Both the position numbers and the translations under genes were made by a program. A stretch of 64,000 nt of DNA, taken from contig JAGBIL010000040.1 of assembly GCA_017935025.1 (NCBI GenBank), forward strand, positions 1-64,000, given 5' to 3'. Shown piece after piece: positions 1 to 64,000 of this stretch. The first letter of the stretch is position 1. Each line of letters opens with the position of its first letter. The notes under the pieces are model-generated. The model was not told the DNA's origin, did not search any database, and saw only the letters and a program-made list of their open reading frames with translations. The stretch comes from Opitutales bacterium. GTDB lineage: Bacteria > Verrucomicrobiota > Verrucomicrobiia > Opitutales > UBA953.

Positions 1-19
1 AAAAAAAAAAAAAAAAAAA
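1..19. repeat. A19 homopolymer at the window edge
   Basis: Nineteen consecutive A residues open the window, followed by about 20 bases before the stop codon of the first gene. On the minus strand this is a T run downstream of that gene and could be the tail of a terminator whose hairpin I cannot identify. It could equally be a contig-end artefact. Confidence 0.5.
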
Positions 20-40
20 TTACAAAAGACGACCGCCGCG

Positions 41-1381
41 CTAACGCTCTAACACGTTGAGCGCGTATCCGACCGCCAACACATCGTCAAAGCGTACCCA
101 CCGTTCCCGCGCAAATTCGCCCCACGAGTCCGAAACACAGACTTCACGCGTTTTCGCATTGTATCCGATAATCAAACACATATGCGCATTCGTCGAAAGA
201 CGCTTAATCGGAGGCATCGCATCAATCTTTTTCCTCCATTCGCCGATGCTTTTGATATTTTTCCGCCCTTCTGTAATAACACGCGCACGCTCCTGGTATT
301 CCGGAATCGCAAAAAGACACCAAAGCAACGGCGTTCCCCGGTCAATCCGACGCTTAATCGAAGAAAAACTCATTTCCGCATCGTCGAATTTTAAGTTATT
401 CCGCCTTACGACCTCTCCGACTTTTTCGATGAGCACTCGGACGGCGGTCCCGCCGCCAGCTCCCGTTTCCGCAAGCCGCGAGATCTCGTGCATATCAATA
501 TTTTCAACTCCGTAATAGAGCAAAACACGCTCAACCGTCGCCGGAGCGCAATACCCTTTTGCTCCCTGATTCACCATGGGAATCGTATCAATGACAACAT
601 CGCCGAACGCCGTCTTCCGCAACTTTTTCATTCGGGAGAAGTTCGATTTCACACGCGTCATCGTTCCCGCCGAAAATTTTTCGAGCTTTTCTTCCGGAAC
701 AGCAATCAGGCGAACGTATTCATTCTCCTTAACGTCCAAAACAAATACCGTTCCCGACGCTGTCCAACTATCCGCCCGGTGCCTTAATTTTCCGCCGCCC
801 CAAGGAATGCGCTTGGGCTCGCCGAGCTGCGACAACACGCCGCGCAACTGCTCTTCACAATTCTTCCATTCTTCCCGGATTTTTATCTCCTTTTGCCTTT
901 GAGATTCTTTTTCTCTCTCCTCAAGTCGCGCCTGCTCCTGCCGAGCCTTTCTCCGCTCCTTCGACGTTTTACGGGACCTCCGCCCGTCATCATCCTGTGG
1001 CTCCGTAAAACGCTCGCGCTCATGCTTGGACTCAAGATCTCTAAAATAAATACCCAGATCCCCTTTGTTAAAAAACATAAATTCGGCACAAGCGAGAACG
1101 CCCTTCTCCGTATCAAATTTTATTTGCGCTACCTGCACGCCCAGAATTTTTTGCCCCGGCAAGCAATAGGCGGAATACGTCGGAGACCCGCCATTCGCCA
1201 GCGAAGTCTCCCACCGCAAACGCCACTTGCGGCAAATATCCTCCGCAGGCATTTTCCACCAGGATTGAAGCTTTCCGGCAAGCGCCGCCGCCTTTCCGGC
1301 TTTTTCCGGTTCGCCCGCAAAAAGACTTCCGCACGCAAAAAAGCACGCGAACAGAAACAATATCAGTTTTCCAAACCGCAT
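41..1381 (-). CDS. Secreted protein with C-terminal C39-like peptidase domain
   Basis: A protein of 446 residues. The N-terminus (MRFGKLILFLFACFFACG) looks like a Sec or lipoprotein signal. A charged Arg/Glu/Lys-rich, probably coiled-coil stretch covers about residues 120-175. The last 180 residues carry a papain-like C39 pattern: NQGAKGYCAPA with the likely nucleophile Cys278, His400 in AHMCLIIGYN and Asp418 in SDSWG. C39-like domains are cysteine peptidases or inactive relatives, and the substrate here is unknown. I chose the ATG at 1381 because an upstream in-frame start would overlap the yggU gene and lose the signal peptide. It lies 14 bp downstream of that gene, so it is probably co-transcribed. 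Confidence 0.75.
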   Translation of the reverse strand: MRFGKLILFLFACFFACGSLFAGEPEKAGKAAALAGKLQSWWKMPAEDICRKWRLRWETSLANGGSPTYSAYCLPGQKILGVQVAQIKFDTEKGVLACAEFMFFNKGDLGIYFRDLESKHERERFTEPQDDDGRRSRKTSKERRKARQEQARLEEREKESQRQKEIKIREEWKNCEEQLRGVLSQLGEPKRIPWGGGKLRHRADSWTASGTVFVLDVKENEYVRLIAVPEEKLEKFSAGTMTRVKSNFSRMKKLRKTAFGDVVIDTIPMVNQGAKGYCAPATVERVLLYYGVENIDMHEISRLAETGAGGGTAVRVLIEKVGEVVRRNNLKFDDAEMSFSSIKRRIDRGTPLLWCLFAIPEYQERARVITEGRKNIKSIGEWRKKIDAMPPIKRLSTNAHMCLIIGYNAKTREVCVSDSWGEFARERWVRFDDVLAVGYALNVLER

Positions 1382-1395
1382 TTTTCTAAAGAAAT

Positions 1396-1695
1396 TCAAC
1401 CGCGCAAAGTCTTCGGCAACACAAATCCCCAGACCTCTTCCGCTCGCTCGCGGGAACATCCTTCAATTTTCAGAATTTTGTCGCGGGACGTTTCCCCGGA
1501 AACCACCGAAACACTTCGCTTCGGCAACGCCAACGACTCCGCCAAAAAAGCGGAAAGTTCCGCATTCGCGCGCCCGCCCTCGGGCACAGCCTGCACTTTG
1601 ATTTTCACCGCATCCCCGAGCGTTCCCGTAAACTGCGTTTTTTTTGCATTGGGCACCGCTCGTACGCGTAAAAGAAACGACGCATCAGACATCAC
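1396..1695 (-). CDS. YggU/DUF167 family protein
   Basis: A small protein of 99 residues with the DUF167 (YggU) pattern: an N-terminal strand with LRVRAVPNAKKT, the central VKIKVQAVPEGGRANAEL, and the SVVSGETSRDKILKI strand. The length matches the family at about 100 residues. The molecular function of YggU is not established. The gene starts 3 bp after the stop codon of the FtsB-like gene and is probably translated from the same transcript. ATG codons at 1695 and 1692 are both possible starts. Confidence 0.85.
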   Translation of the reverse strand: MMSDASFLLRVRAVPNAKKTQFTGTLGDAVKIKVQAVPEGGRANAELSAFLAESLALPKRSVSVVSGETSRDKILKIEGCSRERAEEVWGFVLPKTLRG

Positions 1696-1698
1696 ACT

Positions 1699-2007
1699 TC
1701 AGCCCTCTTCCGGACGGATAATGATTTCTCCCTCCACGGCTCCACCGGTTATTTCCCGCGCTTCTTTTTCGATAAAGTCAGCATCCATGAGCATTATATC
1801 CGTGTAATGTTGCAACTCCTGCACACGCCGCTCGAGCTCCTCCCTTTCCGCCGCTTTCTCCTCTTCCAACGCAATCAGTCGATCCCGCTCCTCCGTCGCC
1901 GAGTCCAACGTTTCGTAAAAAAACAACACTTCCGCACCCCAAAGCACGGCAAGAACGGTAAAAACGACAACGGGAACGGAACCTGTTTTTTTCTTAGACA
2001 ACATCAC
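1699..2007 (-). CDS. FtsB/DivIC-like septum formation protein
   Basis: A 102-residue protein with a short cytoplasmic N-terminus (MMLSKKKTG), one membrane helix at about residues 10-30, and a long acidic coiled coil (residues 35-75) that ends in a region resembling the family signature around MDADFIEKEAREI. This is the architecture of FtsB/DivIC, the bitopic division protein that binds FtsL and FtsQ at the septum. The size fits. No other division gene lies nearby, and it heads a three-gene minus-strand unit with yggU and the C39-like gene. The family call is firm, but an assignment to FtsB itself is an inference. Confidence 0.75.
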   Translation of the reverse strand: MMLSKKKTGSVPVVVFTVLAVLWGAEVLFFYETLDSATEERDRLIALEEEKAAEREELERRVQELQHYTDIMLMDADFIEKEAREITGGAVEGEIIIRPEEG

Positions 2008-2076
2008 GGGAACGGTTTCTTTTGACCCAAAGTTAACTCACGAAGAGACAACACGAAAAGCAAAAAAAATAAAAAA

Positions 2077-2107
2077 GCCTCCGCGATCGACCGGCGGAGG
2101 CTTTTTT
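2077..2107 (-). terminator. Intrinsic terminator after the rpsU unit
   Basis: The stem GCCTCCGC (2077-2084) pairs with GCGGAGGC (2094-2101), with A runs on the left and T7 on the right, so it can work in both directions. It ends the leftward rpsU and small basic protein transcript. Confidence 0.85.
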
Positions 2108-2123
2108 TGACGAACGAAGCGAG

Positions 2124-2282
2124 CTATGCTTCCGGACGCGTCTTCGGGAGATTGGTCAAGCGGGTGCGCTTTTCGTCCCACTGTCCGCGCTTTTTGAGCA
2201 AATCAATGCGTTCAAAGCGTTTGAGCACGGTGCGGTTCGTGGAACCGGCAGCGGCGCTTTTGAAACTGTTGTGCTGTGACAT
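2124..2282 (-). CDS. Small basic protein of the Verrucomicrobia/Chlamydiae type
   Basis: A 52-residue ORF that starts MSQHNSFKSAAAG, continues with VLKRFERIDLLKKRG and ends LPKTRPEA. This matches what I know of the small basic protein family shared by Chlamydiae and Verrucomicrobia (TIGR04137), in length, the VLKRFER core and the LPKT-P ending. The function is unknown. It lies 43 bp downstream of rpsU on the same strand and before a strong terminator, so it is expressed with a ribosomal protein. It is the best lineage marker in the window. Confidence 0.88.
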   Translation of the reverse strand: MSQHNSFKSAAAGSTNRTVLKRFERIDLLKKRGQWDEKRTRLTNLPKTRPEA

Positions 2283-2325
2283 GACTTGAATTCCTTAGAT
2301 TAACGGGTTCGTCGCCAAAGGCGAA

Positions 2326-2526
2326 TTACATATTTTCGTAACGCTGGCGGAGCATATTGTTAAACGCCTGCACTTTTTTCTTGCGGCGGCGTTCTTCACA
2401 CGGCTTTTCGAAATAGCGCTTCGCACGAACGTCGCGAATGATGTTTTCGCGATCGAGTTTCTTCTTCATGCGGCGAATCGCCTTGTCCATGCTTTCACCT
2501 TTGCGGATTTTGATTTCTACGGGCAT
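2326..2526 (-). CDS. rpsU: 30S ribosomal protein bS21
   Basis: A 66-residue, very basic protein beginning MPVEIKIRKGESMDKAIRR and followed by the Arg/Lys-rich C-terminal helix typical of bS21, which sits near the 3' end of 16S rRNA in the small subunit. The length is normal. A good minus-strand promoter lies 43 bp upstream (2569-2597). The gene is first in a two-gene unit with the small basic protein and is divergent from rpmB. Confidence 0.95.
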   Translation of the reverse strand: MPVEIKIRKGESMDKAIRRMKKKLDRENIIRDVRAKRYFEKPCEERRRKKKVQAFNNMLRQRYENM

Positions 2527-2568
2527 TGGATTACTGTTTGTTTGAAATTGGTTGAAAAATGAAAGGCG

Positions 2569-2597
2569 AATATGGATTTTTCACAGGAACGCGTCAA
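2569..2597 (-). promoter_or_regulatory. Probable sigma-70 promoter of rpsU
   Basis: On the minus strand TTGACG (2597-2592) and CATATT (2574-2569) are separated by 17 bases. The -35 matches the consensus at five of six positions and the -10 at four of six. It points to rpsU. This is a pattern match only. Confidence 0.55.
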
Positions 2598-2706
2598 ATC
2601 TTTTTTTAGACAATCCCCCAAAAAAGTTCTTGCCTTGAGGAATCTTTTCATAGATGCTTGTGCTTCATTTTCAAAATTTAACACAAACGCAAGAGAGATC
2701 ATAATC

Positions 2707-2937
2707 ATGTCACGAGTTTGCGCAATCACAGGCAAGCGTCCGGTTAAAGGACGCCGCATCGTTCACAAAGGTCAGAGTAAGAAAAGCGGAGGTATCGGAC
2801 TCCAGCTCGTCAAGCAAACGAAGCGCACGTTCCGTCCGAATCTTCAACGCATCCGCGTGAAGCTCCCGAACGGCAGCATCAAGCGCCTCTGGATTTCCGT
2901 CAAGGCGCTCAAGGCCGGTCTCGTCGAAAAAGTCTAA
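2707..2937 (+). CDS. rpmB: 50S ribosomal protein bL28
   Basis: A 76-residue protein beginning MSRVCAITGKRPVKG, with QTKRTFRPNLQ and the C-terminal ALKAGLVEKV typical of bL28 of the large subunit. I place the start at 2707 because the family begins there. The in-frame upstream ATG would add 45 residues with no counterpart. A purine-rich GAGAGA lies 8-13 bases upstream. The gene is monocistronic and ends before a strong terminator. Confidence 0.95.
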   Translation: MSRVCAITGKRPVKGRRIVHKGQSKKSGGIGLQLVKQTKRTFRPNLQRIRVKLPNGSIKRLWISVKALKAGLVEKV

Positions 2938-2954
2938 TCTTCGCCGAACCGTTT

Positions 2955-2974
2955 CGTTCCCGCCCGCGGGAACG
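2955..2974. repeat. Inverted pair of the GGGAACG word after rpmB
   Basis: CGTTCCCG (2955-2962) and CGGGAACG (2967-2974) form an 8-bp stem with a 4-base loop between the rpmB stop codon and its terminator. It belongs to the dispersed word described in the findings. Confidence 0.7.
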
Positions 2975-2980
2975 CGAAAA

Positions 2981-3013
2981 CCTCCGCAGATTCTCGTCTG
3001 CGGAGGTTTTTTT
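2981..3013. terminator. Bidirectional terminator between rpmB and the lipoprotein gene
   Basis: A 10-bp stem, CCTCCGCAGA (2981-2990) with TCTGCGGAGG (2997-3006), is followed by T7 and preceded by A4. It serves rpmB on the plus strand and, given its position, the convergent lipoprotein gene. Confidence 0.9.
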
Positions 3014-3464
3014 ATTCCACGCGTTTTATACGCACTACTTTCACCGGGAAACCGGAAACAGAACAGCTCACCGACTCGTAGAAAAACCAGTAGCTCTTCG
3101 TTTTCATGTTATAGCGCGGCAACAGCAAAAAATCCGCGCCGGATTTTTCGCACGCATCCGCAATCGCCGCACGCAACGCCAGCGACTGCGTCGGCGAAAG
3201 CCCGGAAAAAAGCGACCCGACATCCGAGTAATACCCGCCGCCCGTGTCCTGCGCCGAAGGCAAAAAGTTAAACCACGAAGAAGCCGTTGCCCACCCCTCC
3301 GTCCGCACGCTTTCATGCGTCGTTTCCGCCTCGTAATGCGCCGAAATCCGAAAGTCTTCTTTTGAAATATCGCGGGCGAGCCTATCCGTCGTACATCCGG
3401 CAAGCGTTCCCGCAAACATCGCGGCGACAAACACCGCCGCCCGAAAAATCCCGATCTTTTTCAC
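3012..3464 (-). CDS. Putative lipoprotein of unknown function
   Basis: A 150-residue protein with a lipoprotein signal: MKK, a hydrophobic segment and the lipobox LAGC with Cys24 as the expected lipidated residue. The mature part has a predicted mixed fold, including a segment (about 85-125) that reads SLALRAAIADACEKSGADFLLLPRY. That resembles small envelope lipoproteins that form an alpha/beta domain, but I do not recognise a named family. The stop codon lies inside the T run of the shared terminator. It is separated from tatC by about 100 bp. Confidence 0.7.
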   Translation of the reverse strand: MKKIGIFRAAVFVAAMFAGTLAGCTTDRLARDISKEDFRISAHYEAETTHESVRTEGWATASSWFNFLPSAQDTGGGYYSDVGSLFSGLSPTQSLALRAAIADACEKSGADFLLLPRYNMKTKSYWFFYESVSCSVSGFPVKVVRIKRVE

Positions 3465-3568
3465 GAAAAATCTTCTCCTCCCGCTTCAAAAGCGTCGCCA
3501 ATGCCCTGGAAACGCAACGTTTTTAAATTTCCGGAGCTCCGCGGCCCCGCAGGAAGATTTCGTTTTTT

Positions 3569-4387
3569 TCAAAAACCGGACTCTTCCCGTGCAATTTTCC
3601 GCTTCAACAAAAACGCGCCGACGTAAACCGCCGCCAGAAACAGCGCAAAAAGCACGCCAGAAAACACGAGCAAAACGACGGGATCGCCGATCGGAGAAAT
3701 CAGCACGCCCGCCACGAGAATCCCGCTCAGCACCCAGCGCCATTTTTCCAACAGCGCTTCCTTGGAAACCATTTCCGCATATTGCAGAAAAACAACGACG
3801 AGCGGGAACTCAAACATCAGTCCCGAAAAAAGCGTCAGCGCCACGACAAACAAATAATAATCCTGCGCGAGCCAATTCATCTGCAAACCGAATTGCTCCG
3901 CCAGCCAATACGGCAGGCGAATCGAAACCGGCGCCAACCAAAAAAACGCCAACGCCGCTCCCGTGAGAAAAAGTCCGCTCGCCGACGCGCAAAAAGGAAT
4001 CAGCCGGGAACGCTCCGCCCGCGTCAGCGCCGGCGCAACAAACTTCCCGAAACGATAAAGCACAAACGGTCCCGCCAAAACGATTCCGCCCAACAACGCG
4101 ACGTAGAGCAAAATCGAAAACGTATCCATAAAACGCATCACCACCAGCGCCTGATCTTCCCCCGCAGGCACATTTGCCCATTCCAACGGAAGCCGCAAAA
4201 GCGCAAAAATTTGCTTCGAAAAAACCAGCGACAGCGTTCCCGCGCCGACAAACGCCGCGATGCACGCAATCAGCGTCGAGCGCAATTCCTCCAAATGCTC
4301 GAAAAACGACATTTCCCCGCGCGCATCGGCAGACTCCGCAGAATTTGCCGCCGTCAGAGAAATTTCCCCGTTTTCGCCCTCCGCCAT
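3569..4387 (-). CDS. tatC: Twin-arginine translocase subunit TatC
   Basis: A 272-residue membrane protein with six probable helices. The family marker FFEHLEELRSTL lies at about residue 27, RFGKFVAPALT follows, and a conserved FEFPLVVVFL segment precedes the last two helices. TatC recognises twin-arginine signal peptides and, with TatA/B, exports folded proteins. The start at 4387 gives a short acidic N-terminal tail (MAEGENGEISL) and avoids overlap with rlmB, which ends 47 bp upstream. No tatA or tatB gene is adjacent. The family is clear and the exact start less so. Confidence 0.92.
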   Translation of the reverse strand: MAEGENGEISLTAANSAESADARGEMSFFEHLEELRSTLIACIAAFVGAGTLSLVFSKQIFALLRLPLEWANVPAGEDQALVVMRFMDTFSILLYVALLGGIVLAGPFVLYRFGKFVAPALTRAERSRLIPFCASASGLFLTGAALAFFWLAPVSIRLPYWLAEQFGLQMNWLAQDYYLFVVALTLFSGLMFEFPLVVVFLQYAEMVSKEALLEKWRWVLSGILVAGVLISPIGDPVVLLVFSGVLFALFLAAVYVGAFLLKRKIAREESGF

Positions 4388-4433
4388 CTTTTTGTGTTCC
4401 CACGCTCCTCCCGCGCTTTTTTTCAAAAAAAAA

Positions 4434-4988
4434 TTAACGCACGCCGCGCTGACGCAACGCCTCAAACAAACAAACGCCCGTCGCCACGGAAACATTCAGG
4501 CACGGCACGGAACCCAGCATCGGAATCCGCACGAGGAAATCGCAGGTCTCACCCGTAAGGTGGCGGATGCCGTCGCCCTCCGCGCCCATGACAATCGCGA
4601 GAGGGCCTTTCAGATTCGCGTTGTAAATCGAACTGCTCGTCTTGTGGTCGGACGTTCCCGCGACCCACACGCCGCACGCTTTCAGCTTTTCGAGCGCATT
4701 GCGCAAGTTGTTTGCGAGGACAATCGGCACGCTTTCCGCGCCGCCGCACGCGATCCGACGCACCGTTTCCGTCACGGGAGCGGAACGCCGCTTCGTAATC
4801 ACCACGAAATCCACGCCCGCACAGTCAGCCGTGCGCAAAATCGCACCCAGATTGTGCGGATCCTGAATCCCGTCGAGCACCAAAACGAGCGCATCGTGCC
4901 CCAGCGATTCAACGAGCTCCGGAATATCCGATTCCTCGTGTTTGAGAATTGCAACATCCGGATTGTAATGAGAATTTGCGCGTGCCAT
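4434..4988 (-). CDS. rlmB: RlmB-like 23S rRNA 2'-O-ribose methyltransferase (SpoU family)
   Basis: A 184-residue SPOUT-superfamily enzyme. The three SpoU motifs are present: DGIQDPHNLGAILRTAD, IVMGAEGDGI, and IPMLGSVPCLNVSVATGVCLFE at the C-terminus, which together form the trefoil-knot AdoMet site. RlmB methylates G2251 of 23S rRNA. The usual N-terminal substrate-binding domain of about 75 residues is largely missing, so the protein is shorter than E. coli RlmB (about 243 residues). It could therefore be another TrmH-type RNA methyltransferase. It precedes tatC on the same strand. Confidence 0.8.
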   Translation of the reverse strand: MARANSHYNPDVAILKHEESDIPELVESLGHDALVLVLDGIQDPHNLGAILRTADCAGVDFVVITKRRSAPVTETVRRIACGGAESVPIVLANNLRNALEKLKACGVWVAGTSDHKTSSSIYNANLKGPLAIVMGAEGDGIRHLTGETCDFLVRIPMLGSVPCLNVSVATGVCLFEALRQRGVR

Positions 4989-5154
4989 GCCCCAAGCATA
5001 AACGACGCCCCGCCAAAAACAAATTGAAATTTAGGCGCACGAAGGAAATCCTTTTCGCATTCATCCTTTCCCGACACAAAAAGCGTTCCCGCAGCACGAG
5101 CGAATACATCCTCTCAAATCCGTTTAGATAAAGGATTCCAATGAAAACTTACGA

Positions 5155-5196
5155 AAAAGCCCGCGAACCTTTTATTAAACGGTTTCGCGGGCTTTT
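5155..5196 (-). terminator. Terminator of the initiator tRNA gene
   Basis: AAAAGCCCGCGAACC (from 5155) pairs with GGTTTCGCGGGCTTTT (to 5196) with one bulge. On the minus strand it lies just after the tRNA gene and ends in a T run. Confidence 0.8.
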
Positions 5197-5201
5197 GAAA
5201 T

Positions 5202-5278
<77 letters not shown>

Positions 5279-5355
5279 ATAAGTTGAAAGTTCGTTAAGC
5301 AAACCACTTTTCCGAAGCAAGAGCAAGCCTTTTTTGGAAGGAATAAAAAAACCGA

Positions 5356-5384
5356 TTGACCTGCGACTTGGTCTCATTTTTAAT
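5356..5384 (+). promoter_or_regulatory. Probable sigma-70 promoter of the heme locus
   Basis: TTGACC (5356-5361) and TTTAAT (5379-5384) are separated by 17 bases, each matching the consensus at five of six positions. Between them is an interrupted palindrome GACC-N8-GGTC (5358-5373) that could be an operator. I cannot match it to a Fur box. It faces yezD and the TonB receptor. Confidence 0.55.
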
Positions 5385-5399
5385 TCCGGCAACACAACG

Positions 5400-5543
5400 A
5401 TGAGAAACCAACTTTCCCCGAGCATTATCGAAAAAATAACGGAACAGCTTGCCGCACTGAAATTCGGCGAACTGACCGTTGTGGTTCATGACGGGAAAGT
5501 GGTTCAAATCGAAGTGAAGGAGAAAATTCGACTCTCCCAATAA
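5400..5543 (+). CDS. YezD-like (DUF2292) small protein
   Basis: A 47-residue protein, MRNQLSPSIIEKITEQL followed by LKFGELTVVVHDGKVVQIE and a short basic end (KEKIRL). This matches the YezD/DUF2292 pattern of a helix followed by a beta-hairpin with the V-hDGKVVQIE core. The function is unknown. The start at 5400 is chosen because the family begins there and the promoter -10 is only about 15 bp upstream, which would leave a very short leader and no clear ribosome binding site. It is first in the heme locus, 71 bp before the receptor start. Confidence 0.75.
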   Translation: MRNQLSPSIIEKITEQLAALKFGELTVVVHDGKVVQIEVKEKIRLSQ

Positions 5544-5614
5544 CGCCACCGAAACACGGAGCGCCTCAAGAACATCCTTTCTCGCCCGCGACCGGACAGA
5601 CCGGAGTGCGCGAC

Positions 5615-7834
5615 ATGACGAGAAAATCAATGCAACTCAAACAGACCTTCTTTATCTTCGCGGGAACGGCAATTTTGCCGACGCTCGCGCTCTTCGCTCA
5701 GGAAGCGGCGGAAACGCCCGATACCGCGCCTGTGCAGGAAGAAACTTCCGCGCAATCGGAAGCGCCCACAACCGACGGCGAAAACGCAAAAACCGGAAAA
5801 GCGGTGCGCGTAACCGCTGCCAAACACGAAATGGAACTTCAGGATGTCCCGCTGAGCGTTTCTGTAGTCAGCGGGGACGAGATCACAAAAAGCTCTGCAG
5901 CAACAGTCTCGGACGTTCTCGATGATGTTCCCGGCGTACAGGTCGAATCCACGGGATCGGCGGGATTTAAGCAAGTCAATATCCGTGGTGAAACCAATCA
6001 GCGCGTACTGATTCTTGTCGACGGGCAAAAAATTTCGGAAACCAAAGGCATGAACGGCGCTCCGCTTCTGATGTCGGTTCAGGACATTGAGCGTGCGGAA
6101 GTCATCAAAGGCCCTGCCTCCGTGCTTTACGGCTCGGAAGCAATCGGCGGTGTGGTCAACATCATCACGAAAAAAGCGGGCAAGGAAGGTGCCCACGGAA
6201 GCGTCGGCGTGCGCGGCGACACGGGAACGCGCGGACTTGATCAGTATTACGACCTGAATGCTCGCTATGGAGGATTCGCGGCGCGTGTTTCTTTTTCGGA
6301 CGAAGACCACGGCGATATCGAATCCCCGGACGGGCGCATTGACCGCACCTCGTACCGTTTCCAAAACACGAGTGCGTACCTTGCCTACGATATTTCGGAA
6401 GACATCTCCTTCGGCGCAAGAGTCGAATCGTTCCGAGGACGCTCGGAGGTGGCATCCGGCGACGATCTCCTTTTCATGGAACTTCCGAGCTGGGATCGCG
6501 ACAAGGTCGGGCTCTTTTTTGAAATCAAGGACATTTCCGAAACTTTCGTAAAATTCCGCGTCGATGCGTATTTCCAAAAAACGAACAAGCATTTCGTGCA
6601 GGACATTACGCAATTTGTTACGCCGATGACGATCAATGTAGAATCCGACCGGCGCAACAAACACTACGGATACGGCGCGGAAATGCAGGCGGACTTCCTG
6701 ATTGCGGACGACCACTACCTCATCGTCGGAGCACAAATCGACTATGTAAAACTCGACTCGCACGAAGTAACCACCACGCAAAACTGGATGACGCTTCCGA
6801 TGGGGAATCGCTACATCGTCGATATGACACGAACGAACGATTACGACGCGGACATTCTCACCGCGGCCCTCTTTGCGCAGGACGAATGGAACTTTGCCGA
6901 AGGCTGGGATCTCGTCCTCGGGGCACGCGGAACCTATGTAAACAACGAATTTGACGACGGCACGTCGCACGTCGTCCGCCGCGCGGGAACCAACGCGGGA
7001 ACGACCGTCGAAACGCTCCCGAGCCAAAGCAAGGATGACGCGAACGCGACCTTTTCCCTCTCGCTCGTAAACTCACAAATCGAGAATTGGACGTTTCGCG
7101 GAACCGTCGCGCAGGGCTACCGTTACGCATCAATCAACGAGCTCTACATCGGCTCGGCGATGGCGGGAATGACGACTAACCCGAACCCCGATTTGGATCC
7201 CGAATCCAGCATCAGCTACGAACTCGGTGCACGCTACAACGACGGGAACCTGAATATCGACGCAACGGTTTTCTACACGGATGCCGACGATTACATCGGA
7301 ACGCGCACAACGACTTCCGCAATCGGCGACCAAATCTGGTTCGTCAATTACGACTCCGCACGGACTTTCGGGGCGGAACTCGCGGCTTCCTATCTTTTTG
7401 AACTCGGGAGCGACGCGACACTGAAACCGTACGCCGTTGCGACGCTCATGCGTCGCCGCTTCGACGATGCATCCGGCTCAACTTACTACACCGGACAACC
7501 GGAATTTTTCGGAAAAATCGGCGTTCTTGCCACTTATTCCGAAAGTAACCGCGACTGGTGGGCAGACTTCAACATTCGCGGGAACTCCGCCACGAAAGAA
7601 GAAGTCGAAGACACGGTAACCGGGGGCACAAAAGTCGACCGACAATCCGGGTGGGCAACACTTAATTTTTCAATCGGGCTTGATATTTTCGACAAAAGCA
7701 ATAGCGCATTCTTTGAAAAACTCACGCTCGCCGTCGGCGTCGACAACATCACCGACAAGCGCTACGAACTTCCGAACGTCGGCTATCTGCAACCCGGACG
7801 GAGCTTCTGGGCATCGCTCAAATACGATTTCTGA
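5615..7834 (+). CDS. TonB-dependent outer-membrane receptor, probably for heme
   Basis: A 739-residue protein. It has a signal peptide, an Ala/Glu/Thr-rich linker to about residue 60, a plug domain (about 60-180) with VLDDVPGVQVE, the VNIRGE strand, VLILVDGQ and VIKGPASVLYGSEAIGGVVNIITK, then a 22-strand-type barrel ending in Phe (LKYDF), as outer-membrane proteins do. A YASINELY plus NPDLDPE segment corresponds to the FRAP/NPNL region of heme receptors, but I see no His between the two boxes. The start at 5615 is preferred because GGAG lies 8 bases upstream. A GTG at 5606 is also possible. The substrate call rests on the HutW and ECF neighbours. Confidence 0.85.
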   Translation: MTRKSMQLKQTFFIFAGTAILPTLALFAQEAAETPDTAPVQEETSAQSEAPTTDGENAKTGKAVRVTAAKHEMELQDVPLSVSVVSGDEITKSSAATVSDVLDDVPGVQVESTGSAGFKQVNIRGETNQRVLILVDGQKISETKGMNGAPLLMSVQDIERAEVIKGPASVLYGSEAIGGVVNIITKKAGKEGAHGSVGVRGDTGTRGLDQYYDLNARYGGFAARVSFSDEDHGDIESPDGRIDRTSYRFQNTSAYLAYDISEDISFGARVESFRGRSEVASGDDLLFMELPSWDRDKVGLFFEIKDISETFVKFRVDAYFQKTNKHFVQDITQFVTPMTINVESDRRNKHYGYGAEMQADFLIADDHYLIVGAQIDYVKLDSHEVTTTQNWMTLPMGNRYIVDMTRTNDYDADILTAALFAQDEWNFAEGWDLVLGARGTYVNNEFDDGTSHVVRRAGTNAGTTVETLPSQSKDDANATFSLSLVNSQIENWTFRGTVAQGYRYASINELYIGSAMAGMTTNPNPDLDPESSISYELGARYNDGNLNIDATVFYTDADDYIGTRTTTSAIGDQIWFVNYDSARTFGAELAASYLFELGSDATLKPYAVATLMRRRFDDASGSTYYTGQPEFFGKIGVLATYSESNRDWWADFNIRGNSATKEEVEDTVTGGTKVDRQSGWATLNFSIGLDIFDKSNSAFFEKLTLAVGVDNITDKRYELPNVGYLQPGRSFWASLKYDF

Positions 7835-7859
7835 TAAGGAAAAACAAAAAAAAACAACC

Positions 7860-7919
7860 GGACTGCGGGAACGCTCTTTCAAACAGGAATCCATAGCAAA
7901 CCGCGCGTTCCCGCAGTCC
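7860..7919. terminator. Hairpin between receptor and flavodoxin genes
   Basis: A perfect 15-bp stem (7860-7874 with 7905-7919) around a 30-base loop, containing an inverted pair of the GGGAACG word. It lies 25 bp after the receptor stop. Only a short T run follows, so it may attenuate, protect the receptor mRNA end or be a processing site, and need not be a full terminator. Confidence 0.6.
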
Positions 7920-7961
7920 AAAACTCTTTTACAAATACAAATATAAATATAAAAAAACGTT

Positions 7962-8459
7962 ATGAAATCCCTGATCGTTTATTCATCCAAGACCGGCAAC
8001 ACACGCAAAGTTGCCGAAGCCATTCTTTCCGTTCTCCCTGCGGGAACGGAAATTTATCCCGTCGAAAACGCTCCGGATCCCGATGCCTACGATTTTGTCG
8101 CCGTCGGCTACTGGGTGGACAAAGGCACGGCAAACGCAGAAATGGCAGCGTATATGCCGAAGATTCGCGGAAAAAAAGTCGGCATTTTCTTCACTCTCGG
8201 CGCGTTCCCGCACTCCGAACACGCACAAGAATCCTGCGACAACGGAATTGCTCTTCTCGGTGAAAACTGCGAAGTGGTTGCGACGTTCCGCTGCCAAGGA
8301 GCCATCGACCCGAAACTCACGGCGTGGATGAGCAAACTCCCGAAAGAACATCCGCACGCACCGAATCCGGAACGCCTCCACCGCTGGGCGGAAGCCGCCA
8401 AGCACCCGGACGCCGCCGATCTCGAAGCCGCGAAAAACGCTTTCAGAAACCTCTTTTAG
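7962..8459 (+). CDS. Flavodoxin-family protein of the heme locus
   Basis: A 165-residue flavodoxin-like protein. The FMN phosphate loop is visible at the N-terminus (VYSSKTGNTRKVAEAI), with a Tyr/Trp stretch near residue 50 (FVAVGYWVDKGTAN) and FFTLGAFPHSEHAQ at about 85. The family transfers electrons from FMN. Small flavodoxins accompany radical-SAM heme enzymes in anaerobes (HmuF next to HmuW in Fusobacterium) and tetrapyrrole reductases. Here it directly precedes the HutW-like gene and most probably supplies electrons for heme breakdown. The start has an A-rich leader and no Shine-Dalgarno sequence. Confidence 0.85.
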   Translation: MKSLIVYSSKTGNTRKVAEAILSVLPAGTEIYPVENAPDPDAYDFVAVGYWVDKGTANAEMAAYMPKIRGKKVGIFFTLGAFPHSEHAQESCDNGIALLGENCEVVATFRCQGAIDPKLTAWMSKLPKEHPHAPNPERLHRWAEAAKHPDAADLEAAKNAFRNLF

Positions 8460-8460
8460 T

Positions 8461-8580
8461 GAATAAGGAATAATGAATAGTGAATAATTCAGTGCGAAGG
8501 TTTTTGCCGAAGGCAAATACCGACGAAGGAACCACTTTGAAGAATGCGTTATTCATTATCCACTATTCGTTATTCATTAA
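8461..8580. repeat. Palindromic GAATNNN element, copy 1
   Basis: A 120-bp element between flavodoxin and hutW. The arms are tandem heptamers of the type GAATAAT GAATAGT GAATAAT on the left and their near complement on the right (about 20 of 24 positions pair). The centre holds GGTTTTTGCC-GAA-GGCAAATACC. It carries no coding potential of its own, although frames run through it into hutW. Confidence 0.85.
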
Positions 8581-8590
8581 CCTTCCAACC

Positions 8591-9949
8591 ATGTTCGAAG
8601 ATTTCCTTTTCCCCGAAAACCCGGCGGAAGTCGTCGCCCGGCTTGAAGAAAAGAAACACTTCAGCCACACGGAAAATTTCCGCCGTCGCGGGAACGCGGC
8701 TCCTCCTCCGTCGCCCCTCGACGCGTGGGCGAAAGCCGCTTCCGCGCCCAAGCGCACCGCACGCCGTGCGCTCTACGTTCACGTGCCGTTTTGCCTGCAC
8801 CGTTGCTCGTTTTGCAGTTTTTACTCTAACGCAACGCGCACGGCGGACCTCGACGGCTACACGGCGACCGTCATTCGCGAAATGCAAAACGCGCTCGCAG
8901 ACACGCCCCGGCTCGCGCAGGAAGAAATCAACGTTGTTTACTTCGGCGGCGGCACTCCGACCGACCTCTCCGCGCGCAATCTTGCAGACCTTGTTTCCTT
9001 CATCTACAAAAATTTCAACGTCGCCGCCGACCGCGAATTTACCGTCGAGGGCCGCACGAGCGGATTTGATGAAGAAAAAATCCGCGCCTGTGTCGACAAC
9101 GGAGTTAACCGCTTTTCCTTCGGCGTGCAAACTTTCGATACTGCCCTGCGCCGCAAGCTCGGGCGAATCATGTCAAAGGAAGAACTCATCGAGCGCCTTT
9201 CTCTCGTGAAAAAAATCGGCGGGGACAACGTAGCCCTCATGCTCGATTTTATCTATGGGCTTCCCGGACAAACACCGGGGCTCTGGGACGAAGATTTGCG
9301 CATGATCACCGAAGTCGTTCCCGTAGACGGTGCGGACCTTTACCAACTCAAACTTTTGCCGGGAACAAGCCTCACCCGCGCAGGAAAAGATCTGAGCTAT
9401 GACGAACGGTTTGACCTTTTCATGACCGCGCGGGAACGCCTTTCAAAACTCGGCTGGAAGCGGCTTTCGATGACGCACTGGGGACGCACATCCCTCGAGC
9501 GCAACTGGTACAACCACGGCACGAAAACGGGCATGGAGCTCGTTCCGTTCGGTTCCCGCGCGGGCGGTTTCCTCGGCGGATTCAGTTTCATGCAGATGCC
9601 GGATTTACAAAAATACACGGAAACCGTTGCCTCCGGGAAAAAAGGGTTGATGGTCGCCGTGCCGGACAATCCCGGGATCCGCATGAAAAACATCGTAACG
9701 CATCAGCTCGAACTCGGCTTTCTTGAGCCGGCGGAAATCTCTCCGGAGTTCATCGCCGAAGACGCGAAAAATGTCTGGAAAAACTGGATACGCGCCGGGC
9801 TTCTCGTTCCCGACGGAGACCGCCGCTACACGCTTTCACCGCTCGGCGAGTATTGGCACGTTACCCTGATTTCGCTCGTCATGGGGATGCTGACGCAAAT
9901 CGCCTCAGCCCGGCACAATCACGAACGCGTTCCCGTGGAGGCTGCGTAA
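8591..9949 (+). CDS. hutW: HutW/ChuW-type radical-SAM heme-degrading enzyme
   Basis: A 452-residue radical-SAM enzyme of the HemN-like branch. The cluster motif is CLHRCSFC with Cys68, Cys72 and Cys75. FGGGTPT follows at about residue 118, then the VNRFSFGVQTFD and DFIYGLPGQT segments of the HemN fold. RTSLERNWYN and SRAGGFLGGFSFMQ at 296-340 are typical of the ChuW/HutW/HmuW group, which opens the heme ring without oxygen using S-adenosylmethionine and releases iron. The ATG at 8591 follows the repeat element. An upstream in-frame start would place repeat sequence in the protein. It lies between a flavodoxin and an ECF S-component, 1 bp from the latter. Confidence 0.88.
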   Translation: MFEDFLFPENPAEVVARLEEKKHFSHTENFRRRGNAAPPPSPLDAWAKAASAPKRTARRALYVHVPFCLHRCSFCSFYSNATRTADLDGYTATVIREMQNALADTPRLAQEEINVVYFGGGTPTDLSARNLADLVSFIYKNFNVAADREFTVEGRTSGFDEEKIRACVDNGVNRFSFGVQTFDTALRRKLGRIMSKEELIERLSLVKKIGGDNVALMLDFIYGLPGQTPGLWDEDLRMITEVVPVDGADLYQLKLLPGTSLTRAGKDLSYDERFDLFMTARERLSKLGWKRLSMTHWGRTSLERNWYNHGTKTGMELVPFGSRAGGFLGGFSFMQMPDLQKYTETVASGKKGLMVAVPDNPGIRMKNIVTHQLELGFLEPAEISPEFIAEDAKNVWKNWIRAGLLVPDGDRRYTLSPLGEYWHVTLISLVMGMLTQIASARHNHERVPVEAA

Positions 9950-9950
9950 A

Positions 9951-10526
9951 ATGAGCGTTCCCGCAAGCGCCGTTTCTGCGGTAAAGAAGTTTTATTGGAC
10001 GACGGAACATCTCGTCCTCGTCGGGATTTTCTCCGCGCTGATCCGCTTGTCATCGCTCGCCATCGGGTTAGTCGGCGGCGGTCCGAATCCGGTTTCGCTT
10101 TTCATCCGCAACGGGCTGACAACGGCGCTACTCATCGTGCTCGTTTGCCGCGTGCGCAAGTTCGGAGTGCTTTGCCTCTACTGCTTTGTCAACGTCGTCA
10201 TTTCGTTTTTCATGTCGGGTTCGATTATGGTTTTCCTCGCTCCCGCGAATTTGGCGGCAGCGTTGCTGAGCGATTTGATTATCGCGGCGGCTGGCGGGTA
10301 CAAAAACACGCTGAGCGTGCTTGTCGGAGTCGCGATGTACGACCTGTTCTCCCGAGTGATTTCGCTTAGCTTGAGTTTTCTCGTGATGCGCGAAAATCTG
10401 CAACTCGTGGCGGCGGGAGCGACAATGATCATTCTCGGCTACTGCGGGAGCGTGCTCGTCGGGCTTCCCGCCGGCTACAAATTCGTCAAAGAACTCCGCC
10501 ACGCAGGACTGATTAGAGAACAGTGA
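9951..10526 (+). CDS. ECF transporter substrate-binding (S) component
   Basis: A 191-residue hydrophobic protein with about five or six membrane helices, in the size range and layout of ECF S components. The pattern FYWTTEHLVLVGIFSALIRL at the N-terminus, a Gly-rich loop with PNPVSL, and a final YKFVKELRHAGLI fit the MptD/Trep_Strep-like group. S components bind the substrate in the membrane and dock on EcfT. The gene is 1 bp after hutW with GGAG upstream, so it is translationally tied to the heme enzyme. T and A components follow. Heme is therefore the likely cargo, as proposed for the ECF heme importer of lactobacilli. The exact subfamily is uncertain. Confidence 0.75.
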   Translation: MSVPASAVSAVKKFYWTTEHLVLVGIFSALIRLSSLAIGLVGGGPNPVSLFIRNGLTTALLIVLVCRVRKFGVLCLYCFVNVVISFFMSGSIMVFLAPANLAAALLSDLIIAAAGGYKNTLSVLVGVAMYDLFSRVISLSLSFLVMRENLQLVAAGATMIILGYCGSVLVGLPAGYKFVKELRHAGLIREQ

Positions 10527-10592
10527 ATAATTAATAATGAATAACGCACACCTTAGCACTGAATTATTCACTATTCATTGTTCGTTATTCAC
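10523..10592. repeat. Palindromic GAATNNN element, copy 2 (short form)
   Basis: A 70-bp copy that begins within the stop codon of the S-component gene. GTGAATAA at 10523 and GTTATTCAC at the right end pair over most of the arms. It lacks the internal TTTTTGC hairpin and keeps only ACCTTAGCACTGA in the centre. Confidence 0.75.
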
Positions 10593-10618
10593 TAAAATTT
10601 TCCCAAAAAAAAATTCAA

Positions 10619-11455
10619 ATGCTTCAAAAACGTATTGGTTCCGAAAATACAAAAAAGCCTTTTGTCGCAACGCTCGATATGCGCACGAAGCTGATTATTT
10701 CGCTCGCAGCATCAAGTACGTCGATTTTTCTGAACGACTGGCGCTTACTTCTCGCGCTCAACGCGCTGACTTTTGTTTACGTTTTGAGTTTGCGCCGGTT
10801 CAAACCGGTAGCGGCGATGTACGCGGCAACGGCGCTGATGCTCGGAATCGCGTTTTGCTTTATTCCCGCGTTTGTTTGGATCGTTCGAGGGATTGCGGAC
10901 AGCGTTCCCGCGCAGGCGGGCGACGGATTTCGCCGCCTCGCCGAAATCCTCGACGAACAGGGCTTTGCAACCGTGCTTCTTCCGTTTTTGCGTATTTCCG
11001 TGAGCATGAACGTTTTTCTCGCACTCGGACTGACTTTCGATAATCAGGAATTTATTTCCGTGATGCGAAAAATGCGGCTCGCGCGCATCGTTTTTATCCC
11101 GCTGATGATTTGCTGCCGCTTTGTGCCGAGCTTTGTGGATGACATTCGCCAGCTTTACGAAAGCCTGCGCGTGCGCCGCCGCAAAATGAATTTTCTCTCG
11201 CTCGTTACTTCGCCGTTGCGTTTTTTGCGCTACGTCGTCGTTCCCGTGTGCGTGCGCACGTTGCGTATCGCGGACAACCTCGTTCTGATGTGCGAAGTGC
11301 GTCGCATCGGTTGCACGGAACGTTGTATTTGTGCCACCGAACACAAGATGCGTTCCCGTGACTGGAACGTTCTCGCGTTCACGTTTTGCGCTACGGCCGC
11401 AATTTGGACGCTAAAATTCATCCTTCCCGCCCCCGCCGAAACGTTTATCCATTAA
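10619..11455 (+). CDS. ECF transporter transmembrane (T) component
   Basis: A 278-residue membrane protein of the EcfT/CbiQ family. It has an N-terminal LDMRTKLIISL segment, several membrane helices to about residue 130, and a cytoplasmic coupling region containing ESLRVRRRKM, which corresponds to the conserved A-R-G/S box that contacts the ATPases. A last membrane helix and short tail follow. EcfT links the S component to the ATPase pair. It sits between the S component and the ATPase gene and is separated from each by a palindromic element. The start at 10619 has an A-rich leader. Confidence 0.82.
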   Translation: MLQKRIGSENTKKPFVATLDMRTKLIISLAASSTSIFLNDWRLLLALNALTFVYVLSLRRFKPVAAMYAATALMLGIAFCFIPAFVWIVRGIADSVPAQAGDGFRRLAEILDEQGFATVLLPFLRISVSMNVFLALGLTFDNQEFISVMRKMRLARIVFIPLMICCRFVPSFVDDIRQLYESLRVRRRKMNFLSLVTSPLRFLRYVVVPVCVRTLRIADNLVLMCEVRRIGCTERCICATEHKMRSRDWNVLAFTFCATAAIWTLKFILPAPAETFIH

Positions 11456-11460
11456 ATAAT

Positions 11461-11560
11461 GAATAACGAATAGTGAACAATGAATAACGCATTCTTCAAA
11501 GTTTTTGCCTTCGGCAAAAACCTTAGCACTGAACTATTCATTGTTCACTATTCGTTATTC
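11461..11560. repeat. Palindromic GAATNNN element, copy 3
   Basis: A 100-bp element with perfect 26-bp inverted arms (11461-11486 and 11535-11560) and an inner hairpin GTTTTTGCC-TTC-GGCAAAAAC (11501-11521). It fills almost the whole gap between the T-component gene and the ATPase gene. The ATPase start codon is 10 bp beyond it. Confidence 0.92.
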
Positions 11561-11570
11561 TCTTTCCTCC

Positions 11571-12986
11571 ATGCTTGTCGTTGAAAAACTTTCCTACCGC
11601 TACCCGTTTGCGCAAAAGGACGCGCTGACGGATATTTCGTTTTCGCTCGGCGAAGGCGAAACGCTTCTGATTTCCGGACCGTCCGGTTGCGGAAAATCCA
11701 CACTCCTGCGCGTACTCAACGGGCTGATTCCGTTTCACTTTCACGGCGAACTTCGCGGGAAGGTCAAAATCGCCGGGCGTGCCCCGGAAAGCCTCGCCGA
11801 AGTTTCCGCGCAAGTCGGTTCCGTTTTCCAAAATCCCGACAGCCAATTTCTCGCCATGACCGTTGAAAGCGACATCGCGGGAAGCCTCGAATGGCGCCTT
11901 GATTCCCGCGAAGAAATTTTGCGCCGCACGGACGCGGCAATTGAGCGGCTCGGGCTGAAGCACTTGCGTTCCCGTAGCCTTTTCGGACTTTCTTCCGGCG
12001 AAAAGCAAAAAACCGTCATCGCATCCGCCGTCGCAATGCAACCGCGGATTCTCGTTTTTGACGAGCCGACGGCGAACCTTTCCCCGGAGGCGACGGAAGA
12101 ACTCGCCGCGCTTTGTCGCGAACTCAAGCGCGACGGGTTCACCATTGTCATCGTCGATCACCGCATTTACTGGCTCGAGGGCGTTCCCGACAAAATCCTG
12201 ATTTTGAACGAAGGGAAAATCGTGCGCCGCATTGAGGGCACCGACGGGAACGCGCTCACCGAACTTGCCGCAGATGATGCCGAACTCGCGCTCGGTCTCC
12301 GCAAAGTTCGCGTTCCCGTAAATCCGCCGCTGCGCGATGTCCCGTCCGAGCTTCCCGCCGCACTTTGTTGTGAAAAAATCGTTTTCAAATACCCGAACTC
12401 CGAAAAGGAAATTTTCGACGGATCCCGTGATTTCCGTATTCCTCAGGGTGCGATTACCGCCGTCGTCGGGAAAAACGGAGCCGGAAAAACCACCTTCGCA
12501 AAAATTATCACCGGGCTTTTGAAACTTCCCCGAAAAAACGGCGGAATTATTCTGAAAAACGGCGTTCCCGCGAAAGCCGCCCGCTTACTCGACGACGGCG
12601 GATTCGTCATGCAAAACACGGACATCCAGCTCTATATGCGCACCGTGCTTGAAGAACTTGTTTCTTCTTCGCCGCTCCCGCGCAAAGATGCCGAGCGTGA
12701 AGCCTTCGAGCTACTCGCCGATATCGGACTTTCCGACAAGCGGGAACGACACCCGCAGTCCCTTTCCGGCGGCGAAAAACAACGCCTCGTTATCGCCTCC
12801 GTTTTGATGAAGAAACCCTCCCTACTCGTACTCGATGAGCCGACCAGCGGACTCGACGGGCGCAATATGCGCATCATCGCCGCCATGCTCCGCGACTACG
12901 CCGCTCGCGGGAACACAGTTTTGCTCATCACGCACGATCTCGAGTTTCTCTCGCTTCTCGCCACCTACAAAATCGAAATCAATTAA
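11571..12986 (+). CDS. ECF transporter fused tandem ATPase (A-A')
   Basis: A 471-residue protein with two ABC ATPase domains in one chain. Domain 1 (about 1-230) has Walker A GPSGCGKST, signature LSSGEKQ and Walker B ILVFDEPT. Domain 2 (about 265-471) has GKNGAGKTT, LSGGEKQ and LLVLDEPT with a switch His in ITHD. Most ECF systems encode two ATPases, and fused forms occur. It powers the S-T pair encoded just upstream. The start at 11571 follows repeat copy 3. Translation from upstream would run through that repeat and is rejected. Confidence 0.9.
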   Translation: MLVVEKLSYRYPFAQKDALTDISFSLGEGETLLISGPSGCGKSTLLRVLNGLIPFHFHGELRGKVKIAGRAPESLAEVSAQVGSVFQNPDSQFLAMTVESDIAGSLEWRLDSREEILRRTDAAIERLGLKHLRSRSLFGLSSGEKQKTVIASAVAMQPRILVFDEPTANLSPEATEELAALCRELKRDGFTIVIVDHRIYWLEGVPDKILILNEGKIVRRIEGTDGNALTELAADDAELALGLRKVRVPVNPPLRDVPSELPAALCCEKIVFKYPNSEKEIFDGSRDFRIPQGAITAVVGKNGAGKTTFAKIITGLLKLPRKNGGIILKNGVPAKAARLLDDGGFVMQNTDIQLYMRTVLEELVSSSPLPRKDAEREAFELLADIGLSDKRERHPQSLSGGEKQRLVIASVLMKKPSLLVLDEPTSGLDGRNMRIIAAMLRDYAARGNTVLLITHDLEFLSLLATYKIEIN

Positions 12987-13002
12987 ATCGTAAAATGAAC
13001 CA

Positions 13003-13206
13003 CGAAAAGCACGGAACACACAGAAAGACGACCTTGAGAAAGGATGAGAGCTAAAACCAACGAATAGCGAATAGTTAATAATGAATAATTCATTGTTCAA
13101 AGTTTTTGCTCTTAAGAGCAAAAACCTTAGGCACTGTGTTATTCACTATTCATTATTCGTTATTCATTGAGAAGGAAACCTTTCCCGTGATTTTCCGTGG
13201 TTCAAT
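13003..13206. repeat. Outer imperfect inverted repeat around element copy 4
   Basis: The gap between the ECF ATPase and exbB. TGAACCACGAAAAGCACGG near 13003 is the near complement of CCGTGATTTTCCGTGGTTCA ending near 13206. Element copy 4 sits inside, so the gap could fold as one nested hairpin. Confidence 0.6.
13058..13169. repeat. Palindromic GAATNNN element, copy 4
   Basis: A 112-bp element with heptamer arms and a perfectly palindromic core GTTTTTGCTCTTAAGAGCAAAAAC. It is the reverse complement of copy 5 with two mismatches by my alignment. Copies 4 and 5 flank exbB. Confidence 0.92.
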
Positions 13207-13237
13207 AAATTAAAAATTTTCCAACAACCATAAAAAT

Positions 13238-13864
13238 ATGCTTCAACACTACTGTGCCGAATACTACGAAAAGCTCGGACCCGTCGGGATCCCGCTACTA
13301 ATCTCGCTTCTACTTGCCGTCTTTCTTTCGGTAAAAATCTACCTGAAGTTCTGGCTCGTAGAGCTCCAGTTTCGCCGTTTTTTCAAACGGGTCGAAGACG
13401 GCAATACCGCACTTTTGCTCGACGAATCGCATTTTGAAAAAAATCCGCTCGTGCGGGTCGTGCGGGATATCGTAACCAAGCACCGCCACCACTCGGACGA
13501 CTTACGCTCAGAATCCGCGTATCTTTTTCACCGATACTTTTACGAAACAAAACGCAATTTCACCACACTCCGCCTCATCACTGCCACAGCGCCGCTCCTC
13601 GGCTTGCTCGGAACCGTGCTCGGAATTATTCAGGTTTTTGACGTTATCGGACACTGCGGAAACGCTGCGGCGGACAACGCGCAACTCGCCCTCGGTATCG
13701 GGCAGGCACTTTGGACGACCGTGCTCGGCATCGTTATCGCCGTACCGACGCTCGCCGTCCTGTTTTACCTGCGACACAAACTGCTCGGGTGCATGATTGT
13801 CGCGGTCGAATTTTCGTACCGCGCCGTCGCCATCGCCAAAGCGGCGCAAAGCGATGAGAGTTGA
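13238..13864 (+). CDS. exbB: ExbB/TolQ-type proton channel subunit
   Basis: A 208-residue MotA/TolQ/ExbB-family protein. The first membrane helix is at about 15-38. A cytoplasmic loop with FHRYFYETKRNFTTL precedes the paired helices 2 and 3 (about 108-130 and 145-170), with the conserved TAPLLGLLGTVLGII and ALWTTVLGIVIAVPTL. ExbB with ExbD uses the proton gradient to energise TonB. It sits upstream of exbD and tonB and behind the ECF genes, so it is likely dedicated to the receptor of this locus. It is flanked by inverted copies of the palindromic element. Confidence 0.9.
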   Translation: MLQHYCAEYYEKLGPVGIPLLISLLLAVFLSVKIYLKFWLVELQFRRFFKRVEDGNTALLLDESHFEKNPLVRVVRDIVTKHRHHSDDLRSESAYLFHRYFYETKRNFTTLRLITATAPLLGLLGTVLGIIQVFDVIGHCGNAAADNAQLALGIGQALWTTVLGIVIAVPTLAVLFYLRHKLLGCMIVAVEFSYRAVAIAKAAQSDES

Positions 13865-13874
13865 GGACTAAAAC

Positions 13875-13986
13875 CAATGAATAACGAATAATGAATAGTG
13901 AATAACGCAGTGCCTAAGGTTTTTGCTCTTAAGAGCAAAAACTTTGAACAATGAATTATTCATTATTAACTATTCACTATTCGTTG
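13875..13986. repeat. Palindromic GAATNNN element, copy 5
   Basis: A 112-bp element, an inverted near-identical copy (110 of 112 by my alignment) of 13058-13169. It occupies the exbB-exbD gap. Confidence 0.92.
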
Positions 13987-14036
13987 ATTCTGGCTTCCAT
14001 CCTTATCAATTATCCACCATTCCTTATCCGTAAAAA

Positions 14037-14447
14037 ATGCACTGTCAAAACATTGAAGACTTTGACGCAGACGACGAAATCAGCATCGAACTGACTCCGC
14101 TGATCGACGTCATTTTCATGCTCCTGATTTTCTTCATCATTGCGACAACCTTTGTGAAGCCGAAATTTGAAGTCGCACTGCCCGATGCAGAAAGCGCCAA
14201 AATCGTTCCCGAAAACGAAAAAACACCCGTCTGCGCAGTTACCGTCGATGCTGCGGGAACACTCTTTTTCGACGGGATTGAAACGCCGCCCGAATTACTC
14301 CCGCAAAAACTCAAAGAGCACGAAGGTAAGATTTTTGAAGTTTTTTCGGACAAAACCGCTCCGTTCGGAGTCGTACTACAACTCATGGACGAAGCCAAGA
14401 AACAAGGTCATGAGAACCTGCTTTTCATGGTTGAAAAAGAGCGTTGA
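14037..14447 (+). CDS. exbD: ExbD/TolR-type proton channel subunit
   Basis: A 136-residue protein with the ExbD layout: a short cytoplasmic N-terminus, one membrane helix at about 20-42 with the essential Asp in LTPLIDVIFMLLIFF, and a periplasmic domain with FEVALPDAESA and EVFSDKTAPFGVVLQLMDEAKKQG. It pairs with ExbB to drive TonB. Its last 38 bases overlap the start of tonB, which points to coupled translation. No strong ribosome binding site is visible. Confidence 0.92.
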   Translation: MHCQNIEDFDADDEISIELTPLIDVIFMLLIFFIIATTFVKPKFEVALPDAESAKIVPENEKTPVCAVTVDAAGTLFFDGIETPPELLPQKLKEHEGKIFEVFSDKTAPFGVVLQLMDEAKKQGHENLLFMVEKER

Positions 14448-15258
14448 GGACACCGAGCGTGTCAGCTCCGGCGCGGCGGCACTCGCCTGCCTGCTTTTGT
14501 TCGCGGGAACGCTTGCACTTGCCTCTGAAAAATCATTTTTGCTCCCGGATCGCGAAGCGGCGGAAGCCGTCACGAAAAATGTTCCCGCAAAAATCGTCCT
14601 CCGCCTGGAAAATTTCGTTCCCGTGACCGAAGTTGCGGAGATTGAAAATGCGCCGGAGGAAATGCCTCCCGCGCCGGAAATTCCCGCACCTCCGGAGCCG
14701 CTGCCCGAGCCGCCCAAGGAAACGCCCGCACCGGAAAAAATCGACGAATCCGCAATTCGAGAAACGCTCAGCGAACAGCCCGCGCCCGAGATTCCCCGAC
14801 AAGAGACTCCGCCTCCCGAACCGGAAAAAGCTCCGGAAACGCCTCCGGAAGAGCCTCCGCCCGAGCAGAAACCGCAGGAATTTGTCCCGCCTCCGCAAAT
14901 CGCACAACAACCGCCGCCGAGCCCGCCCGTTCCCGCGCCTGTCGAAGATTCCGCCGCGAAAGCCGCTGCCGAACAAACGCTTTACGGGGCACTTGCCGAA
15001 TCTGTCTCCCGCAAAAAATTTTACCCGAAAACCGCCCGCCGCAACGGACGCACGGGAACGGTTTTCATGCGGGTTTCGATCTCATCCGACGGCGAAATCT
15101 CCGGTTTTTCCGTCGAAAAGGCATCCGCGCACAAATCCCTCGTTTCCGGCGCGAAGGAAACCCTGCGTCGGGTTGCCGAAGATTTTTCCGCCCCGGCGGG
15201 AACGCGCGCAGCCCTTCCCGCAGAGTTCGTCGTCCCCATCATTTACGAACTGAATTAA
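14410..15258 (+). CDS. tonB: TonB energy transducer
   Basis: A protein of about 282 residues with an N-terminal membrane anchor (AALACLLLFAGTLALAS), a long periplasmic Pro/Glu-rich spacer (about 70-180) full of PPEP and PEIPAPPEP repeats, and a C-terminal TonB domain with FYPKTARRNGRTGTVFMRVSI and a final YELN. TonB reaches across the periplasm to the receptor plug. The ATG at 14410 lies within exbD. A TTG at 14431 is an alternative. The operon ends after this gene. Confidence 0.88.
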   Translation: MRTCFSWLKKSVEDTERVSSGAAALACLLLFAGTLALASEKSFLLPDREAAEAVTKNVPAKIVLRLENFVPVTEVAEIENAPEEMPPAPEIPAPPEPLPEPPKETPAPEKIDESAIRETLSEQPAPEIPRQETPPPEPEKAPETPPEEPPPEQKPQEFVPPPQIAQQPPPSPPVPAPVEDSAAKAAAEQTLYGALAESVSRKKFYPKTARRNGRTGTVFMRVSISSDGEISGFSVEKASAHKSLVSGAKETLRRVAEDFSAPAGTRAALPAEFVVPIIYELN

Positions 15259-15945
15259 ATCATTTTCAACGCAAGGATTTTGGGGGAAACGCCATTCCCG
15301 GGCAGAAATTCTCCCACAAATTTCACAGATTTTGTCATGGAGGACAGCCGTCCCGGCTGTCCGTTGGTCCAAGGCGCCCGCGTTCCCGCGAAGAGTCCCC
15401 CAAAAAATCCCGGGGACAGGCGAGACGCCTGTCCTCCTTTTTTTTGTTCCCGCAAAAAAAATGCTTGTAGGGAGTTTTTTTTTGTTTATCCGCTAATGCT
15501 CACAAGTTTCACAGATTTTGTCATGGAGGACAGCCGGGACGGCTGTCCCTTTTCTTTTTTGCAGGAAAATCAAAGCCTCGGAGAGGCGTTATGTTCTAAA
15601 ACCCTGCGCGTAAGCGTAGGGCAAGGAACGAAAAAACAACGAGCCTTGAAAAGGCGAAACAAAACCGCATGACGCGCAGATACACGGTGCCCGCGTTCCC
15701 GCCGCTTCCGTGGAACATCCGCCATTTCCGGGCAAAAATCCTCTCGCGGAAACACAGAGACACGGAGTTTTTTTGAGGAAAATTCAACGCTCCGGAGGAG
15801 CGTTATTTCCTAAGGGCTACGCGCGCCAATATCGAAAGCAAATTCCGAATCCCGAATAAAAATTCCGTGTGTTTCCGGGTTGTCCGTAGTTCAAAAAAAC
15901 TTCGTGCGTCTCACGGAAGCGGCCGGAGTCCGCTTCTCCCGGAAC
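15259..15945. repeat. Non-coding repeat region between tonB and pilC
   Basis: About 690 bp without a gene. It holds two near-identical copies of a 48-bp unit containing TTTCACAGATTTTGTCATGG and a GGACAGCC hairpin (15315-15362 and 15501-15548), and two versions of a second repeat, GAAAAT-CAA-GC-TC-GGAG-GCGTTAT (about 15568-15597 and 15778-15812). CACAGAGACACGGAG (about 15752) and TTCCGTGTGTTTCC (about 15862) are fragments similar to those in the gap before exbB. I see no coding potential. Such short intergenic palindromes are common in this phylum. Confidence 0.8.
15414..15445 (+). terminator. Terminator of the heme/TonB operon
   Basis: GGACAGGCG pairs with CGCCTGTCC (15426-15434) around AGA, then CTC and T8 (15438-15445). 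It is the first strong plus-strand terminator after tonB. Confidence 0.85.
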
Positions 15946-15985
15946 AAAAAGCGTTCCCGCGACAGAAGCCACGGGAACGCTTTTT
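15946..15985 (-). terminator. Terminator of the pilus operon built from a GGGAACG pair
   Basis: A perfect 14-bp stem, AAAAAGCGTTCCCG (15946-15959) with CGGGAACGCTTTTT (15972-15985). It lies 20 bp after the pilC stop on the minus strand. The stem is an inverted pair of the dispersed word. Confidence 0.9.
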
Positions 15986-16005
15986 TGTGCGTTAAATCTT
16001 TTCGT

Positions 16006-17217
16006 TTACGCCATCTTTTGAATGATGGAAACAATCGGCATGAACATCGCGACAACGATTGTGCCGACGACAACGGCAAGGAAGAGAATCAACACCGGCT
16101 CAATGACGGACGTGAGCGCGCCGACGGCATTATCGACTTCTTCGTCGTAGTTGTCCGCAACGCGATTGAGCATTTCCGGAAGCTGCCCGGTTTCTTCGCC
16201 GACCTGCACCATGGAGCAAACCATCGGCGGGAAGACTTTTGCCTGTTCGAGCGGCTGTGCGAGCGTGTCGCCGTCGCGGACACGATCGTGAACGCGATCC
16301 AGCGCGTCGCGGAGGACGACGTTGTCAAGCGTGTCGCGGGTAATCGTCATTGCCTGCAAAATCGGTACACCGGAAGACATCAGCGTCCCGAACGTACGCG
16401 CGAAACGGGAAACGGTAACAACCTGGATAAAGGAACCGATTTTCGGAAGTTTGAAAACGACACGGTCAATAATCGCTTTGGTTTTCGCGTTTTTGAAAAG
16501 GAAACGAATGAGAAAGATTCCGCCGAAGACCACGACAACGGCAACCAACCAATGCTCGCTGAGAGAGTTTCCGAGGTCCATAACAAACTTTGTCAGCGGC
16601 GGCATCGTCCCGCCCTGAGCGGAAATCATCTTTTGGAACGACGGGACGACGAACGTCAGAAGCACCCACACAATGATAAACGCGACGGAAAGAACGACGC
16701 AGGGATAAACCATCGCGGATTTGACTTTTTTCTTAATTTTACCGGATTTTTCCTGAAACGCCGCGAGGCGGTCGAGAACGGTATCGAGCACGCCGCCCGC
16801 TTCCCCGGCGCGGATCATATTGACGTAGAGGCGGTCAAACATACGCGGATACTGCGAGAGCGCGTCAGAAAGCGTGTTCCCGCCCTGAATATTTTCGGAA
16901 ATCGTTTCGAGCGCGGTTTTGAACACGGGGTCTTTCTCCTGCCCGGAGAGGATTTGCATCGCGCGCAGAAGCGGCAAACCCGCTTGAAGCAACGTGGCGA
17001 GCTGGCGTGTAAAAATCGTCAACTGCTCACCGGAAATCTTTTTATTAAAGCCGGCATTTTTCTTACCTTTTCTGCCGAAACCTTCGGCGGAGATGGAAGA
17101 AACCATCAGGCGTTGAGAGGAGAGCTTGGCACGAGCCTGCTCTTCGTTGGGCGCTTCGATTTTTCCGTTCACGGGTTTTCCGTTCCCGTCGATTGCGGAA
17201 TACTTGAATGTTGCCAT
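16006..17217 (-). CDS. pilC: Type IV pilus inner-membrane platform protein PilC/GspF
   Basis: A 403-residue protein with two T2SSF repeats (about 70-195 and 270-395). The first contains FTRQLATLLQAGLPLLRAM and MIRAGEAGGVLD, the second SRFARTFGTLMSSGVPILQAM and MVQVGEETGQL. Three membrane helices lie after repeat 1 (about 170-195 and 220-245) and at the C-terminus. It is the platform on which the ATPases drive pilin polymerisation. The start MATFKYSAIDGNGK is typical. It is last in the four-gene pilus operon, 29 bp after the PilB-like gene. Confidence 0.93.
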   Translation of the reverse strand: MATFKYSAIDGNGKPVNGKIEAPNEEQARAKLSSQRLMVSSISAEGFGRKGKKNAGFNKKISGEQLTIFTRQLATLLQAGLPLLRAMQILSGQEKDPVFKTALETISENIQGGNTLSDALSQYPRMFDRLYVNMIRAGEAGGVLDTVLDRLAAFQEKSGKIKKKVKSAMVYPCVVLSVAFIIVWVLLTFVVPSFQKMISAQGGTMPPLTKFVMDLGNSLSEHWLVAVVVVFGGIFLIRFLFKNAKTKAIIDRVVFKLPKIGSFIQVVTVSRFARTFGTLMSSGVPILQAMTITRDTLDNVVLRDALDRVHDRVRDGDTLAQPLEQAKVFPPMVCSMVQVGEETGQLPEMLNRVADNYDEEVDNAVGALTSVIEPVLILFLAVVVGTIVVAMFMPIVSIIQKMA

Positions 17218-17246
17218 AGTTTTCTAAAGGGCTGGGGTTAAAAAGA

Positions 17247-18908
17247 TTAGGTGTATTTTAGGACTTCCTCGATGGTGGTCAATCCATCAAAAATGCAACG
17301 CAATCCGTCATCGCGGAGCGTGCGCATCCCGTTTTCGATGGCTTTCTGTTTGAGCACGAGGGTCGGCGCTTTTTTCGTGATGAGCTCGCGAACCGAGTCG
17401 TTGATGACCATAAGTTCAAAAAGCCCCTGGCGCCCTTTGTAACCCGTGCGGTTGCACTCGGAGCAGCCTTTTCCGTAAAAAAACTGTTTTTCCGCGATTT
17501 CGAGCGGATCGACCTGGAGCATCGAAATGACTCCCTGATCCGGCTCGTACGCTGTACGGCAATGGCGGCAAATGCGGCGGAGCAGACGTTGACCGAGCAC
17601 ACCTTCAAGCGACGCGGAAATGAGGAACGGCTCCAAGCCCATATCGACGAGACGCGTAACTGCGCCGGGAGCGTCGTTCGTGTGGAGCGTGGCAAGCACA
17701 ACGTGCCCGGTGAGCGATGCCTGCACTGCAATTTGCCCCGTTTCCAAGTCACGAATTTCCCCGACCATGATCGTATCCGGGTCCTGACGCAGGAAGGAAC
17801 GCAGAGCAGACGCAAACGTGAGCCCGACCTGGTGATTAATCTGCACCTGCATGATGCCTTCGATTTCGTATTCGACCGGATCCTCCGCCGTGAGGATTTT
17901 GACATCCACGGTGTTAACTTCGCGAAGCGCGGAATAAAGCGTTGTCGTTTTACCGGAACCCGTCGGTCCCGTGACGATGAAGATGCCGTTCGGGCGGTTC
18001 ACGAGCTCGCGAATCCCGTTCATAATTTCCGGCTCCATCGAAAGATTTTCGAGGTCAAGATTGACAACGCCCTTGTCGAGAATACGAAGCACGACGGATT
18101 CGCCGAACTGCGTCGGAAGCGTGGAAACACGAAGGTCGATGGGGCGCCCGCCGATGGTGGTTTTAATACGACCGTCCTGCGGGATACGTTTTTCCGCGAT
18201 ATTCAAACCGGACATCACCTTCACGCGCGCGGTAACGGCATTCGCGAGGCTTTTCGGCGGCGGTGCCATTTCGTAAAGCGCACCGTCGATACGGTAGCGG
18301 ATACGGAATTGGTCTTCAAACGGCTCGAAGTGAATGTCGGATGCCTTCGCCTTGACAGCTTCCTGCAAAACGACGTCGACAAAACGGATAATCGGCGCCT
18401 GATTCGCAGAATCGTCCGCATCGACATTGTCTAAGTCGATTTCGGAGAGAATGTCTTCAATGGACGAATGTTGCTCGCCGTAAAATTTGACGATTGCTCC
18501 GTCGATTTGCGCGGGATCGCTGACCACGAGTTCGACATCGCGGCGAAGCGAGAACGACAAATCGTCCACGACGCTGTAGTTCAGCGGGTCTTTTGCGAGG
18601 AACCAAACTTTGTTCGGGTCGGCACGGAACGGAATAATTCCGTATTTATGCGCCAAGTCCGGCTTGATGATCCGAAGTAAATCCGGATCAATGTGCTCAG
18701 GAATCGCGGGAACGAACTCGACATTGAGGTTGCGGGCGATGAGCTCCAACATCGTATTGCGGTCGATGTATCCCGCGTCTTCGAGAATGTCGGTAAACGC
18801 TTTTCCGGTTTCGACGTGTTCGCCCCACGCCTCGTCGAGTTGCTCGCGGGAGACCAAGCCGGATTCTTCAAAAATATTTTTTAATGTTTCACTGTGTTCG
18901 TTAAACAT
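17247..18908 (-). CDS. pilB: PilB/GspE-type assembly ATPase, copy 1
   Basis: A 553-residue secretion ATPase. It has an N-terminal MshEN-like domain (1-150), then the ATPase domain with [19 protein letters not shown] (Walker A), the Asp box with [11 protein letters not shown], a Walker B region in [19 protein letters not shown] and the His box in [14 protein letters not shown] tetracysteine zinc site (CRHC and CSEC) is near residue 440-475. It polymerises pilin subunits. It lies between pilT and pilC. A paralogue is encoded at 20066-21784. Confidence 0.92.
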
Positions 18909-18929
18909 AACGGGAACGCCGGTTGAGGA

Positions 18930-20018
18930 TTAAATGAGAGCAAGCGCGCGAAGTTTGTCGCGCATTTCATTCGGAGCCTGTGCGAACTTCGTCGCTTCGG
19001 ACGGATCGATGTACCCTTCCTGCACGAGAGAAAGCAGGTGGCTGTCAAGTGTGCGCATCCCGAGATTACCTCCGGTCTGAATGTCGGAGGTGATGCGGTA
19101 GGTTTTGTTGTCTCGAATGAGCGCCGCCGTGGAATCCGTATTGATCATGATTTCATAGGCGGCTATACGCCCGCCGTCGCGGCGGCGACAAAGTACCTGA
19201 GAAATAACGGCAACGAGCGAAGAGGAAAGCTGCGTGCGAATTTGATCTTTGGTGTCCGCCGGGAACGCATCGACGATACGGTCGACAGTACGCGCGGCGC
19301 CGGTCGTATGCAAAGTAGCGAAAACGAGGTGCCCGGTTTCCGCGGCGGAAACGGCGGCTGTAATAGTTTCCAAATCCCGCATTTCCCCGACGAGAATAAT
19401 GTCCGGGTCCTGACGGAGCGCGCCGCGAATAGCTTCCGCAAAAGACGGAACGTCTCGCCCGATTTCGCGCTGAGTTACGACGGAACGTCGATGGTCATGA
19501 AAATACTCAATCGGGTCTTCAATCGTGATGATGTGCTTTTCCTCGTTGCGGTTGATCCAGTTGAGCATGGACGCGAGTGTCGTCGTTTTACCGGATCCGG
19601 TCGGTCCCGTAACGAGAATCAGTCCGCGTTGGCGTTGCAAAAGAGCCTTAACCTTGTCGGAAAGACCGAGCTGGTCTAAATCGAACATCTTATTCGGAAT
19701 CTGTCGGAGGACGATCCCGTACCCGTTGGCATCCCCGTGCCCGTGGCGCGCCTTAAACACGCTGACACGGAAGCGGGCCTGGCCCTCGTAGGAAAAACCG
19801 AAGTCGCATCCTCCGCGTTCCTGCAAGCGTTTCCAATGGTGTTCGGCGGTGATTTCGCGCGCCATCGCCTCGGTTTCCTCCGCAGTCAGTACGGGACCGT
19901 CCACCGGCATCATCACGCCGGAGATGCGAAGCACGGGAGCTTGGTCGATGTGAATGTGAAGGTCGCTTGCGCTTTCGCTCACCATAAGGTCGAGCAGTTG
20001 TTTCAGCGTGTAATTCAT
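18930..20018 (-). CDS. pilT: Pilus retraction ATPase PilT
   Basis: A 362-residue ATPase of the PilT type, shorter than PilB and without the tetracysteine site. Visible motifs are [18 protein letters not shown] near the N-terminus, [20 protein letters not shown] (Walker A), [16 protein letters not shown], the PilT-typical [20 protein letters not shown] and [12 protein letters not shown]. It powers retraction, needed for twitching and for pulling DNA during natural transformation. It lies between the two pilB-like genes, 21 bp before pilB copy 1. Confidence 0.93.
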
Positions 20019-20065
20019 TTTGAAAAAATCCTTTGTTACGTAGTTGTGTTGTGCGTTCCCGCGAA

Positions 20066-21784
20066 TTATTCGACTTCGACCGTCGTGGACAGAACTTCCT
20101 CGACGGACGTAATTCCCGCCGCGATTTTGCGAATCCCGTCTTCGCGCATCGTACGCATACCGAGTTCCCGCACCTTGCGGCGCAAGTCGACAAGCGACAC
20201 GTTGCGGTAGATCATTTCCTGAATCTCTTCGTTGACCATGAAGATTTCAAAAACACCGCGACGCCCGCGATAGCCGGTATTGTGGCACTTCGAGCAGCCT
20301 CGTCCTTTTTGGAAGTTAGAACTCGAAAGATCCCCCACCGTCATGCCGATAGAAATCAGTTCCTTTTCCGTCGGGTTGTACGATTCCGTACAATCCGGAC
20401 AAATGCGGCGCACAAGGCGTTGAGCAAGGACACCGCGAAGCGACGCGGAAACGAGGAACGGCTTCACGCCGATGTCGACGAGGCGCGAAACGGCGGACGG
20501 AGCATCGTTCGTGTGGAGCGTGGAAAACACCATATGCCCGGTGAGCGATGCATTGACCGCGATTTCCGCCGTTTCCAAGTCACGAATTTCCCCGATCATG
20601 ATAATGTTCGGCGCTTGGCGGAGCATGGAGCGCAGAGCCGCCGAGAACGTCATCCCGACCTCGCGCCTCACCTGCACTTGATTGATGCCCGGCATCTGAT
20701 ATTCGACCGGATCTTCCACCGTGATAATTTTGCGGTCCGGCTGATTAATGTAATTGAGTGCCGAATACAGCGTGGTGGATTTACCGGACCCCGTCGGTCC
20801 CGTGACGAGAAAGATTCCGTCCGCTCCCGTAATAATTTTCTGAAACGTTGCCTGGTCGTCGGAGAAAAAGCCGAGTTCCGGCAAGCCGAGGCGTAGCCCT
20901 TCTTTGTCCAAAATACGCATGACGATGGATTCGCCGTAAACCGTGGGAAGCACGGAAACACGCAAGTCCACGTCTTTTCCCGAAACCTGGATTTGAATAC
21001 GCCCGTCCTGCGGAATACGTTTTTCCGCAAGGGAAACTTCCGCCATGAGCTTCAGGCGCGCGATAATTGAAGCCTGCAGGCGTTTCGGGGGATTTTCGAC
21101 TTCCTGCAAAACGCCGTCGATGCGGTAACGCACGCGAAAACGTTTTTCCAAAGGCTCCATGTGAATGTCGGACGCTCGTCGACGAATCGCCTCCGTGATG
21201 AGCAAATTCACATATTTGATAATCGGAGCATCGTCGGCACTCGCACCCTTTGCGTCGTTCCCGGGAATGTTTACGCCCGGTCCCGCGTCTCCGAAAAGAG
21301 CCTTCATCGCATCGCTCTGCGGCAAACCGTCGTCGCCGTAAGCGGATTTAATCGCCGCGCGAATATCGTCCGGCGGAGCAAGGCGGAATGAGACCGACAT
21401 CCCGAGCACGCGCGCGAGCTCGTCCATCATATCCGTGTCGAGCGGGTCGGCGGTAACGGCGAGCATCTGCGGTCCTTCAATCTGCAAAGGGAGCACATTG
21501 TAGCGGTCGGCGAGTTCTCGCCCCATTCTTTCAAGCGCCTCCGGTGTCGGGCGAATACCTTCCAGGTCTGCGACTTCCATATCGAACTGCTGCGCGAGAG
21601 CGGCAGTAATCGCCGCCCACGTCGTATAGCCTTTGTCGACCAGAAGCGTCAGAGCTTCCGTATCCGCATTTTCTTCAGTTGTGCCTTGGGAAAGCACATA
21701 TTCCCGCGCGGCGGCGACGGTTTCCGGCGGAACAAGCTGCTCGGTTTGAATCAAATCAATGACATAATCATCAGCGGAAATCAC
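20066..21784 (-). CDS. PilB/GspE-type assembly ATPase, copy 2
   Basis: A 572-residue paralogue of the other PilB-like ATPase, with an MshEN-like N-terminal domain, [60 protein letters not shown] and the zinc pairs CPDC and CSKC. I place the start at a GTG (21784) because AAGGAG (21800-21795 on the minus strand) is 10 bases upstream. An ATG at 21859 would add 25 residues without family similarity. It heads the operon pilB2-pilT-pilB1-pilC. The two ATPases may serve pili and a second system, or act together. Confidence 0.9.
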
Positions 21785-22028
21785 GATTTCGGGTCTCCTT
21801 GTAAGATTGACAAAAAAAAGGGGCGAGGAACGGGGAAAACTAAAGGTTTTTCTGTTCAAAACACGCCGCGAAAAACCTCCCGCCGCGTTCGTTTTGAAAA
21901 GAACACGGGATTTTTAGCACGAAATCCGCGCCCTTGCAAAAGAAAAGGAGGGCGCAAAACGAATTAGGACGCGGGAAATCCGTAAGCCCCCCCCCCCCGG
22001 AGAGAAGAGGGAAATTTTCCGCACCGCC
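21785..22028 (-). promoter_or_regulatory. Leader region of the pilus operon with a C12 tract
   Basis: 244 bp between the zinc-ribbon gene and pilB2. It contains a run of 12 C (21987-21998), a Shine-Dalgarno AAGGAG (21800-21795) for the GTG start and G/C-rich imperfect inverted repeats around 21855-21900. I could not pick out a convincing promoter. Confidence 0.5.
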
Positions 22029-22262
22029 TCAAAATTTCATACGCGTATTTTCAAACCCGCAATGCGGGCACGCCGAAACCTCGCGCTGGCGCGGACGTGA
22101 GTAGATTTTTCCGCAACGAATACAGTAAAACACGGTTTGGTAACGCCGATGGTCGTGCAACACACGTTCCCGCCGATCGTAATACCACCGGACGATACCC
22201 GCAAACAGTGCGATACCGAAAAGTAATACTGCGGCAAACATGACCAGATCGACGGCGAACAT
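22029..22262 (-). CDS. Small membrane protein with C-terminal zinc ribbon
   Basis: A 77-residue protein with one membrane helix (about 5-27), a basic linker WYYDRRERVLHDHRR and a compact zinc ribbon with Cys47/Cys50 (CIRC) and Cys65/Cys68 (CPHC). I do not recognise a named family. The four cysteines are spaced as in rubredoxin-like knuckles. The start at 22262 is supported by the helix beginning there. Upstream it would overlap trkH. It lies 72 bp after the trkH stop and upstream of the pilus operon. Confidence 0.7.
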   Translation of the reverse strand: MFAVDLVMFAAVLLFGIALFAGIVRWYYDRRERVLHDHRRYQTVFYCIRCGKIYSRPRQREVSACPHCGFENTRMKF

Positions 22263-22333
22263 ACAAACAAGTCTAAAGCTGAAAGGGGAAAGTTGAAAGG
22301 GGAAAGTCCGTGCGCAAAAGGTTTTTTGCCGGA

Positions 22334-24130
22334 TCACGAGAGCACAATCGTTGTCTCGGGAAGCCGCGCCGCCGCAGGCGTTTTTCTGCGCGGCAAAAAA
22401 GACGTGATGAACAGTAAAATTCCGATACGCCCGACAAACATCGTTCCCGCGAGTAAGTATTTCCCCGGCTCGCCCAACTGCGCTGTCACGCCACACGAAA
22501 GCCCAACCGTCCCCACTGCCGAAACGGATTCAAATGCGAGCGACAAAAAATCAATCTGCGGGTGCAAAATACACAGCGAAACCGTCACGACGAAAACCGC
22601 CGTCGCGCCGAGCAACACAATCGCCAGCGCCTGATTCGCAAAATCGCTGCCCAACCGCCGCCCGAAAACCTCGAGATCCCGTCGCCCCAAAACGTACTGC
22701 CGCAACGAAAGCACTGCGACTGCGAACGTCGTCGTTTTAATCCCGCCCGCCGTCGAAAACGGACTTCCGCCGATAAACATCAGCGCCATGAGCAAAACTT
22801 TCGCTGCGGGAGTAATGTCGGATGTCGGTCCGATGTCAAAACCCGCCGTACGCGACGTTCCCGCGAGGAAAAATGCCCGCCGCAGGGAATCCCCGCCCCA
22901 ACTGTCCCAATCCAGAACGTAAAACGCGACGAACCCGAAAACAATCAGCCCGAACGAAGTCACCAACACGATTTTCGTGTGCGTCGTAAGCCTCACGGGA
23001 ACGTGGCGGATTTTCCGGCTCCACAAAAACGTACGCAGCCGATTCAGGAAAAACATCCAAAAATCCCGAATCACGGGGAAACCCAACCCTCCTATAATCG
23101 CCATCACGAAAAGCGAGGAAATCATCGCCATACTTTGGCTCAGTTCCGGATTCGTCATGCCTCCGGGCACGCACGAAAGCCCGGCATTACAGAATCCCGA
23201 AACGGAATGAAATACTGCAAAAAATATCGGATTAGACGAGGCGACTTCCGTTCCCGCCGTCGAAAGATAAATCGCAACCGCCCCGATTGCCTCCGCCGCG
23301 AATGTAAATCCGACCATCACGGCAAGGACCATTCCGATTTGCCCCATATTTTCCTCACTGAACAAATCCTGAAAATCGAAGCGGTTTTTCAGCGAAAGCC
23401 CGCCCGCAAAGAAGTAGGCGAAAAAATACGTAATCGTCATCACGCCCAAGCCGCCGAGCTGAATCAGCACAAGCAAAATACAAAGCCCGTTGAACGTCAG
23501 TTCCGTCGCCACGTCAAACGGGGAAAGCCCCGTTACGCAAACAGCGCTCGTCGAAAGAAACAACGCGTCGCACCAAGAAATTCCGTCCAAACTCGCATTC
23601 GGCGTTTTCAGTAAGAGCGTTCCCGTGGCAATCAGCAGTACAAAACTCAGAATAAACACGCGCCCCGGAGTCAGCGAAACACCCTTAAAAACCGAATGCC
23701 GGAAACGAATCCCGCGCAACATCAGCACCCATAAAATCAGCGCATTCAGTCCCGCCGCGTAGCCCAAACGTACCGTCAGCGGCGCGACATCCGGCAAAAC
23801 CGCCATCAACCCGCTCAACATCGGCGCATATGCCACCACCATCACCAGCGCCACACAAAACAGCAGGCTCTCGAACCCGTGCTTCACAAAGCGCCGCAAG
23901 ATTGATTCGCGGCGAAAAACCATGCGCAAGACCTCCTGAAGCAAGAATAGCCCGACCGTACAGCGCGTTCCCGTACGCAGCCAAAACAACTGCGAATCCT
24001 GAATCGGCCAACCGACAATCGTTACCACAATTGCCAACGCCAAAAGCAGACACACAACGCTGATTCCGTTAACCAGTCGCCGCGTCCACGCGCTCCCGTC
24101 TCCGGGATTTTCTTTCGAGAAACCTTCCAT
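22334..24130 (-). CDS. trkH: TrkH/KtrB family potassium transporter
   Basis: A 598-residue membrane protein with the repeated M1-P-M2 layout of TrkH/KtrB. Selectivity-filter-like turns are visible in STSAVCVTGLSP, FHSVSGFCNAGLS, AGTSRTAGFDIG and ESVSAVGTVGLS, one per repeat. A conserved GGSPFSTAGGIKTTTF precedes the last repeat. It imports potassium, usually with a TrkA or KtrA ring, which is not encoded nearby. An extra N-terminal hydrophobic region of about 150 residues precedes repeat 1. The start at 24130 gives MEGFSKENPG. Confidence 0.9.
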   Translation of the reverse strand: MEGFSKENPGDGSAWTRRLVNGISVVCLLLALAIVVTIVGWPIQDSQLFWLRTGTRCTVGLFLLQEVLRMVFRRESILRRFVKHGFESLLFCVALVMVVAYAPMLSGLMAVLPDVAPLTVRLGYAAGLNALILWVLMLRGIRFRHSVFKGVSLTPGRVFILSFVLLIATGTLLLKTPNASLDGISWCDALFLSTSAVCVTGLSPFDVATELTFNGLCILLVLIQLGGLGVMTITYFFAYFFAGGLSLKNRFDFQDLFSEENMGQIGMVLAVMVGFTFAAEAIGAVAIYLSTAGTEVASSNPIFFAVFHSVSGFCNAGLSCVPGGMTNPELSQSMAMISSLFVMAIIGGLGFPVIRDFWMFFLNRLRTFLWSRKIRHVPVRLTTHTKIVLVTSFGLIVFGFVAFYVLDWDSWGGDSLRRAFFLAGTSRTAGFDIGPTSDITPAAKVLLMALMFIGGSPFSTAGGIKTTTFAVAVLSLRQYVLGRRDLEVFGRRLGSDFANQALAIVLLGATAVFVVTVSLCILHPQIDFLSLAFESVSAVGTVGLSCGVTAQLGEPGKYLLAGTMFVGRIGILLFITSFLPRRKTPAAARLPETTIVLS

Positions 24131-24231
24131 GGAGAACCGCTCTCTTCTATCAAAAGCCCCGGATCTTTTAAAGTTCAAAGGGGAGAGCGTTGCTACTCCA
24201 ACAATCCCTTTCCCAAAAGCCGCAACACTTT

Positions 24232-26415
24232 TTATCCAACATTGACACACGCTCCGAACCACCGCCACGCGATAGCGGCAATCGCGGCGACAAGCACGAA
24301 CACGATGCAGATTTTTCCCCACGGGAACGACTTTTTGCGAAACGGATCCGCGCGGGAAACCCTTGCGCCTCTCGGTTTTTTCGGCATTTCAGTAAACGCT
24401 TTCCCGAGCGGGATATTGATTTTTACGTTCCCGTTAATCGCCCAACCGTTGGCTTCGAGAATCGGACCGAGCGAGCGCCGACGCAGTTTCATCGCCGCAA
24501 TCAGCATCGACGGCGCGGAAATCATCAAAATGACCGCAAGCACAACAGCCCCCATTTGCCACGGCGCAAGCGCCAAAAATCCGCTCACGGCAACGGACAA
24601 TGCAGCCCCGATTGCGCCGAGTGCTAACCCGATCGCCGCAAAAATTCCGGCAAACTTCGCCACATCAAACGCGGGTTTCGCCGCAGGCGCCGCCGCGCCG
24701 GGCGTTCCCGTAGGAGCCGTCGTCGCCTTCGTCAGAGCCGTTCCCGCGCCCGCGCTCAAATCACCGTCCACTTTCTTTTCGCGCGCGGCGGCAAAATTTT
24801 CAATCTGCGTTTCGACAAATTTCGCCACCTTGCGGTAAGGCGACCAAAAGGCTTGGCGAATCGAAATCGGATTTTCGATGATTTTAACGATTTTCGCGTC
24901 CCAATCGTTCCCTTTTTTATCGTAAAAAACACCGTTGCGACCGACGTAAAGCGAGAGCGCGTCGCCGTCGCCGAACATTGCGACAATCGACATTTTTTCA
25001 CCTCCGTTTTTGCGCGTGCAGTCGCAATACGCGAGGCAACAATTCGATTTCGCCGCAAGCGCCGAATGAACCGCCGCGCTGTCCACGCGAACGCACATTG
25101 AGCAGGTGCGGCCGTCCATGTAGAGCTTGCCGACGAGAAAAGCCGTGGAGTCCGCATCGCGCTTGTAAAATTCGGCAAACGAAACGAAATTCCGCAAAAT
25201 CACGGCGAGATCGCGCGAGTAGCGGCAAAGTTTTTCCGTGTCGGAAAGCGCATCGCGCAACGGTTTTTCCGCAGCATCTTTTTCAAAGAGCGGAACCGTT
25301 TTTTCGACAAAGTTTCCGGCAAGAATTTCCTGCAACCGCTCCGACGGGAACGCATCGGCTCCGCCGGCAGGCTTTGCCGCAAGCCACGCCGCATAAGGCG
25401 CAAACAGCGAAACGGTTTTCCCCCAGAGCGAAGCCGGAAGCACGCTCGGCTTTTCCGCTACGGGAACGCCGAGTTTTTCGCACGCGGGAACGAGCGCCTT
25501 TTCGACAAAATCCGCGATCGCGGGAACCCACGCGGGATTGATGCCGCAGGCGAGCGGAAGCACCGGTTCGCCGTCCGTTGCCGCGACGCGTGCAAGCGGG
25601 AAGCGCTCCGATGCGGCAGCGGAAATTTCCCCGCCGGCGGCAAGCGCGGCGAAATCGGCATCGCCCGGATTCATTTTGGATTCTGCGGCGGGATCGAAAC
25701 TCGCCAGACGCGTCCGCGCGAAAAAGTCTTCCGTCTTAGCGCGGATTTTTGAAAGCGCGGCGAACGCATCCGCCGTTTTTTCGCCGAGCGGGAAAATTTT
25801 TTCGGACGCCTTTTCCGCATCGGCACGCCACGCCAAAACAGCCTCAGCGCTTTTGACAAAATCTGCAATTTGCGCGGCGGAAACGCCCTGCGCACCCGAC
25901 GCATCCGCGCTCCCGCCCGTCGCTACAATCGCGTCGGCAAGGAATTTTTCCGTCGCAGGCTCACCTTCCGCGCAGCCGGGAACGAGCACGCCGTCGCCGT
26001 TGAACGCTTGCGCATCAAAGGCTTTTCCGGCGGCTTCGACATCCTCAAGCGCGAGCGTTCCCGCGTCGGGTTTACCGAGGCGCGCGAGAATGCCCGCCGC
26101 CGTTTCGCGAAGCGAAGATTTTTCGGAAAGCGAACTCAGCGGGAACGCGTCTCTTCCCGCAAAAAAAGCATCGAAATTCGAGAAATTTTCGCGGACAAAC
26201 TTCACGGCGGCGAGTATTTCTGGGACTCGAATGCGACCGTCCGAATCGGAATCAAGCAAAGCGAGCGTACGCGCGTCAAATTCCTGCCCGCGCACGGGCA
26301 TACTCAGCGCGACCCACAATTTCGGGTCAAGTTCAACAATGGCGGAGAGGTCTTCGGGGGTTTCGATGCGGAGTTGCTCCGCTCCGCCCCGACGGAAGAA
26401 ATAATAGTTAGGCAT
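24232..26415 (-). CDS. Large unknown protein with EF-hand-like loop and C-terminal membrane helices
   Basis: 727 residues. I do not recognise a family. Near the N-terminus is an EF-hand-like calcium loop (DSDSDGRIRVPE, residues 55-66), and a second, weaker one (NGDGVLVPG) at about 138. The middle is Ala-rich and helical. A Cys-rich segment around 450-480 (CSMCVRVD and CCLAYCDCT) could bind metal. The last 170 residues have an Ala/Pro linker, two or three membrane helices and a final helix (ICIVFVLVAAIAAIAW). It lies between thiD and trkH on the same strand. The start MPNYYFFRRGG is 58 bp downstream of the thiD stop. Confidence 0.8.
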   Translation of the reverse strand: MPNYYFFRRGGAEQLRIETPEDLSAIVELDPKLWVALSMPVRGQEFDARTLALLDSDSDGRIRVPEILAAVKFVRENFSNFDAFFAGRDAFPLSSLSEKSSLRETAAGILARLGKPDAGTLALEDVEAAGKAFDAQAFNGDGVLVPGCAEGEPATEKFLADAIVATGGSADASGAQGVSAAQIADFVKSAEAVLAWRADAEKASEKIFPLGEKTADAFAALSKIRAKTEDFFARTRLASFDPAAESKMNPGDADFAALAAGGEISAAASERFPLARVAATDGEPVLPLACGINPAWVPAIADFVEKALVPACEKLGVPVAEKPSVLPASLWGKTVSLFAPYAAWLAAKPAGGADAFPSERLQEILAGNFVEKTVPLFEKDAAEKPLRDALSDTEKLCRYSRDLAVILRNFVSFAEFYKRDADSTAFLVGKLYMDGRTCSMCVRVDSAAVHSALAAKSNCCLAYCDCTRKNGGEKMSIVAMFGDGDALSLYVGRNGVFYDKKGNDWDAKIVKIIENPISIRQAFWSPYRKVAKFVETQIENFAAAREKKVDGDLSAGAGTALTKATTAPTGTPGAAAPAAKPAFDVAKFAGIFAAIGLALGAIGAALSVAVSGFLALAPWQMGAVVLAVILMISAPSMLIAAMKLRRRSLGPILEANGWAINGNVKINIPLGKAFTEMPKKPRGARVSRADPFRKKSFPWGKICIVFVLVAAIAAIAWRWFGACVNVG

Positions 26416-26473
26416 GGACAGAAAATAGCTCCGTCCGCGACTCGGGGAAAGTTAAAATAACGGAAACCGCCTC

Positions 26474-27307
26474 TTAAAAGTGTGCGATAAAGCGCTCCCC
26501 GGCAACGGGAAGCGGATTGGAAATTCCCGCAGAAACGTAGTCCTCCGCACGGGAAACGGCAGAAGACAAATTTTCGCACGCACCACGCGCAAGATTTGCG
26601 GCTATCGCGGCGGAAAGCGTGCAGCCGCTTCCGTGCGTATTCGTTCCTGCCACGCGAGAATGCTTCACGAGGGAATCGACTCCGCCCTGCGCCTTCGGAA
26701 GCGCGAGCACATCGAAAACCTCGTCGCCGCTCCCGTGTCCGCCCTTGAGCAACACGGGCACGCCGAGCGCCTCGGAGAGCTTTTCCGCAGATTCGGAAAT
26801 TTCTCCGGATTGTGTTTTCGGATTCGCCCGCCACGCAAATTTTTCGCCGAGCAAAACTTCCGCTTCGTCCAAATTCGGCGTAACGAGGCTCGCAAGCGGA
26901 ATCAAGCGTTCCCGCAACGTGGCGATTGCGGTGTCATCAATGAGCTTCGCGCCGCTCGTCGCAATCATCACGGGATCGACAACGATTTTGATTTCGCGAT
27001 GTGCTTCAAAAAAATCCGCCACGGCATTAATGATTTCGGCAGCGGCAAGCATTCCGGTTTTGGCGGCACCGATGTTAAAGTAGCGCGCAACCTGCTCCGC
27101 CTGCTCGCGGACAAACTCTGCGGGAACGGGATTCACGGAGGAAACGCCGTCGGGATTTTGAGCCGTAAGCGCGGTTATCGCCGTCGTCCCGAAAACACCA
27201 TGTGCAGCAAAAGTCAGCAAATCCGCCTGGATTCCCGCTCCTCCGCCGGAATCCGACCCGGCAAGCGTCAACGCCACGGGCAAATCACTCTTCGTAGAAT
27301 TTCTCAT
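26474..27307 (-). CDS. thiD: Hydroxymethylpyrimidine/phosphomethylpyrimidine kinase
   Basis: A 277-residue ribokinase-like enzyme of thiamine synthesis that phosphorylates HMP and HMP-P. The N-terminal [19 protein letters not shown] binds substrate, [14 protein letters not shown] and [12 protein letters not shown] follow, and [19 protein letters not shown] near the C-terminus carries the anion hole and catalytic Asp region. The length is normal. No other thi gene and no TPP riboswitch are visible nearby. Confidence 0.94.
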
Positions 27308-27384
27308 TTCCCGGCGATTCTAACAAAAAACGAAACCGCGAATGAACAGAAATTTGCCGCAAGCAAACTTCTGTTAATGGCGAA

Positions 27385-27485
27385 TAGCGAATTCCAAATT
27401 CCGAATGAAATACGGGAGAAATCAATCGAAGAGCCTCTTAGCGTTAACTCTGCCGAGTAATCATTCAAAATTCGGAATTTCAATT
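27385..27485. repeat. Short inverted repeat between xseA and thiD
   Basis: AAATTCCGAAT near 27395 and ATTCGGAATTT near 27470 are complementary and enclose about 65 bases. They could form a hairpin just after the xseA stop. There is no T run. Confidence 0.5.
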
Positions 27486-28778
27486 CAGGTCCCGCCCTTC
27501 GACGCGCGTACGTCCGTCGGAAAATTCGAGTTCGACGAGTTGACCGAAACCGACATCGCGGGAACGGTCGATGATTTTTCCCGTCGATGCATCGCGCGCG
27601 ACGGCGAACCCGCGCTTCAACGTCGATTCCAAGCCGGATGCACGCAAGCGCGTCGCAAGCTGTTGCAGGTGCAACCGCGCGAGGCGAACGCGGTGTTCCG
27701 GATTTTGTTTCTCCAAAGAAAACCCGATGCGCGAAATTTTTTCGCGGGAACGCGCAGCCTGAAACGTAATTGCAGAATCGATACGCGAAGCAATCCGCGC
27801 AAGGCGTTCCCGCACGAGCCGCAGATGGCTGAGCGGCGAGTGGCGGGCAAGCTTGGATTCAAGCAAATCGAGTTTTTGGGAAAAATCCTGCATCGCCCGC
27901 TCCGCCAAATCGTCGAGCGACGCGGACGCGTTTTCGAAACGGTCCGTAATTTCTAACCGTGCGCTGGAAATAAACTCGGCGGCGGCAGAAGGTGTTTCCG
28001 CGCGCAAATCCGAAGCAAAATCGCTCAGCGTAAAGTCGATTTCGTGCCCGACGGCGGAAATCACGGGAACGCGGGATGCCCGCACGGCACGCGCGACAAT
28101 TTCTTCGTTAAAACACCAAAGATCTTCAAGACTTCCGCCGCCACGACCGACGACGAGCAACTCCAAATCGCGAATCGCGTTTGCCTGCGCAATCCCGCGA
28201 ACAATTTCTTCCGCCGCGCCCGAGCCCTGCACTTTCGCCGGAATGACAATGAGGCGTCCGACCCAATCGCGCCGCCGCAAAATGCTGATAAAATCACGGA
28301 TCGCCGCCCCCGTCGGAGACGTAACAAACGCGATGGTGCACGGAAGCGTCGGCAGTTCACGTTTTAAACTCTTATCAAAAAGCCCTTCGGCTTCGAGCTT
28401 GCGCCGCAGTTTTTCAAATGCTTCCTGCAAGCGCCCGATTCCTTCTTCCTGAAACGTGCGGACGATAATTTGGTAATTACCGCGCGGCTCGTAAATGCTG
28501 ATTTGCCCGAAAACGACGATTTGCATTCCTTCGCGCAAACGCGTTCCCGCACGGGCAAGCGTACCGCGAAACGCCACGGCGGCGAGCTGCGCTCCGGCAT
28601 CTTTCAGAGTAAAATACGCGTGCCCGCTTGACTGTATACGCAAATTCGATACTTCTCCGCGTATCCACACGCCGCCGAACGTATTTTCTACAAGCGCCTT
28701 AATGCGCCGCGTAAATTCCGTGACGGTAAACGGTGCGTCGTCCGGCGACGTTCCCGCGTTTTCTTCAAAAAAGTCCAT
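27480..28778 (-). CDS. xseA: Exodeoxyribonuclease VII large subunit
   Basis: A 432-residue protein with an N-terminal OB-fold domain (about 15-110: FGGVWIRGEVSNLRIQSSGHAYFTLKD) and the XseA catalytic domain with VTSPTGAAIRDFISILRRR, VGRGGGSLEDLWCFNEE and VISAVGHEIDFTLSD. The C-terminal region is coiled coil. With XseB it degrades single-stranded DNA. No xseB is visible within the window. It precedes thiD and follows the HIT gene on the minus strand. Confidence 0.95.
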   Translation of the reverse strand: MDFFEENAGTSPDDAPFTVTEFTRRIKALVENTFGGVWIRGEVSNLRIQSSGHAYFTLKDAGAQLAAVAFRGTLARAGTRLREGMQIVVFGQISIYEPRGNYQIIVRTFQEEGIGRLQEAFEKLRRKLEAEGLFDKSLKRELPTLPCTIAFVTSPTGAAIRDFISILRRRDWVGRLIVIPAKVQGSGAAEEIVRGIAQANAIRDLELLVVGRGGGSLEDLWCFNEEIVARAVRASRVPVISAVGHEIDFTLSDFASDLRAETPSAAAEFISSARLEITDRFENASASLDDLAERAMQDFSQKLDLLESKLARHSPLSHLRLVRERLARIASRIDSAITFQAARSREKISRIGFSLEKQNPEHRVRLARLHLQQLATRLRASGLESTLKRGFAVARDASTGKIIDRSRDVGFGQLVELEFSDGRTRVEGRDLN

Positions 28779-28805
28779 GCACCGACCTTAAAAAAAACGG
28801 CCGAA

Positions 28806-29315
28806 TCAACCTTCTCCGAAATTTTTCGGAGTAAATTTTTTCAGGCGCTCCCACATCATGTCGAGCGACGCCGGAAGCGTGCGCGTATCAGCAATAACGG
28901 GCATGAAGTTGCTGTCGCCCTCCCAGCGCGGGACGATGTGGCAATGCAGATGTTTCGGAATCCCGGCGCCCGCCGACGAGCCGAAGTTGAAACCGACGTT
29001 GAAGCCCTGCGGCTTGAGAGCGTCCGTCAGAATTTGCTGTCCGAGCACAATCAGATCCATCAGATCCGCACGTTCTTCCGCCGTAAGTTCGGAAAGCACG
29101 GGAACGGCACGATACGGAATCGCCAAAAGGTGTCCGGCATTGTACGGGAACGTGTTCAGAACGAGGTATCCGGTTTTTCCGCGATAAAGCAGGTGGACGG
29201 ATTTTTCATCCGCAACTTTCGGGATTTCGACAAACGGATCGTCGCACTTCGGCCCGCTGCCCTTCTTCGGCGCTTCGATATACGCCATTCGCCAATACGC
29301 ATGGAGGTGATTCAT
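28806..29315 (-). CDS. HIT family nucleotide hydrolase/transferase
   Basis: A 169-residue histidine-triad protein. The catalytic triad sits in KHLHCHIVPRW (His-x-His-x-His), preceded by FNFGSSAGAGIPKHLH and a LVLNTFPYNAGHLLAIPYR strand pair. Such proteins hydrolyse dinucleoside polyphosphates or nucleotide-amino adducts. The size and extended C-terminus resemble Ap4A phosphorylase-like bacterial HIT proteins. The start at 29315 is chosen to exclude 54 extra residues that would run into the tRNA-Tyr gene. GGGGAAA lies upstream. Confidence 0.88.
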   Translation of the reverse strand: MNHLHAYWRMAYIEAPKKGSGPKCDDPFVEIPKVADEKSVHLLYRGKTGYLVLNTFPYNAGHLLAIPYRAVPVLSELTAEERADLMDLIVLGQQILTDALKPQGFNVGFNFGSSAGAGIPKHLHCHIVPRWEGDSNFMPVIADTRTLPASLDMMWERLKKFTPKNFGEG

Positions 29316-29433
29316 GAAAAAAGTTTCCCCGCGCCCCGCTTTTTTTTCAAACGAAAAAAAAGTCCCGCCCGCACCGAAAAAAAACTCTTGCAAGCGCGAA
29401 GAAAAACGAACATCCTTACATCTCCTTTTCATC

Positions 29434-29519
29434 GGTGAGATATCCAAGTGGCTAAAGGGCGTGGACTGTAAATCCATTCGGTTTTCCGTTCGGGGGTTCG
29501 AATCCCTCTCTCACCACCA
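29434..29519 (+). tRNA. tRNA-Tyr (GUA)
   Basis: An 86-nucleotide class II tRNA with acceptor GGTGAGA/TCTCACC, anticodon loop ACTGTAAAT, long variable arm, TTCGAAT in the T loop and encoded CCA (29517-29519). It is followed by an intrinsic terminator. Confidence 0.95.
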
Positions 29520-29527
29520 TTTAGAAA

Positions 29528-29556
29528 AACCCGTTCAGAACATGAACGGGTTTTTT
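29528..29556 (+). terminator. Terminator of tRNA-Tyr
   Basis: AACCCGTTCA (29528-29537) pairs with TGAACGGGTT (29543-29552), with T6 at 29551-29556. It overlaps the stop codon of the convergent membrane protein gene. Confidence 0.9.
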
Positions 29557-29944
29557 ATTTCCTCCCGAACAGGGAGCGCTCGGCGAGCCAAACGATTCCT
29601 GCGACAAGTCCGGTATATATCCACACGAGGGGGACTAAAAATATCCCCAAAATACTCATCAGAGGGAAAAACGAACATAATATTAACGTAAAGATAAACG
29701 TCCCCTCAAAGGACCGCCGGTTAACAACTCCCAGCGCAACGGGAAACGCCGCCGCCCACAAAATTCCGTAATAGTTCAATACAGATATTTCAGAGTTCCC
29801 GTCCTCAAAAAACGGCAACAGCGGTTCCGGCAACATTGCACAAAGCAATAACACTCCCAGAACAATCGCCGTGCGGCGCGAAGCACGGCGTGCGATAAAC
29901 GCCAACCACGGGAACGCGAAATATCCGGCAAAAAACATCATCAC
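29555..29944 (-). CDS. Unknown four-helix membrane protein
   Basis: 129 residues with about four hydrophobic segments (residues 2-18, 25-45, 60-75 and 83-118) and no recognised family. The start is ambiguous (MMMFF: 29944, 29941 or 29938). It begins 1 bp after the aldehyde dehydrogenase stop on the same strand, which favours translational coupling and supports it as a real gene. The final WLAERSLFGRK is basic and probably cytoplasmic. Confidence 0.65.
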   Translation of the reverse strand: MMMFFAGYFAFPWLAFIARRASRRTAIVLGVLLLCAMLPEPLLPFFEDGNSEISVLNYYGILWAAAFPVALGVVNRRSFEGTFIFTLILCSFFPLMSILGIFLVPLVWIYTGLVAGIVWLAERSLFGRK

Positions 29945-29945
29945 C

Positions 29946-31328
29946 TCACTTCAAAAAGAAGTGCAGCAGCTTTTCGTAGAGTTTGCTTTTGTAGGGTTGG
30001 TAGCGCATCGGAAGGTCGATCCACGTTTTTTTGTCCACGACGGATTTGTAGTGCGTGAACGCGTCAAAGCCGTCCTTCCCGTGATACGAGCCCATGCCGC
30101 TTTCGCCGACGCCGCCGAAACCCATTTCGCTGGTCGCGAGGTGAATAACGACATCGTTGATGCAGCCGCCGCCGTAGCTCAGCTCGGTCATCACACGCGC
30201 AATGCGTTTTTTGTCGTTTGAAAAAAGATACAGTGCCAGCGGCTTGTCTTTGTTTTTCAAATCATCGACAACGGAATCGAAACGGTCAAAGGTCAGAACG
30301 GGCATAATCGGTCCGAAAATTTCTTCGCCCATCACGGCATCGGCTTCCGTTACGTTATCCATGACGGTAGGCGCAATCCGACAGGAGTCGGGATCGGCGT
30401 TCCCGCCGGCGACAACCTTCGTTTTGTCGATCAGCCCGAGGAGGCGGTCAAAATGCTTCCGGTTGATAATTTTGCCGTAATCTTTGTTTGCGAGCGGGTT
30501 TTCGCCGTATTGGATTTTGATTTGTTTCACGACTTCCGCGACAAAAGCATCCTTCACGGAACGTTCGCAAAGAATATAATCGGGAGCGACGCAGGTTTGC
30601 CCGCAGTTGAGATATTTGCCGAACACGATACGCTTGGCGGCGAGTTTGAGATCCGCCGTCGCATCGACGACACAAGGACTTTTCCCGCCGAGCTCCAAAA
30701 TCGCAGGCGTCAGATGCTCCGCCGCGCGGCGCAAAACTTCTTTACCGACAGCGCCGCTTCCGGTGAAGAAAATGAGGTCGAATTTCTGCTCGAGGAGCGC
30801 CGCGTTCTCGGCTCTTCCGCCGGTAACGACGGCGATGTATTCGGGCGGGAACGCTTCGCCGAGGAGTTTTTCGATAATCGCACTCGTCGCGCCGGAGTAA
30901 GCGCTGGGCTTCACGATCGCGGTATTTCCCGCAGCGACAGCATCGACCAGCGGTCCCATCGTCAGCAGGAACGGATAATTCCACGGACTCATAATCAGCG
31001 TGTTCCCGTAAGGAACGGGCTGTTTGAAACTGCGGGAAGCGAATTGCGCAAGCGGCGTCCGAACCGTTTTTCTTTTCGCAAAGCGCTTAACGTGCCCGAG
31101 CATATACGAGATCTCGGACAGCACCATGCCGACTTCGCACATGAATCCTTCGTAGCGGCTTTTCCCGAGGTCTGCGGTCAGCGCGTCGCAAATTTCGTCT
31201 TCGTATTTCTTAACGACGGCGTACAGTTTTTTGAGCTGCCCGATGCGGAATTTTACGGGAACGGTTACGCCGCTTTTGAAATAGGCTCTTTGTTTTTCAA
31301 GCAAACTACGGATTTGTTCGTTGGTCAT
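29946..31328 (-). CDS. Aldehyde dehydrogenase (class 3-like)
   Basis: A 460-residue NAD(P)-dependent aldehyde dehydrogenase without an N-terminal extension, in the size range of class 3/fatty aldehyde enzymes. PWNYPFLLTMGPLVDAVAAGN forms the cofactor site. FFTGSGAVGKEV and the general base Glu in LELGGKSPCVVD follow. The catalytic Cys is in NCGQTCVAPDY, and EEIFGPIMPVLTF is conserved. It oxidises aldehydes to acids or acts in reverse with CoA-independent chemistry. It begins 1 bp after the stop codon of the alcohol dehydrogenase, so both are made together and probably interconvert an alcohol and an acid through the aldehyde. Confidence 0.92.
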   Translation of the reverse strand: MTNEQIRSLLEKQRAYFKSGVTVPVKFRIGQLKKLYAVVKKYEDEICDALTADLGKSRYEGFMCEVGMVLSEISYMLGHVKRFAKRKTVRTPLAQFASRSFKQPVPYGNTLIMSPWNYPFLLTMGPLVDAVAAGNTAIVKPSAYSGATSAIIEKLLGEAFPPEYIAVVTGGRAENAALLEQKFDLIFFTGSGAVGKEVLRRAAEHLTPAILELGGKSPCVVDATADLKLAAKRIVFGKYLNCGQTCVAPDYILCERSVKDAFVAEVVKQIKIQYGENPLANKDYGKIINRKHFDRLLGLIDKTKVVAGGNADPDSCRIAPTVMDNVTEADAVMGEEIFGPIMPVLTFDRFDSVVDDLKNKDKPLALYLFSNDKKRIARVMTELSYGGGCINDVVIHLATSEMGFGGVGESGMGSYHGKDGFDAFTHYKSVVDKKTWIDLPMRYQPYKSKLYEKLLHFFLK

Positions 31329-31329
31329 T

Positions 31330-32538
31330 TCAGTTACTCCAATCTGCGCACTGCGCGTAAAATTCTGCGAGCTCGGTTTTCGTCATCAGTTTCGGCACGG
31401 GATAAAGCGGGTTCGCCTCCTTTGCGGCGTGTTCCGCCATAACGGGAATGTCCTCCCGGCGGATCCCCGCAAGTTTTCGGGGAATGCCGATTTTTTCGTT
31501 CAACGCTTTAACCGCCGCGATAAATTTTTCCGCGCCGGATTTGTCGCCGTCGTTCCTGCCGCACACGCCGGCGGCGATGCCGAGCGTATGCAATTTTTTA
31601 TATACGGATTCGCCGTAGGCTTCCAAAACGTACGGCATAATGACGGCGTTTGCGAGTCCGTGAGGCGTTCCGTATTGTCCGCCCAGCGAATGCGCGACCG
31701 CGTGGATGTAGCCGACGTAGGATTTGGAAAAAGCGACCCCCGCTTTGTAGGCGGCGTGAAGCATATTTTCCCGCGCTTTGTGATTTTTGCCGTCGCGGCA
31801 GGCGGTTTCGATGTTGTCAAAAACCAGCTTTACGGCTTCGACGGCGAGGCGGCGCGTTTCCTTGGTGGTGGAACGCCCGATGTAAGCCTCAACCGCGTGC
31901 GTGAGCGCGTCCATTCCGGTGGTCGCCGTCAGATGCGGCGGCAGGGAATACGTCAGCGACGCGTCCAAAACGGCATAATGCGGAATGAGCGGGAAACTCA
32001 TGAGCGCGTACTTGTGTTGCTTCTCGCTGTCGGTAACGATTGCGGCGAGCGTAACTTCGCTTCCCGTTCCCGCCGTCGTGGGCACGGCAATCAGCGTCGG
32101 CAAACGACGCAGGATACGCAAAACGCCTTTCATCTGCCCGACTGTTTTCTTGGGATAAGCGACGCGTGCGCCGACGGCTTTCGCACAGTCCATCGAAGAA
32201 CCGCCGCCGACCGCAATCAGGCAATCGCAGGCGTTCCCGCGATACAATTCAAAGGCGGCTTCCACGTTTTTGACCGTGGGATTCGGCTGCGTGTCGGAAT
32301 AAACGACGAATTTTACGCCACTTTCGCTCAGCACTTTTTCAAGCGGAGCCACCAGCCCGTTGTTCACGATGCCCTTGTCGGTAACGACAAGGACCGATTT
32401 CACGTTTTCTTTCGCAAAAACGCTTTTCAGCGCGGCGCAGGAATTCACAATTTCCGGTTCCCTGTACGGCAAAACGGGCAACGCCATACGAAACGCCGTT
32501 TGAAAAACACGGCAGAAAATTTTGTATGCAATATTCAT
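31330..32538 (-). CDS. Iron-containing alcohol dehydrogenase
   Basis: A 402-residue group III alcohol dehydrogenase. The NAD-binding GGGSSMDCAKAVG is at about 112, PTTAGTGSEVT at 153, and the metal ligands lie in GMDALTHAVEAYIG and the two His of HAVAHSLGGQYGTPHG. The metal is usually iron or zinc. It shares an operon with the aldehyde dehydrogenase. The substrate is unknown. Butanol-type dehydrogenases, 1,3-propanediol oxidoreductases and lactaldehyde reductases share this fold. Confidence 0.92.
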   Translation of the reverse strand: MNIAYKIFCRVFQTAFRMALPVLPYREPEIVNSCAALKSVFAKENVKSVLVVTDKGIVNNGLVAPLEKVLSESGVKFVVYSDTQPNPTVKNVEAAFELYRGNACDCLIAVGGGSSMDCAKAVGARVAYPKKTVGQMKGVLRILRRLPTLIAVPTTAGTGSEVTLAAIVTDSEKQHKYALMSFPLIPHYAVLDASLTYSLPPHLTATTGMDALTHAVEAYIGRSTTKETRRLAVEAVKLVFDNIETACRDGKNHKARENMLHAAYKAGVAFSKSYVGYIHAVAHSLGGQYGTPHGLANAVIMPYVLEAYGESVYKKLHTLGIAAGVCGRNDGDKSGAEKFIAAVKALNEKIGIPRKLAGIRREDIPVMAEHAAKEANPLYPVPKLMTKTELAEFYAQCADWSN

Positions 32539-32660
32539 GGTTTCGGCATTTTTCTTTTCTGATGACGGAGGTTAAACACATCAGAAGCTCCGAAAAAATA
32601 TGCAAATAATTTCCCGCCGACGCAACGGGCTTATTTGTGATTGCCCGAACAGAACACGAA

Positions 32661-32698
32661 AAAAGCCGTTCCCGCGAGCAATCACGGGAACGGCTTTT
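32661..32698 (-). terminator. Terminator of the MFS gene built from a GGGAACG pair
   Basis: A perfect 14-bp stem, AAAAGCCGTTCCCG (32661-32674) with CGGGAACGGCTTTT (32685-32698), 35 bp after the MFS stop. Confidence 0.9.
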
Positions 32699-32732
32699 CT
32701 TTAAGCCTTAAGCCCTAATCTTTAAGCTCTCT

Positions 32733-34253
32733 TTACTTCTGCGGCTTCGGGAGTGCGAAGAAGAGAATACCGCAGATGAACATGAGCCCGCCGGCAACGG
32801 CAAGCGTCGTGGTCAGCGGAACACCCTGGTCCTTGAACCAGCCGCCGAAGAACGAAATCAGCGCGCCTACACCCGCCGAAGTCAGGTTCAGCAAGCCGTA
32901 ACCGGTTGCAGAGTAGCGTTCGTCGATGTGTGAACGCATGACGGGCATGAGCGTCGCGTCGAGCGAACCCTGCGCAATCCCCTGAGTCGCGACAAGCGCG
33001 AGCATCGTGTAGAAAAGCCACGCAACGCCGCCGAACATTCCGGCGAGCACGACGGCGAGAATCACGCACGGACCCGCGAGCACGAAGGAAATCCCGGGAA
33101 CGAGCGCGCGCGCCTTAAGGTTTTTCTGCACCCAGCGGTCGGCGATAATCGCGGCAACGATGACGGCAATGTATTTCGCGATGGAGCTCCACAGCGTTGC
33201 CGCCGGACCGGCTTCACCCGTCGTAAGGCTGATGACATCGCCCATTCCCTTTGCTTCCGCAAGCGGAATCGAAACGCCTTGAACCACCTTAAACGTGTCC
33301 GTCAAAAGCGTCGGATACCACGTCAGCAGGAACCAGTTGCCCGCGCCGGCAAACGCAACGACGGTCAGCAAAATCCACATCGGACGGGAAGCGAGCAGGC
33401 TTTTGAAAACCTGAGCACCGGACATTTTTTCAAAGTCTGCAGCGGGAGCGGATTTTTCTTCCGCAACCGCGGGAACGTCAGCTTCCGTGCGGAGCTGTTC
33501 GCGCGCGTTGTCTGCGGGAGCCTTGCTCGGGTCGCGCAGAAAAACGATGAGGATGAACCCGTAGAGAACACCGACGAGACCGAAGACGGCAAACGTCATG
33601 CGCCAGCCGATAGCGTCGGACATCGTTGCGCCGTAGCCCGCGAGTGCCATGCCGGCGTAAATACCGCTCATGTGAATCCCGGTCGCAAGCGAACGCGTGC
33701 TGCCGCGGTGGTAGTCGGTAATGAGCGCGAGCGCGGCGGGAATGTAAAACGCTTCGGAAACGCCCATCGCGGCGCGCGCGATAAAGAGCGTTGTGTAGTC
33801 TTCAGCGTGCCCCGTCCACCACGTTACCGTGGACCAAACGACGAGCGAGCAGAGAATGACCAAGCGGCGGGAATAACGGTCGGCAAGGAAGCCGCCGACC
33901 GGGCTCAGCACCGCGTAAATGACAAGAAACGCCGAAGTAATCAGCCCGAATTGAGCATCCGTCATCGGAATATCTTCGACAATCGGAGCGCGAACGACCG
34001 AGAGCAACTGACGGTCGAAGTAGTTGAGCATCACGACGATCCAGAGCAAACCGACGGCGACCCACGCCCACAAGCCGGGTTTCGTATTCGGATCAGCAAG
34101 GTTGACGACGTTGCGCACGCCTTTGCGCCACGCCTGAATCGCGACAATCGCGATGACGACAAACATCAGCACAATGACCAATGTATCGAACACCGAGGAG
34201 GTTTGAGCCCCGGCGTCTTTGAGTCCGTTAATATAGTTTACGATAGCATTCAT
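32733..34253 (-). CDS. Major facilitator superfamily transporter
   Basis: A 506-residue protein with 12 core helices plus one extra N-terminal helix (about 22-42). The signature between helices 2 and 3 is GGFLADRYSRRL. LNYFDRQLLSVVRAPI at the start of the core resembles the anion:cation symporter group. A central cytoplasmic loop (about 235-275) is acidic. Its neighbour on the same strand is a kelch mutarotase, so a sugar acid such as a sialic acid is a plausible substrate. That is an inference from context. Confidence 0.9.
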   Translation of the reverse strand: MNAIVNYINGLKDAGAQTSSVFDTLVIVLMFVVIAIVAIQAWRKGVRNVVNLADPNTKPGLWAWVAVGLLWIVVMLNYFDRQLLSVVRAPIVEDIPMTDAQFGLITSAFLVIYAVLSPVGGFLADRYSRRLVILCSLVVWSTVTWWTGHAEDYTTLFIARAAMGVSEAFYIPAALALITDYHRGSTRSLATGIHMSGIYAGMALAGYGATMSDAIGWRMTFAVFGLVGVLYGFILIVFLRDPSKAPADNAREQLRTEADVPAVAEEKSAPAADFEKMSGAQVFKSLLASRPMWILLTVVAFAGAGNWFLLTWYPTLLTDTFKVVQGVSIPLAEAKGMGDVISLTTGEAGPAATLWSSIAKYIAVIVAAIIADRWVQKNLKARALVPGISFVLAGPCVILAVVLAGMFGGVAWLFYTMLALVATQGIAQGSLDATLMPVMRSHIDERYSATGYGLLNLTSAGVGALISFFGGWFKDQGVPLTTTLAVAGGLMFICGILFFALPKPQK

Positions 34254-34463
34254 AGTTTTAAAAAGATTAGAGATTAAAGCTTAAAGATTAAAGAAGATGA
34301 GAGTTGATGGATGAGAGCTTATTTAATGAATAATGAATAGTGAATAGTGAATAATTCATTTCGGGCTTTTGCCTAAGCAAAAGCTTTAACACGGCGTTAT
34401 TCGTTATTAATTATTCATTATTCACTAAAGACTTACCTCTAAGCCCTCATCCGTCCTCCGCCC
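34254..34463. repeat. Nested inverted repeats between kelch and MFS genes
   Basis: TAAAGCTTAAAGATT (34275-34289) is the complement of AATCTTTAAGCTTTA (34466-34480), so the whole gap can fold back. A GAATNNN element lies inside. A related TAATCTTTAAGCT occurs after the MFS gene near 32717. Confidence 0.7.
34325..34426. repeat. Palindromic GAATNNN element, copy 6
   Basis: Heptamer arms (TGAATAATGAATAGTGAATAG on the left, complement on the right) around an inner hairpin GCTTTTGC-CTAA-GCAAAAGC. This is the only copy outside the heme locus, again between two co-directional genes. Confidence 0.85.
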
Positions 34464-35600
34464 TCAATCTTTAAGCTTTATTTCGATCAAGCAACAATCC
34501 GGGGAGCGGAAGCCGGGTTTGAGTTCGCCGCAGATGAAAACGATTCCGCCGCCGATTTTGGGTTCGATAACGGAAGCGCCGGCGCGTGCGGTCGCGGGAA
34601 CGACGGCGAGTTTTTCCCATTTCGCGTTCCCGTCTTGGTCAAAAGAAAGGCGCAAAACGTCTGCGTTAAATTTGTACCATGCGGGATCGTGGCGCAGGTA
34701 ATCCGGTGCGGGATTTTCGAGCGCGTCCTTGAAGATTTTCGCGTTCACGCCGCCGAAAATCAGTAGCCCGCCCCGCCCGTCGGAAACCGCACAGGAACCG
34801 ACCAGCCCTGCTCCGGAAACATCTTCCGGAAGCGGGGGGAGCGTTTCCCACTTGTTTTCGTGCGGGAAATAAATCACACCCGCACGATCAAGCGTCGCCT
34901 TTTTCGTTTCTTTGTCGAAATAAAATCCGCCGACCAGCGCGTACACCCAGCCGCGCGGAGTTTTCAACATTCCGGCGACCGGTTGAATGCGCGGCGTGCC
35001 CGGAAAATCCGGAAGCGGCTTCCACTCACACACTTTTCCCGGAAAAGAATTTACGAAATAGGAAAACGCTTTATTTGCGGGAACACCGTCAACGTTCCCG
35101 CCACCGACAAACATCGCTGCGCCCGCCGCGTTGTCGACCGTTTTCGGCAAACGGGGAAAATTTTTCAGCGGTAAAGTATTCGCCCCCCAAACGACATCAA
35201 GCTTCCCCGTCGAATTTTCGCCGCCAAGCCAAGTCAAACCGGATGACACTCCGTAGGCGGCGGGAACGGGAAGCTTCGCCTCGCAAACGCGCCACGCGTT
35301 CTCCTTCAAATCCAGCTTCCAAATCGTGTCGTAAAATTTCTTCTTCCCGCCGTCCGCCGGACCTTTTTCCGGAAAAAGCGCCCCGCCCGCAACATAAACA
35401 GCGTGCTCTCCTTGAGCTACAATAAACGCGCCTGCAACGCCCTGCGCGGGATTCGTGCCTTCGACGACGAGCGGCGGCAGTTTTTTCACAGAAATTTCAA
35501 CGCCGGGAGCAACGTCCGCTACCGGCAAGGCGCCGCAGACGCTCGCGGGAACGCACAGCACCGCCAACGCGGCAAACAAAAGGGGAAATCTTTTCTTCAT
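34464..35600 (-). CDS. Exported kelch-repeat mutarotase, NanM-like
   Basis: A 378-residue protein with a signal peptide (MKKRFPLLFAALAVLCVPAS), then a six-bladed kelch propeller. The first blade reads VYVAGGALFPEKGPADGGKK, with YDTIWKLDLKENAW after it. Later blades have AMFVGGGNVDG, ALVGGFYFD and LLIFGGVNAKI. This is the layout of the cyclically permuted mutarotase family, which includes sialic acid mutarotases (NanM). A periplasmic place fits the signal. The start at 35600 is chosen for the signal peptide. It lies upstream of the MFS gene. Confidence 0.82.
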   Translation of the reverse strand: MKKRFPLLFAALAVLCVPASVCGALPVADVAPGVEISVKKLPPLVVEGTNPAQGVAGAFIVAQGEHAVYVAGGALFPEKGPADGGKKKFYDTIWKLDLKENAWRVCEAKLPVPAAYGVSSGLTWLGGENSTGKLDVVWGANTLPLKNFPRLPKTVDNAAGAAMFVGGGNVDGVPANKAFSYFVNSFPGKVCEWKPLPDFPGTPRIQPVAGMLKTPRGWVYALVGGFYFDKETKKATLDRAGVIYFPHENKWETLPPLPEDVSGAGLVGSCAVSDGRGGLLIFGGVNAKIFKDALENPAPDYLRHDPAWYKFNADVLRLSFDQDGNAKWEKLAVVPATARAGASVIEPKIGGGIVFICGELKPGFRSPDCCLIEIKLKD

Positions 35601-36018
35601 GAGAATCAGTGGTGAAATATCCGTAAGAGGCTTTGATTTTGTTTGAGAAGCCCCCTCCCCGCAAGGGAGAAACCTCATCCCCGGCAAATAATTTTTAGCC
35701 GCCCCAAAAGACTACTGACATAGTAAATATATTCTGAAAAACTAAGGGCACGATTGAGAAAAAAAATCTCAATCATGCCCTTTGTTCTTTCTGAGATACT
35801 TTGTGATCAACACAAACAAAGTCCTGCGACTGACCGTCGTAGTGCTTCAAATCGTCCTTCTGATTCTTCGAATCATCGAGACGATTTTGAAGCTCTGCCA
35901 CCAGTAGGAGCAGGCGCCCGGGTGACCGCCCGGGTCTTGGAAAGAACTTAGGGCATTCTCTACTTTTGCCTTTCAAAGTCAACCTAAACCGCGTTCCCGC
36001 ACGGGAACGAAAAATCTC
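35601..36018. other. Intergenic region upstream of the kelch gene
   Basis: 418 bp. It holds a strong hairpin (35744-35759 with 35767-35782, about 15 paired bases around A7), a CCCGGG pair (about 35917-35933) and, next to the restriction gene, an inverted pair of the GGGAACG word (35992-36009). A 69-codon minus-strand frame (35773-35982) has no recognisable family and its N-terminal part reads through the CCCGGG repeat, so I leave it unannotated as a gene. Confidence 0.6.
35992..36009 (-). terminator. Inverted GGGAACG pair after the restriction gene
   Basis: CGTTCCCG (35992-35999) and CGGGAACG (36002-36009) with a 2-base loop, 10 bp after the stop codon. There is no long T run, so termination strength is uncertain. 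Confidence 0.5.
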
Positions 36019-38964
36019 TTACAGAGCCGCCCCTCCAAGATTGTAGCGCTGCATCAGCAGGGAAACGCATTGGGATTCGGTTATTTCTTTGGGGAAACCG
36101 TAGGCGGCGAGGACGGCGCGGTCGTTGTCGCGGTGGGCGCGACGCAGGTCGGGCGGCATCGTCGTCTCGTCGTAAAGGTCGGCGAGCGAACAATCCGGGT
36201 AGCGTTCCCGCGCGTCCAAAATCGCCTGCGCCGTTTGCGTGATTTTTTCGGCGAATTTGGCTTCTTGGGAAAAGCGATTTTCAATCGCTTCATTTGAAGT
36301 TTCTGCAGAAGGATTTTCGGCAAAGCGGTTAAAAACCGCTTCTCCCAGAGACGGCCACGGGAAATTGTTGTAAACAACGCTTGCCGAGTAGCGATATCGG
36401 CTTTCCAACCGCCCGCAAATCGCGCGCATCCACGCCATATGCACAAACGACGTCAGCACACCGAAATGGTAAAGCGTCGCGGAGGGAATAATGAGAACGA
36501 GATTTGAGGCAATCGTTCCCGCATCCAAAAATCCCATCGGAACGTAGTTTCTGCGCTCGGAAGAAACTGCGGGAACGACGATAAATTTTTCCGGATTTTT
36601 TGTTTCGCGAAAAAGCGAAGGGGTTTCCGCGAGTTTGCGTCTTCCCGCGTCAACGGCGTTTGCGCGATCTTTTTGGCAGGCTTCAACGCGTTCCCGCACT
36701 TTCGGCAAATTTCGCAATTCAGCAGGGCTAGCGCCGACAAGCCAGAGGCAATAACGTTTTTTCCCGTTGATAAATTCTTCCGCGCCCATAAAGCGTTTGA
36801 TGAATTTTTGAGCGCCGGGCTCGGCTTTGATAAACGCTTCGTAATCTTCGGCTTCAATGATGAGATTGCCGCCATCCGCAGGGCGATTTCCCGTCGTCAT
36901 TTCGGGAACGTTACAAATCGGTTTTTTGCGGGACTCGACGAAAACGTCGGGCGCGTCGATGAGATACGGATTAATATTTTTCGCGGGAACGCGCTCCCCG
37001 CTTTCGGTGAAAATGCAGGGAGACGATTCGCCTTCCGAGGAAAAACCGATGATGACGCAGTGGACGTGGGCTTTGTCGGAGGCGTCACTGTCCCAGCGGA
37101 ACGTGCGATAGGCGAAATCAAAACGGATTTTGAATTGCTCAAAAAGCGGCTTCCAGAGCGCGGCGACCTGTTCGCCTTGGCAAACGGAATTGGTGGCGAC
37201 GAGCGCAGCGCGAGTCGGCGTTCCCGCGATGAGTTGTGCGGTTTTGTAAAACCACGCGGAAACGTAATCGAGCTTTCCCGCAGTTTTGGTCGGCTTACCT
37301 TTTTCGTCGAGAAATACAGAGAGAACATCTTCCTTTTGCGATTTCGTCTGAAGCGAATAGCCCACGAACGGCGGGTTCCCCATGATGTAGTCGAAATGGG
37401 AGAAGCGCTTTTCAAGCGCTTTATTGGGATTTTCTCCGGACGAATTTTCGGCAAAGCGGTTAGAAACCGCTTCCCCCAGGCTTGCCCAATCGAGGCGGAG
37501 CGCGTTGCCTTCGCGAATGTTCGCGTAGGATTTGAGCGGAAGAAAATCGAGGGATTTTTGGACGATGTCTTCGGTTTCGCGCATCATTTGCGACTCGGCA
37601 ATCCAAAGCGCGGTTTGCGCGACGGAGACGGCGAAGTCGTTGATTTCGATACCGTAGAATTGCCCGATGGAGACTTGAATCGGGCGAAACTCGGCGTAGT
37701 TAAATTCGATTTGCTTCGTGAGCGCGCGCAGGACGTCGTTTTCTAAGCGGCGGAGAGAAATGTAGGTTTCCGTGAGGAAGTTACCGGAGCCGCACGCGGG
37801 ATCGAAAAACGTGAGCGCGGCGAGTTTTTCCTGAAAAGCGCGGAGCTTTTTCTCGCGGGCTTTCTTTTGCGCAACACCGGGGGGGGGGGGGGGTAAAACA
37901 ATTTCGGCGAACTCGGCTTTGAGCGCGTCGAGGAAAAGCGGATCGATGACTTTGTGGATATTTTCGACGCTCGTGTAGTGCATACCGCCGGCGCGGCGGG
38001 TTTCGGGGTTGAGCGTGCTTTCAAAGACGGCGCCGAAAATGGTCGGGGAGATTTCGCTCCAGTTAAAATCGTCGCTGGCTTTGGCGAGGAGGAGGGTTTT
38101 GACGGAGTCGTCGAATTGGGGAATTTCGATATCGGCGGCGGCGAAGAGCCCGCCGTTGACGTACGGGAACGCCGCAAGCGCGGGATCGAGGTAAGGATCG
38201 CGGAGCTCAGGGCGCGTGTTGAGTGTTTGAAAAAGGTCGATGAGAGCGCGGCGCAGGTCGCGTGCATCGAAGCGGGCGAGATAATCGTGGAATTGGTTTT
38301 TTGAACCGAAAATGCCGGCATCTTCCGCGTAGAGGCAAAAAACGAGGCGGACGCAGAGCATATTGAGGCTTTTGAGCGTGCTCTCGGCGGCGGGATCGCG
38401 GTAGTGGCGGAGGATTTCGTCGTAGAGACGACCGACGAGTTCGCCGGCTTTGACGGAAAGCTCCATCTCTCGTTTGAGGTGGGCGGCGTTCCCGTCGTCG
38501 GTAAGGAAGGAAAGGCGGTAAAATTCTTTCGGGAGATCGGCGAGGAGGAGGATTTCCGGCGCGTCGTGCGGGCGCTCCATGTCGTGGACGCGAAATTCGC
38601 GGAAATTGCAAACGACAATCCAGCGGGGCTTTTCGGAGAGTTTGAGCTCGTCGGCGTAGCGTTTCGCCTGCTGAAACGGCGTGAGAAAGGAGCCGTCGGA
38701 CTGTTTTGCGGGCTTGTCGAGGTCGATATCCTTGCCCTTTTGCTCAATCATGACGCGCGTAGCGGGAATGTAGGCATCGATGAAAGCGGTATGTTTAAGG
38801 CGGACTTGGTGCTCAAAAACGATGAAACGCTCCGGATGAGCAATGCCGAGGACGTTGCGAAGCAAATCGGTCCAGAAAATGTGGGTTTCGCCCTTTTCGT
38901 AACCTTTGCCCTGCCAGGTTTCGGCAAAAATTTTGGCGGCTGCGCGTTGCTCGGAGTCAGTCAT
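36019..38964 (-). CDS. MmeI-like type IIL restriction-modification enzyme
   Basis: A single 981-residue protein that combines nuclease and methyltransferase. The N-terminal nuclease has a PD-ExK-like site (Asp63 and Glu74-x-Lys76 in FIDAYIPATRVMIEQK). A helical spacer follows (about 170-350), then an N6-adenine methyltransferase with DPACGSGNF (388-396) and NPPF (530-533), and a target-recognition domain. The layout and size match MmeI-type enzymes, which cut and methylate from one chain. Residues 358-362 are five prolines encoded by a C15 run on the coding strand (37893-37879). Two in-frame copies of a palindromic segment lie at 493-524 and in the C-terminal part. The start at 38964 gives MTDSEQRAAAKIF. 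Confidence 0.9.
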   Translation of the reverse strand: MTDSEQRAAAKIFAETWQGKGYEKGETHIFWTDLLRNVLGIAHPERFIVFEHQVRLKHTAFIDAYIPATRVMIEQKGKDIDLDKPAKQSDGSFLTPFQQAKRYADELKLSEKPRWIVVCNFREFRVHDMERPHDAPEILLLADLPKEFYRLSFLTDDGNAAHLKREMELSVKAGELVGRLYDEILRHYRDPAAESTLKSLNMLCVRLVFCLYAEDAGIFGSKNQFHDYLARFDARDLRRALIDLFQTLNTRPELRDPYLDPALAAFPYVNGGLFAAADIEIPQFDDSVKTLLLAKASDDFNWSEISPTIFGAVFESTLNPETRRAGGMHYTSVENIHKVIDPLFLDALKAEFAEIVLPPPPPGVAQKKAREKKLRAFQEKLAALTFFDPACGSGNFLTETYISLRRLENDVLRALTKQIEFNYAEFRPIQVSIGQFYGIEINDFAVSVAQTALWIAESQMMRETEDIVQKSLDFLPLKSYANIREGNALRLDWASLGEAVSNRFAENSSGENPNKALEKRFSHFDYIMGNPPFVGYSLQTKSQKEDVLSVFLDEKGKPTKTAGKLDYVSAWFYKTAQLIAGTPTRAALVATNSVCQGEQVAALWKPLFEQFKIRFDFAYRTFRWDSDASDKAHVHCVIIGFSSEGESSPCIFTESGERVPAKNINPYLIDAPDVFVESRKKPICNVPEMTTGNRPADGGNLIIEAEDYEAFIKAEPGAQKFIKRFMGAEEFINGKKRYCLWLVGASPAELRNLPKVRERVEACQKDRANAVDAGRRKLAETPSLFRETKNPEKFIVVPAVSSERRNYVPMGFLDAGTIASNLVLIIPSATLYHFGVLTSFVHMAWMRAICGRLESRYRYSASVVYNNFPWPSLGEAVFNRFAENPSAETSNEAIENRFSQEAKFAEKITQTAQAILDARERYPDCSLADLYDETTMPPDLRRAHRDNDRAVLAAYGFPKEITESQCVSLLMQRYNLGGAAL
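36267..36351. repeat. In-frame palindromic element, copy B (in the restriction gene)
   Basis: 85 bp aligned without gaps to 37398-37482 at about 80 percent identity. It contains two hairpins, AAGCGGTT/AACCGCTT and AAGCGATT/AATCGCTT. It encodes SLGEAVFNRFAENPS and ENRFS. Confidence 0.8.
37398..37482. repeat. In-frame palindromic element, copy A (in the restriction gene)
   Basis: Partner of 36267-36351. It encodes SLGEAVSNRFAENSS and EKRFS just before NPPF. The second hairpin is AAGCGCTT/AAGCGCTT, with paired changes relative to copy B. Confidence 0.8.
37879..37893. repeat. G15 homopolymer in the restriction gene
   Basis: Fifteen G on the plus strand, read as five CCC proline codons on the coding strand. 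It is in frame in this sequence. A change in length not divisible by three would stop the protein before the methyltransferase domain. Confidence 0.9.
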
Positions 38965-39064
38965 GGCAAGGGATTTTCGTGGAATTTTCGCGGGAACGCG
39001 AGGATTTTTAAAACACAAGGGGAACGGTTCGCAAAACGGGGAATTTGTTTCTTTTCGTAATGCA

Positions 39065-39097
39065 AAAAAGCGCGCCCCTTACGGGAACGCGCTTTTT
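39065..39097 (-). terminator. Terminator of the ribosomal protein cluster
   Basis: AAAAAGCGCG (39065-39074) pairs with CGCGCTTTTT (39088-39097). The right half contains CGGGAACG. It lies about 20 bp after the rplQ stop. Confidence 0.85.
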
Positions 39098-39117
39098 GTT
39101 TTGCCGGGGAAAGCCGA

Positions 39118-39609
39118 TTAGACAACGGGCTGTTCGGCGGGAGCCGCTTCTTCAGCCGGGGCTTCTTCCTTGGCTTTTTTCGCCTTCGGAGCAGCCTTTT
39201 TCGGAGCTTTCTTGTAGCCTTCGTCGTTAGCGGCGATGAGCTCGATGAGAGCCATTTCCGCTCCGTCGCCGATACGCGGAATCGCGAGCTTATAAATACG
39301 GGTGTAACCGCCGTTACGGTTCAGGAATTCCTGCGCGCGCTTGGTGAAGAGAATCGCAACCGCTTCTTCGTTACGAACCTTGGAGAGCGCAAGGCGGAAG
39401 TAGTGAAGTTTCTTCACTTTGTCGTCCGTCTGAGCGGCCTTCTTGGCAAGCGTAATGACTTTTTCCGCGAACGGGCGGAGAGCCTTGGCTTTCGGAAGAG
39501 TGGTCTTGATGCGGTTATGGATAAAGAGCGCGGCGGCGAGGTTCGCCATAAGAGCTTCGCGGTGCTCCTTCTTAACGCCGAGCTGATAGCGGTGTTTGCA
39601 GTGACGCAT
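39118..39609 (-). CDS. rplQ: 50S ribosomal protein bL17
   Basis: 163 residues, with MRHCKHRYQLGVKKEHREAL at the N-terminus and the conserved GGYTRIYKL and RIGDGAEMALIEL segments. bL17 lies near the exit tunnel. A Lys/Ala tail followed by a Glu/Pro/Ala tail (about 132-163) exceeds the usual length of about 120. It is the last gene of the cluster, 44 bp after rpoA. Confidence 0.95.
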   Translation of the reverse strand: MRHCKHRYQLGVKKEHREALMANLAAALFIHNRIKTTLPKAKALRPFAEKVITLAKKAAQTDDKVKKLHYFRLALSKVRNEEAVAILFTKRAQEFLNRNGGYTRIYKLAIPRIGDGAEMALIELIAANDEGYKKAPKKAAPKAKKAKEEAPAEEAAPAEQPVV

Positions 39610-39653
39610 AGTTTCTAAATTTTTCTATTGGATTAATCTTTATTGTCTGCGAA

Positions 39654-40730
39654 TTATTCGGCGACTTCGTCGTCGTCATCCTCTTCGGCGAGCAAGGCTT
39701 CGTCCACCGGCGGGCGGTTTGCCTTGTGTTGCGCGATGATATCGCGGTCGATGAGGCGTTCGTCGATTTTCATCCCGAGAGAAAGCCCGAGCTGTTCGAG
39801 CTTTGCCTTGATTTCGTTGAGCGACTTTTTGCCGAAGTTGCGGTACTTCAACATTTCGGACTCGGACTTGAGGGCGAGTTCGCCGACAGTCGTGATGTTC
39901 GCATTGTTGAGGCAGTTCGCAGCGCGGACGGAAAGTTCGATTTCGTTAACGCTCATGTTGAGGAGCTTGCGGAGACGATTCTGTTCTTCGCTGACTTCCT
40001 TGCCTTCCGTTTCAAACTGAACGACTTCGCCGGAAGCGGAATCGAACACGTCGAGGTGGTGGCGGAGAATCGAGGCAGCTTCCTTGAGCGCGTCCGACGG
40101 CGTGATACGCCCGTCCGTCCAAATCTCAAGAACCAGCTTGTCATAATTCGTCATCTGACCGACGCGCGTATTTTCGACGCCGTAGCGGACGAGGCGAACC
40201 GGGCTGAAGAGCGAATCAATCGGGATCACGCCGATCGGCTGATCGTCCGTCTTGTTTGCTTCAGCGGGGCACCACGAACGACCGACGCGCACCGTAAGTT
40301 CCATCTGGAGGCGGCGCTTGACGTTGAGCGTGCAGATCAGCTGATCCGGATTGACGAGGTCGAGGTCGGTAACGAGCTCGATATCTTTCGCCGTAACGGG
40401 ACCTTCGCGATCGACATCAATACGCACCGTGAAAGTGTCGCGGCGGTGAGCGCGAAGAATGACTTTCTTCAGGTTAAGAACGATTTCCGTCACGTCTTCG
40501 ACGACACCGTCGATAGACTGAAATTCGTGGCTTACGCCTTCAATTTTGACGGAGCAAATCGCCGCGCCTTCAATCGAGCTGAGGAGAACACGACGAAGGG
40601 CATTCCCCATCGTGTGCCCGTAGCCGATTTCGAACGGCTCCGCGATAAACTTCGCGTAAGTATCGTTCGATACCGAATCGTCGCGTTTGAGACTTTTCGG
40701 CAACTCAAATTTACCAAGGCGTTTAGGCAT
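39654..40730 (-). CDS. rpoA: RNA polymerase alpha subunit
   Basis: 358 residues. The N-terminal dimerisation domain has FEIGYGHTMGNALRRVLLSS, and the C-terminal domain (about 262-325) has LELSVRAANCLNNANI-type helix-hairpin-helix sequence with RNFGKKSLNEIKAKL. It assembles the polymerase core and contacts upstream DNA and activators. An acidic tail (EEDDDDEVAE) ends the protein. It is placed between rpsD and rplQ as in most bacteria. Confidence 0.96.
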   Translation of the reverse strand: MPKRLGKFELPKSLKRDDSVSNDTYAKFIAEPFEIGYGHTMGNALRRVLLSSIEGAAICSVKIEGVSHEFQSIDGVVEDVTEIVLNLKKVILRAHRRDTFTVRIDVDREGPVTAKDIELVTDLDLVNPDQLICTLNVKRRLQMELTVRVGRSWCPAEANKTDDQPIGVIPIDSLFSPVRLVRYGVENTRVGQMTNYDKLVLEIWTDGRITPSDALKEAASILRHHLDVFDSASGEVVQFETEGKEVSEEQNRLRKLLNMSVNEIELSVRAANCLNNANITTVGELALKSESEMLKYRNFGKKSLNEIKAKLEQLGLSLGMKIDERLIDRDIIAQHKANRPPVDEALLAEEDDDDEVAE

Positions 40731-40762
40731 TTTGTATAGACTCCTACTAATTGATTGAAGGA

Positions 40763-41371
40763 TTAACGGCTGTAGAATTCAACGATGAGCTGGACATTGA
40801 TGTCCTGCGGCATTTCTTCGCGCGTCGGCTTGCGATCAATCGTGCCTTCGAGCGTTCCCGCCGGAAGCGTCAACCACGCGGGAACTGCGCGGAACTGGTT
40901 TTCTTCGACGCCGCGGGTAGCGAGCTGCTTGGAAGAGGTGCGGTTGCGGATTTCAACCTTGTCGCCGACTTTGCAGGAATAGGACGGAATGTCCACCTTG
41001 TGTCCGTTCACACAAATATGGCCGTGGCCGACGAGCTGGCGGGCAGCGCGACGAGTGTTGGCAAAACCGAGGAGGTAAACGACGCTGTCAAGGCGCGTTT
41101 CGAGGAGCGTGAGGAAGTTTTCACCGACAACGCCACCCATGCGTTTTGCGCGGGCAAACGTAAGGCGGAACTGCTTTTCGCTGAGTCCGTACATGAAGCG
41201 TAATTTCTGCTTCTCGTTGAGACCGGTTCCGTATTCGGTAGCTTTACGGCGGAGCGTCGGGCCATGAACTCCCGGAGGATACGGCTTACGTTCCTCGGCC
41301 TTACAGGTCGGGAGAATGTTCTGACCAAAACGGCGATTAATTTTGCTTGTCGGGCCTGTGTAGCGTGACAT
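40763..41371 (-). CDS. rpsD: 30S ribosomal protein uS4
   Basis: 202 residues with the S4 RNA-binding domain (about 92-155: LETRLDSVVYLLGFANTRRAARQLVGHG). The N-terminus MSRYTGPTSKINRRFGQN has no zinc cysteines, unlike some S4 proteins. It binds 16S rRNA early in assembly and often represses its own operon. It lies between rpsK and rpoA, and the 131-bp gap before it holds a T13 run (41439-41451). Confidence 0.95.
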   Translation of the reverse strand: MSRYTGPTSKINRRFGQNILPTCKAEERKPYPPGVHGPTLRRKATEYGTGLNEKQKLRFMYGLSEKQFRLTFARAKRMGGVVGENFLTLLETRLDSVVYLLGFANTRRAARQLVGHGHICVNGHKVDIPSYSCKVGDKVEIRNRTSSKQLATRGVEENQFRAVPAWLTLPAGTLEGTIDRKPTREEMPQDINVQLIVEFYSR

Positions 41372-41502
41372 TTTCTTATTTTTCTATAGGTTGGCGGCAA
41401 TGAATGCCCTCCGGTTTGCCATTGCCGGAAGGAGAAAGTTTTTTTTTTTTTCGTAAACGAACTATTTCCCGCAAGAATAAGCGTTCCCGCGGGAAATAAA
41501 AA

Positions 41503-41991
41503 TTAGACGCGACGGCGTTTCGGCGGACGGCAACCGTTGTGCGGAACCGGCGTAACGTCCATAATGGAGAGGACGTTCAGTCCGAGCTGCTGCAGAGCGC
41601 GAATTGCGGAGTCACGGCCCATTCCGGGTCCGCGCACCTTGACGACAACGTCTTTCAGTCCGTGCGACATCGCAACGCGAGCGGCGTCTTGGCAAACAAC
41701 CTGTGCGGCGAACGCCGTGGACTTGCGGGAACCGCGGAAGTTGCACTTCCCGGAAGAAGACCAGGAGATAACGTTTCCGTTCGGATCCGTGAAAGTGATT
41801 TTCGTGTTATTGAACGTCGCGAGAACGTTGCAAACGCCCGTCGTAATGTTCTTGGAACCTTTTGCACGACGAATCTTGATTTCATCAAGACCTTCGGCGA
41901 GGAGATCCTTTGCCGTAATCTCCTTCTTTTCGGGAGCGGCGGAAGCGACTTCTGCGGTCGCGGTTTGTTCCTTGATTTCTTCTTGACTCAT
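41503..41991 (-). CDS. rpsK: 30S ribosomal protein uS11
   Basis: 162 residues, compared with about 130 in most bacteria. The core begins near [19 protein letters not shown] and ends [11 protein letters not shown], as in S11. The extra 40 residues at the N-terminus are acidic and Ala-rich ([16 protein letters not shown]) and resemble the start of uS5 in this window. Located between rpsM and rpsD. Confidence 0.95.
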
Positions 41992-42018
41992 TATAAAAGA
42001 GAATTTCGGAGATTAAAC

Positions 42019-42390
42019 TTATTTGGAAACAACGCCAACCGTCTTGCGCGCGCCCTTGCGAGTACGGGCATTCGTCTTCGTGCGCTGACCGCGAACCGGA
42101 AGACCGCGGAAGTGGCGAAGTCCGCGATAGGACTTGATCGATTGGAGACGCTTGAGGTTCGAGCCGATTTCGCGACGAAGATCCCCTTCGCACTTGTACC
42201 CGCGTTCGACAATGTAATTGACGATCTTGTTGAGCTGCTCTTCCGTCAACTTATCGGAACGGAGCGCAGGATCAAGGCCGAGCGCATTAACGATCTCGGT
42301 CGCGCGAGTCGGACCGATCCCGTAAATGTAACGCAGCGCATATTCGACGCGTTTGTTATTGGGAATGTCTACACCAAGGATGCGTGGCAT
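42019..42390 (-). CDS. rpsM: 30S ribosomal protein uS13
   Basis: 123 residues, starting [20 protein letters not shown], with [10 protein letters not shown] and the conserved [20 protein letters not shown] near the C-terminus. It contacts tRNA and the large subunit. No rpmJ or infA gene lies in the 104 bp between it and map. Confidence 0.95.
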
Positions 42391-42494
42391 TTTCTTTTAC
42401 TCTTGTTATGTTTGTTTTGAAAGGGAAAAGCTCGGCAGTATGTCAAAGCTTCTCGTGAATGGAAAGTCTTTTTTCTACGTGTGGCAAAAAAAAT

Positions 42495-43265
42495 TTAGGA
42501 AAGAACAGTCAGCACTTCGGGATCGCCCTCCGTAACGAGAATGGTGTGCTCGTAGTGCGCGGCCGGCTTCCCGTCCCGCGTCGTAATTGTCCATCCGTCC
42601 GCTTCGGTCTTCACGAAGCGGGAACCGAGGCAAATCATCGGTTCGATGGCGAGCGTCATTCCCGGACGAAGTTTCATTTTTCCTTCTCCGCGGGAATAGT
42701 AGTTCGGAACCTGCGGCTCTTCGTGCATGGAGCGCCCCACTCCGTGTCCGCAAAACTCGCGAACGATTCCGTAGCCGTGAGGTTTTACAAAACGTTCGAC
42801 CGCGCGGGAAATATCACTTACCCGATTTCCGGCACGAGCTGCGGAAATTCCGGCATAGAGAGCGCCCTCTGTTACTTCGCAAAGCTTTCTTACGTCTGCC
42901 GGAACGTTTCCGACAAGCACCGTGCGGGTGTTGTCACCGACAAAACCGCTATAGGCAGTAACAACATCAAGCGAAACGATATCGCCGTCGCGAATCACAC
43001 GATTGAGTGTTCCGATTCCATGAATAACCTCCTCGTTAACGGAAACGCAGATGTAACGCGGGAACGCAGGAATATTCGAGGCGGGCTTGTAGTTAATGCA
43101 CGGGCTTGTGCAACCCAACTCCGACATGACTCGTTTTGCGAACTGGTCGATATCGTAAGCCGTTACCCCTTCTTCAACGAACTTGCATGTGCGATCAAGC
43201 ACTTCTGCCGCGATGCGGCAGGCTTCACGCATTTTCACAAGCTCTTCGGACGAAAGCGGTCTCAC
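42495..43265 (-). CDS. map: Methionine aminopeptidase, type I
   Basis: 256 residues. The metal ligands are visible: Asp in SLDVVTAYSGFVGDNTRT (two), His in GHGVGRSMHEEPQ, Glu in LAIEPM and Glu in AHYEHTILVT. It removes initiator Met from new proteins. As in many bacteria it follows secY. Adenylate kinase, often between them, is absent here. The start MRPLSSEEL leaves a 46-bp gap to secY. Confidence 0.95.
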   Translation of the reverse strand: MRPLSSEELVKMREACRIAAEVLDRTCKFVEEGVTAYDIDQFAKRVMSELGCTSPCINYKPASNIPAFPRYICVSVNEEVIHGIGTLNRVIRDGDIVSLDVVTAYSGFVGDNTRTVLVGNVPADVRKLCEVTEGALYAGISAARAGNRVSDISRAVERFVKPHGYGIVREFCGHGVGRSMHEEPQVPNYYSRGEGKMKLRPGMTLAIEPMICLGSRFVKTEADGWTITTRDGKPAAHYEHTILVTEGDPEVLTVLS

Positions 43266-43311
43266 AGTTGTGCTGATTGAATATGAAAGAACAGAACGGA
43301 TTCGTCAGAAC

Positions 43312-44826
43312 TTAGTTCGCAAACGTCGTAATTCCGAATGCGATGAATCCGAGAACAAAAATGGTAAGCAAAACGTAAGTCAGACGTCCGAGCCCGGAAG
43401 GCTGACCGATGTCTGCAATGCGGCGGGATTGTGCGGATTGCGGAATAGCAACACCGCCGATACGGGACTTTTTGAGGAAGCCATCATAATGGCGTTGCAA
43501 AAGCAACGTTTCGACCTGGCGCATTGTGTCAAGAATAACACCGACCGTAATCAAACCGCTGGTTCCGCCGATGACGCGTGCGAGACGCGGATAAAAATCA
43601 AAATTGTAGATAAACAAGTCCGGCAAAAGTGCGATCACGACCAAAAATACGCCTCCGGCAAAAGTCAGTCGGTTCATGACGAACTCAAGGTAGTGCGCCG
43701 TATGCTCGCCGGGACGAACGCCGGGAATGTAGCCGTTGTTTTTCTTCAAATCGTCAGCAACCTGAATCGGCTTGAACATAACCGAAACCCAGAAATAGCT
43801 GAAAACAAATACCAACGCGCCCATCACGACATAATACACAACCCGTCCCGGCTGGAATTGTTCCGGAACGCCGAGCAGAAAGGAAAGAGCCGGTTTCGTC
43901 GCAAGCCACCCGAGAGGCATTGCGAGGAAAGAAATAATTGCTCCGGCAAAGATTACCGGCATAACTCCGGCGTAATTCACCTTCAGGGGAAGATAAACGC
44001 TCTGACCGTTGAATACTTTGCGACCGACAACGCGTTTCGCATACTGGACCGGAATTTTTCGGACCGCTTGCGTAATGGCGACAAGAGCAGCCGTTCCCGC
44101 GACAAACAGAAGAATCATTCCGAGCAGATGCTCCAATCCATTATCCGTCGTTCCCGAGCCCGCAACCGGTCCCGCCAACAGAGCAACGAAAGAGGAAAGC
44201 GCCTGCGGAATGTCCGCGACAATACCGAGCACAATGAGAATCGATGCCCCGTTCCCGATCCCGCGCTGGGTAATCTGTTCGCCCAACCAAAGCATAATCA
44301 CGGCCCCGGCGGTAAGGATCAGCGTTCCCATGACCGTGAAGAGGGTTTTGTTGATGATAACCATCTCCCCGGTAAAACCTTGAACACCTACAGCCTGACT
44401 GACTGTCGCCGGATTGCAGAACATTCCGACAATGATAAACGCCTGCAGAAGCGCGATGGCGATCGTCATGTAGCGGGTATACTGAGCAATTTTCTGCTGT
44501 CCGTTCTCTTCATTGCGAAGACGTGCCAAACTCGGCACAACCGCACCCATCAGTTGCATGATAATGGATGCACTAATGTAGGGCATAATACCGAGAGCAA
44601 AGATAGCACCCTTAAGCATCGCCCCGCCGGTGAACATATTATAGAGTCCGACAAAACCTTCTCCGGTTTGCGGGAGACTCTTAATAAAATCCGTCAACAC
44701 TGTCGGGTCCAAACCGGGAAGCGGAAGATTTCCGCCAATACGGGAAATGAACAGTAGCCCGAGAGTGACGATAATGCGATTCCGGAGTTCCGGAATCTTC
44801 CAGCAATTAATGAAAGCGGAAAACAT
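43312..44826 (-). CDS. secY: Protein translocase subunit SecY
   Basis: 504 residues with ten membrane helices. Recognisable parts are the N-terminal FINCWKIPELRNRI, the plug region around GLYNMFTGGAMLKGAIFALGIMPYISASIIMQL, GQQKIAQYTRY in the loop after helix 3, and the GGVFLVVIALLPDLF stretch near helix 9. It forms the Sec channel with SecE and SecG. It is slightly longer than the E. coli protein (443). It is placed after rplO as usual. Confidence 0.95.
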   Translation of the reverse strand: MFSAFINCWKIPELRNRIIVTLGLLFISRIGGNLPLPGLDPTVLTDFIKSLPQTGEGFVGLYNMFTGGAMLKGAIFALGIMPYISASIIMQLMGAVVPSLARLRNEENGQQKIAQYTRYMTIAIALLQAFIIVGMFCNPATVSQAVGVQGFTGEMVIINKTLFTVMGTLILTAGAVIMLWLGEQITQRGIGNGASILIVLGIVADIPQALSSFVALLAGPVAGSGTTDNGLEHLLGMILLFVAGTAALVAITQAVRKIPVQYAKRVVGRKVFNGQSVYLPLKVNYAGVMPVIFAGAIISFLAMPLGWLATKPALSFLLGVPEQFQPGRVVYYVVMGALVFVFSYFWVSVMFKPIQVADDLKKNNGYIPGVRPGEHTAHYLEFVMNRLTFAGGVFLVVIALLPDLFIYNFDFYPRLARVIGGTSGLITVGVILDTMRQVETLLLQRHYDGFLKKSRIGGVAIPQSAQSRRIADIGQPSGLGRLTYVLLTIFVLGFIAFGITTFAN

Positions 44827-44926
44827 TAGAAAATTCTCTATTTTATCGCGAATGTCGATTCCCCTACCCTACCGCAGGAACGGGAACTCGACATTCGGAG
44901 GGAATCGAATAGTAAAGCGCTACCGA

Positions 44927-45379
44927 TTATTCGGCATCCGCTTTCAATTCGACAACCTTTCCGCCTGCGGCTTCAATCTTTGCCTTCGCGGAAGCAGAAA
45001 ACTTTTGAGCGGAAACCGTCACGGCACGGGAGATTTCGCCGTTGCCGAGCACCTTGACCAAGAGGTCCGATTCGCGAACGAGACCGGCCTTGACGAGGGC
45101 GTTGCGATCAATTTCCGTTCCTTCGCATTTGTCGATCTGGCTCAGATTGACAACGGCGAACTCAACGCGGTTGACGTTGTTAAACCCGCGATGCGGAAGT
45201 TTACGGTAAAGCGGCATTTGACCACCTTCAAATCCCGGACGAACACCGCCGCCGGAACGAGCCTTCATACCTTTGTGTCCGCGACCGGACGTTTTACCGT
45301 GTCCGCTACTGCGTCCACAGCCGAGGCGTTTATGACGATGCGTCGAGCCTTCGATTTTCGGAAGAGTGTGAAGTTTCAT
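44927..45379 (-). CDS. rplO: 50S ribosomal protein uL15
   Basis: 150 residues starting MKLHTLPKIEGSTHRHKRLG, with the Gly/Arg-rich RSSGHGKTSGRGHKGMKARSG that threads into 23S rRNA and a C-terminal domain with VKVLGNGEISRAVTVSA. It lies directly after rpsE. The gene for uL30 (rpmD), which usually sits between them, is not present. Confidence 0.95.
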   Translation of the reverse strand: MKLHTLPKIEGSTHRHKRLGCGRSSGHGKTSGRGHKGMKARSGGGVRPGFEGGQMPLYRKLPHRGFNNVNRVEFAVVNLSQIDKCEGTEIDRNALVKAGLVRESDLLVKVLGNGEISRAVTVSAQKFSASAKAKIEAAGGKVVELKADAE

Positions 45380-45468
45380 GGATATGAAAATTTTTAAATT
45401 ATTTGGATACTTTCGGCAGATGAATTTGCAGGAAGCAGTATTCCCGCCGATTCATCCGCCAAACGGAA

Positions 45469-46092
45469 TTACGAACGCGTTGCTCGAATCTGTTCAAGCG
45501 TGCGAAGCTTCAGCAAACCGTCGAGCGTCGCCTTGACGAGTGCGCCGGGATTATTGGAGCCGAGCGACTTGGAGAGAACGTCTTTCACGCCGGCGACTTC
45601 GAGGACTGCACGAACGCCGCCACCCGCGATAACACCCGTACCGGGAGCTGCCGGACGAAGAAGAACTTCTCCCCCGTCATGCGTACCGAGAACTTCATGC
45701 GGGATCGTATTGTTGCGGAGGCAAACCGGACGAAGCGCCTTGTGCGCACGTTCCGTTCCTTTGCGAATTGCATCCGGAACTTCCTTCGCCTTACCGTAAC
45801 CGATACCGACATTGCCCTTTCCGTCTCCGGAAACGACCAACGCGGCAAAGCTGAAACGACGACCGCCCTTGACCACCTTTGCACAACGGTTGATGTGAAC
45901 AACCTTGTCGAGGTACTCGGGAGCATTCGGATCCGCCGGAGCCGCATTGCGGGAATTACGGCGATCACCGCGACGTCCGTCACGGCGAGGTCCGCGACCG
46001 CGACGTTCCTGAACCGGAGCCGCATTTTCTGCGGGAGCTTCCGTAGCGGGAACAACCGGAGTTTCAGTGCTTTCAGAAATTTCTTGTGACAT
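45469..46092 (-). CDS. rpsE: 30S ribosomal protein uS5
   Basis: 207 residues. The core starts near [21 protein letters not shown] with the S5 double-stranded RNA-binding domain, then [18 protein letters not shown] and [19 protein letters not shown]. About 55 extra N-terminal residues are acidic, then Arg-rich ([17 protein letters not shown]). S5 contributes to decoding fidelity. Confidence 0.95.
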
Positions 46093-46103
46093 TGGGCTTA
46101 TCC

Positions 46104-46469
46104 TTAGAATTGAAGTCCTGCTTCGCGAACGGCTTCCGCGAACGCTTTAACGGTTCCGTGATAACGGCGACCCGCACGGTCGAAAACGACTGTGGAAAGA
46201 CCTGCATTTTTCGCAGCTTCGCCGAAAACCTTACCGAATTCAGTCGCACCCGCGACATTCGGAAGAAGCTTCTTTTCACGCATGACTTTCTGCGTCGTCG
46301 AAGCACCGAGAAGTGTGCGACCGACGGAATCGTCAATAATCTGTGCGTGAATGTGAAGATTCGTGAATTTCACGACAAGGCGGGGACGTTCGGCGGAACC
46401 GACGACAGCCTTGCGGATGCGCCAACGGCGGCGCTGCAGAAGCTTATTCTTCTTTTCGATTTTATTCAT
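46104..46469 (-). CDS. rplR: 50S ribosomal protein uL18
   Basis: 121 residues with [35 protein letters not shown] and the C-terminal [20 protein letters not shown]. It binds 5S rRNA. It lies between rplF and rpsE with 11-19 bp gaps. Confidence 0.95.
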
Positions 46470-46488
46470 TTCAAGAAAATGTTAGGGA

Positions 46489-47028
46489 TTACGCAGTCTT
46501 CTTGCCTTCCTTACGACGGACATATTCGCCGACGATACGGACACCCTTGCCCTTATACGGTTCAACCGGCTTGAAGGACTTGATGTCTGCAGCGACCTGA
46601 CCGACCATGTGTTTATCCGCACCGGAAACTTCGATTTTCGTTCCGTCCGTAATCACAACCTTGATTCCGGCAGGAATCGGATAGATGATCGGATGGGACT
46701 GACCGAGAGCGAGGTCGAGCTTATCACCCGAAAGTACCGCCTTGAAACCGACGCCCTGAATTTCGAGCTGTTTCTGGTAGCCGTCTTTCACGCCCTTGAC
46801 CATATTGTTGATAATCGCACGAACCGTGCCGTGCATTGCGCCGGCGAAACGGGAATCATTCGCGGGAACAACATGAACCGCGTCGCCTTCGAGCGTAATT
46901 TTGACAGCCGTAGCGTCAAATGTTTTGGAGAGTTTGCCCTTGGCGCCTTCTACTTCGACGGTGGAACCGTTAACCGAGATTTTAACGCCTGCAGGAACCT
47001 GTACCGGGATTTTACCAATTCGACTCAT
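46489..47028 (-). CDS. rplF: 50S ribosomal protein uL6
   Basis: 179 residues starting MSRIGKIPVQVPAGVKISVN, with two L6 domains and the C-terminal FKPVEPYKGKGVRIVGEYVRRKEGK signature. It is found near the factor-binding site. Order and size are normal. Confidence 0.96.
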   Translation of the reverse strand: MSRIGKIPVQVPAGVKISVNGSTVEVEGAKGKLSKTFDATAVKITLEGDAVHVVPANDSRFAGAMHGTVRAIINNMVKGVKDGYQKQLEIQGVGFKAVLSGDKLDLALGQSHPIIYPIPAGIKVVITDGTKIEVSGADKHMVGQVAADIKSFKPVEPYKGKGVRIVGEYVRRKEGKKTA

Positions 47029-47063
47029 TGTCTTTAATTATTCCTTACGGTGAAAAAGAGTTA

Positions 47064-47459
47064 TTACCAAACCTGAGCGAGGACTTCGCCGCCAACTTTC
47101 TGCTGACGGGCTTCGACATCACTGAGGATACCTTTGGAGGTCGTGAGGATGGAAATCCCCATACCGCCGATAACTTTCGGAATTTCGCCGTATCCGGTGT
47201 AGATTCGGCGACCGGGCTTGGAAATACGATTGATTTCCGTGATAGCAGCCTTCTTGCCGTTGTATTTGAGCGTGATCTCAATCACGGGAAGACCGTTCTT
47301 TTCGACTTTCGCGAAATCGGCGATGTAACCGCATTCTTTGAGAATACGGGCAATACCTTCGCGGGAAGAACTCCACTGAGCGGAAACGGACTTGAGCGTC
47401 GCGTTGCTGCCGTTGCGGATGATGGTGAGAAAATCACCCAAGGTGTCGTGTGTTGCCAT
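47064..47459 (-). CDS. rpsH: 30S ribosomal protein uS8
   Basis: 131 residues. It starts MATHDTLGDFLTIIRNGSNA, and the C-terminal STSKGILSD-type sequence and GGEVLAQVW match uS8. It binds helix 21 of 16S rRNA and often regulates this operon in other bacteria. Confidence 0.95.
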   Translation of the reverse strand: MATHDTLGDFLTIIRNGSNATLKSVSAQWSSSREGIARILKECGYIADFAKVEKNGLPVIEITLKYNGKKAAITEINRISKPGRRIYTGYGEIPKVIGGMGISILTTSKGILSDVEARQQKVGGEVLAQVW

Positions 47460-47486
47460 AACGATTATTTCCTTTACTGGGATGGA

Positions 47487-47792
47487 TTACCAGGATGCTT
47501 TCGTGATGCCCGGAATCTTGCCGTTCGAAGCGAGTTCGCGGAACGTGATACGGGAAAGACCGAACTTTCCGATGTACGCACGCGGACGGCCGGAAATCGC
47601 GCAACGGTTGCGCAAACGGATCGCCGAAGAATTGCGCGGGAGCGAATCGAGGTCGCGTTGCGCTTTGTAGAAATCTTCGTCATTCGTTTCCGGATTCGCG
47701 ATAATCGCCTTCAGCGCTGCACGCTTCGCCGCATACTTCGCAACGAGGCGCTGACGCTTCAAATTCTTTTCGATAGCAGACTTTTTTGCCAT
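47487..47792 (-). CDS. rpsN: 30S ribosomal protein uS14, zinc-free form
   Basis: 101 residues, the long zinc-independent form. [21 protein letters not shown] is the conserved core, with only one Cys and no CxxC pairs. Placed between rplE and rpsH. Confidence 0.95.
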
Positions 47793-47816
47793 AACCTTTG
47801 TTTTCCTAAAAAGTGA

Positions 47817-48398
47817 TTAGTTGGCAGTCGCAGCATCGGCGGCGACTTTAGCGGAAGACTTACGGAACGGCATTCCGAGGAGGCGAAGAAGTTCGCGACC
47901 TTCGTCGTCCGTTTGAGCCGTCGTAACGATCGTGATATCGAGACCGATATTCTGACGTTGCGAACCGTCGCCCTGTGTTTCCGGGAAAATCGTATGGTCG
48001 GCGATACCGAGGGAATAATTTCCCTTGCCGTCAAAACGATTCGAGACACCGCGAAAGTCGCGGATCATCGGAAGAGCGACGTAAATCAGGCGAGCGAGAA
48101 ATTCGTACATAGCGGCACCGCGAAGCGTAACCATCACGCCAAGGGGCATTCCCTGGCGCACTTTAAAGTTCGAAACGCTCTTGCGTGCGTGGGTAACGAC
48201 AGGCTTCTGACCGGCGATTTTCGAAATTTCCTTCAAAATTTCCGCCTGGAGATTCTTGTCCGTGTCCGCGCGATAGGCCGAGTTGATGACGACCTTCGTC
48301 AACGCGGGAACCTGATGCGGGTTCGTCACGCCGAGCTTCTTTTTGAGCTCGGGAACGACCTGTTCCTGGTAAAGTTTCTTTAAAACCGGTGTGTGCAT
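47817..48398 (-). CDS. rplE: 50S ribosomal protein uL5
   Basis: 193 residues. Recognisable are QVPALTKVVINSAYRADTDK, ITGQKP-type sequence (AGQKPVVTHARKSVSNFKVRQG), and FRGVSNRFDGKGNYSLGI. It binds 5S rRNA and contacts P-site tRNA. Confidence 0.96.
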   Translation of the reverse strand: MHTPVLKKLYQEQVVPELKKKLGVTNPHQVPALTKVVINSAYRADTDKNLQAEILKEISKIAGQKPVVTHARKSVSNFKVRQGMPLGVMVTLRGAAMYEFLARLIYVALPMIRDFRGVSNRFDGKGNYSLGIADHTIFPETQGDGSQRQNIGLDITIVTTAQTDDEGRELLRLLGMPFRKSSAKVAADAATAN

Positions 48399-48440
48399 AT
48401 TCAGCTTCTCTCTTAATGAGTGTTCCTACGGGAACGTTGC

Positions 48441-48692
48441 TTATTTCTTCTTAGCGTCGAACTTCGAAGCGAGCATCACATTCGAAGCGTGAATCGGAGC
48501 TTCCTTTTCGATGATTCCGCCTTCAATACCCGCCTGTTCGTTAGCGGTCGTGTGGCGTTTTACGATATTGAGCCCTTCAACGATAACCCGTCCCTTCGAG
48601 GGAAGAGTCTTAAGAATCTTTCCGCGCTTCCCCTTTTCGGAGCCTGCGATAACAACGACTTCGTCGTCTTTTTTAAGATTTTGTTTAGCCAT
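48441..48692 (-). CDS. rplX: 50S ribosomal protein uL24
   Basis: 83 residues with a KOW motif ([20 protein letters not shown]), then [11 protein letters not shown] and [17 protein letters not shown]. It is shorter than the usual 100 or so at the C-terminus. It starts 1 bp after the rplN stop. Confidence 0.94.
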
Positions 48693-48693
48693 A

Positions 48694-49062
48694 TTACAGA
48701 ACCTCCGGAGCGAGGGAGACGATTTTCATAAATTTCTGGCGGAGTTCACGCGCGACCGGCCCGAAAATACGGGTTCCGCGCGGATTGCCGTTCCCGTCGA
48801 GGATAACGACGGCATTGGAGTCGAAGCGCAAATAGCTTCCGTCCGGACGACGGATCGGAGCCTTGGTGCGAACGACAACAGCTTTCACGACAGAGCCTTT
48901 TTTGACGGCATCGGGAGCGCTCGGGATAGAATCCTTGACCGCGCAAACGATGATATCGCCGACAGACGCCGTATCCGTGATCTGACCAAGGCGGCGAATC
49001 ATTTCGACTTCCTTGGCGCCGGTGTTGTCGGCAACGTCCAAACGAGATTTCAATTGTACCAT
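48694..49062 (-). CDS. rplN: 50S ribosomal protein uL14
   Basis: 122 residues: [39 protein letters not shown] and the C-terminal [18 protein letters not shown]. Normal length. It forms an intersubunit bridge. Confidence 0.96.
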
Positions 49063-49089
49063 TGTATGTGCCTCTCTATTGATGTGATC

Positions 49090-49377
49090 TTAGACGGCAG
49101 CCTGCCCGATGATTTTCGCGGCTTCGATAACGCGAACGACGCGGAAGCGTTTCAGCTTCGAAATCGGGCGCGTTTCCATAATTTCCACCTTGTCGCCGAC
49201 GTTGCACACATTCTTTTCGTCGTGCGCGTGAATAACCGTCTTGCGCTTAATTTCCTTGCGGAAAATCGGGTGCGGCATTTTGTAGAAGTAGGTAACCTTA
49301 ACACTCTTTTCTCCGGTTTTGCTTGTAACAACACCGGTGAGTGTCTTACGGGAGGAACGATTCTGTTCTTCAGACAT
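49090..49377 (-). CDS. rpsQ: 30S ribosomal protein uS17
   Basis: 95 residues with RKTLTGVVTSKTGEKSVKVT, KTVIHAHDEKNVCNVGDKVE and ETRPISKLKRFRVV, the OB-fold signature of S17. Confidence 0.95.
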   Translation of the reverse strand: MSEEQNRSSRKTLTGVVTSKTGEKSVKVTYFYKMPHPIFRKEIKRKTVIHAHDEKNVCNVGDKVEIMETRPISKLKRFRVVRVIEAAKIIGQAAV

Positions 49378-49400
49378 TGTTTTATCCTAAATGCGGAATG

Positions 49401-49610
49401 TTAGCGTGCGGCGCGTTTTTCACGAGCGACGGTTTCGAGGCGTGCGATCTCACGGCGAAGCGTGCGGATACGCGCCGGGTTATCGACCTGTCCCGTGTTC
49501 TTGCGAAGGCGCAAGTTCAGGAGTTCTTCACGGTCGCTGCGGAGCGTCTTTGAAAGTTCTTCCGGAGTCATTTCGCGAATGGCGGAAGCATTGTTTTTAT
49601 TTGCACTCAT
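49401..49610 (-). CDS. rpmC: 50S ribosomal protein uL29
   Basis: 69 residues, two helices: MTPEELSKTLRSDREELLNL and the conserved NPARIRTLRREIARLET. It sits near the tunnel exit. Slightly extended N-terminus. Confidence 0.94.
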   Translation of the reverse strand: MSANKNNASAIREMTPEELSKTLRSDREELLNLRLRKNTGQVDNPARIRTLRREIARLETVAREKRAAR

Positions 49611-49650
49611 AGCGGAAAAGTTTCGAATAAATAGACTTTTTTATCAGGAA

Positions 49651-50079
49651 TCAATACTTTTCGAGCTGCTCTTTGCTGACAAAGCGGCAATGAATCGGGA
49701 GCTTCGTGTCGGCGAGGCGCATTGCTTCACGCGCAGCAGACAACGGAACACCGGAAACTTCGAAGAGCATCGTGCCGGGACGAATGACCGCGCACCAGTA
49801 CTCGACGTTCCCCTTACCGGAACCCATTCGGACTTCCGCAGGTTTCTTCGTTACCGGTTTGTGCGGGAACACACGCATCCACATTTTTCCTTTACGCTTG
49901 AGCGAGCGGGAAATGGCAACACGGGCAGCTTCGAGCTGCGCAGCCGTCATACGGCAACGTTCCAAGGCCTGGATACCGAACTCGCCGAAGGCGAGCTGGT
50001 TGCAGGAAGTTGCGTTCCCGTAGATACGTCCTTTCTGGACCTTACGGTATTTCGTGCGAGAGGGTTGAATATTAGGCAT
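49651..50079 (-). CDS. rplP: 50S ribosomal protein uL16
   Basis: 142 residues: MPNIQPSRTKYRKVQKGR, LEAARVAISRSLKRKGKMWMRVFP, and GSGKGNVEYWCAVIRPG. L16 helps to position tRNA in the A site. Order rpsC-rplP-rpmC is conserved. Confidence 0.96.
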   Translation of the reverse strand: MPNIQPSRTKYRKVQKGRIYGNATSCNQLAFGEFGIQALERCRMTAAQLEAARVAISRSLKRKGKMWMRVFPHKPVTKKPAEVRMGSGKGNVEYWCAVIRPGTMLFEVSGVPLSAAREAMRLADTKLPIHCRFVSKEQLEKY

Positions 50080-50107
50080 AACTTTATGTCCTTCTCTTAA
50101 TTTTCAA

Positions 50108-50737
50108 TTAGATTTCGGGATCCTTTGTGCAAATCCAGCACTTGATTCCGAGCTTACCGTAAACGGTATGCGCTTCAGCGAAGCCGTAGTCGATATTCGC
50201 ACGCAACGTGTGCAAAGGAACACGACCGACGCGGGAGGATTCCACGCGAGCGATTTCGGCACCGCCGAGACGACCGGCAACGCGAAGACGGATACCTTCC
50301 GCCCCGGAGCTCATCGTGCTCTGCACCGCTTTTTTCATCGCGCGGCGGAAAGAAACACGACGCTCGAGCTGAAGAGCGATATTTTCGGCGACCAACTGCG
50401 CCACGAGATCCGGCTTCTTAATTTCCTGGATGTCGAGAATAACTTCGCGCCCGGCAATCTTTTCAATGTCTTCGCGGAGTTTTTCGAGCTCACCGCCCTT
50501 ACGACCGATGACAACACCCGGACGCGCCGAGTAAATTTTCACGCGGATACGGGAACCCGCACGTTCAATGAAGATTGTCGGAACGCCGGCCTGACGAAGC
50601 TTTTCGTGGAGGAATTTACGAATCGCGTAGTCGTTCTTCAGGTATTCCGGAAACGTTTTCTTGTCCGCATACCAACGGGAGTCCCAGTTGCGGCGAACTG
50701 CGAGGCGAAAGCCGATCGGATTTGTTTTTTGACCCAT
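50108..50737 (-). CDS. rpsC: 30S ribosomal protein uS3
   Basis: 209 residues. It begins MGQKTNPIGFRLAVRRNWDS, has the KH domain with ARPGVVIGRKGGELEKLRED, and the C-terminal S3 domain with GRLGGAEIARVESSRVGRVPLHT. It lines the mRNA entry channel. Confidence 0.96.
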   Translation of the reverse strand: MGQKTNPIGFRLAVRRNWDSRWYADKKTFPEYLKNDYAIRKFLHEKLRQAGVPTIFIERAGSRIRVKIYSARPGVVIGRKGGELEKLREDIEKIAGREVILDIQEIKKPDLVAQLVAENIALQLERRVSFRRAMKKAVQSTMSSGAEGIRLRVAGRLGGAEIARVESSRVGRVPLHTLRANIDYGFAEAHTVYGKLGIKCWICTKDPEI

Positions 50738-50756
50738 AATCGAAAAATTTCGGAGG

Positions 50757-51092
50757 TTATTGTTTGTCGCTCAATACGATGGTAATATGGCTCGTCGATT
50801 TACGAATCGGATGAGCACTGCCCTTCGCTGCCGGACGGAAACGTTTCAGAACCGGTCCCTGATTGACGACGGCGGCGGAAACGACGAGATCCTTAGCGGA
50901 GAGATTGTTATTGTTTTCCGCATTAGCAATCGCGCTGTTGAGCGTCTTCAGAAGGAGACGAGCCGATTTGCGCGGGATGAAGCGGAGGAGGTCCGCCGCC
51001 TGAAGCGCGGGAAGACCTTGAATTTGGCGAGCCACGTCACGCACTTTTTGGGGCGTCATACGGGCGAACTTTGTGATGGCTTTAACTTCCAT
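50757..51092 (-). CDS. rplV: 50S ribosomal protein uL22
   Basis: 111 residues: MEVKAITKFARMTPQKVRDVA, the LLKTLNSAIANAENNNNL helix and the tunnel hairpin with FRPAAKGSAHPIRKSTSHI. It starts 19 bp after the stop of the inserted secreted protein gene. Confidence 0.95.
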   Translation of the reverse strand: MEVKAITKFARMTPQKVRDVARQIQGLPALQAADLLRFIPRKSARLLLKTLNSAIANAENNNNLSAKDLVVSAAVVNQGPVLKRFRPAAKGSAHPIRKSTSHITIVLSDKQ

Positions 51093-51111
51093 TGTCCGGA
51101 ATTAGCTAAAA

Positions 51112-51465
51112 TTAAATGGTTTTCAGTTTGACCGTATCTCCGGTCTGAATCGTTTGATTATTTTCAAGAAAAGTGATCAGGGCAGCGGATCGGTTCTGTT
51201 CTGCGGCGGCAATGATGATTTCCGCAACAAGAAGCGATCCGCGCTCAACGCGGCAACGTGCTCCCGTGCAAAAATCGTTATCATAGCCGGCATCAACGAG
51301 AATCACGTCAGCCGAGGTTCCGGCAAAAACGGAAGACACCGCCGCTTCGTTCGACTCGGAAACCGAGACATCGAAGCTCTCGGCGGTCAACCCGCTCGCG
51401 CTTCCCGACAAAACTGCCGAGAACGCGAGAGCGGAAAGAACCGTTGCCGTGAAACCTTTGATCAT
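51112..51465 (-). CDS. Exported protein inserted between rpsS and rplV
   Basis: 117 residues. The N-terminus is a signal peptide (MIKGFTATVLSALAFSAVLS) with a likely cleavage near SASG. The mature part ends in a beta-rich domain with VDAGYDNDFCTGARCRVERG and NNQTIQTGDTVKL, which resembles small beta-barrel modules at the end of some envelope and flagellar-associated proteins. I do not recognise a family. It starts 8 bp after the rpsS stop and ends 19 bp before rplV, so it is inside the ribosomal transcript. The order is otherwise canonical, so it was inserted between two ribosomal genes. Confidence 0.8.
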   Translation of the reverse strand: MIKGFTATVLSALAFSAVLSGSASGLTAESFDVSVSESNEAAVSSVFAGTSADVILVDAGYDNDFCTGARCRVERGSLLVAEIIIAAAEQNRSAALITFLENNQTIQTGDTVKLKTI

Positions 51466-51473
51466 TGTCGGAA

Positions 51474-51749
51474 TTAGACAGCCTTCTTCGTCGGAGCTGT
51501 ATGGTGCTTGAAGGAACGCGTCGGCGCGAATTCGCCGAGTTTGTGTCCGACCATATTTTCCGTGATGTAGACCGGCAGGAACTGTTTTCCGTTATGAACG
51601 TTGAGATTAAGCCCGACGAAGTCCGGCGTAATCGTCGAACGGCGCGACCAAGTCTTAATGGGCTTGTGGTCGCCGCTCTTCTGAGCGGCCAACACTTTGT
51701 CCATCAAGGACGGTTCGACATAGTAGCCTTTTTTAATTGAACGTGCCAT
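51474..51749 (-). CDS. rpsS: 30S ribosomal protein uS19
   Basis: 91 residues: [61 protein letters not shown] is recognised in the middle (positions 34-76) by its RRSTI, HNGK and MVGHKLGEF boxes. It binds the head of the small subunit with S13. Confidence 0.96.
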
Positions 51750-51755
51750 TGTCTA

Positions 51756-52613
51756 TTAGCCCTTCTTAACTTTGCGCCCATTGCGACGAACAATAATATG
51801 AACGTTCGAGGGCTTGGATTTGATACGGGTCGGGAAGCCCTTCGCGAGCTGTCCCCACGGGGAGCTGAGGTGCTGACGACCGCCGCCGCCCTTAGATTTA
51901 CCCTGACCGCCACCGTTCGGGTGGTCGACCGGATTCATCACCATACCGCGGACACGCGGACGGCGACCGAGCCAGCGATTGCGACCGGCCTTACCCAACG
52001 AGCGGTTCTGGTGTTCGGAATTTCCGACCTTACCGACCGTCGCGCGGCAGTTCGCGTTCAGGTAGCGCTGTTCGCCGGACGGCATCTTGATGATGGCGAG
52101 ATCGCCTTCGATACCGAGGAGCTGAGCAGCATTACCGGCGGAACGCGCGATACGGGCGCCCTGACCGGGCTCCATTTCGATCGCGTGAATATCCGTCGCC
52201 GGCGGGAGATAGCGCAACTTCACGGAAATGCCCGGCGTAAATTCTTCGACCGTTCCCGAGGCGGAAACCACCTGGTCGCCGACATTCAAACCGTTGGGAG
52301 CGAGGATGTAAGCCTTTTCTCCGTCCGTGTATTCGATCAAAGCGATGTTTGCCGAACGATTCGGATCGTATTCAAGAGCGAGAACCGTCGCGGGAATGTC
52401 GAGCTTTGCACGACGGAAGTCGATACGACGATAGAGCTTCTTATGCCCTCCGCCTCGGCGGCGCGACGTGATACGACCGTAGCAGTTGCGACCTTTCGGA
52501 TTGTGGATGGACTCCACGAGATCCTTTTCCGGACGCTTCTTGGAAAGTTCCTGCTTATTGCGGACGAGAAAACGCTGTCCGGGTGTAAGCGGGCGATTGG
52601 ATGCGAGTGCCAT
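51756..52613 (-). CDS. rplB: 50S ribosomal protein uL2
   Basis: 285 residues with GRNCYGRITSRRRGGGHKK, LEYDPNRSANIALIEY and the C-terminal RGMVMNPVDHPNGGGQGKSK box near the peptidyl-transferase centre. Normal length and position. Confidence 0.97.
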   Translation of the reverse strand: MALASNRPLTPGQRFLVRNKQELSKKRPEKDLVESIHNPKGRNCYGRITSRRRGGGHKKLYRRIDFRRAKLDIPATVLALEYDPNRSANIALIEYTDGEKAYILAPNGLNVGDQVVSASGTVEEFTPGISVKLRYLPPATDIHAIEMEPGQGARIARSAGNAAQLLGIEGDLAIIKMPSGEQRYLNANCRATVGKVGNSEHQNRSLGKAGRNRWLGRRPRVRGMVMNPVDHPNGGGQGKSKGGGGRQHLSSPWGQLAKGFPTRIKSKPSNVHIIVRRNGRKVKKG

Positions 52614-52631
52614 TTTCGGAATCCTCTACTG

Positions 52632-52919
52632 TTAAATGAGTTCGATCTTGTCACCCTTCTTAAGAGTAACAATCGCTTTCTTCACGTCAGGGGCCTTGAT
52701 GATCTCGCCGCGTTTCGTGCGGGACATCTTGCGCTTGCCTTTGGCGTTAAGAATGTTGACGCGCGTAACGGTCACCTTGAACTGAGCCTCGACGGCTGCG
52801 GCAACTTCCTTGCGATCCGCGCACGGATAAATTTCGAAGACGTATTTATTGTCTTCCGCGAACGCTGCCGTCTTTTCGGAGACGAGCGGACGCTTGATAA
52901 CGCTGTATGCAGGTTTCAT
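52632..52919 (-). CDS. rplW: 50S ribosomal protein uL23
   Basis: 95 residues with IKRPLVSEKTAAFAEDNKYVF, ADRKEVAAAVEAQFKVTVTRVN and a basic loop GKRKMSRTKRG. It sits at the tunnel exit and binds trigger factor. Confidence 0.95.
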   Translation of the reverse strand: MKPAYSVIKRPLVSEKTAAFAEDNKYVFEIYPCADRKEVAAAVEAQFKVTVTRVNILNAKGKRKMSRTKRGEIIKAPDVKKAIVTLKKGDKIELI

Positions 52920-52933
52920 TCTTGAAAATCTCC

Positions 52934-53557
52934 TTATTTAACGCGTTCAAGAATCTTGTTCAAACCTTGCTCGCTAACGAGCACCTGGCTGAAGGAAACG
53001 AGGTCGAGCGCATTGAGCGTATCAGCCTCGACGCAGGAAACGCGTTCGATATTGCGCGTTGCACGAGCCGCATTTTCGTCCCAGGCATCAGCGATCACGA
53101 GAAGTTTTCCCTTCGGGAACACTTTCGAGAACACACCGTTCATCGTCTTGGTTTTCGCGTCAACGGATTCGATGCGTTCGATAACGTTCAAACCGCCTTC
53201 GGAAGCGAGGTCGACAAGAGCACGGGAAAGTGCGAGTTTCTTGACATTCGTTGTGATGGACTTGGACCAATCGCGAGGACGCGGACCGAAAACAACTCCG
53301 CCCTTGTAAAGCTGGGGAGCGCGTTTGTCGCCGTGGCGAGCGCCGCCGGAGCCCTTCTGGGGTCCTTGTTTTTTACCGGAACCGGCGACTTCACCGTAAT
53401 CCTTCGTTTTGGCATTGCCCTGGCGAAGATTCGCCTGGTAAGCGATAACCGCCTGCTTCAGAGCAGCAACACCCTTGCCTTCTTCGAGAACCGGGAATGC
53501 TTCAAATTCCTTTTCGGAGAAAGAGCTACCGTCAACCGTGTAAACTTTAAGTTTCAT
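52934..53557 (-). CDS. rplD: 50S ribosomal protein uL4
   Basis: 207 residues with the tunnel loop QGNAKTKDYGEVAGSGKKQG and QKGSGGARHGDKRAPQLYKGG, then VFGPRPRDWS. Lining the exit tunnel. In E. coli L4 represses its own operon, which is not tested here. Confidence 0.95.
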   Translation of the reverse strand: MKLKVYTVDGSSFSEKEFEAFPVLEEGKGVAALKQAVIAYQANLRQGNAKTKDYGEVAGSGKKQGPQKGSGGARHGDKRAPQLYKGGVVFGPRPRDWSKSITTNVKKLALSRALVDLASEGGLNVIERIESVDAKTKTMNGVFSKVFPKGKLLVIADAWDENAARATRNIERVSCVEADTLNALDLVSFSQVLVSEQGLNKILERVK

Positions 53558-53578
53558 AACTTCGGTGTCCTTTCCTTA

Positions 53579-54214
53579 TTATTTCGCTTTTTTGGCTTCG
53601 CGAACGAAAACCAAATCACCGTTCGCCCCCGGGAACGAACCCTTGATGAGGATAAGGTTTTGGTCTTCCAAAACTTTAACCACCGTCAGATTTTGAACGG
53701 TGCGGCGGACTTGCCCCATGTGACCGGGCATATCCTTACCTTTGAAAACGTGACCGGGAGTCTGGCGCATACCGATGGAACCCGGGCGGCGGTGCATCAT
53801 GTGCCCGTGCGAGTCCGGCTGTCCGGCCTGGTTATGGCGTTTAACGTTACCTTGGAAACCACGACCTTTGGTCGTTCCGATAACGTCAACAATTTGACCT
53901 TCTTTGAAAGTCGCGACCGTGAGCACGTCGCCGACTTTATATTCGGGGGCTTTGTCGTCAAAGCGGATTTCGCCGAGCACGGAGTGTGCGTCGATTCCGG
54001 CTTTTTCGAAGTGTCCTTGAACCGGCTTGGTCAAGCGTTCTTTTTTCTGGACGCCGTAGGCAATTTGGACGGCGTTGTATCCGTCAGACTCAACAGTCTT
54101 GACTTGGACTACAGGGCAGGGACCCGCTTGAACTACGGTCACGGGAACGAGTGTGTTGTTCCCGTCGTAGATCTGGGTCATCCCAATTTTTTTGCCAATC
54201 AGTTGTAACTTCAT
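53579..54214 (-). CDS. rplC: 50S ribosomal protein uL3
   Basis: 211 residues starting MKLQLIGKKIGMTQIYDG, with GTTKGRGFQGNVKRHNQAG and HRRPGSIGMRQTPGHVFKGK, the conserved loop near the peptidyl-transferase centre. The start at 54214 is preferred over an ATG 36 bases upstream since the family begins here. Confidence 0.96.
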   Translation of the reverse strand: MKLQLIGKKIGMTQIYDGNNTLVPVTVVQAGPCPVVQVKTVESDGYNAVQIAYGVQKKERLTKPVQGHFEKAGIDAHSVLGEIRFDDKAPEYKVGDVLTVATFKEGQIVDVIGTTKGRGFQGNVKRHNQAGQPDSHGHMMHRRPGSIGMRQTPGHVFKGKDMPGHMGQVRRTVQNLTVVKVLEDQNLILIKGSFPGANGDLVFVREAKKAK

Positions 54215-54363
54215 AGCTAAGAGGCAGGTGGAGTTTAATTCCGTTTGCACAGACCTGCTTTAGGCTGCATAAATCAGTATGTTAGTGATCTAATTCTCTT
54301 ACAGACCTAACGCAATCCGAATAAACGAAAATATAGGTTTATGTTTAATCGGTTAAGCGAGGG
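54215..54363 (-). promoter_or_regulatory. Leader gap between rpsJ and rplC
   Basis: 149 bp where most bacteria have a short spacer. A GCAGGT/ACCTGC pair (near 54229 and 54252) could form a hairpin close to the rplC start. I see no convincing promoter, but the length suggests a regulated leader or an internal start. Confidence 0.35.
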
Positions 54364-54672
54364 TTAGACATTAATGGAAATGTCAACGCCCGCGGGAAGG
54401 TTCAATTTTTTCAGTTCATCGACGGTTTGTGCCGTCGGTCCGATAATGTCGATCAGGCGCTTGTGTGTGCGCTGTTCGAATTGATCCATCGACTTTTTGT
54501 CAACGTGCGGCGAACGGTTAACCGTCCAGCGTTCGATTCCCGTCGGCAGCGGCACGGGGCCCGAAACACGGGCACCGGTGCGCTTTGCGGTTTCAACGAT
54601 ATCGCCCGCAGATTGATCAATGACGCGATAGTCAAAGCCTTTCAGTTTGATGCGGATTTTTTGTGCGCTCAT
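54364..54672 (-). CDS. rpsJ: 30S ribosomal protein uS10
   Basis: 102 residues: [61 protein letters not shown] is recognised by its [15 protein letters not shown] and THKRL boxes. It also acts in antitermination as NusE. It lies between fusA and rplC, and no tuf gene is present here. Confidence 0.96.
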
Positions 54673-54711
54673 AGTTGTGCGTTTGTAAATGATTAGAAAA
54701 TTTCCGCCGGA

Positions 54712-56859
54712 TTACGAACGCGCGGGTGCGCGGGAGGCGGTTTCAACGATTTCCTTCAGAACGTTCGCGGGAACCTGTTCAAAGTGATCCGGTTCCATCG
54801 TGTAGGAAGCGCGCCCCTTCGAGAGGGAGCGGACGTCCGTCGCGTAACCGAACATGGTTTGAAGCGGAACGAACGCATTAATCGTGCAAACACCGTTCTT
54901 CGTTTCCATGTTCTGAATCTGTCCGCGACGACGATTCAAGTCACCCATGATATCGCCCTGGTATTCTTCCGGAGTAACGACTTCGACCTTTGTAATCGGT
55001 TCGAGCAAGATCGGGGAAGCATTCTTCATCGCGTCTTTCAGCGCGAAGATACCCGCCATGCGGAACGCCATTTCGTTCGAGTCGACTTCGTGGTAAGAAC
55101 CGAAAACGATGCGAGCCTTGAAATCAATGACCGGATAGCCGGCGATCGTACCGTTATTCGCCGCTTCCTGAATACCTTCCGTAGTCGGCTTAATGTATTC
55201 TTTCGGAATGACACCGCCAACGATTTCATTGACGATCTCAATACCCTTACCCGGATTCGGTTCGATTTCGATTTCGGCGTGACCGTACTGACCGCGACCG
55301 CCGGACTGGCGGACGAACTTACCAATACCGCGTGCGGGAGCGGTAATCGTTTCACGATAAGAAATTTGCGGACGCCCGGCCTTGGCATCGACCTTAAATT
55401 CGCGGCGGAGACGGTCAACGATAATATCGAGGTGAAGCTCACCCATACCGGAAATGATCGTCTGCCCGGTTTCCTGGTCGGAAGAAACGCGGAACGTCGG
55501 GTCTTCCTGCGCGAGGCGCTGCAAACCGATGGAGAGTTTTTCCTGGTCGGCTTTCGTTGCCGGCTCGATCGACATAGAAATAACAGGTTCCGGGAAGGAC
55601 GGCGGTTCGAGAATCGTGTCTTCTTCACGCGTGCAAAGCGTATCACCCGTAACGATTTCCTTCGGGCCGATAACCGCACAAATATCGCCGGAATACGCCG
55701 TATCAATTTCTTCGCGATCCATCGCCTTCATGATCATGAGGCGGGAAACACGTTCCGTTTTGCGCGTACGCGGATTGTAGAGGGCATCGCCCTTCTTGAG
55801 CGTTCCGCGATAGAGGCGGAAGAACACGAGCTGACCGACATACGGGTCGGACCAAAGTTTAAAGCAAAGACCGATCGGTTTTTCGTTGTCGTCCGGTTCA
55901 ATCCCGATTTCCGTAGCACCATCGTCCTTGAACGCCTTCATCGGCGGAAGATCGAGCGGAGACGGGAGGTAGTCAACGACGGCATCGAGCACCATCTGAA
56001 CACCCTTGTTCTTGAAAGAGGATCCGGGAATAACGCCAACGAAGTTCAACGAAAGTGTCGCCTTGCGGATCGCAACACGAAGTTCGTCTGCAGAAATTTC
56101 CTGCCCGTCGAGATATTTTTCGGCAATCGTGTCATCAAAGTCAGAAACCGCTTCAATGAGAGCTTCACGATACTTTTCGTAATCAGCCTTAAGGTCGGCG
56201 GGAACATCCGTCTTCGTGTACTTCATTCCCTTCGGGTCGGAATCGTCATAAACATAAGCGATTCCCTTGACGAGGTCGACAAGTCCGGCAAACGTATCGC
56301 CGGCGCCGATCGGAATAAAGAGCGGATGAGCGTTCCCGCGAAGCTTTTCGCGAATACCGTTGACGGCATTGAAAAAGTCCGCGCCCGTGCGGTCCATCTT
56401 GTTGATGTACGCAATACGCGGAACGCTGTACTTGTTCATCTGGCGCCAAACGGTTTCAGACTGCGGCTGAACACCGGCAACGGCGCAGAAAACAGCAACG
56501 GCACCGTCGAGAACACGGAGGGAGCGTTCAACTTCCGCCGTAAAGTCAACGTGACCGGGAGTGTCGATAACGTTCAAGCGATGCGGAATCTTGGCAAACG
56601 GACCGTCAGCGACCGTCCATCCGCAGGAAACGGCGGCGGACGTAATCGTGATCCCGCGTTCCTGTTCCTGTTCCATCCAGTCCGTCGTCGCAGCGCCTTC
56701 GTGAACTTCACCCGTTTTGTGGATGACACCCGCGTAAAAGAGAATACGCTCCGAAGTCGTCGTTTTGCCGGCGTCAATGTGGGCGGCAATACCGAAGTTT
56801 CGCGTGTATTCGAGCGGCGTGCCGCGGGAAGAAGAATTTTTGGCGGAAAGTGTAGCCAT
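54712..56859 (-). CDS. fusA: Elongation factor G
   Basis: 715 residues. G1 AHIDAGKTTTSERILFY, G2 with RGITITSAA, G3 DTPGHVDF, G4 NKMD, then domains II-V, with YGHAEIEIEPNPGKG in domain IV and RRGQIQNMETKNG in domain V. EF-G moves tRNA and mRNA through the ribosome. Length is slightly above the usual 690-700. It follows rpsG in the str operon order. Confidence 0.97.
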   Translation of the reverse strand: MATLSAKNSSSRGTPLEYTRNFGIAAHIDAGKTTTSERILFYAGVIHKTGEVHEGAATTDWMEQEQERGITITSAAVSCGWTVADGPFAKIPHRLNVIDTPGHVDFTAEVERSLRVLDGAVAVFCAVAGVQPQSETVWRQMNKYSVPRIAYINKMDRTGADFFNAVNGIREKLRGNAHPLFIPIGAGDTFAGLVDLVKGIAYVYDDSDPKGMKYTKTDVPADLKADYEKYREALIEAVSDFDDTIAEKYLDGQEISADELRVAIRKATLSLNFVGVIPGSSFKNKGVQMVLDAVVDYLPSPLDLPPMKAFKDDGATEIGIEPDDNEKPIGLCFKLWSDPYVGQLVFFRLYRGTLKKGDALYNPRTRKTERVSRLMIMKAMDREEIDTAYSGDICAVIGPKEIVTGDTLCTREEDTILEPPSFPEPVISMSIEPATKADQEKLSIGLQRLAQEDPTFRVSSDQETGQTIISGMGELHLDIIVDRLRREFKVDAKAGRPQISYRETITAPARGIGKFVRQSGGRGQYGHAEIEIEPNPGKGIEIVNEIVGGVIPKEYIKPTTEGIQEAANNGTIAGYPVIDFKARIVFGSYHEVDSNEMAFRMAGIFALKDAMKNASPILLEPITKVEVVTPEEYQGDIMGDLNRRRGQIQNMETKNGVCTINAFVPLQTMFGYATDVRSLSKGRASYTMEPDHFEQVPANVLKEIVETASRAPARS

Positions 56860-56883
56860 AACGGTATCGACTCAAAAAAAAGA

Positions 56884-57366
56884 TTAGTTGTTGCCCCAGC
56901 GAAGGTGTGCGAACGCGCGGTTCGCCTGCGCCATCTTGTGGGTTTCTTCGCGCTTTTTAACCACCGAGCCCGTATTGTTGTAAGCATCGATAAACTCGGA
57001 AGCGAGGGATTCCACCATCGGCTGTCCTTTGCGACCGGCAGCCGCGTTCACGAGCCAACGGAATGCCATGCTCGTCTGGCGCTCATGGGAAATTTCAACG
57101 GGAACCTGATAGGTCGCACCGCCGACGCGGCGGCTCTTGACTTCCAACTTCGGGCGGCAGTTTTCCAACGCACCGAGGAGAAGTTCCATCGGATCGCCCT
57201 TTTCGAGCTTTTCGCTGACGCGCTCAATCGCGCCATAGACGATGCGCTGCGCGACCGTCTTTTTGCCGTTTTTCATAACGACATTGATCAGCTGGCTCAC
57301 CAGCGGGCTATTGTAACGGGAATCCGGCTTGTGCGGGTTCTTGGTGGCTCGACGACGACGAGACAT
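56884..57366 (-). CDS. rpsG: 30S ribosomal protein uS7
   Basis: 160 residues: MSRRRRATKNPHKPDSRYNS, VSQLINVVMKNGKKTVAQRI, and the conserved VGGATYQVPVEI. It organises the 3' major domain of 16S rRNA. Confidence 0.96.
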   Translation of the reverse strand: MSRRRRATKNPHKPDSRYNSPLVSQLINVVMKNGKKTVAQRIVYGAIERVSEKLEKGDPMELLLGALENCRPKLEVKSRRVGGATYQVPVEISHERQTSMAFRWLVNAAAGRKGQPMVESLASEFIDAYNNTGSVVKKREETHKMAQANRAFAHLRWGNN

Positions 57367-57388
57367 GTTTTTATTCCTTCTTTAAAAA

Positions 57389-57769
57389 TTATTTACCGGC
57401 TTTCGGACGCTTCACGCCGTATTTCGAACGGCTACGACGACGCTTTTCAACACCGTTACAGTCGAGCGGTCCGCGAACAATATGGTAGCGAACACCCGGC
57501 AAGTCCTTAACACGACCGCCGCGAACGAGCACGACGCTGTGTTCCTGAAGCTTGTGCCCTTCGTCCGGGATGTAGGAAATAACTTCGACACCGGTCGTGA
57601 GGCGCACTTTCGCAACCTTACGCTGAGCCGAATTCGGCTTTTTCGGCGTGCGGGTCATAACCTGAATGCACACGCCGCGTCTAAACGGAGAGCAATTCAA
57701 GGCGGGTGATTTCGACTTGATGTTGGCTTTATTCCGCGGCTTGCGGACGAGTTGATTGATTGTTGGCAT
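57389..57769 (-). CDS. rpsL: 30S ribosomal protein uS12
   Basis: 126 residues: [12 protein letters not shown], the [20 protein letters not shown] loop that controls decoding and streptomycin response, and [17 protein letters not shown]. First gene of the cluster, with a probable promoter about 40-65 bp upstream. Confidence 0.97.
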
Positions 57770-57808
57770 TGAAGCTAATCTAAAAATTTGAATGAATAGG
57801 AACGGCTA

Positions 57809-57836
57809 TTAATAACTTTTTTATCGAGCCGCGCAA
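57809..57836 (-). promoter_or_regulatory. Probable promoter of the str/S10 cluster
   Basis: On the minus strand TTGCGC (57836-57831) and TATTAA (57814-57809) with 16 bases between them, in an AT-rich region directly upstream of rpsL. Pattern match only. Confidence 0.5.
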
Positions 57837-57988
57837 GCACTTTTTCTAAAAAATTAAAAAATTTTCTTGATTCTCTTAAAATAGAGCCTCGCGAGCGAAA
57901 AAACGAAACGTGTCCTGCGCGCCCCGCCCGCGCCGTTCCCGTGATTTACGCTTGTTCCCGCCGGTATTTCCTGCAAATCTCTTGCGCA

Positions 57989-59449
57989 ATGAAAAAAGCG
58001 ATTTTCTGTTTGGTTTCCCTTTTTCTCGGTCTTGTTGCCGCACTCGCGGAAGCACCCGAATCGACGGAACGCGTTCCCGAAGCACCCCCGAAAACGGCGA
58101 AAAAAATCGTCGTCGTTCCCGTCCACGGCGAGATCAATAACGCCAACTGGTATATTTTCCGCCGAGGCGTAAAAAAAGCCCTCGCAGACAATGCGGATAT
58201 TCTCATTCTCGACGTCAACACGCCCGGCGGCGAACTTTCCCTCACGCTTGATTACATCGACGCACTGCAAAAATTCCCGGGCGAAACGCTTGCCTTCGTC
58301 AACCCCGACGCCATCTCGGCGGGAGCTTACATTTCCGGCGCTACGCAAAAAATCTTTTTCTCTCCGAACGGAAAAATCGGCGCAGCGGCAGTCGTTACCG
58401 GAGACGGCACAGACGTAGATAAGACGATGAAAATGAAAATCGACTCTTACCTTGCCGCGCTCACGAAAACGTTTTCCAAAGAAAATCCCTACCGTGCCGA
58501 CGTTCTCCGCGCGATGTTTGACGCCGACTACGTTCTGAAAATCAACGGAGAAATCCTAAAAGACCGCAACGGAGATCCCGTCAAACCCGCCGGAGCCCTG
58601 CTCACCCTCACCGCAGAAGAAGCAATGCGCCCCGTCGGCGTTCCCGCGACTCCGCTTTTCGGTGCGGGCATTTACAACGACCTCGACACGCTGATCGCAG
58701 AACAATTTTCGGGAACGCCCGTTACCGTCGAAAAAATCGCGCCTCTCGGCTTGGAACGCTTTGCCCAACTCACCTCGCCCTTTTTGCCGATTCTGCTCGG
58801 GCTCGGGATGCTACTCATTTTCATCGAAATCAAATCTCCCGGATTCGGCGTTCCCGGAATTTCCGGAATCGTGCTGATCGGACTCTACTTTGCCGTCCAA
58901 CACGCAGCGGGACTCGCCGGCTACGAAGGCGTTCTGCTTTTCCTCGCGGGCATCGCGTTAATTCTTGCGGAAGTTTTTCTTATGCCCGGCGTGTTCATTT
59001 TTGCCATCGCCGGACTTGCCTGCATTATCGGGAGCATTTTCTGGAGCGGAGTCGATTTCTGGAAACTTCCCGACGGCTCCTACGAATTTGACTGGGAAAT
59101 GCTTTCCTCTCCGCTCGAACACTTGGGCCTGACGGTCGTAACCATTTTTGTCGCCACACTTCTCGCGTGGAAACTCCTCCCCGCGAAATGGTTCCGCGAC
59201 AAAATCGTTCTCCAAAACAAAGTCGGAGAAATCGAAGATTCCCGCGTCCAAGGTGCCCGTTCCCGCAACGAAAACTTACCCGAAACCGGCGCTGCGGGAA
59301 CAGCGCTGACGGATTTCCGCCCGCTCGGAATCGTTGAAATCGACAACCGCCAATTCGAGGCCTCCGCCGAAAGCGGTGCCATTCAGCGCGGCGACGCAAT
59401 AGTCGTTGTCGGCTTCCGCGACTTTGAACTCATCGTCCGGAAAAATTGA
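57989..59449 (+). CDS. NfeD-like membrane-bound serine protease
   Basis: A 486-residue protein with a signal peptide (MKKAIFCLVSLFLGLVAAL), a ClpP-class serine protease domain (about 35-240) with VVVPVHGEINNANWYIF, LDVNTPGGELSLTLDYIDAL and PDAISAGAYISGAT (catalytic Ser in DAISAGAY), then four membrane helices (about 265-380) and a C-terminal OB-fold NfeD domain (LTDFRPLGIVEIDNRQFEASAESG). It is partnered by a flotillin gene 153 bp downstream, a classic nfeD-floA pair. The start at 57989 is chosen for the signal peptide. Confidence 0.92.
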   Translation: MKKAIFCLVSLFLGLVAALAEAPESTERVPEAPPKTAKKIVVVPVHGEINNANWYIFRRGVKKALADNADILILDVNTPGGELSLTLDYIDALQKFPGETLAFVNPDAISAGAYISGATQKIFFSPNGKIGAAAVVTGDGTDVDKTMKMKIDSYLAALTKTFSKENPYRADVLRAMFDADYVLKINGEILKDRNGDPVKPAGALLTLTAEEAMRPVGVPATPLFGAGIYNDLDTLIAEQFSGTPVTVEKIAPLGLERFAQLTSPFLPILLGLGMLLIFIEIKSPGFGVPGISGIVLIGLYFAVQHAAGLAGYEGVLLFLAGIALILAEVFLMPGVFIFAIAGLACIIGSIFWSGVDFWKLPDGSYEFDWEMLSSPLEHLGLTVVTIFVATLLAWKLLPAKWFRDKIVLQNKVGEIEDSRVQGARSRNENLPETGAAGTALTDFRPLGIVEIDNRQFEASAESGAIQRGDAIVVVGFRDFELIVRKN

Positions 59450-59567
59450 AATTTAGCGAAGCGCAAGAGGACTAATGAGAAGAACGGGATGAACGAGAGG
59501 AACGGGAAAATACACATTCTTCTCTTTCTTCCCCTACCTCCCATCGCGCTTCGCTAAATTTCAATTT
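59443..59567. repeat. Long inverted repeat between nfeD and floA
   Basis: Perfect 22-bp arms (59443-59464 and 59546-59567) enclose 81 bases with no coding capacity. The left arm contains the nfeD stop codon. The size and termini resemble a miniature inverted-repeat element. Confidence 0.85.
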
Positions 59568-59602
59568 GCGGGAACGCCCGGGATGCGGCTAACATTGCCG
59601 CC

Positions 59603-60595
59603 ATGAATACGTCCAATGTCATCTATATCGCGCTCGGCGTTGTCGGGCTGATTTTCCTCTTCATCTTCCTCTCTTTCTTCAGCGTCTGGATTCGCGCCTT
59701 GCTCGCGGGAGCGCACGTTTCCCTGCGTCAACTTTTCACCATGCGCCTGCGTCGCGTCCCCTACGCCCTTCTCGTCGACACGCGCATCACGGCAATCAAG
59801 GCCGGCATCGACCTCTCCATCGACGAAATCGAAACCCACTACCTTGCCGGCGGCGATGTTCTGCAAACCACGCAAGGCATCATCAATGCCCAAAAAGCCC
59901 GCATTTCGCTTTCCTGGAACGAAGCCTGCGCAATCGACCTCGCGACCAAAGGCACCGGGAAATCCATCATTGATGCTGTGCGGACTTCAATTAATCCGAA
60001 AGTCATCGACTGCCCGAATCCGCAATCCGGACGCATGACGATTGATGCCGTCGCCAAAGACGGCATCCAAGTGAAAGTCCGCGCGCGCGTTACCGTGCGC
60101 TCCAACCTCGCCCGCTACGTCGGGAACGCGCAGGAGGAAACTGTCATCGCCCGCGTAGGCGAAGGCATCGTTACCTCCATCGGCTCCGCAGAAAGCTACA
60201 AAAAAGTTCTCGAAAACCCCGATGCAATTTCCAAGCGCGTGCTTGAACGCGGACTCGACATCGGCACGGCGTTTGAAATTCTTTCCATCGACATCGCGGA
60301 CGTGGACGTCGGCGACAACATCGGCGCAAAACTCCAGGAAGCGCAAGCGGAAGCCAATAAAAACATGGCGCAAGCCCAAGCCGAAATTAAGCGCGCCGCC
60401 GCCGTTGCCCGGGAACAGGAAATGAAAGCCCTCGTTCAGGAAAAACGTGCCGAAGTCGTTGCCGCCGAAGCCGAAGTCCCGCGTGCCATGGCGGAAGCGC
60501 TCCGCTCCGGAAATCTCGGCGTGATGGATCTTTATCGTTTGAAAAATATTAACGCCGACACCGATATGCGCGCGAACCTTGCCCGTAAGGACTGA
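59603..60595 (+). CDS. floA: Flotillin-like protein FloA
   Basis: A 330-residue YqfA/FloA protein: N-terminal membrane segment (about 6-28), the SPFH-like domain with [43 protein letters not shown] and [24 protein letters not shown], and a C-terminal Ala/Glu/Gln coiled coil (about 245-305). FloA organises membrane microdomains. It belongs to the nfeD operon. Confidence 0.95.
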
Positions 60596-60649
60596 GGAAG
60601 CCGCGAGCCGAAAGCGGCGGATTAAGCGCTAAAACTTCGTTTTTTTTCG

Positions 60650-61216
60650 ATGTTGAACGAAACACACATTCTCGCAAGCGGCGACGGAAAGGATTTGCTC
60701 GAAACCGTCTTTTTCGTCGTCATTGCCGTGATTTCGATATTCGGTTCGCTCATCGGAAAGTTTTTGAAAAAAAACGACGAAAACGAAGAAGCGCCGAGCG
60801 TCGACGAATCAATTTTCGGGAAGTGGGAAGAGGAAGAAGAAGAAAACCCGGAAACAAACACCCTGCCTCCGCCGATAGTTGTCGACTACGGGAATACGTC
60901 CGCGTACGACGAACAACTGCGGGAACTCCGCCGCCAAACTTTGCTCGCACAGGAACGCGAAAAAATCACGAAGCAAACTCGCCTTGAAGGTCCGGGCGTT
61001 CACGCCGTAATCCGGAAAATCCGCAAAACCGCGCACGGTCCCGCGAAAAACGTTCCCGCGCCGAAGAGCCAGACGCCGCCGCCCGCCGTTCCCGCGCGAA
61101 CTTCGGCGCAGCCTTCCGACGGGAACGCCGACGACGATATCTTTGACGACCGTGAAGCGCTCCGCCGCGCCGTTCTCGCACAGGAAATTCTCTCGCCCCC
61201 GCTTTCTCTGCGGTAA
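60650..61216 (+). CDS. Unknown single-pass membrane protein
   Basis: 188 residues with one membrane helix at about 18-38 (TVFFVVIAVISIFGSLIGKF), an acidic segment (EEEEEENPETN), a charged helix (AYDEQLRELRRQTLLAQERE), and a Pro/Ala-rich part. It ends ILSPPLSLR. No family is recognised. It lies 54 bp after floA on the same strand and is probably the third gene of that operon. Confidence 0.7.
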   Translation: MLNETHILASGDGKDLLETVFFVVIAVISIFGSLIGKFLKKNDENEEAPSVDESIFGKWEEEEEENPETNTLPPPIVVDYGNTSAYDEQLRELRRQTLLAQEREKITKQTRLEGPGVHAVIRKIRKTAHGPAKNVPAPKSQTPPPAVPARTSAQPSDGNADDDIFDDREALRRAVLAQEILSPPLSLR

Positions 61217-61256
61217 ACCCCGAAAAACCGATTCAAACCACGCTGTCCGTTTTTCA

Positions 61257-61291
61257 AAAATAATGTTGACCAAACAAGTAAACATTATTTT
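61257..61291 (+). promoter_or_regulatory. Palindromic operator-like site upstream of trpB
   Basis: AAAATAATGTT (61257-61267) and AACATTATTTT (61281-61291) are perfect complements with 13 bases between. TTGACC (61266-61271) inside it could be a -35 element, with a weak TTTCAT (61289-61294) as -10. An overlapping operator and promoter is the likely reading. Confidence 0.55.
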
Positions 61292-61310
61292 CATACGGAA
61301 GAAATCACAC

Positions 61311-61343
61311 ATGAAAAAAATGACCGAACAGCTTCGGTTTTGA
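61311..61343 (+). CDS. Possible leader peptide MKKMTEQLRF
   Basis: A 10-codon frame starting 20 bp after the palindromic site, ending in a small ACCGAA/TTCGGT hairpin. It has no Trp codon, so classical Trp attenuation is not supported. It may be chance. Confidence 0.25.
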   Translation: MKKMTEQLRF

Positions 61344-61383
61344 TCCTAAAATAAAAAAAACACACACGAAATCCGTAAAGGAT

Positions 61384-61424
61384 ACGGCGACACGAAATTC
61401 AAATTTCCGTGTCGCCGTTTTCTT
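61384..61424 (+). terminator. Terminator or attenuator upstream of trpB
   Basis: ACGGCGACACG (61384-61394) pairs with CGTGTCGCCGT (61408-61418), with an inner AAATT/AATTT extension, followed by TTTTCTTTTT. It lies 77 bp before trpB and after the palindromic site, so it may end a short leader or small RNA. Confidence 0.75.
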
Positions 61425-61494
61425 TTTCTTGTTCGGAATTCCCGAAAATTTCCTTTTCCCGCACGGGGACGCGGCGTAGAATCTCGCGTTAATT

Positions 61495-62718
61495 ATGAAA
61501 AAAGAATTGCTTCCAGCAGAAAAACGTCTTCCCGACAACAACGGATTTTTCGGTCGCTTCGGCGGCTCCTTTGTTCAGCCGGAATTGCAAAAACAGATGG
61601 ACGAAATCGCTCACGCCTACCACACGATTTGCCGTTCTCACAATTTTGTCCAGGACTTGCGCAACATCCGCAAACACTTCCAGGGCCGCCCGACACCGGT
61701 TTATTACTGCAAAAACCTGACGGAAAAAGTCGGCGGAGCGCGCATTTACCTCAAGCGCGAAGACCTGAATCACACGGGCGCGCACAAGCTCAACCACTGC
61801 ATGGGCGAAGGCTTACTCGCGAAATATTTGGGCAAGAAAAAACTCATCGCGGAAACGGGCGCCGGGCAGCACGGCGTCGCGCTCGCGACGGCGGGAGCGT
61901 ACTTCGGCATTCCCGTGGAAATCCACATGGGCGAAGTCGATATCCAAAAAGAATACCCGAACGTCATGCGCATGAAAGTGCTCGGCGCGAAGGTTGTCTC
62001 CGTGACACGCGGCGACAAAACGCTCAAGGAAGCCGTCGATTCCGCGTTTGAATCCTACCTCGAAGATCCGGTCAATTCCATTTACTGCATCGGCTCCGTT
62101 CTCGGTCCGCACCCGTTCCCGCTTCTCGTGCGCGAATTCCAGCGCGTTATCGGTATCGAAGCGCGGGAACAGTTTTTTGAAATGACGGGCGAAATGCCGG
62201 ACAACATCTGCGCCTGCGTCGGAGGCGGCTCCAACGCGGCGGGCTTTTTCCACGCGTTTATCGACGATCCCGTCGAAATTTACGGCGTCGAACCGCTCGG
62301 TCGCGGCACGAAGCTCGGCGAACACGCCTGTTCGCTTGCCTACGGCACCGAAGGCATCATGCACGGCTTCAATTCCATCATGCTCAAAGACGCCGGCGGC
62401 AATCCCGCGCCGGTTTACTCGGCAGCGAGCGGCTTGGACTATCCGTCCGTCGGTCCGGAACACGCTTACTGGCACGAAATCGGGCGCGAAAAAGCCGTCC
62501 AAATCAACGATGACGAAGCCGTCACGGCGTTTTTCCAACTTTCCCGCCTCGAAGGCATCATTCCCGCACTCGAAAGTGCCCATGCCGTGGCGTTTGCGAC
62601 GAAGCTCGCAAAAGAACGTCCGACGGAATCGATTCTCGTCAATCTTTCCGGGCGCGGCGACAAGGACCTCGATTTCGTTATGGAAAAATTCGGCAAATAC
62701 GCCGAACGCGAATATTGA
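61495..62718 (+). CDS. trpB: Tryptophan synthase beta subunit
   Basis: 407 residues. The PLP lysine lies in [16 protein letters not shown], the phosphate loop is [15 protein letters not shown], and [14 protein letters not shown] and the [13 protein letters not shown] (COMM-like) region are conserved. TrpB condenses serine with indole. The sequence belongs to the main TrpB1 type, but no trpA or other trp gene is next to it. It follows a leader with a palindrome and a terminator. No Shine-Dalgarno sequence is seen before the ATG. Confidence 0.95.
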
Positions 62719-62726
62719 GAAAGAGG

Positions 62727-62767
62727 AAAAAAGCGTTCCCGTGAGAAATTCGCGGAAACGCTTTTTT
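62727..62767 (+). terminator. Terminator of trpB with a degenerate GGGAACG pair
   Basis: AAAAAAGCGTT (62727-62737) pairs with AACGCTTTTTT (62757-62767), continued by CCG/CGG after one mismatch. The left half is a full copy of the word and the right half is one base off. Confidence 0.85.
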
Positions 62768-62785
62768 TTCAATACAAACTACTTT

Positions 62786-63169
62786 TTACGCGGAGTAGCC
62801 GAGGAGTTGGAGGAAGAAGCGGACGCGCTCGCGGTCGTCTCCCTGCAATTCGAGTTTTCCGCCTGCTTCGGCACCGCCGCACGCGAATTTCTGTTTCAGC
62901 GACTTGAGCAAGTCCGCACGCTGTTCCGACGGGAGCGCCGTAATTCCCGGACCTTCGAGAATCGTTACGGTTTTTCCGCTGCGCCCGGATTTTTCGATGC
63001 GCAAATGCACTTTCCCGAGTTTTGCGGGAACGCTCGGCTTGGAATCTGCGGAGCGGCGTTTTTGCGGCGGTTCCGCCTGCGGAAGATTTTCGATGTGAAG
63101 CGAACCGAATGCGTCGTTGATGGACGCGACACCGGAGCTTTTTCCGTCGGTAGAAATTTTCTTAGCCAT
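62786..63169 (-). CDS. SUI1/eIF1-like translation factor (YciH family)
   Basis: 127 residues. A variable N-terminus (about 1-50) is followed by the SUI1 fold: VHLRIEKSGRSGKTVTILEG, LKSLKQKFACGGAEAGGKLELQGD and a final helix with FFLQLLGYSA. Bacterial YciH affects start-site fidelity under some conditions. It starts 7 bp after the obg stop, so the two genes are co-transcribed. Confidence 0.88.
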   Translation of the reverse strand: MAKKISTDGKSSGVASINDAFGSLHIENLPQAEPPQKRRSADSKPSVPAKLGKVHLRIEKSGRSGKTVTILEGPGITALPSEQRADLLKSLKQKFACGGAEAGGKLELQGDDRERVRFFLQLLGYSA

Positions 63170-63176
63170 TGTGTGA

Positions 63177-64000
63177 TTAACTTTCGGAATCCTGCGCGGG
63201 AACGGGAGCTTCGACGAGCTCGCGAATGCGGGCTTTCAACTTGTCCAAGCCAGAACCTTCGGTGCAGGAAATTTTACAAATATCCAAGCCTTTGTGTTTG
63301 CGGCGAAACGCGGTCAGATTCTTCGCGGAATCCTCGCAATCCATTTTGTTGGCGGCGATGAGGCGCGGTTTCTCCAAAAGCGCGGGATCGAAATTTTCGA
63401 GCTCGGCAAGCAATGCGGCGTAATCGTCGGCAGGCTTGCGTCCGTCCGTTCCCGCCATATCGATGATGAAAAGGAGCAGGCGACAGCGCTCGACGTGCTT
63501 GAGGAAACGATGCCCGAGACCGCGATTCTCGCTCGCGCCTTCAATCAGCCCCGGAATATCGGCGAGCGAAATGCGTTTGAAATCGTCAAATTCGATAATG
63601 CCGACGCTCGGATTTTTCGTCGTAAACGGATACGGCGCGCACTTCGGACGCGCGTTGGTAAACGCGTTCGTGAGCGAAGATTTTCCCGCATTCGGGAAAC
63701 CGACCAAGCCGACGTCCGCAATCGTTTTCAGAACGAAAGTAAAATCGCCGCGACCGCCTTCCTTGCCCGGCGTCGTTTTGCGCGGAGCCTGATTCGTGGA
63801 CGTTTTGAACTGGTTGTTCCCGAGCCCGCCGCGACCGCCTTTGAGCAAAACAACGCGTTCGTTGTGCTCGAGAAGCTCGGCAACGAGTAGCCCGCTTTCG
63901 GTTTCAAAAACCTGCGTTCCCGGAGGCACGGGCAGAATGACGTCCGCGCCGTCCGCGCCGTGCTTGTTGCGCCCGGCGCCGGGCTGACCGTTTTTCGCGT
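63177..64000 (-). CDS. obg: GTPase Obg/CgtA (5' end outside window)
   Basis: The C-terminal 274 residues are present. The last part of the Gly-rich Obg fold (NGQPGAGRNKHGADGADVIL) continues to the window edge. The G domain has GFPNAGKSSL (G1), DIPGLIEGA (G3) and NKMD (G4). Obg acts in ribosome assembly and the stringent response. The short C-terminal tail suggests it lacks the OCT domain. The start is outside the window. Confidence 0.95.
   Translation of the reverse strand, partial: AKNGQPGAGRNKHGADGADVILPVPPGTQVFETESGLLVAELLEHNERVVLLKGGRGGLGNNQFKTSTNQAPRKTTPGKEGGRGDFTFVLKTIADVGLVGFPNAGKSSLTNAFTNARPKCAPYPFTTKNPSVGIIEFDDFKRISLADIPGLIEGASENRGLGHRFLKHVERCRLLLFIIDMAGTDGRKPADDYAALLAELENFDPALLEKPRLIAANKMDCEDSAKNLTAFRRKHKGLDICKISCTEGSGLDKLKARIRELVEAPVPAQDSES

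What the first reader, a model, noticed from the sequence alone, without database searches (positions are those of the whole stretch)
5356..15445. Anaerobic heme uptake and breakdown locus that uses an ECF importer
One strand carries a TonB-dependent receptor, flavodoxin, HutW/ChuW-type radical-SAM enzyme, ECF S, T and fused A-A components, then ExbB, ExbD and TonB. Known Gram-negative heme systems use a periplasmic binding protein and a classical ABC importer. None is encoded here and the ECF set takes its place, next to an enzyme that opens heme without oxygen. ECF heme import is described in lactic acid bacteria, but a TonB receptor, ECF and HutW in one unit would be a self-contained route from the outer membrane to iron release.
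Basis: partly seen in the sequence, partly recalled or inferred. Interest (0 to 1): 0.82.

Follow-up and report, generated by a model that had tools for sequence, protein, structure and literature searches.

The report
Anaerobic heme operon with ECF importer
A two-membrane bacterium carries one operon that appears to pull heme in through a TonB receptor, move it across the inner membrane with a vitamin-type ECF transporter in place of the usual heme ABC importer, and break it open without oxygen to free its iron.

Summary
All listed genes are there and intact, plus an overlooked DUF2292 ORF and a conserved promoter. The HutW call is solid: 384 bits to the ChuW/HutW model, 35% identity to E. 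coli ChuW, and a 100/99 clade apart from HemN/HemW. The flavodoxin matches heme-binding Fusobacterium FldH, including its heme ligand His134. The ECF set is intact and is the genome's only one. The operon's receptor is the genome's only TonB receptor, and the genome has no FecCD (HmuU/ChuU-type) permease. In 388 genomes of the phylum, the S component occurs in 14. All 14 carry hutW at the same place, in four families. HutW loci have either the ECF set or ChuTUV-type genes, never both (12 against 10), and on the HutW tree the ECF association falls in at least two places. So the ECF set stands in for the classical heme importer, and its substrate is most likely heme. Not shown: heme binding by S, and the receptor's substrate (the ChuA heme histidines are missing). 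The complete unit exists only in this genus; elsewhere only the core hutW-S-T-AA-flavodoxin travels together. No such combination was found in the papers held. New variant of a known kind.

The parts
5356..5384 (+). conserved promoter-like element: TTGACC - 17 nt - TTTAAT, spacer holding a 7-1-7 inverted-repeat-type site (TGCGACT-T-GGTCTCA here; perfect palindrome TGAGACT-T-AGTCTCA in one sister species); possible Fur-type operator
   Evidence: alignment of four species; 5-7 of 7 palindromic pairs, 8-11 of 14 matches to a 7-1-7 Fur consensus, weakest in the window itself
5400..5543 (+). small DUF2292 (YezD-like) protein, 47 aa, function unknown
   Evidence: PF10055 60 bits, cut-off 22; conserved in front of the receptor in four species
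5630..7834 (+). TonB-dependent outer-membrane receptor (ORF opens at 5606; ATG 5630 with signal-like N-terminus is the likelier start), heme-receptor-like
   Evidence: Plug and barrel; best subfamily TIGR01785 heme/hemoglobin 205 bits but under cut-off 317; only TBDR in the genome; ChuA heme-ligand His not conserved
7962..8459 (+). HmuF/FldH-like heme-binding flavodoxin
   Evidence: Flavodoxin_3 178 bits; sole significant PDB match is heme-bound FldH 8G64, E=9e-18, with H132 aligned to heme ligand His134 (PMC10404700); 46% identity to the flavodoxin next to hmuW in a Fusobacterium sp.
8591..9949 (+). HutW/ChuW/HmuW-type radical SAM enzyme (anaerobilin synthase family), CX3CX2C at residues 68-75
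   Evidence: TIGR04107 384 bits; 35% id, 238 bits to E. coli ChuW vs 110 HemN, 103 HemW; tree; motif
9951..10526 (+). ECF S component (Trep_Strep/MptD family), proposed heme-binding membrane subunit
   Evidence: PF09605 above cut-off; AlphaFold pLDDT 82, best fold match an ECF S component 5EDL, probability 1.00; found only with hutW in the phylum
10619..11455 (+). ECF T component (EcfT/CbiQ family)
   Evidence: PF02361 above cut-off; the only one in the genome
11571..12986 (+). fused ECF A-A ATPase
   Evidence: two ABC_tran domains; TIGR04520 292 bits; closest PDB chains are EcfA1; both catalytic sites intact
13238..13864 (+). ExbB
   Evidence: MotA_ExbB PF01618
14037..14447 (+). ExbD
   Evidence: PF02472
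14431..15258 (+). TonB (proline-rich linker, TonB C-terminal domain; TTG start inferred, overlaps end of exbD)
   Evidence: PF03544 44 bits, cut-off 24.6

Best explanation
A self-contained anaerobic heme-iron acquisition operon in a diderm bacterium. The TonB receptor, energised by the operon's own ExbB-ExbD-TonB, brings heme across the outer membrane (inferred). The S component binds heme at the periplasmic face, and the EcfT plus fused EcfA-A module drives it across the inner membrane by ATP hydrolysis, taking the place of the PBP-dependent HmuTUV/ChuTUV importer (replacement shown by comparative genomics; heme as substrate inferred). In the cytoplasm the HmuF-like flavodoxin accepts heme on His132 and hands it to HutW. 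HutW opens the macrocycle with a SAM-derived radical, releasing Fe2+ and an anaerobilin that the flavodoxin then reduces (inferred from the characterised Fusobacterium HmuW/HmuF pair).
For: Intact full gene set. HutW falls in the ChuW/HmuW clade, separated 100/99 from HemN/HemW. Flavodoxin matches heme-bound FldH with the axial His conserved. The S component occurs in 14 of 388 genomes of the phylum, all 14 with hutW at the same place (12 as next gene, 2 with one gene between), in 4 families; genus-level hypergeometric P about 2e-5. HutW loci carry either S (12) or ChuU-type genes (10), never both. ECF-linked HutW falls in at least two places on the HutW tree, one beside ChuTUV-linked relatives. 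Own genome and three sister species: one TBDR, one EcfT, no FecCD permease; the four other genus members lack HutW and EcfT. Precedent for heme ECF: LhaSTA binds and imports heme (PMC7299338).
Against: No biochemical evidence. The only invariant His of S (H184) lies near the C-terminus, so the expected axial ligand is not identified. TBDR heme subfamily score is under cut-off and the ChuA heme-ligand histidines are absent. HutW is 16 bits under its curated cut-off. In genus g86 no receptor is linked to the core. The Fur-like site is weak in the window itself. S does not match any solved structure by sequence.
Confidence: 0.76

Rival explanations
1. The ECF set imports a different tetrapyrrole or cofactor (cobalamin, coproporphyrin, a bilin), and HutW plus flavodoxin process that or sit beside it.
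For: Several TBDR profiles incl. BtuB score on the receptor; ECF transporters for cobalamin exist (own knowledge); the receptor lacks ChuA's heme histidines.
Against: No cobalamin riboswitch in the locus; heme/hemoglobin models score about twice as high as B12 models; strict linkage of S to an anaerobilin-synthase-family enzyme and a heme-binding flavodoxin; exchange with ChuTUV-type heme importers beside hutW.
Confidence: 0.12
2. HutW here serves heme biosynthesis or heme chaperoning (HemN/HemW-like) and the transporter supplies a porphyrin precursor.
For: Same superfamily; HemB and cytochrome bd are present in the genome, so tetrapyrrole synthesis begins there and heme is probably used.
Against: Tree and scores place it with ChuW/HmuW; the genome has a separate HemN/HemW-like gene at C29; paired with an HmuF-like flavodoxin.
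Confidence: 0.05
3. The ECF set is a general module or bystander that happens to lie in the operon, and heme crosses the inner membrane by another, unknown route.
For: ECF energy modules can be shared by several S components in other bacteria (own knowledge).
Against: It is the genome's only EcfT, is absent from genus members without hutW, and keeps its place next to hutW across four families; no FecCD permease exists as an alternative in the genome.
Confidence: 0.05

Closest known systems
Fusobacterium nucleatum hmuTRUVWF anaerobic heme operon (HmuW anaerobilin synthase, HmuF flavodoxin; PMC10404700)
   Same: TonB receptor, HutW-family enzyme and heme-binding flavodoxin in one locus, with exbB/exbD/tonB in some of the related clusters
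   Different: Fusobacterium uses a periplasmic binding protein (HmuT) and a classical ABC importer (HmuUV); here an ECF S-T-AA set stands in their place
E. coli O157:H7 chu locus (ChuA-S-T-W-X-Y-U-V)
   Same: TonB-dependent receptor plus ChuW homologue (35% identity to HutW here)
   Different: ChuT/U/V importer and ChuS/ChuX/ChuY proteins; no ECF set, no HmuF-type flavodoxin
Staphylococcus lugdunensis LhaSTA heme ECF transporter (PMC7299338)
   Same: ECF-type S/T/A set that imports heme to obtain iron
   Different: Monoderm host, no outer-membrane receptor or TonB system, no HutW in the locus; single A gene; sequence relation of LhaS to the S component here not tested
Group A Streptococcus SiaFGH and Latilactobacillus sakei heme ECF systems (own knowledge; papers not in the held library)
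   Same: ECF heme import
   Different: Gram-positive, no TonB receptor or anaerobilin synthase in the locus

Membership tests
ChuW/HutW/HmuW anaerobilin synthase | full-length match to TIGR04107 and closer to ChuW than to HemN/HemW | tested here: met
   384 bits over model 19-418 (16 bits below the curated cut-off; also slightly under it in several phylum relatives); ChuW 238 bits vs HemN 110, HemW 103; clade 100/99
ChuW/HutW/HmuW anaerobilin synthase | radical SAM CX3CX2C cluster motif | tested here: met
   CLHRCSFC at residues 68-75
ChuW/HutW/HmuW anaerobilin synthase | opens heme anaerobically to anaerobilin and Fe2+ | not testable with these tools
   needs enzyme assay
HmuF/FldH heme flavodoxin | flavodoxin family with proximal heme ligand equivalent to FldH His134 | tested here: met
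   PDB 8G64 E=9e-18; window H132 aligns to His134; conserved in ECF-linked homologues that reach that region
ECF transporter | S + T + two A domains with intact ATPase motifs | tested here: met
   PF09605, PF02361, two PF00005; motifs; fold match to ECF S 5EDL
ECF transporter | dedicated (group I) module: S, T and A genes in one operon | tested here: met
   adjacent genes; only EcfT in genome
heme-specific ECF (Lha/Sia type) | S component binds heme | not testable with these tools
   only invariant His is H184; no solved homologue by sequence
Gram-negative heme ABC uptake locus (HmuTUV/ChuTUV) | periplasmic binding protein and FecCD permease | tested here: not met
   absent from locus and no FecCD in whole genome
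TonB-dependent heme receptor | above curated cut-off of TIGR01785 and plug/loop heme-ligand His as in ShuA/ChuA | tested here: not met
   205 bits vs 317; His positions not conserved
Iron-regulated (Fur) operon | Fur box in promoter | tested here: inconclusive
   conserved 7-1-7 inverted repeat in promoter spacer, 8-11 of 14 matches

The most novel reading that the evidence does not exclude
A complete diderm heme route with no periplasmic carrier: the TonB receptor delivers heme to a membrane-embedded ECF S component, which feeds a cytoplasmic flavodoxin/HutW pair. The ECF set would have been exchanged with ChuTUV-type importers at least twice within one phylum, making it the first ECF heme importer in a diderm and the first wired to anaerobic heme breakdown.
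Probability: 0.6. Interest if true: 0.72.

Novelty: new variant of a known kind. Interest (0 to 1): 0.62.

Why it matters
Heme import across the inner membrane of diderms is described as a periplasmic binding protein plus a classical ABC importer (PMC10404700). This locus points to a second solution, an ECF transporter, coupled to oxygen-free heme opening. It provides natural pairs of HutW loci that differ in importer, which makes the substrate of a Trep_Strep S component directly testable, and it extends anaerobic heme-iron use to a further group of bacteria.

Tried and rejected
The S model found nothing in 198 genomes of the Treponema phylum, 398 of a Clostridiales phylum, or 12 other named genomes; without a positive control there this does not exclude distant relatives. 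Cobalamin riboswitch: none. S against PDB sequences: no match. HutW as a HemN/HemW paralogue: rejected by tree and scores. Shared A-module hypothesis: rejected, only one EcfT. Literature searches for a Gram-negative heme ECF or an ECF-HutW combination found none in the held open-access library. The LhaS sequence could not be obtained, so its relation to this S component is untested. The organism was not identified by name.

Full report
OBSERVATION. The ten genes lie on the + strand at the stated place. Pfam and NCBIfam identify the TonB-dependent receptor, a Flavodoxin_3 protein, a TIGR04107 (ChuW/HutW) radical SAM enzyme, an ECF S component of the Trep_Strep/MptD family, an EcfT, a fused EcfA-EcfA, ExbB, ExbD and TonB. 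Reading frames are intact; both ATPase sites of the A-A fusion keep Walker A, signature and Walker B, and HutW keeps CX3CX2C.

HUTW IS A HUTW. TIGR04107 scores 384 bits across the whole model against 161 for HemW and 121 for HemN; the curated cut-off is 400, and several HutW proteins of the phylum sit a little under it too. Against E. coli proteins fetched as yardsticks it is 35% identical to ChuW (238 bits) and about 26% to HemN and HemW (110 and 103 bits). In a maximum-likelihood tree it lies with ChuW and with the Fusobacterium/Cetobacterium HmuW-type proteins, separated from HemN/HemW at 100/99 support.

THE FLAVODOXIN IS HMUF-LIKE. Its only significant solved relative is 8G64, heme-bound FldH of Fusobacterium nucleatum (E=9e-18), and in that alignment window H132 falls on the heme-ligating His134 (His134 described in PMC10404700). 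It is 46% identical to the flavodoxin beside hmuW in a Fusobacterium sp. (L052). HmuF carries heme to HmuW and reduces anaerobilin (PMC10404700), so the pair here can be read the same way (inference).

THE ECF SET REPLACES THE CLASSICAL IMPORTER. In the window's own genome (98% complete) the operon's receptor is the only TonB receptor, its EcfT the only EcfT, and there is no FecCD permease at all. The three sister species that carry the operon show the same pattern; the four genus members without hutW have no EcfT. In 388 genomes of the phylum a model of this S component matches in 14, and all 14 have hutW at the same place: the next gene in 12, one gene between in 2. These fall in four families; at genus level the overlap has P about 2e-5, which still ignores deeper kinship. 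Around hutW, loci hold either S (12 loci) or ChuU-type permease genes (10 loci), never both, while some have neither. On the HutW tree the ECF association falls in at least two places, one of them (G369) beside ChuTUV-linked relatives. G369's contig ends after S and G180's within the flavodoxin gene, so their surroundings are only partly seen, and G180 has FecCD genes elsewhere. The model found no match in samples of two other phyla.

WHAT IS CONSERVED. In genus g86 (six loci read) the unit is hutW-S-T-AA-flavodoxin, tightly packed, with no linked TonB receptor. The full outer-membrane-to-cytoplasm set is thus, in what was sampled, a feature of the window's genus. Within it the operon lies near tatC in G000 and G005 but not in G003 and G007, so it seems to occupy more than one site.

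STRUCTURE OF S. AlphaFold gives a multi-helix bundle (pLDDT 82) whose best fold match is an ECF S component, 5EDL (probability 1.00), with ThiT and RibU also among the matches; none passes E 0.001. It has no solved sequence relative. Its single invariant His, H184, is near the C-terminus, so the heme ligand, if any, is not assigned. LhaS of S. lugdunensis, a proven heme S component, shows spectra suggesting His coordination (PMC7299338); the relation between the two was not tested.

WEAK POINTS. The receptor scores best against heme/hemoglobin models but under their cut-offs, and the plug and loop histidines of ChuA are not conserved (positions of the ligands from own knowledge of ShuA). The conserved promoter element holds a 7-1-7 inverted repeat of Fur type that is weak in the window (8/14) and better in sisters (10-11/14; perfect palindrome in one). 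HemB and cytochrome bd are present, so the imported heme is more likely an iron source than a needed cofactor (inference; the full heme pathway was not checked). No cobalamin riboswitch was found.

NOVELTY. PMC10404700 describes HutW-family operons of Fusobacterium, Campylobacter, Leptotrichia, Veillonella and Treponema with HmuT/U/V among the parts. ECF heme import is described in Gram-positives (others from own knowledge). No paper in the held library joins the two or describes an ECF heme importer in a diderm; the library lacks most subscription journals. I file this as a new variant of a known kind: known enzyme, known transporter class, new and evolutionarily repeated combination.

Noticed in passing
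window 8454-8582, 10508-10597, 11457-11563, 13040-13170, 13872-14004; also 34300-34440: Long palindromic hairpin elements (90-141 nt, predicted -21 to -47 kcal/mol) built of 7-nt units like TTATTCA/CTATTCG sit in five gaps between operon genes; only one more copy occurs in the 64-kb window. Three of these gaps are 15-46 bp in sister species G005, so at least those copies look like insertions between genes.
   Followed up: partly
L150:473-2005 (G180) and L149:1805-3304 (G369): HutW proteins of two other families carry an N-terminal PCP_red domain (PF08369, known from protochlorophyllide reductase), a tetrapyrrole-enzyme fusion.
   Followed up: partly
L149:3334-3789: A pyridoxamine-phosphate-oxidase-like protein (PF01243) lies between hutW and the S component in G369.
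   Followed up: no
window 5400-5543: DUF2292 (YezD-like) 47-aa ORF conserved as first gene of the operon in four species; role in heme or iron use unknown.
   Followed up: partly
L028, L160, L162-L164: Several other genomes of the same order have hutW with no recognisable importer, TBDR or flavodoxin within about 9 kb by these queries.
   Followed up: no
window 15320-15570: Near-repeated stretches of the form GTCATGGAGGACAGCC..GGCTGTCC after the operon, possible repeat elements or terminators (read from sequence).
   Followed up: no
window 16006-21859 (- strand): Row of type IV pilus / type II secretion genes: PilC-like protein, two PilB/GspE-like ATPases and a PilT-like ATPase, judged from ORF translations only.
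   Followed up: no
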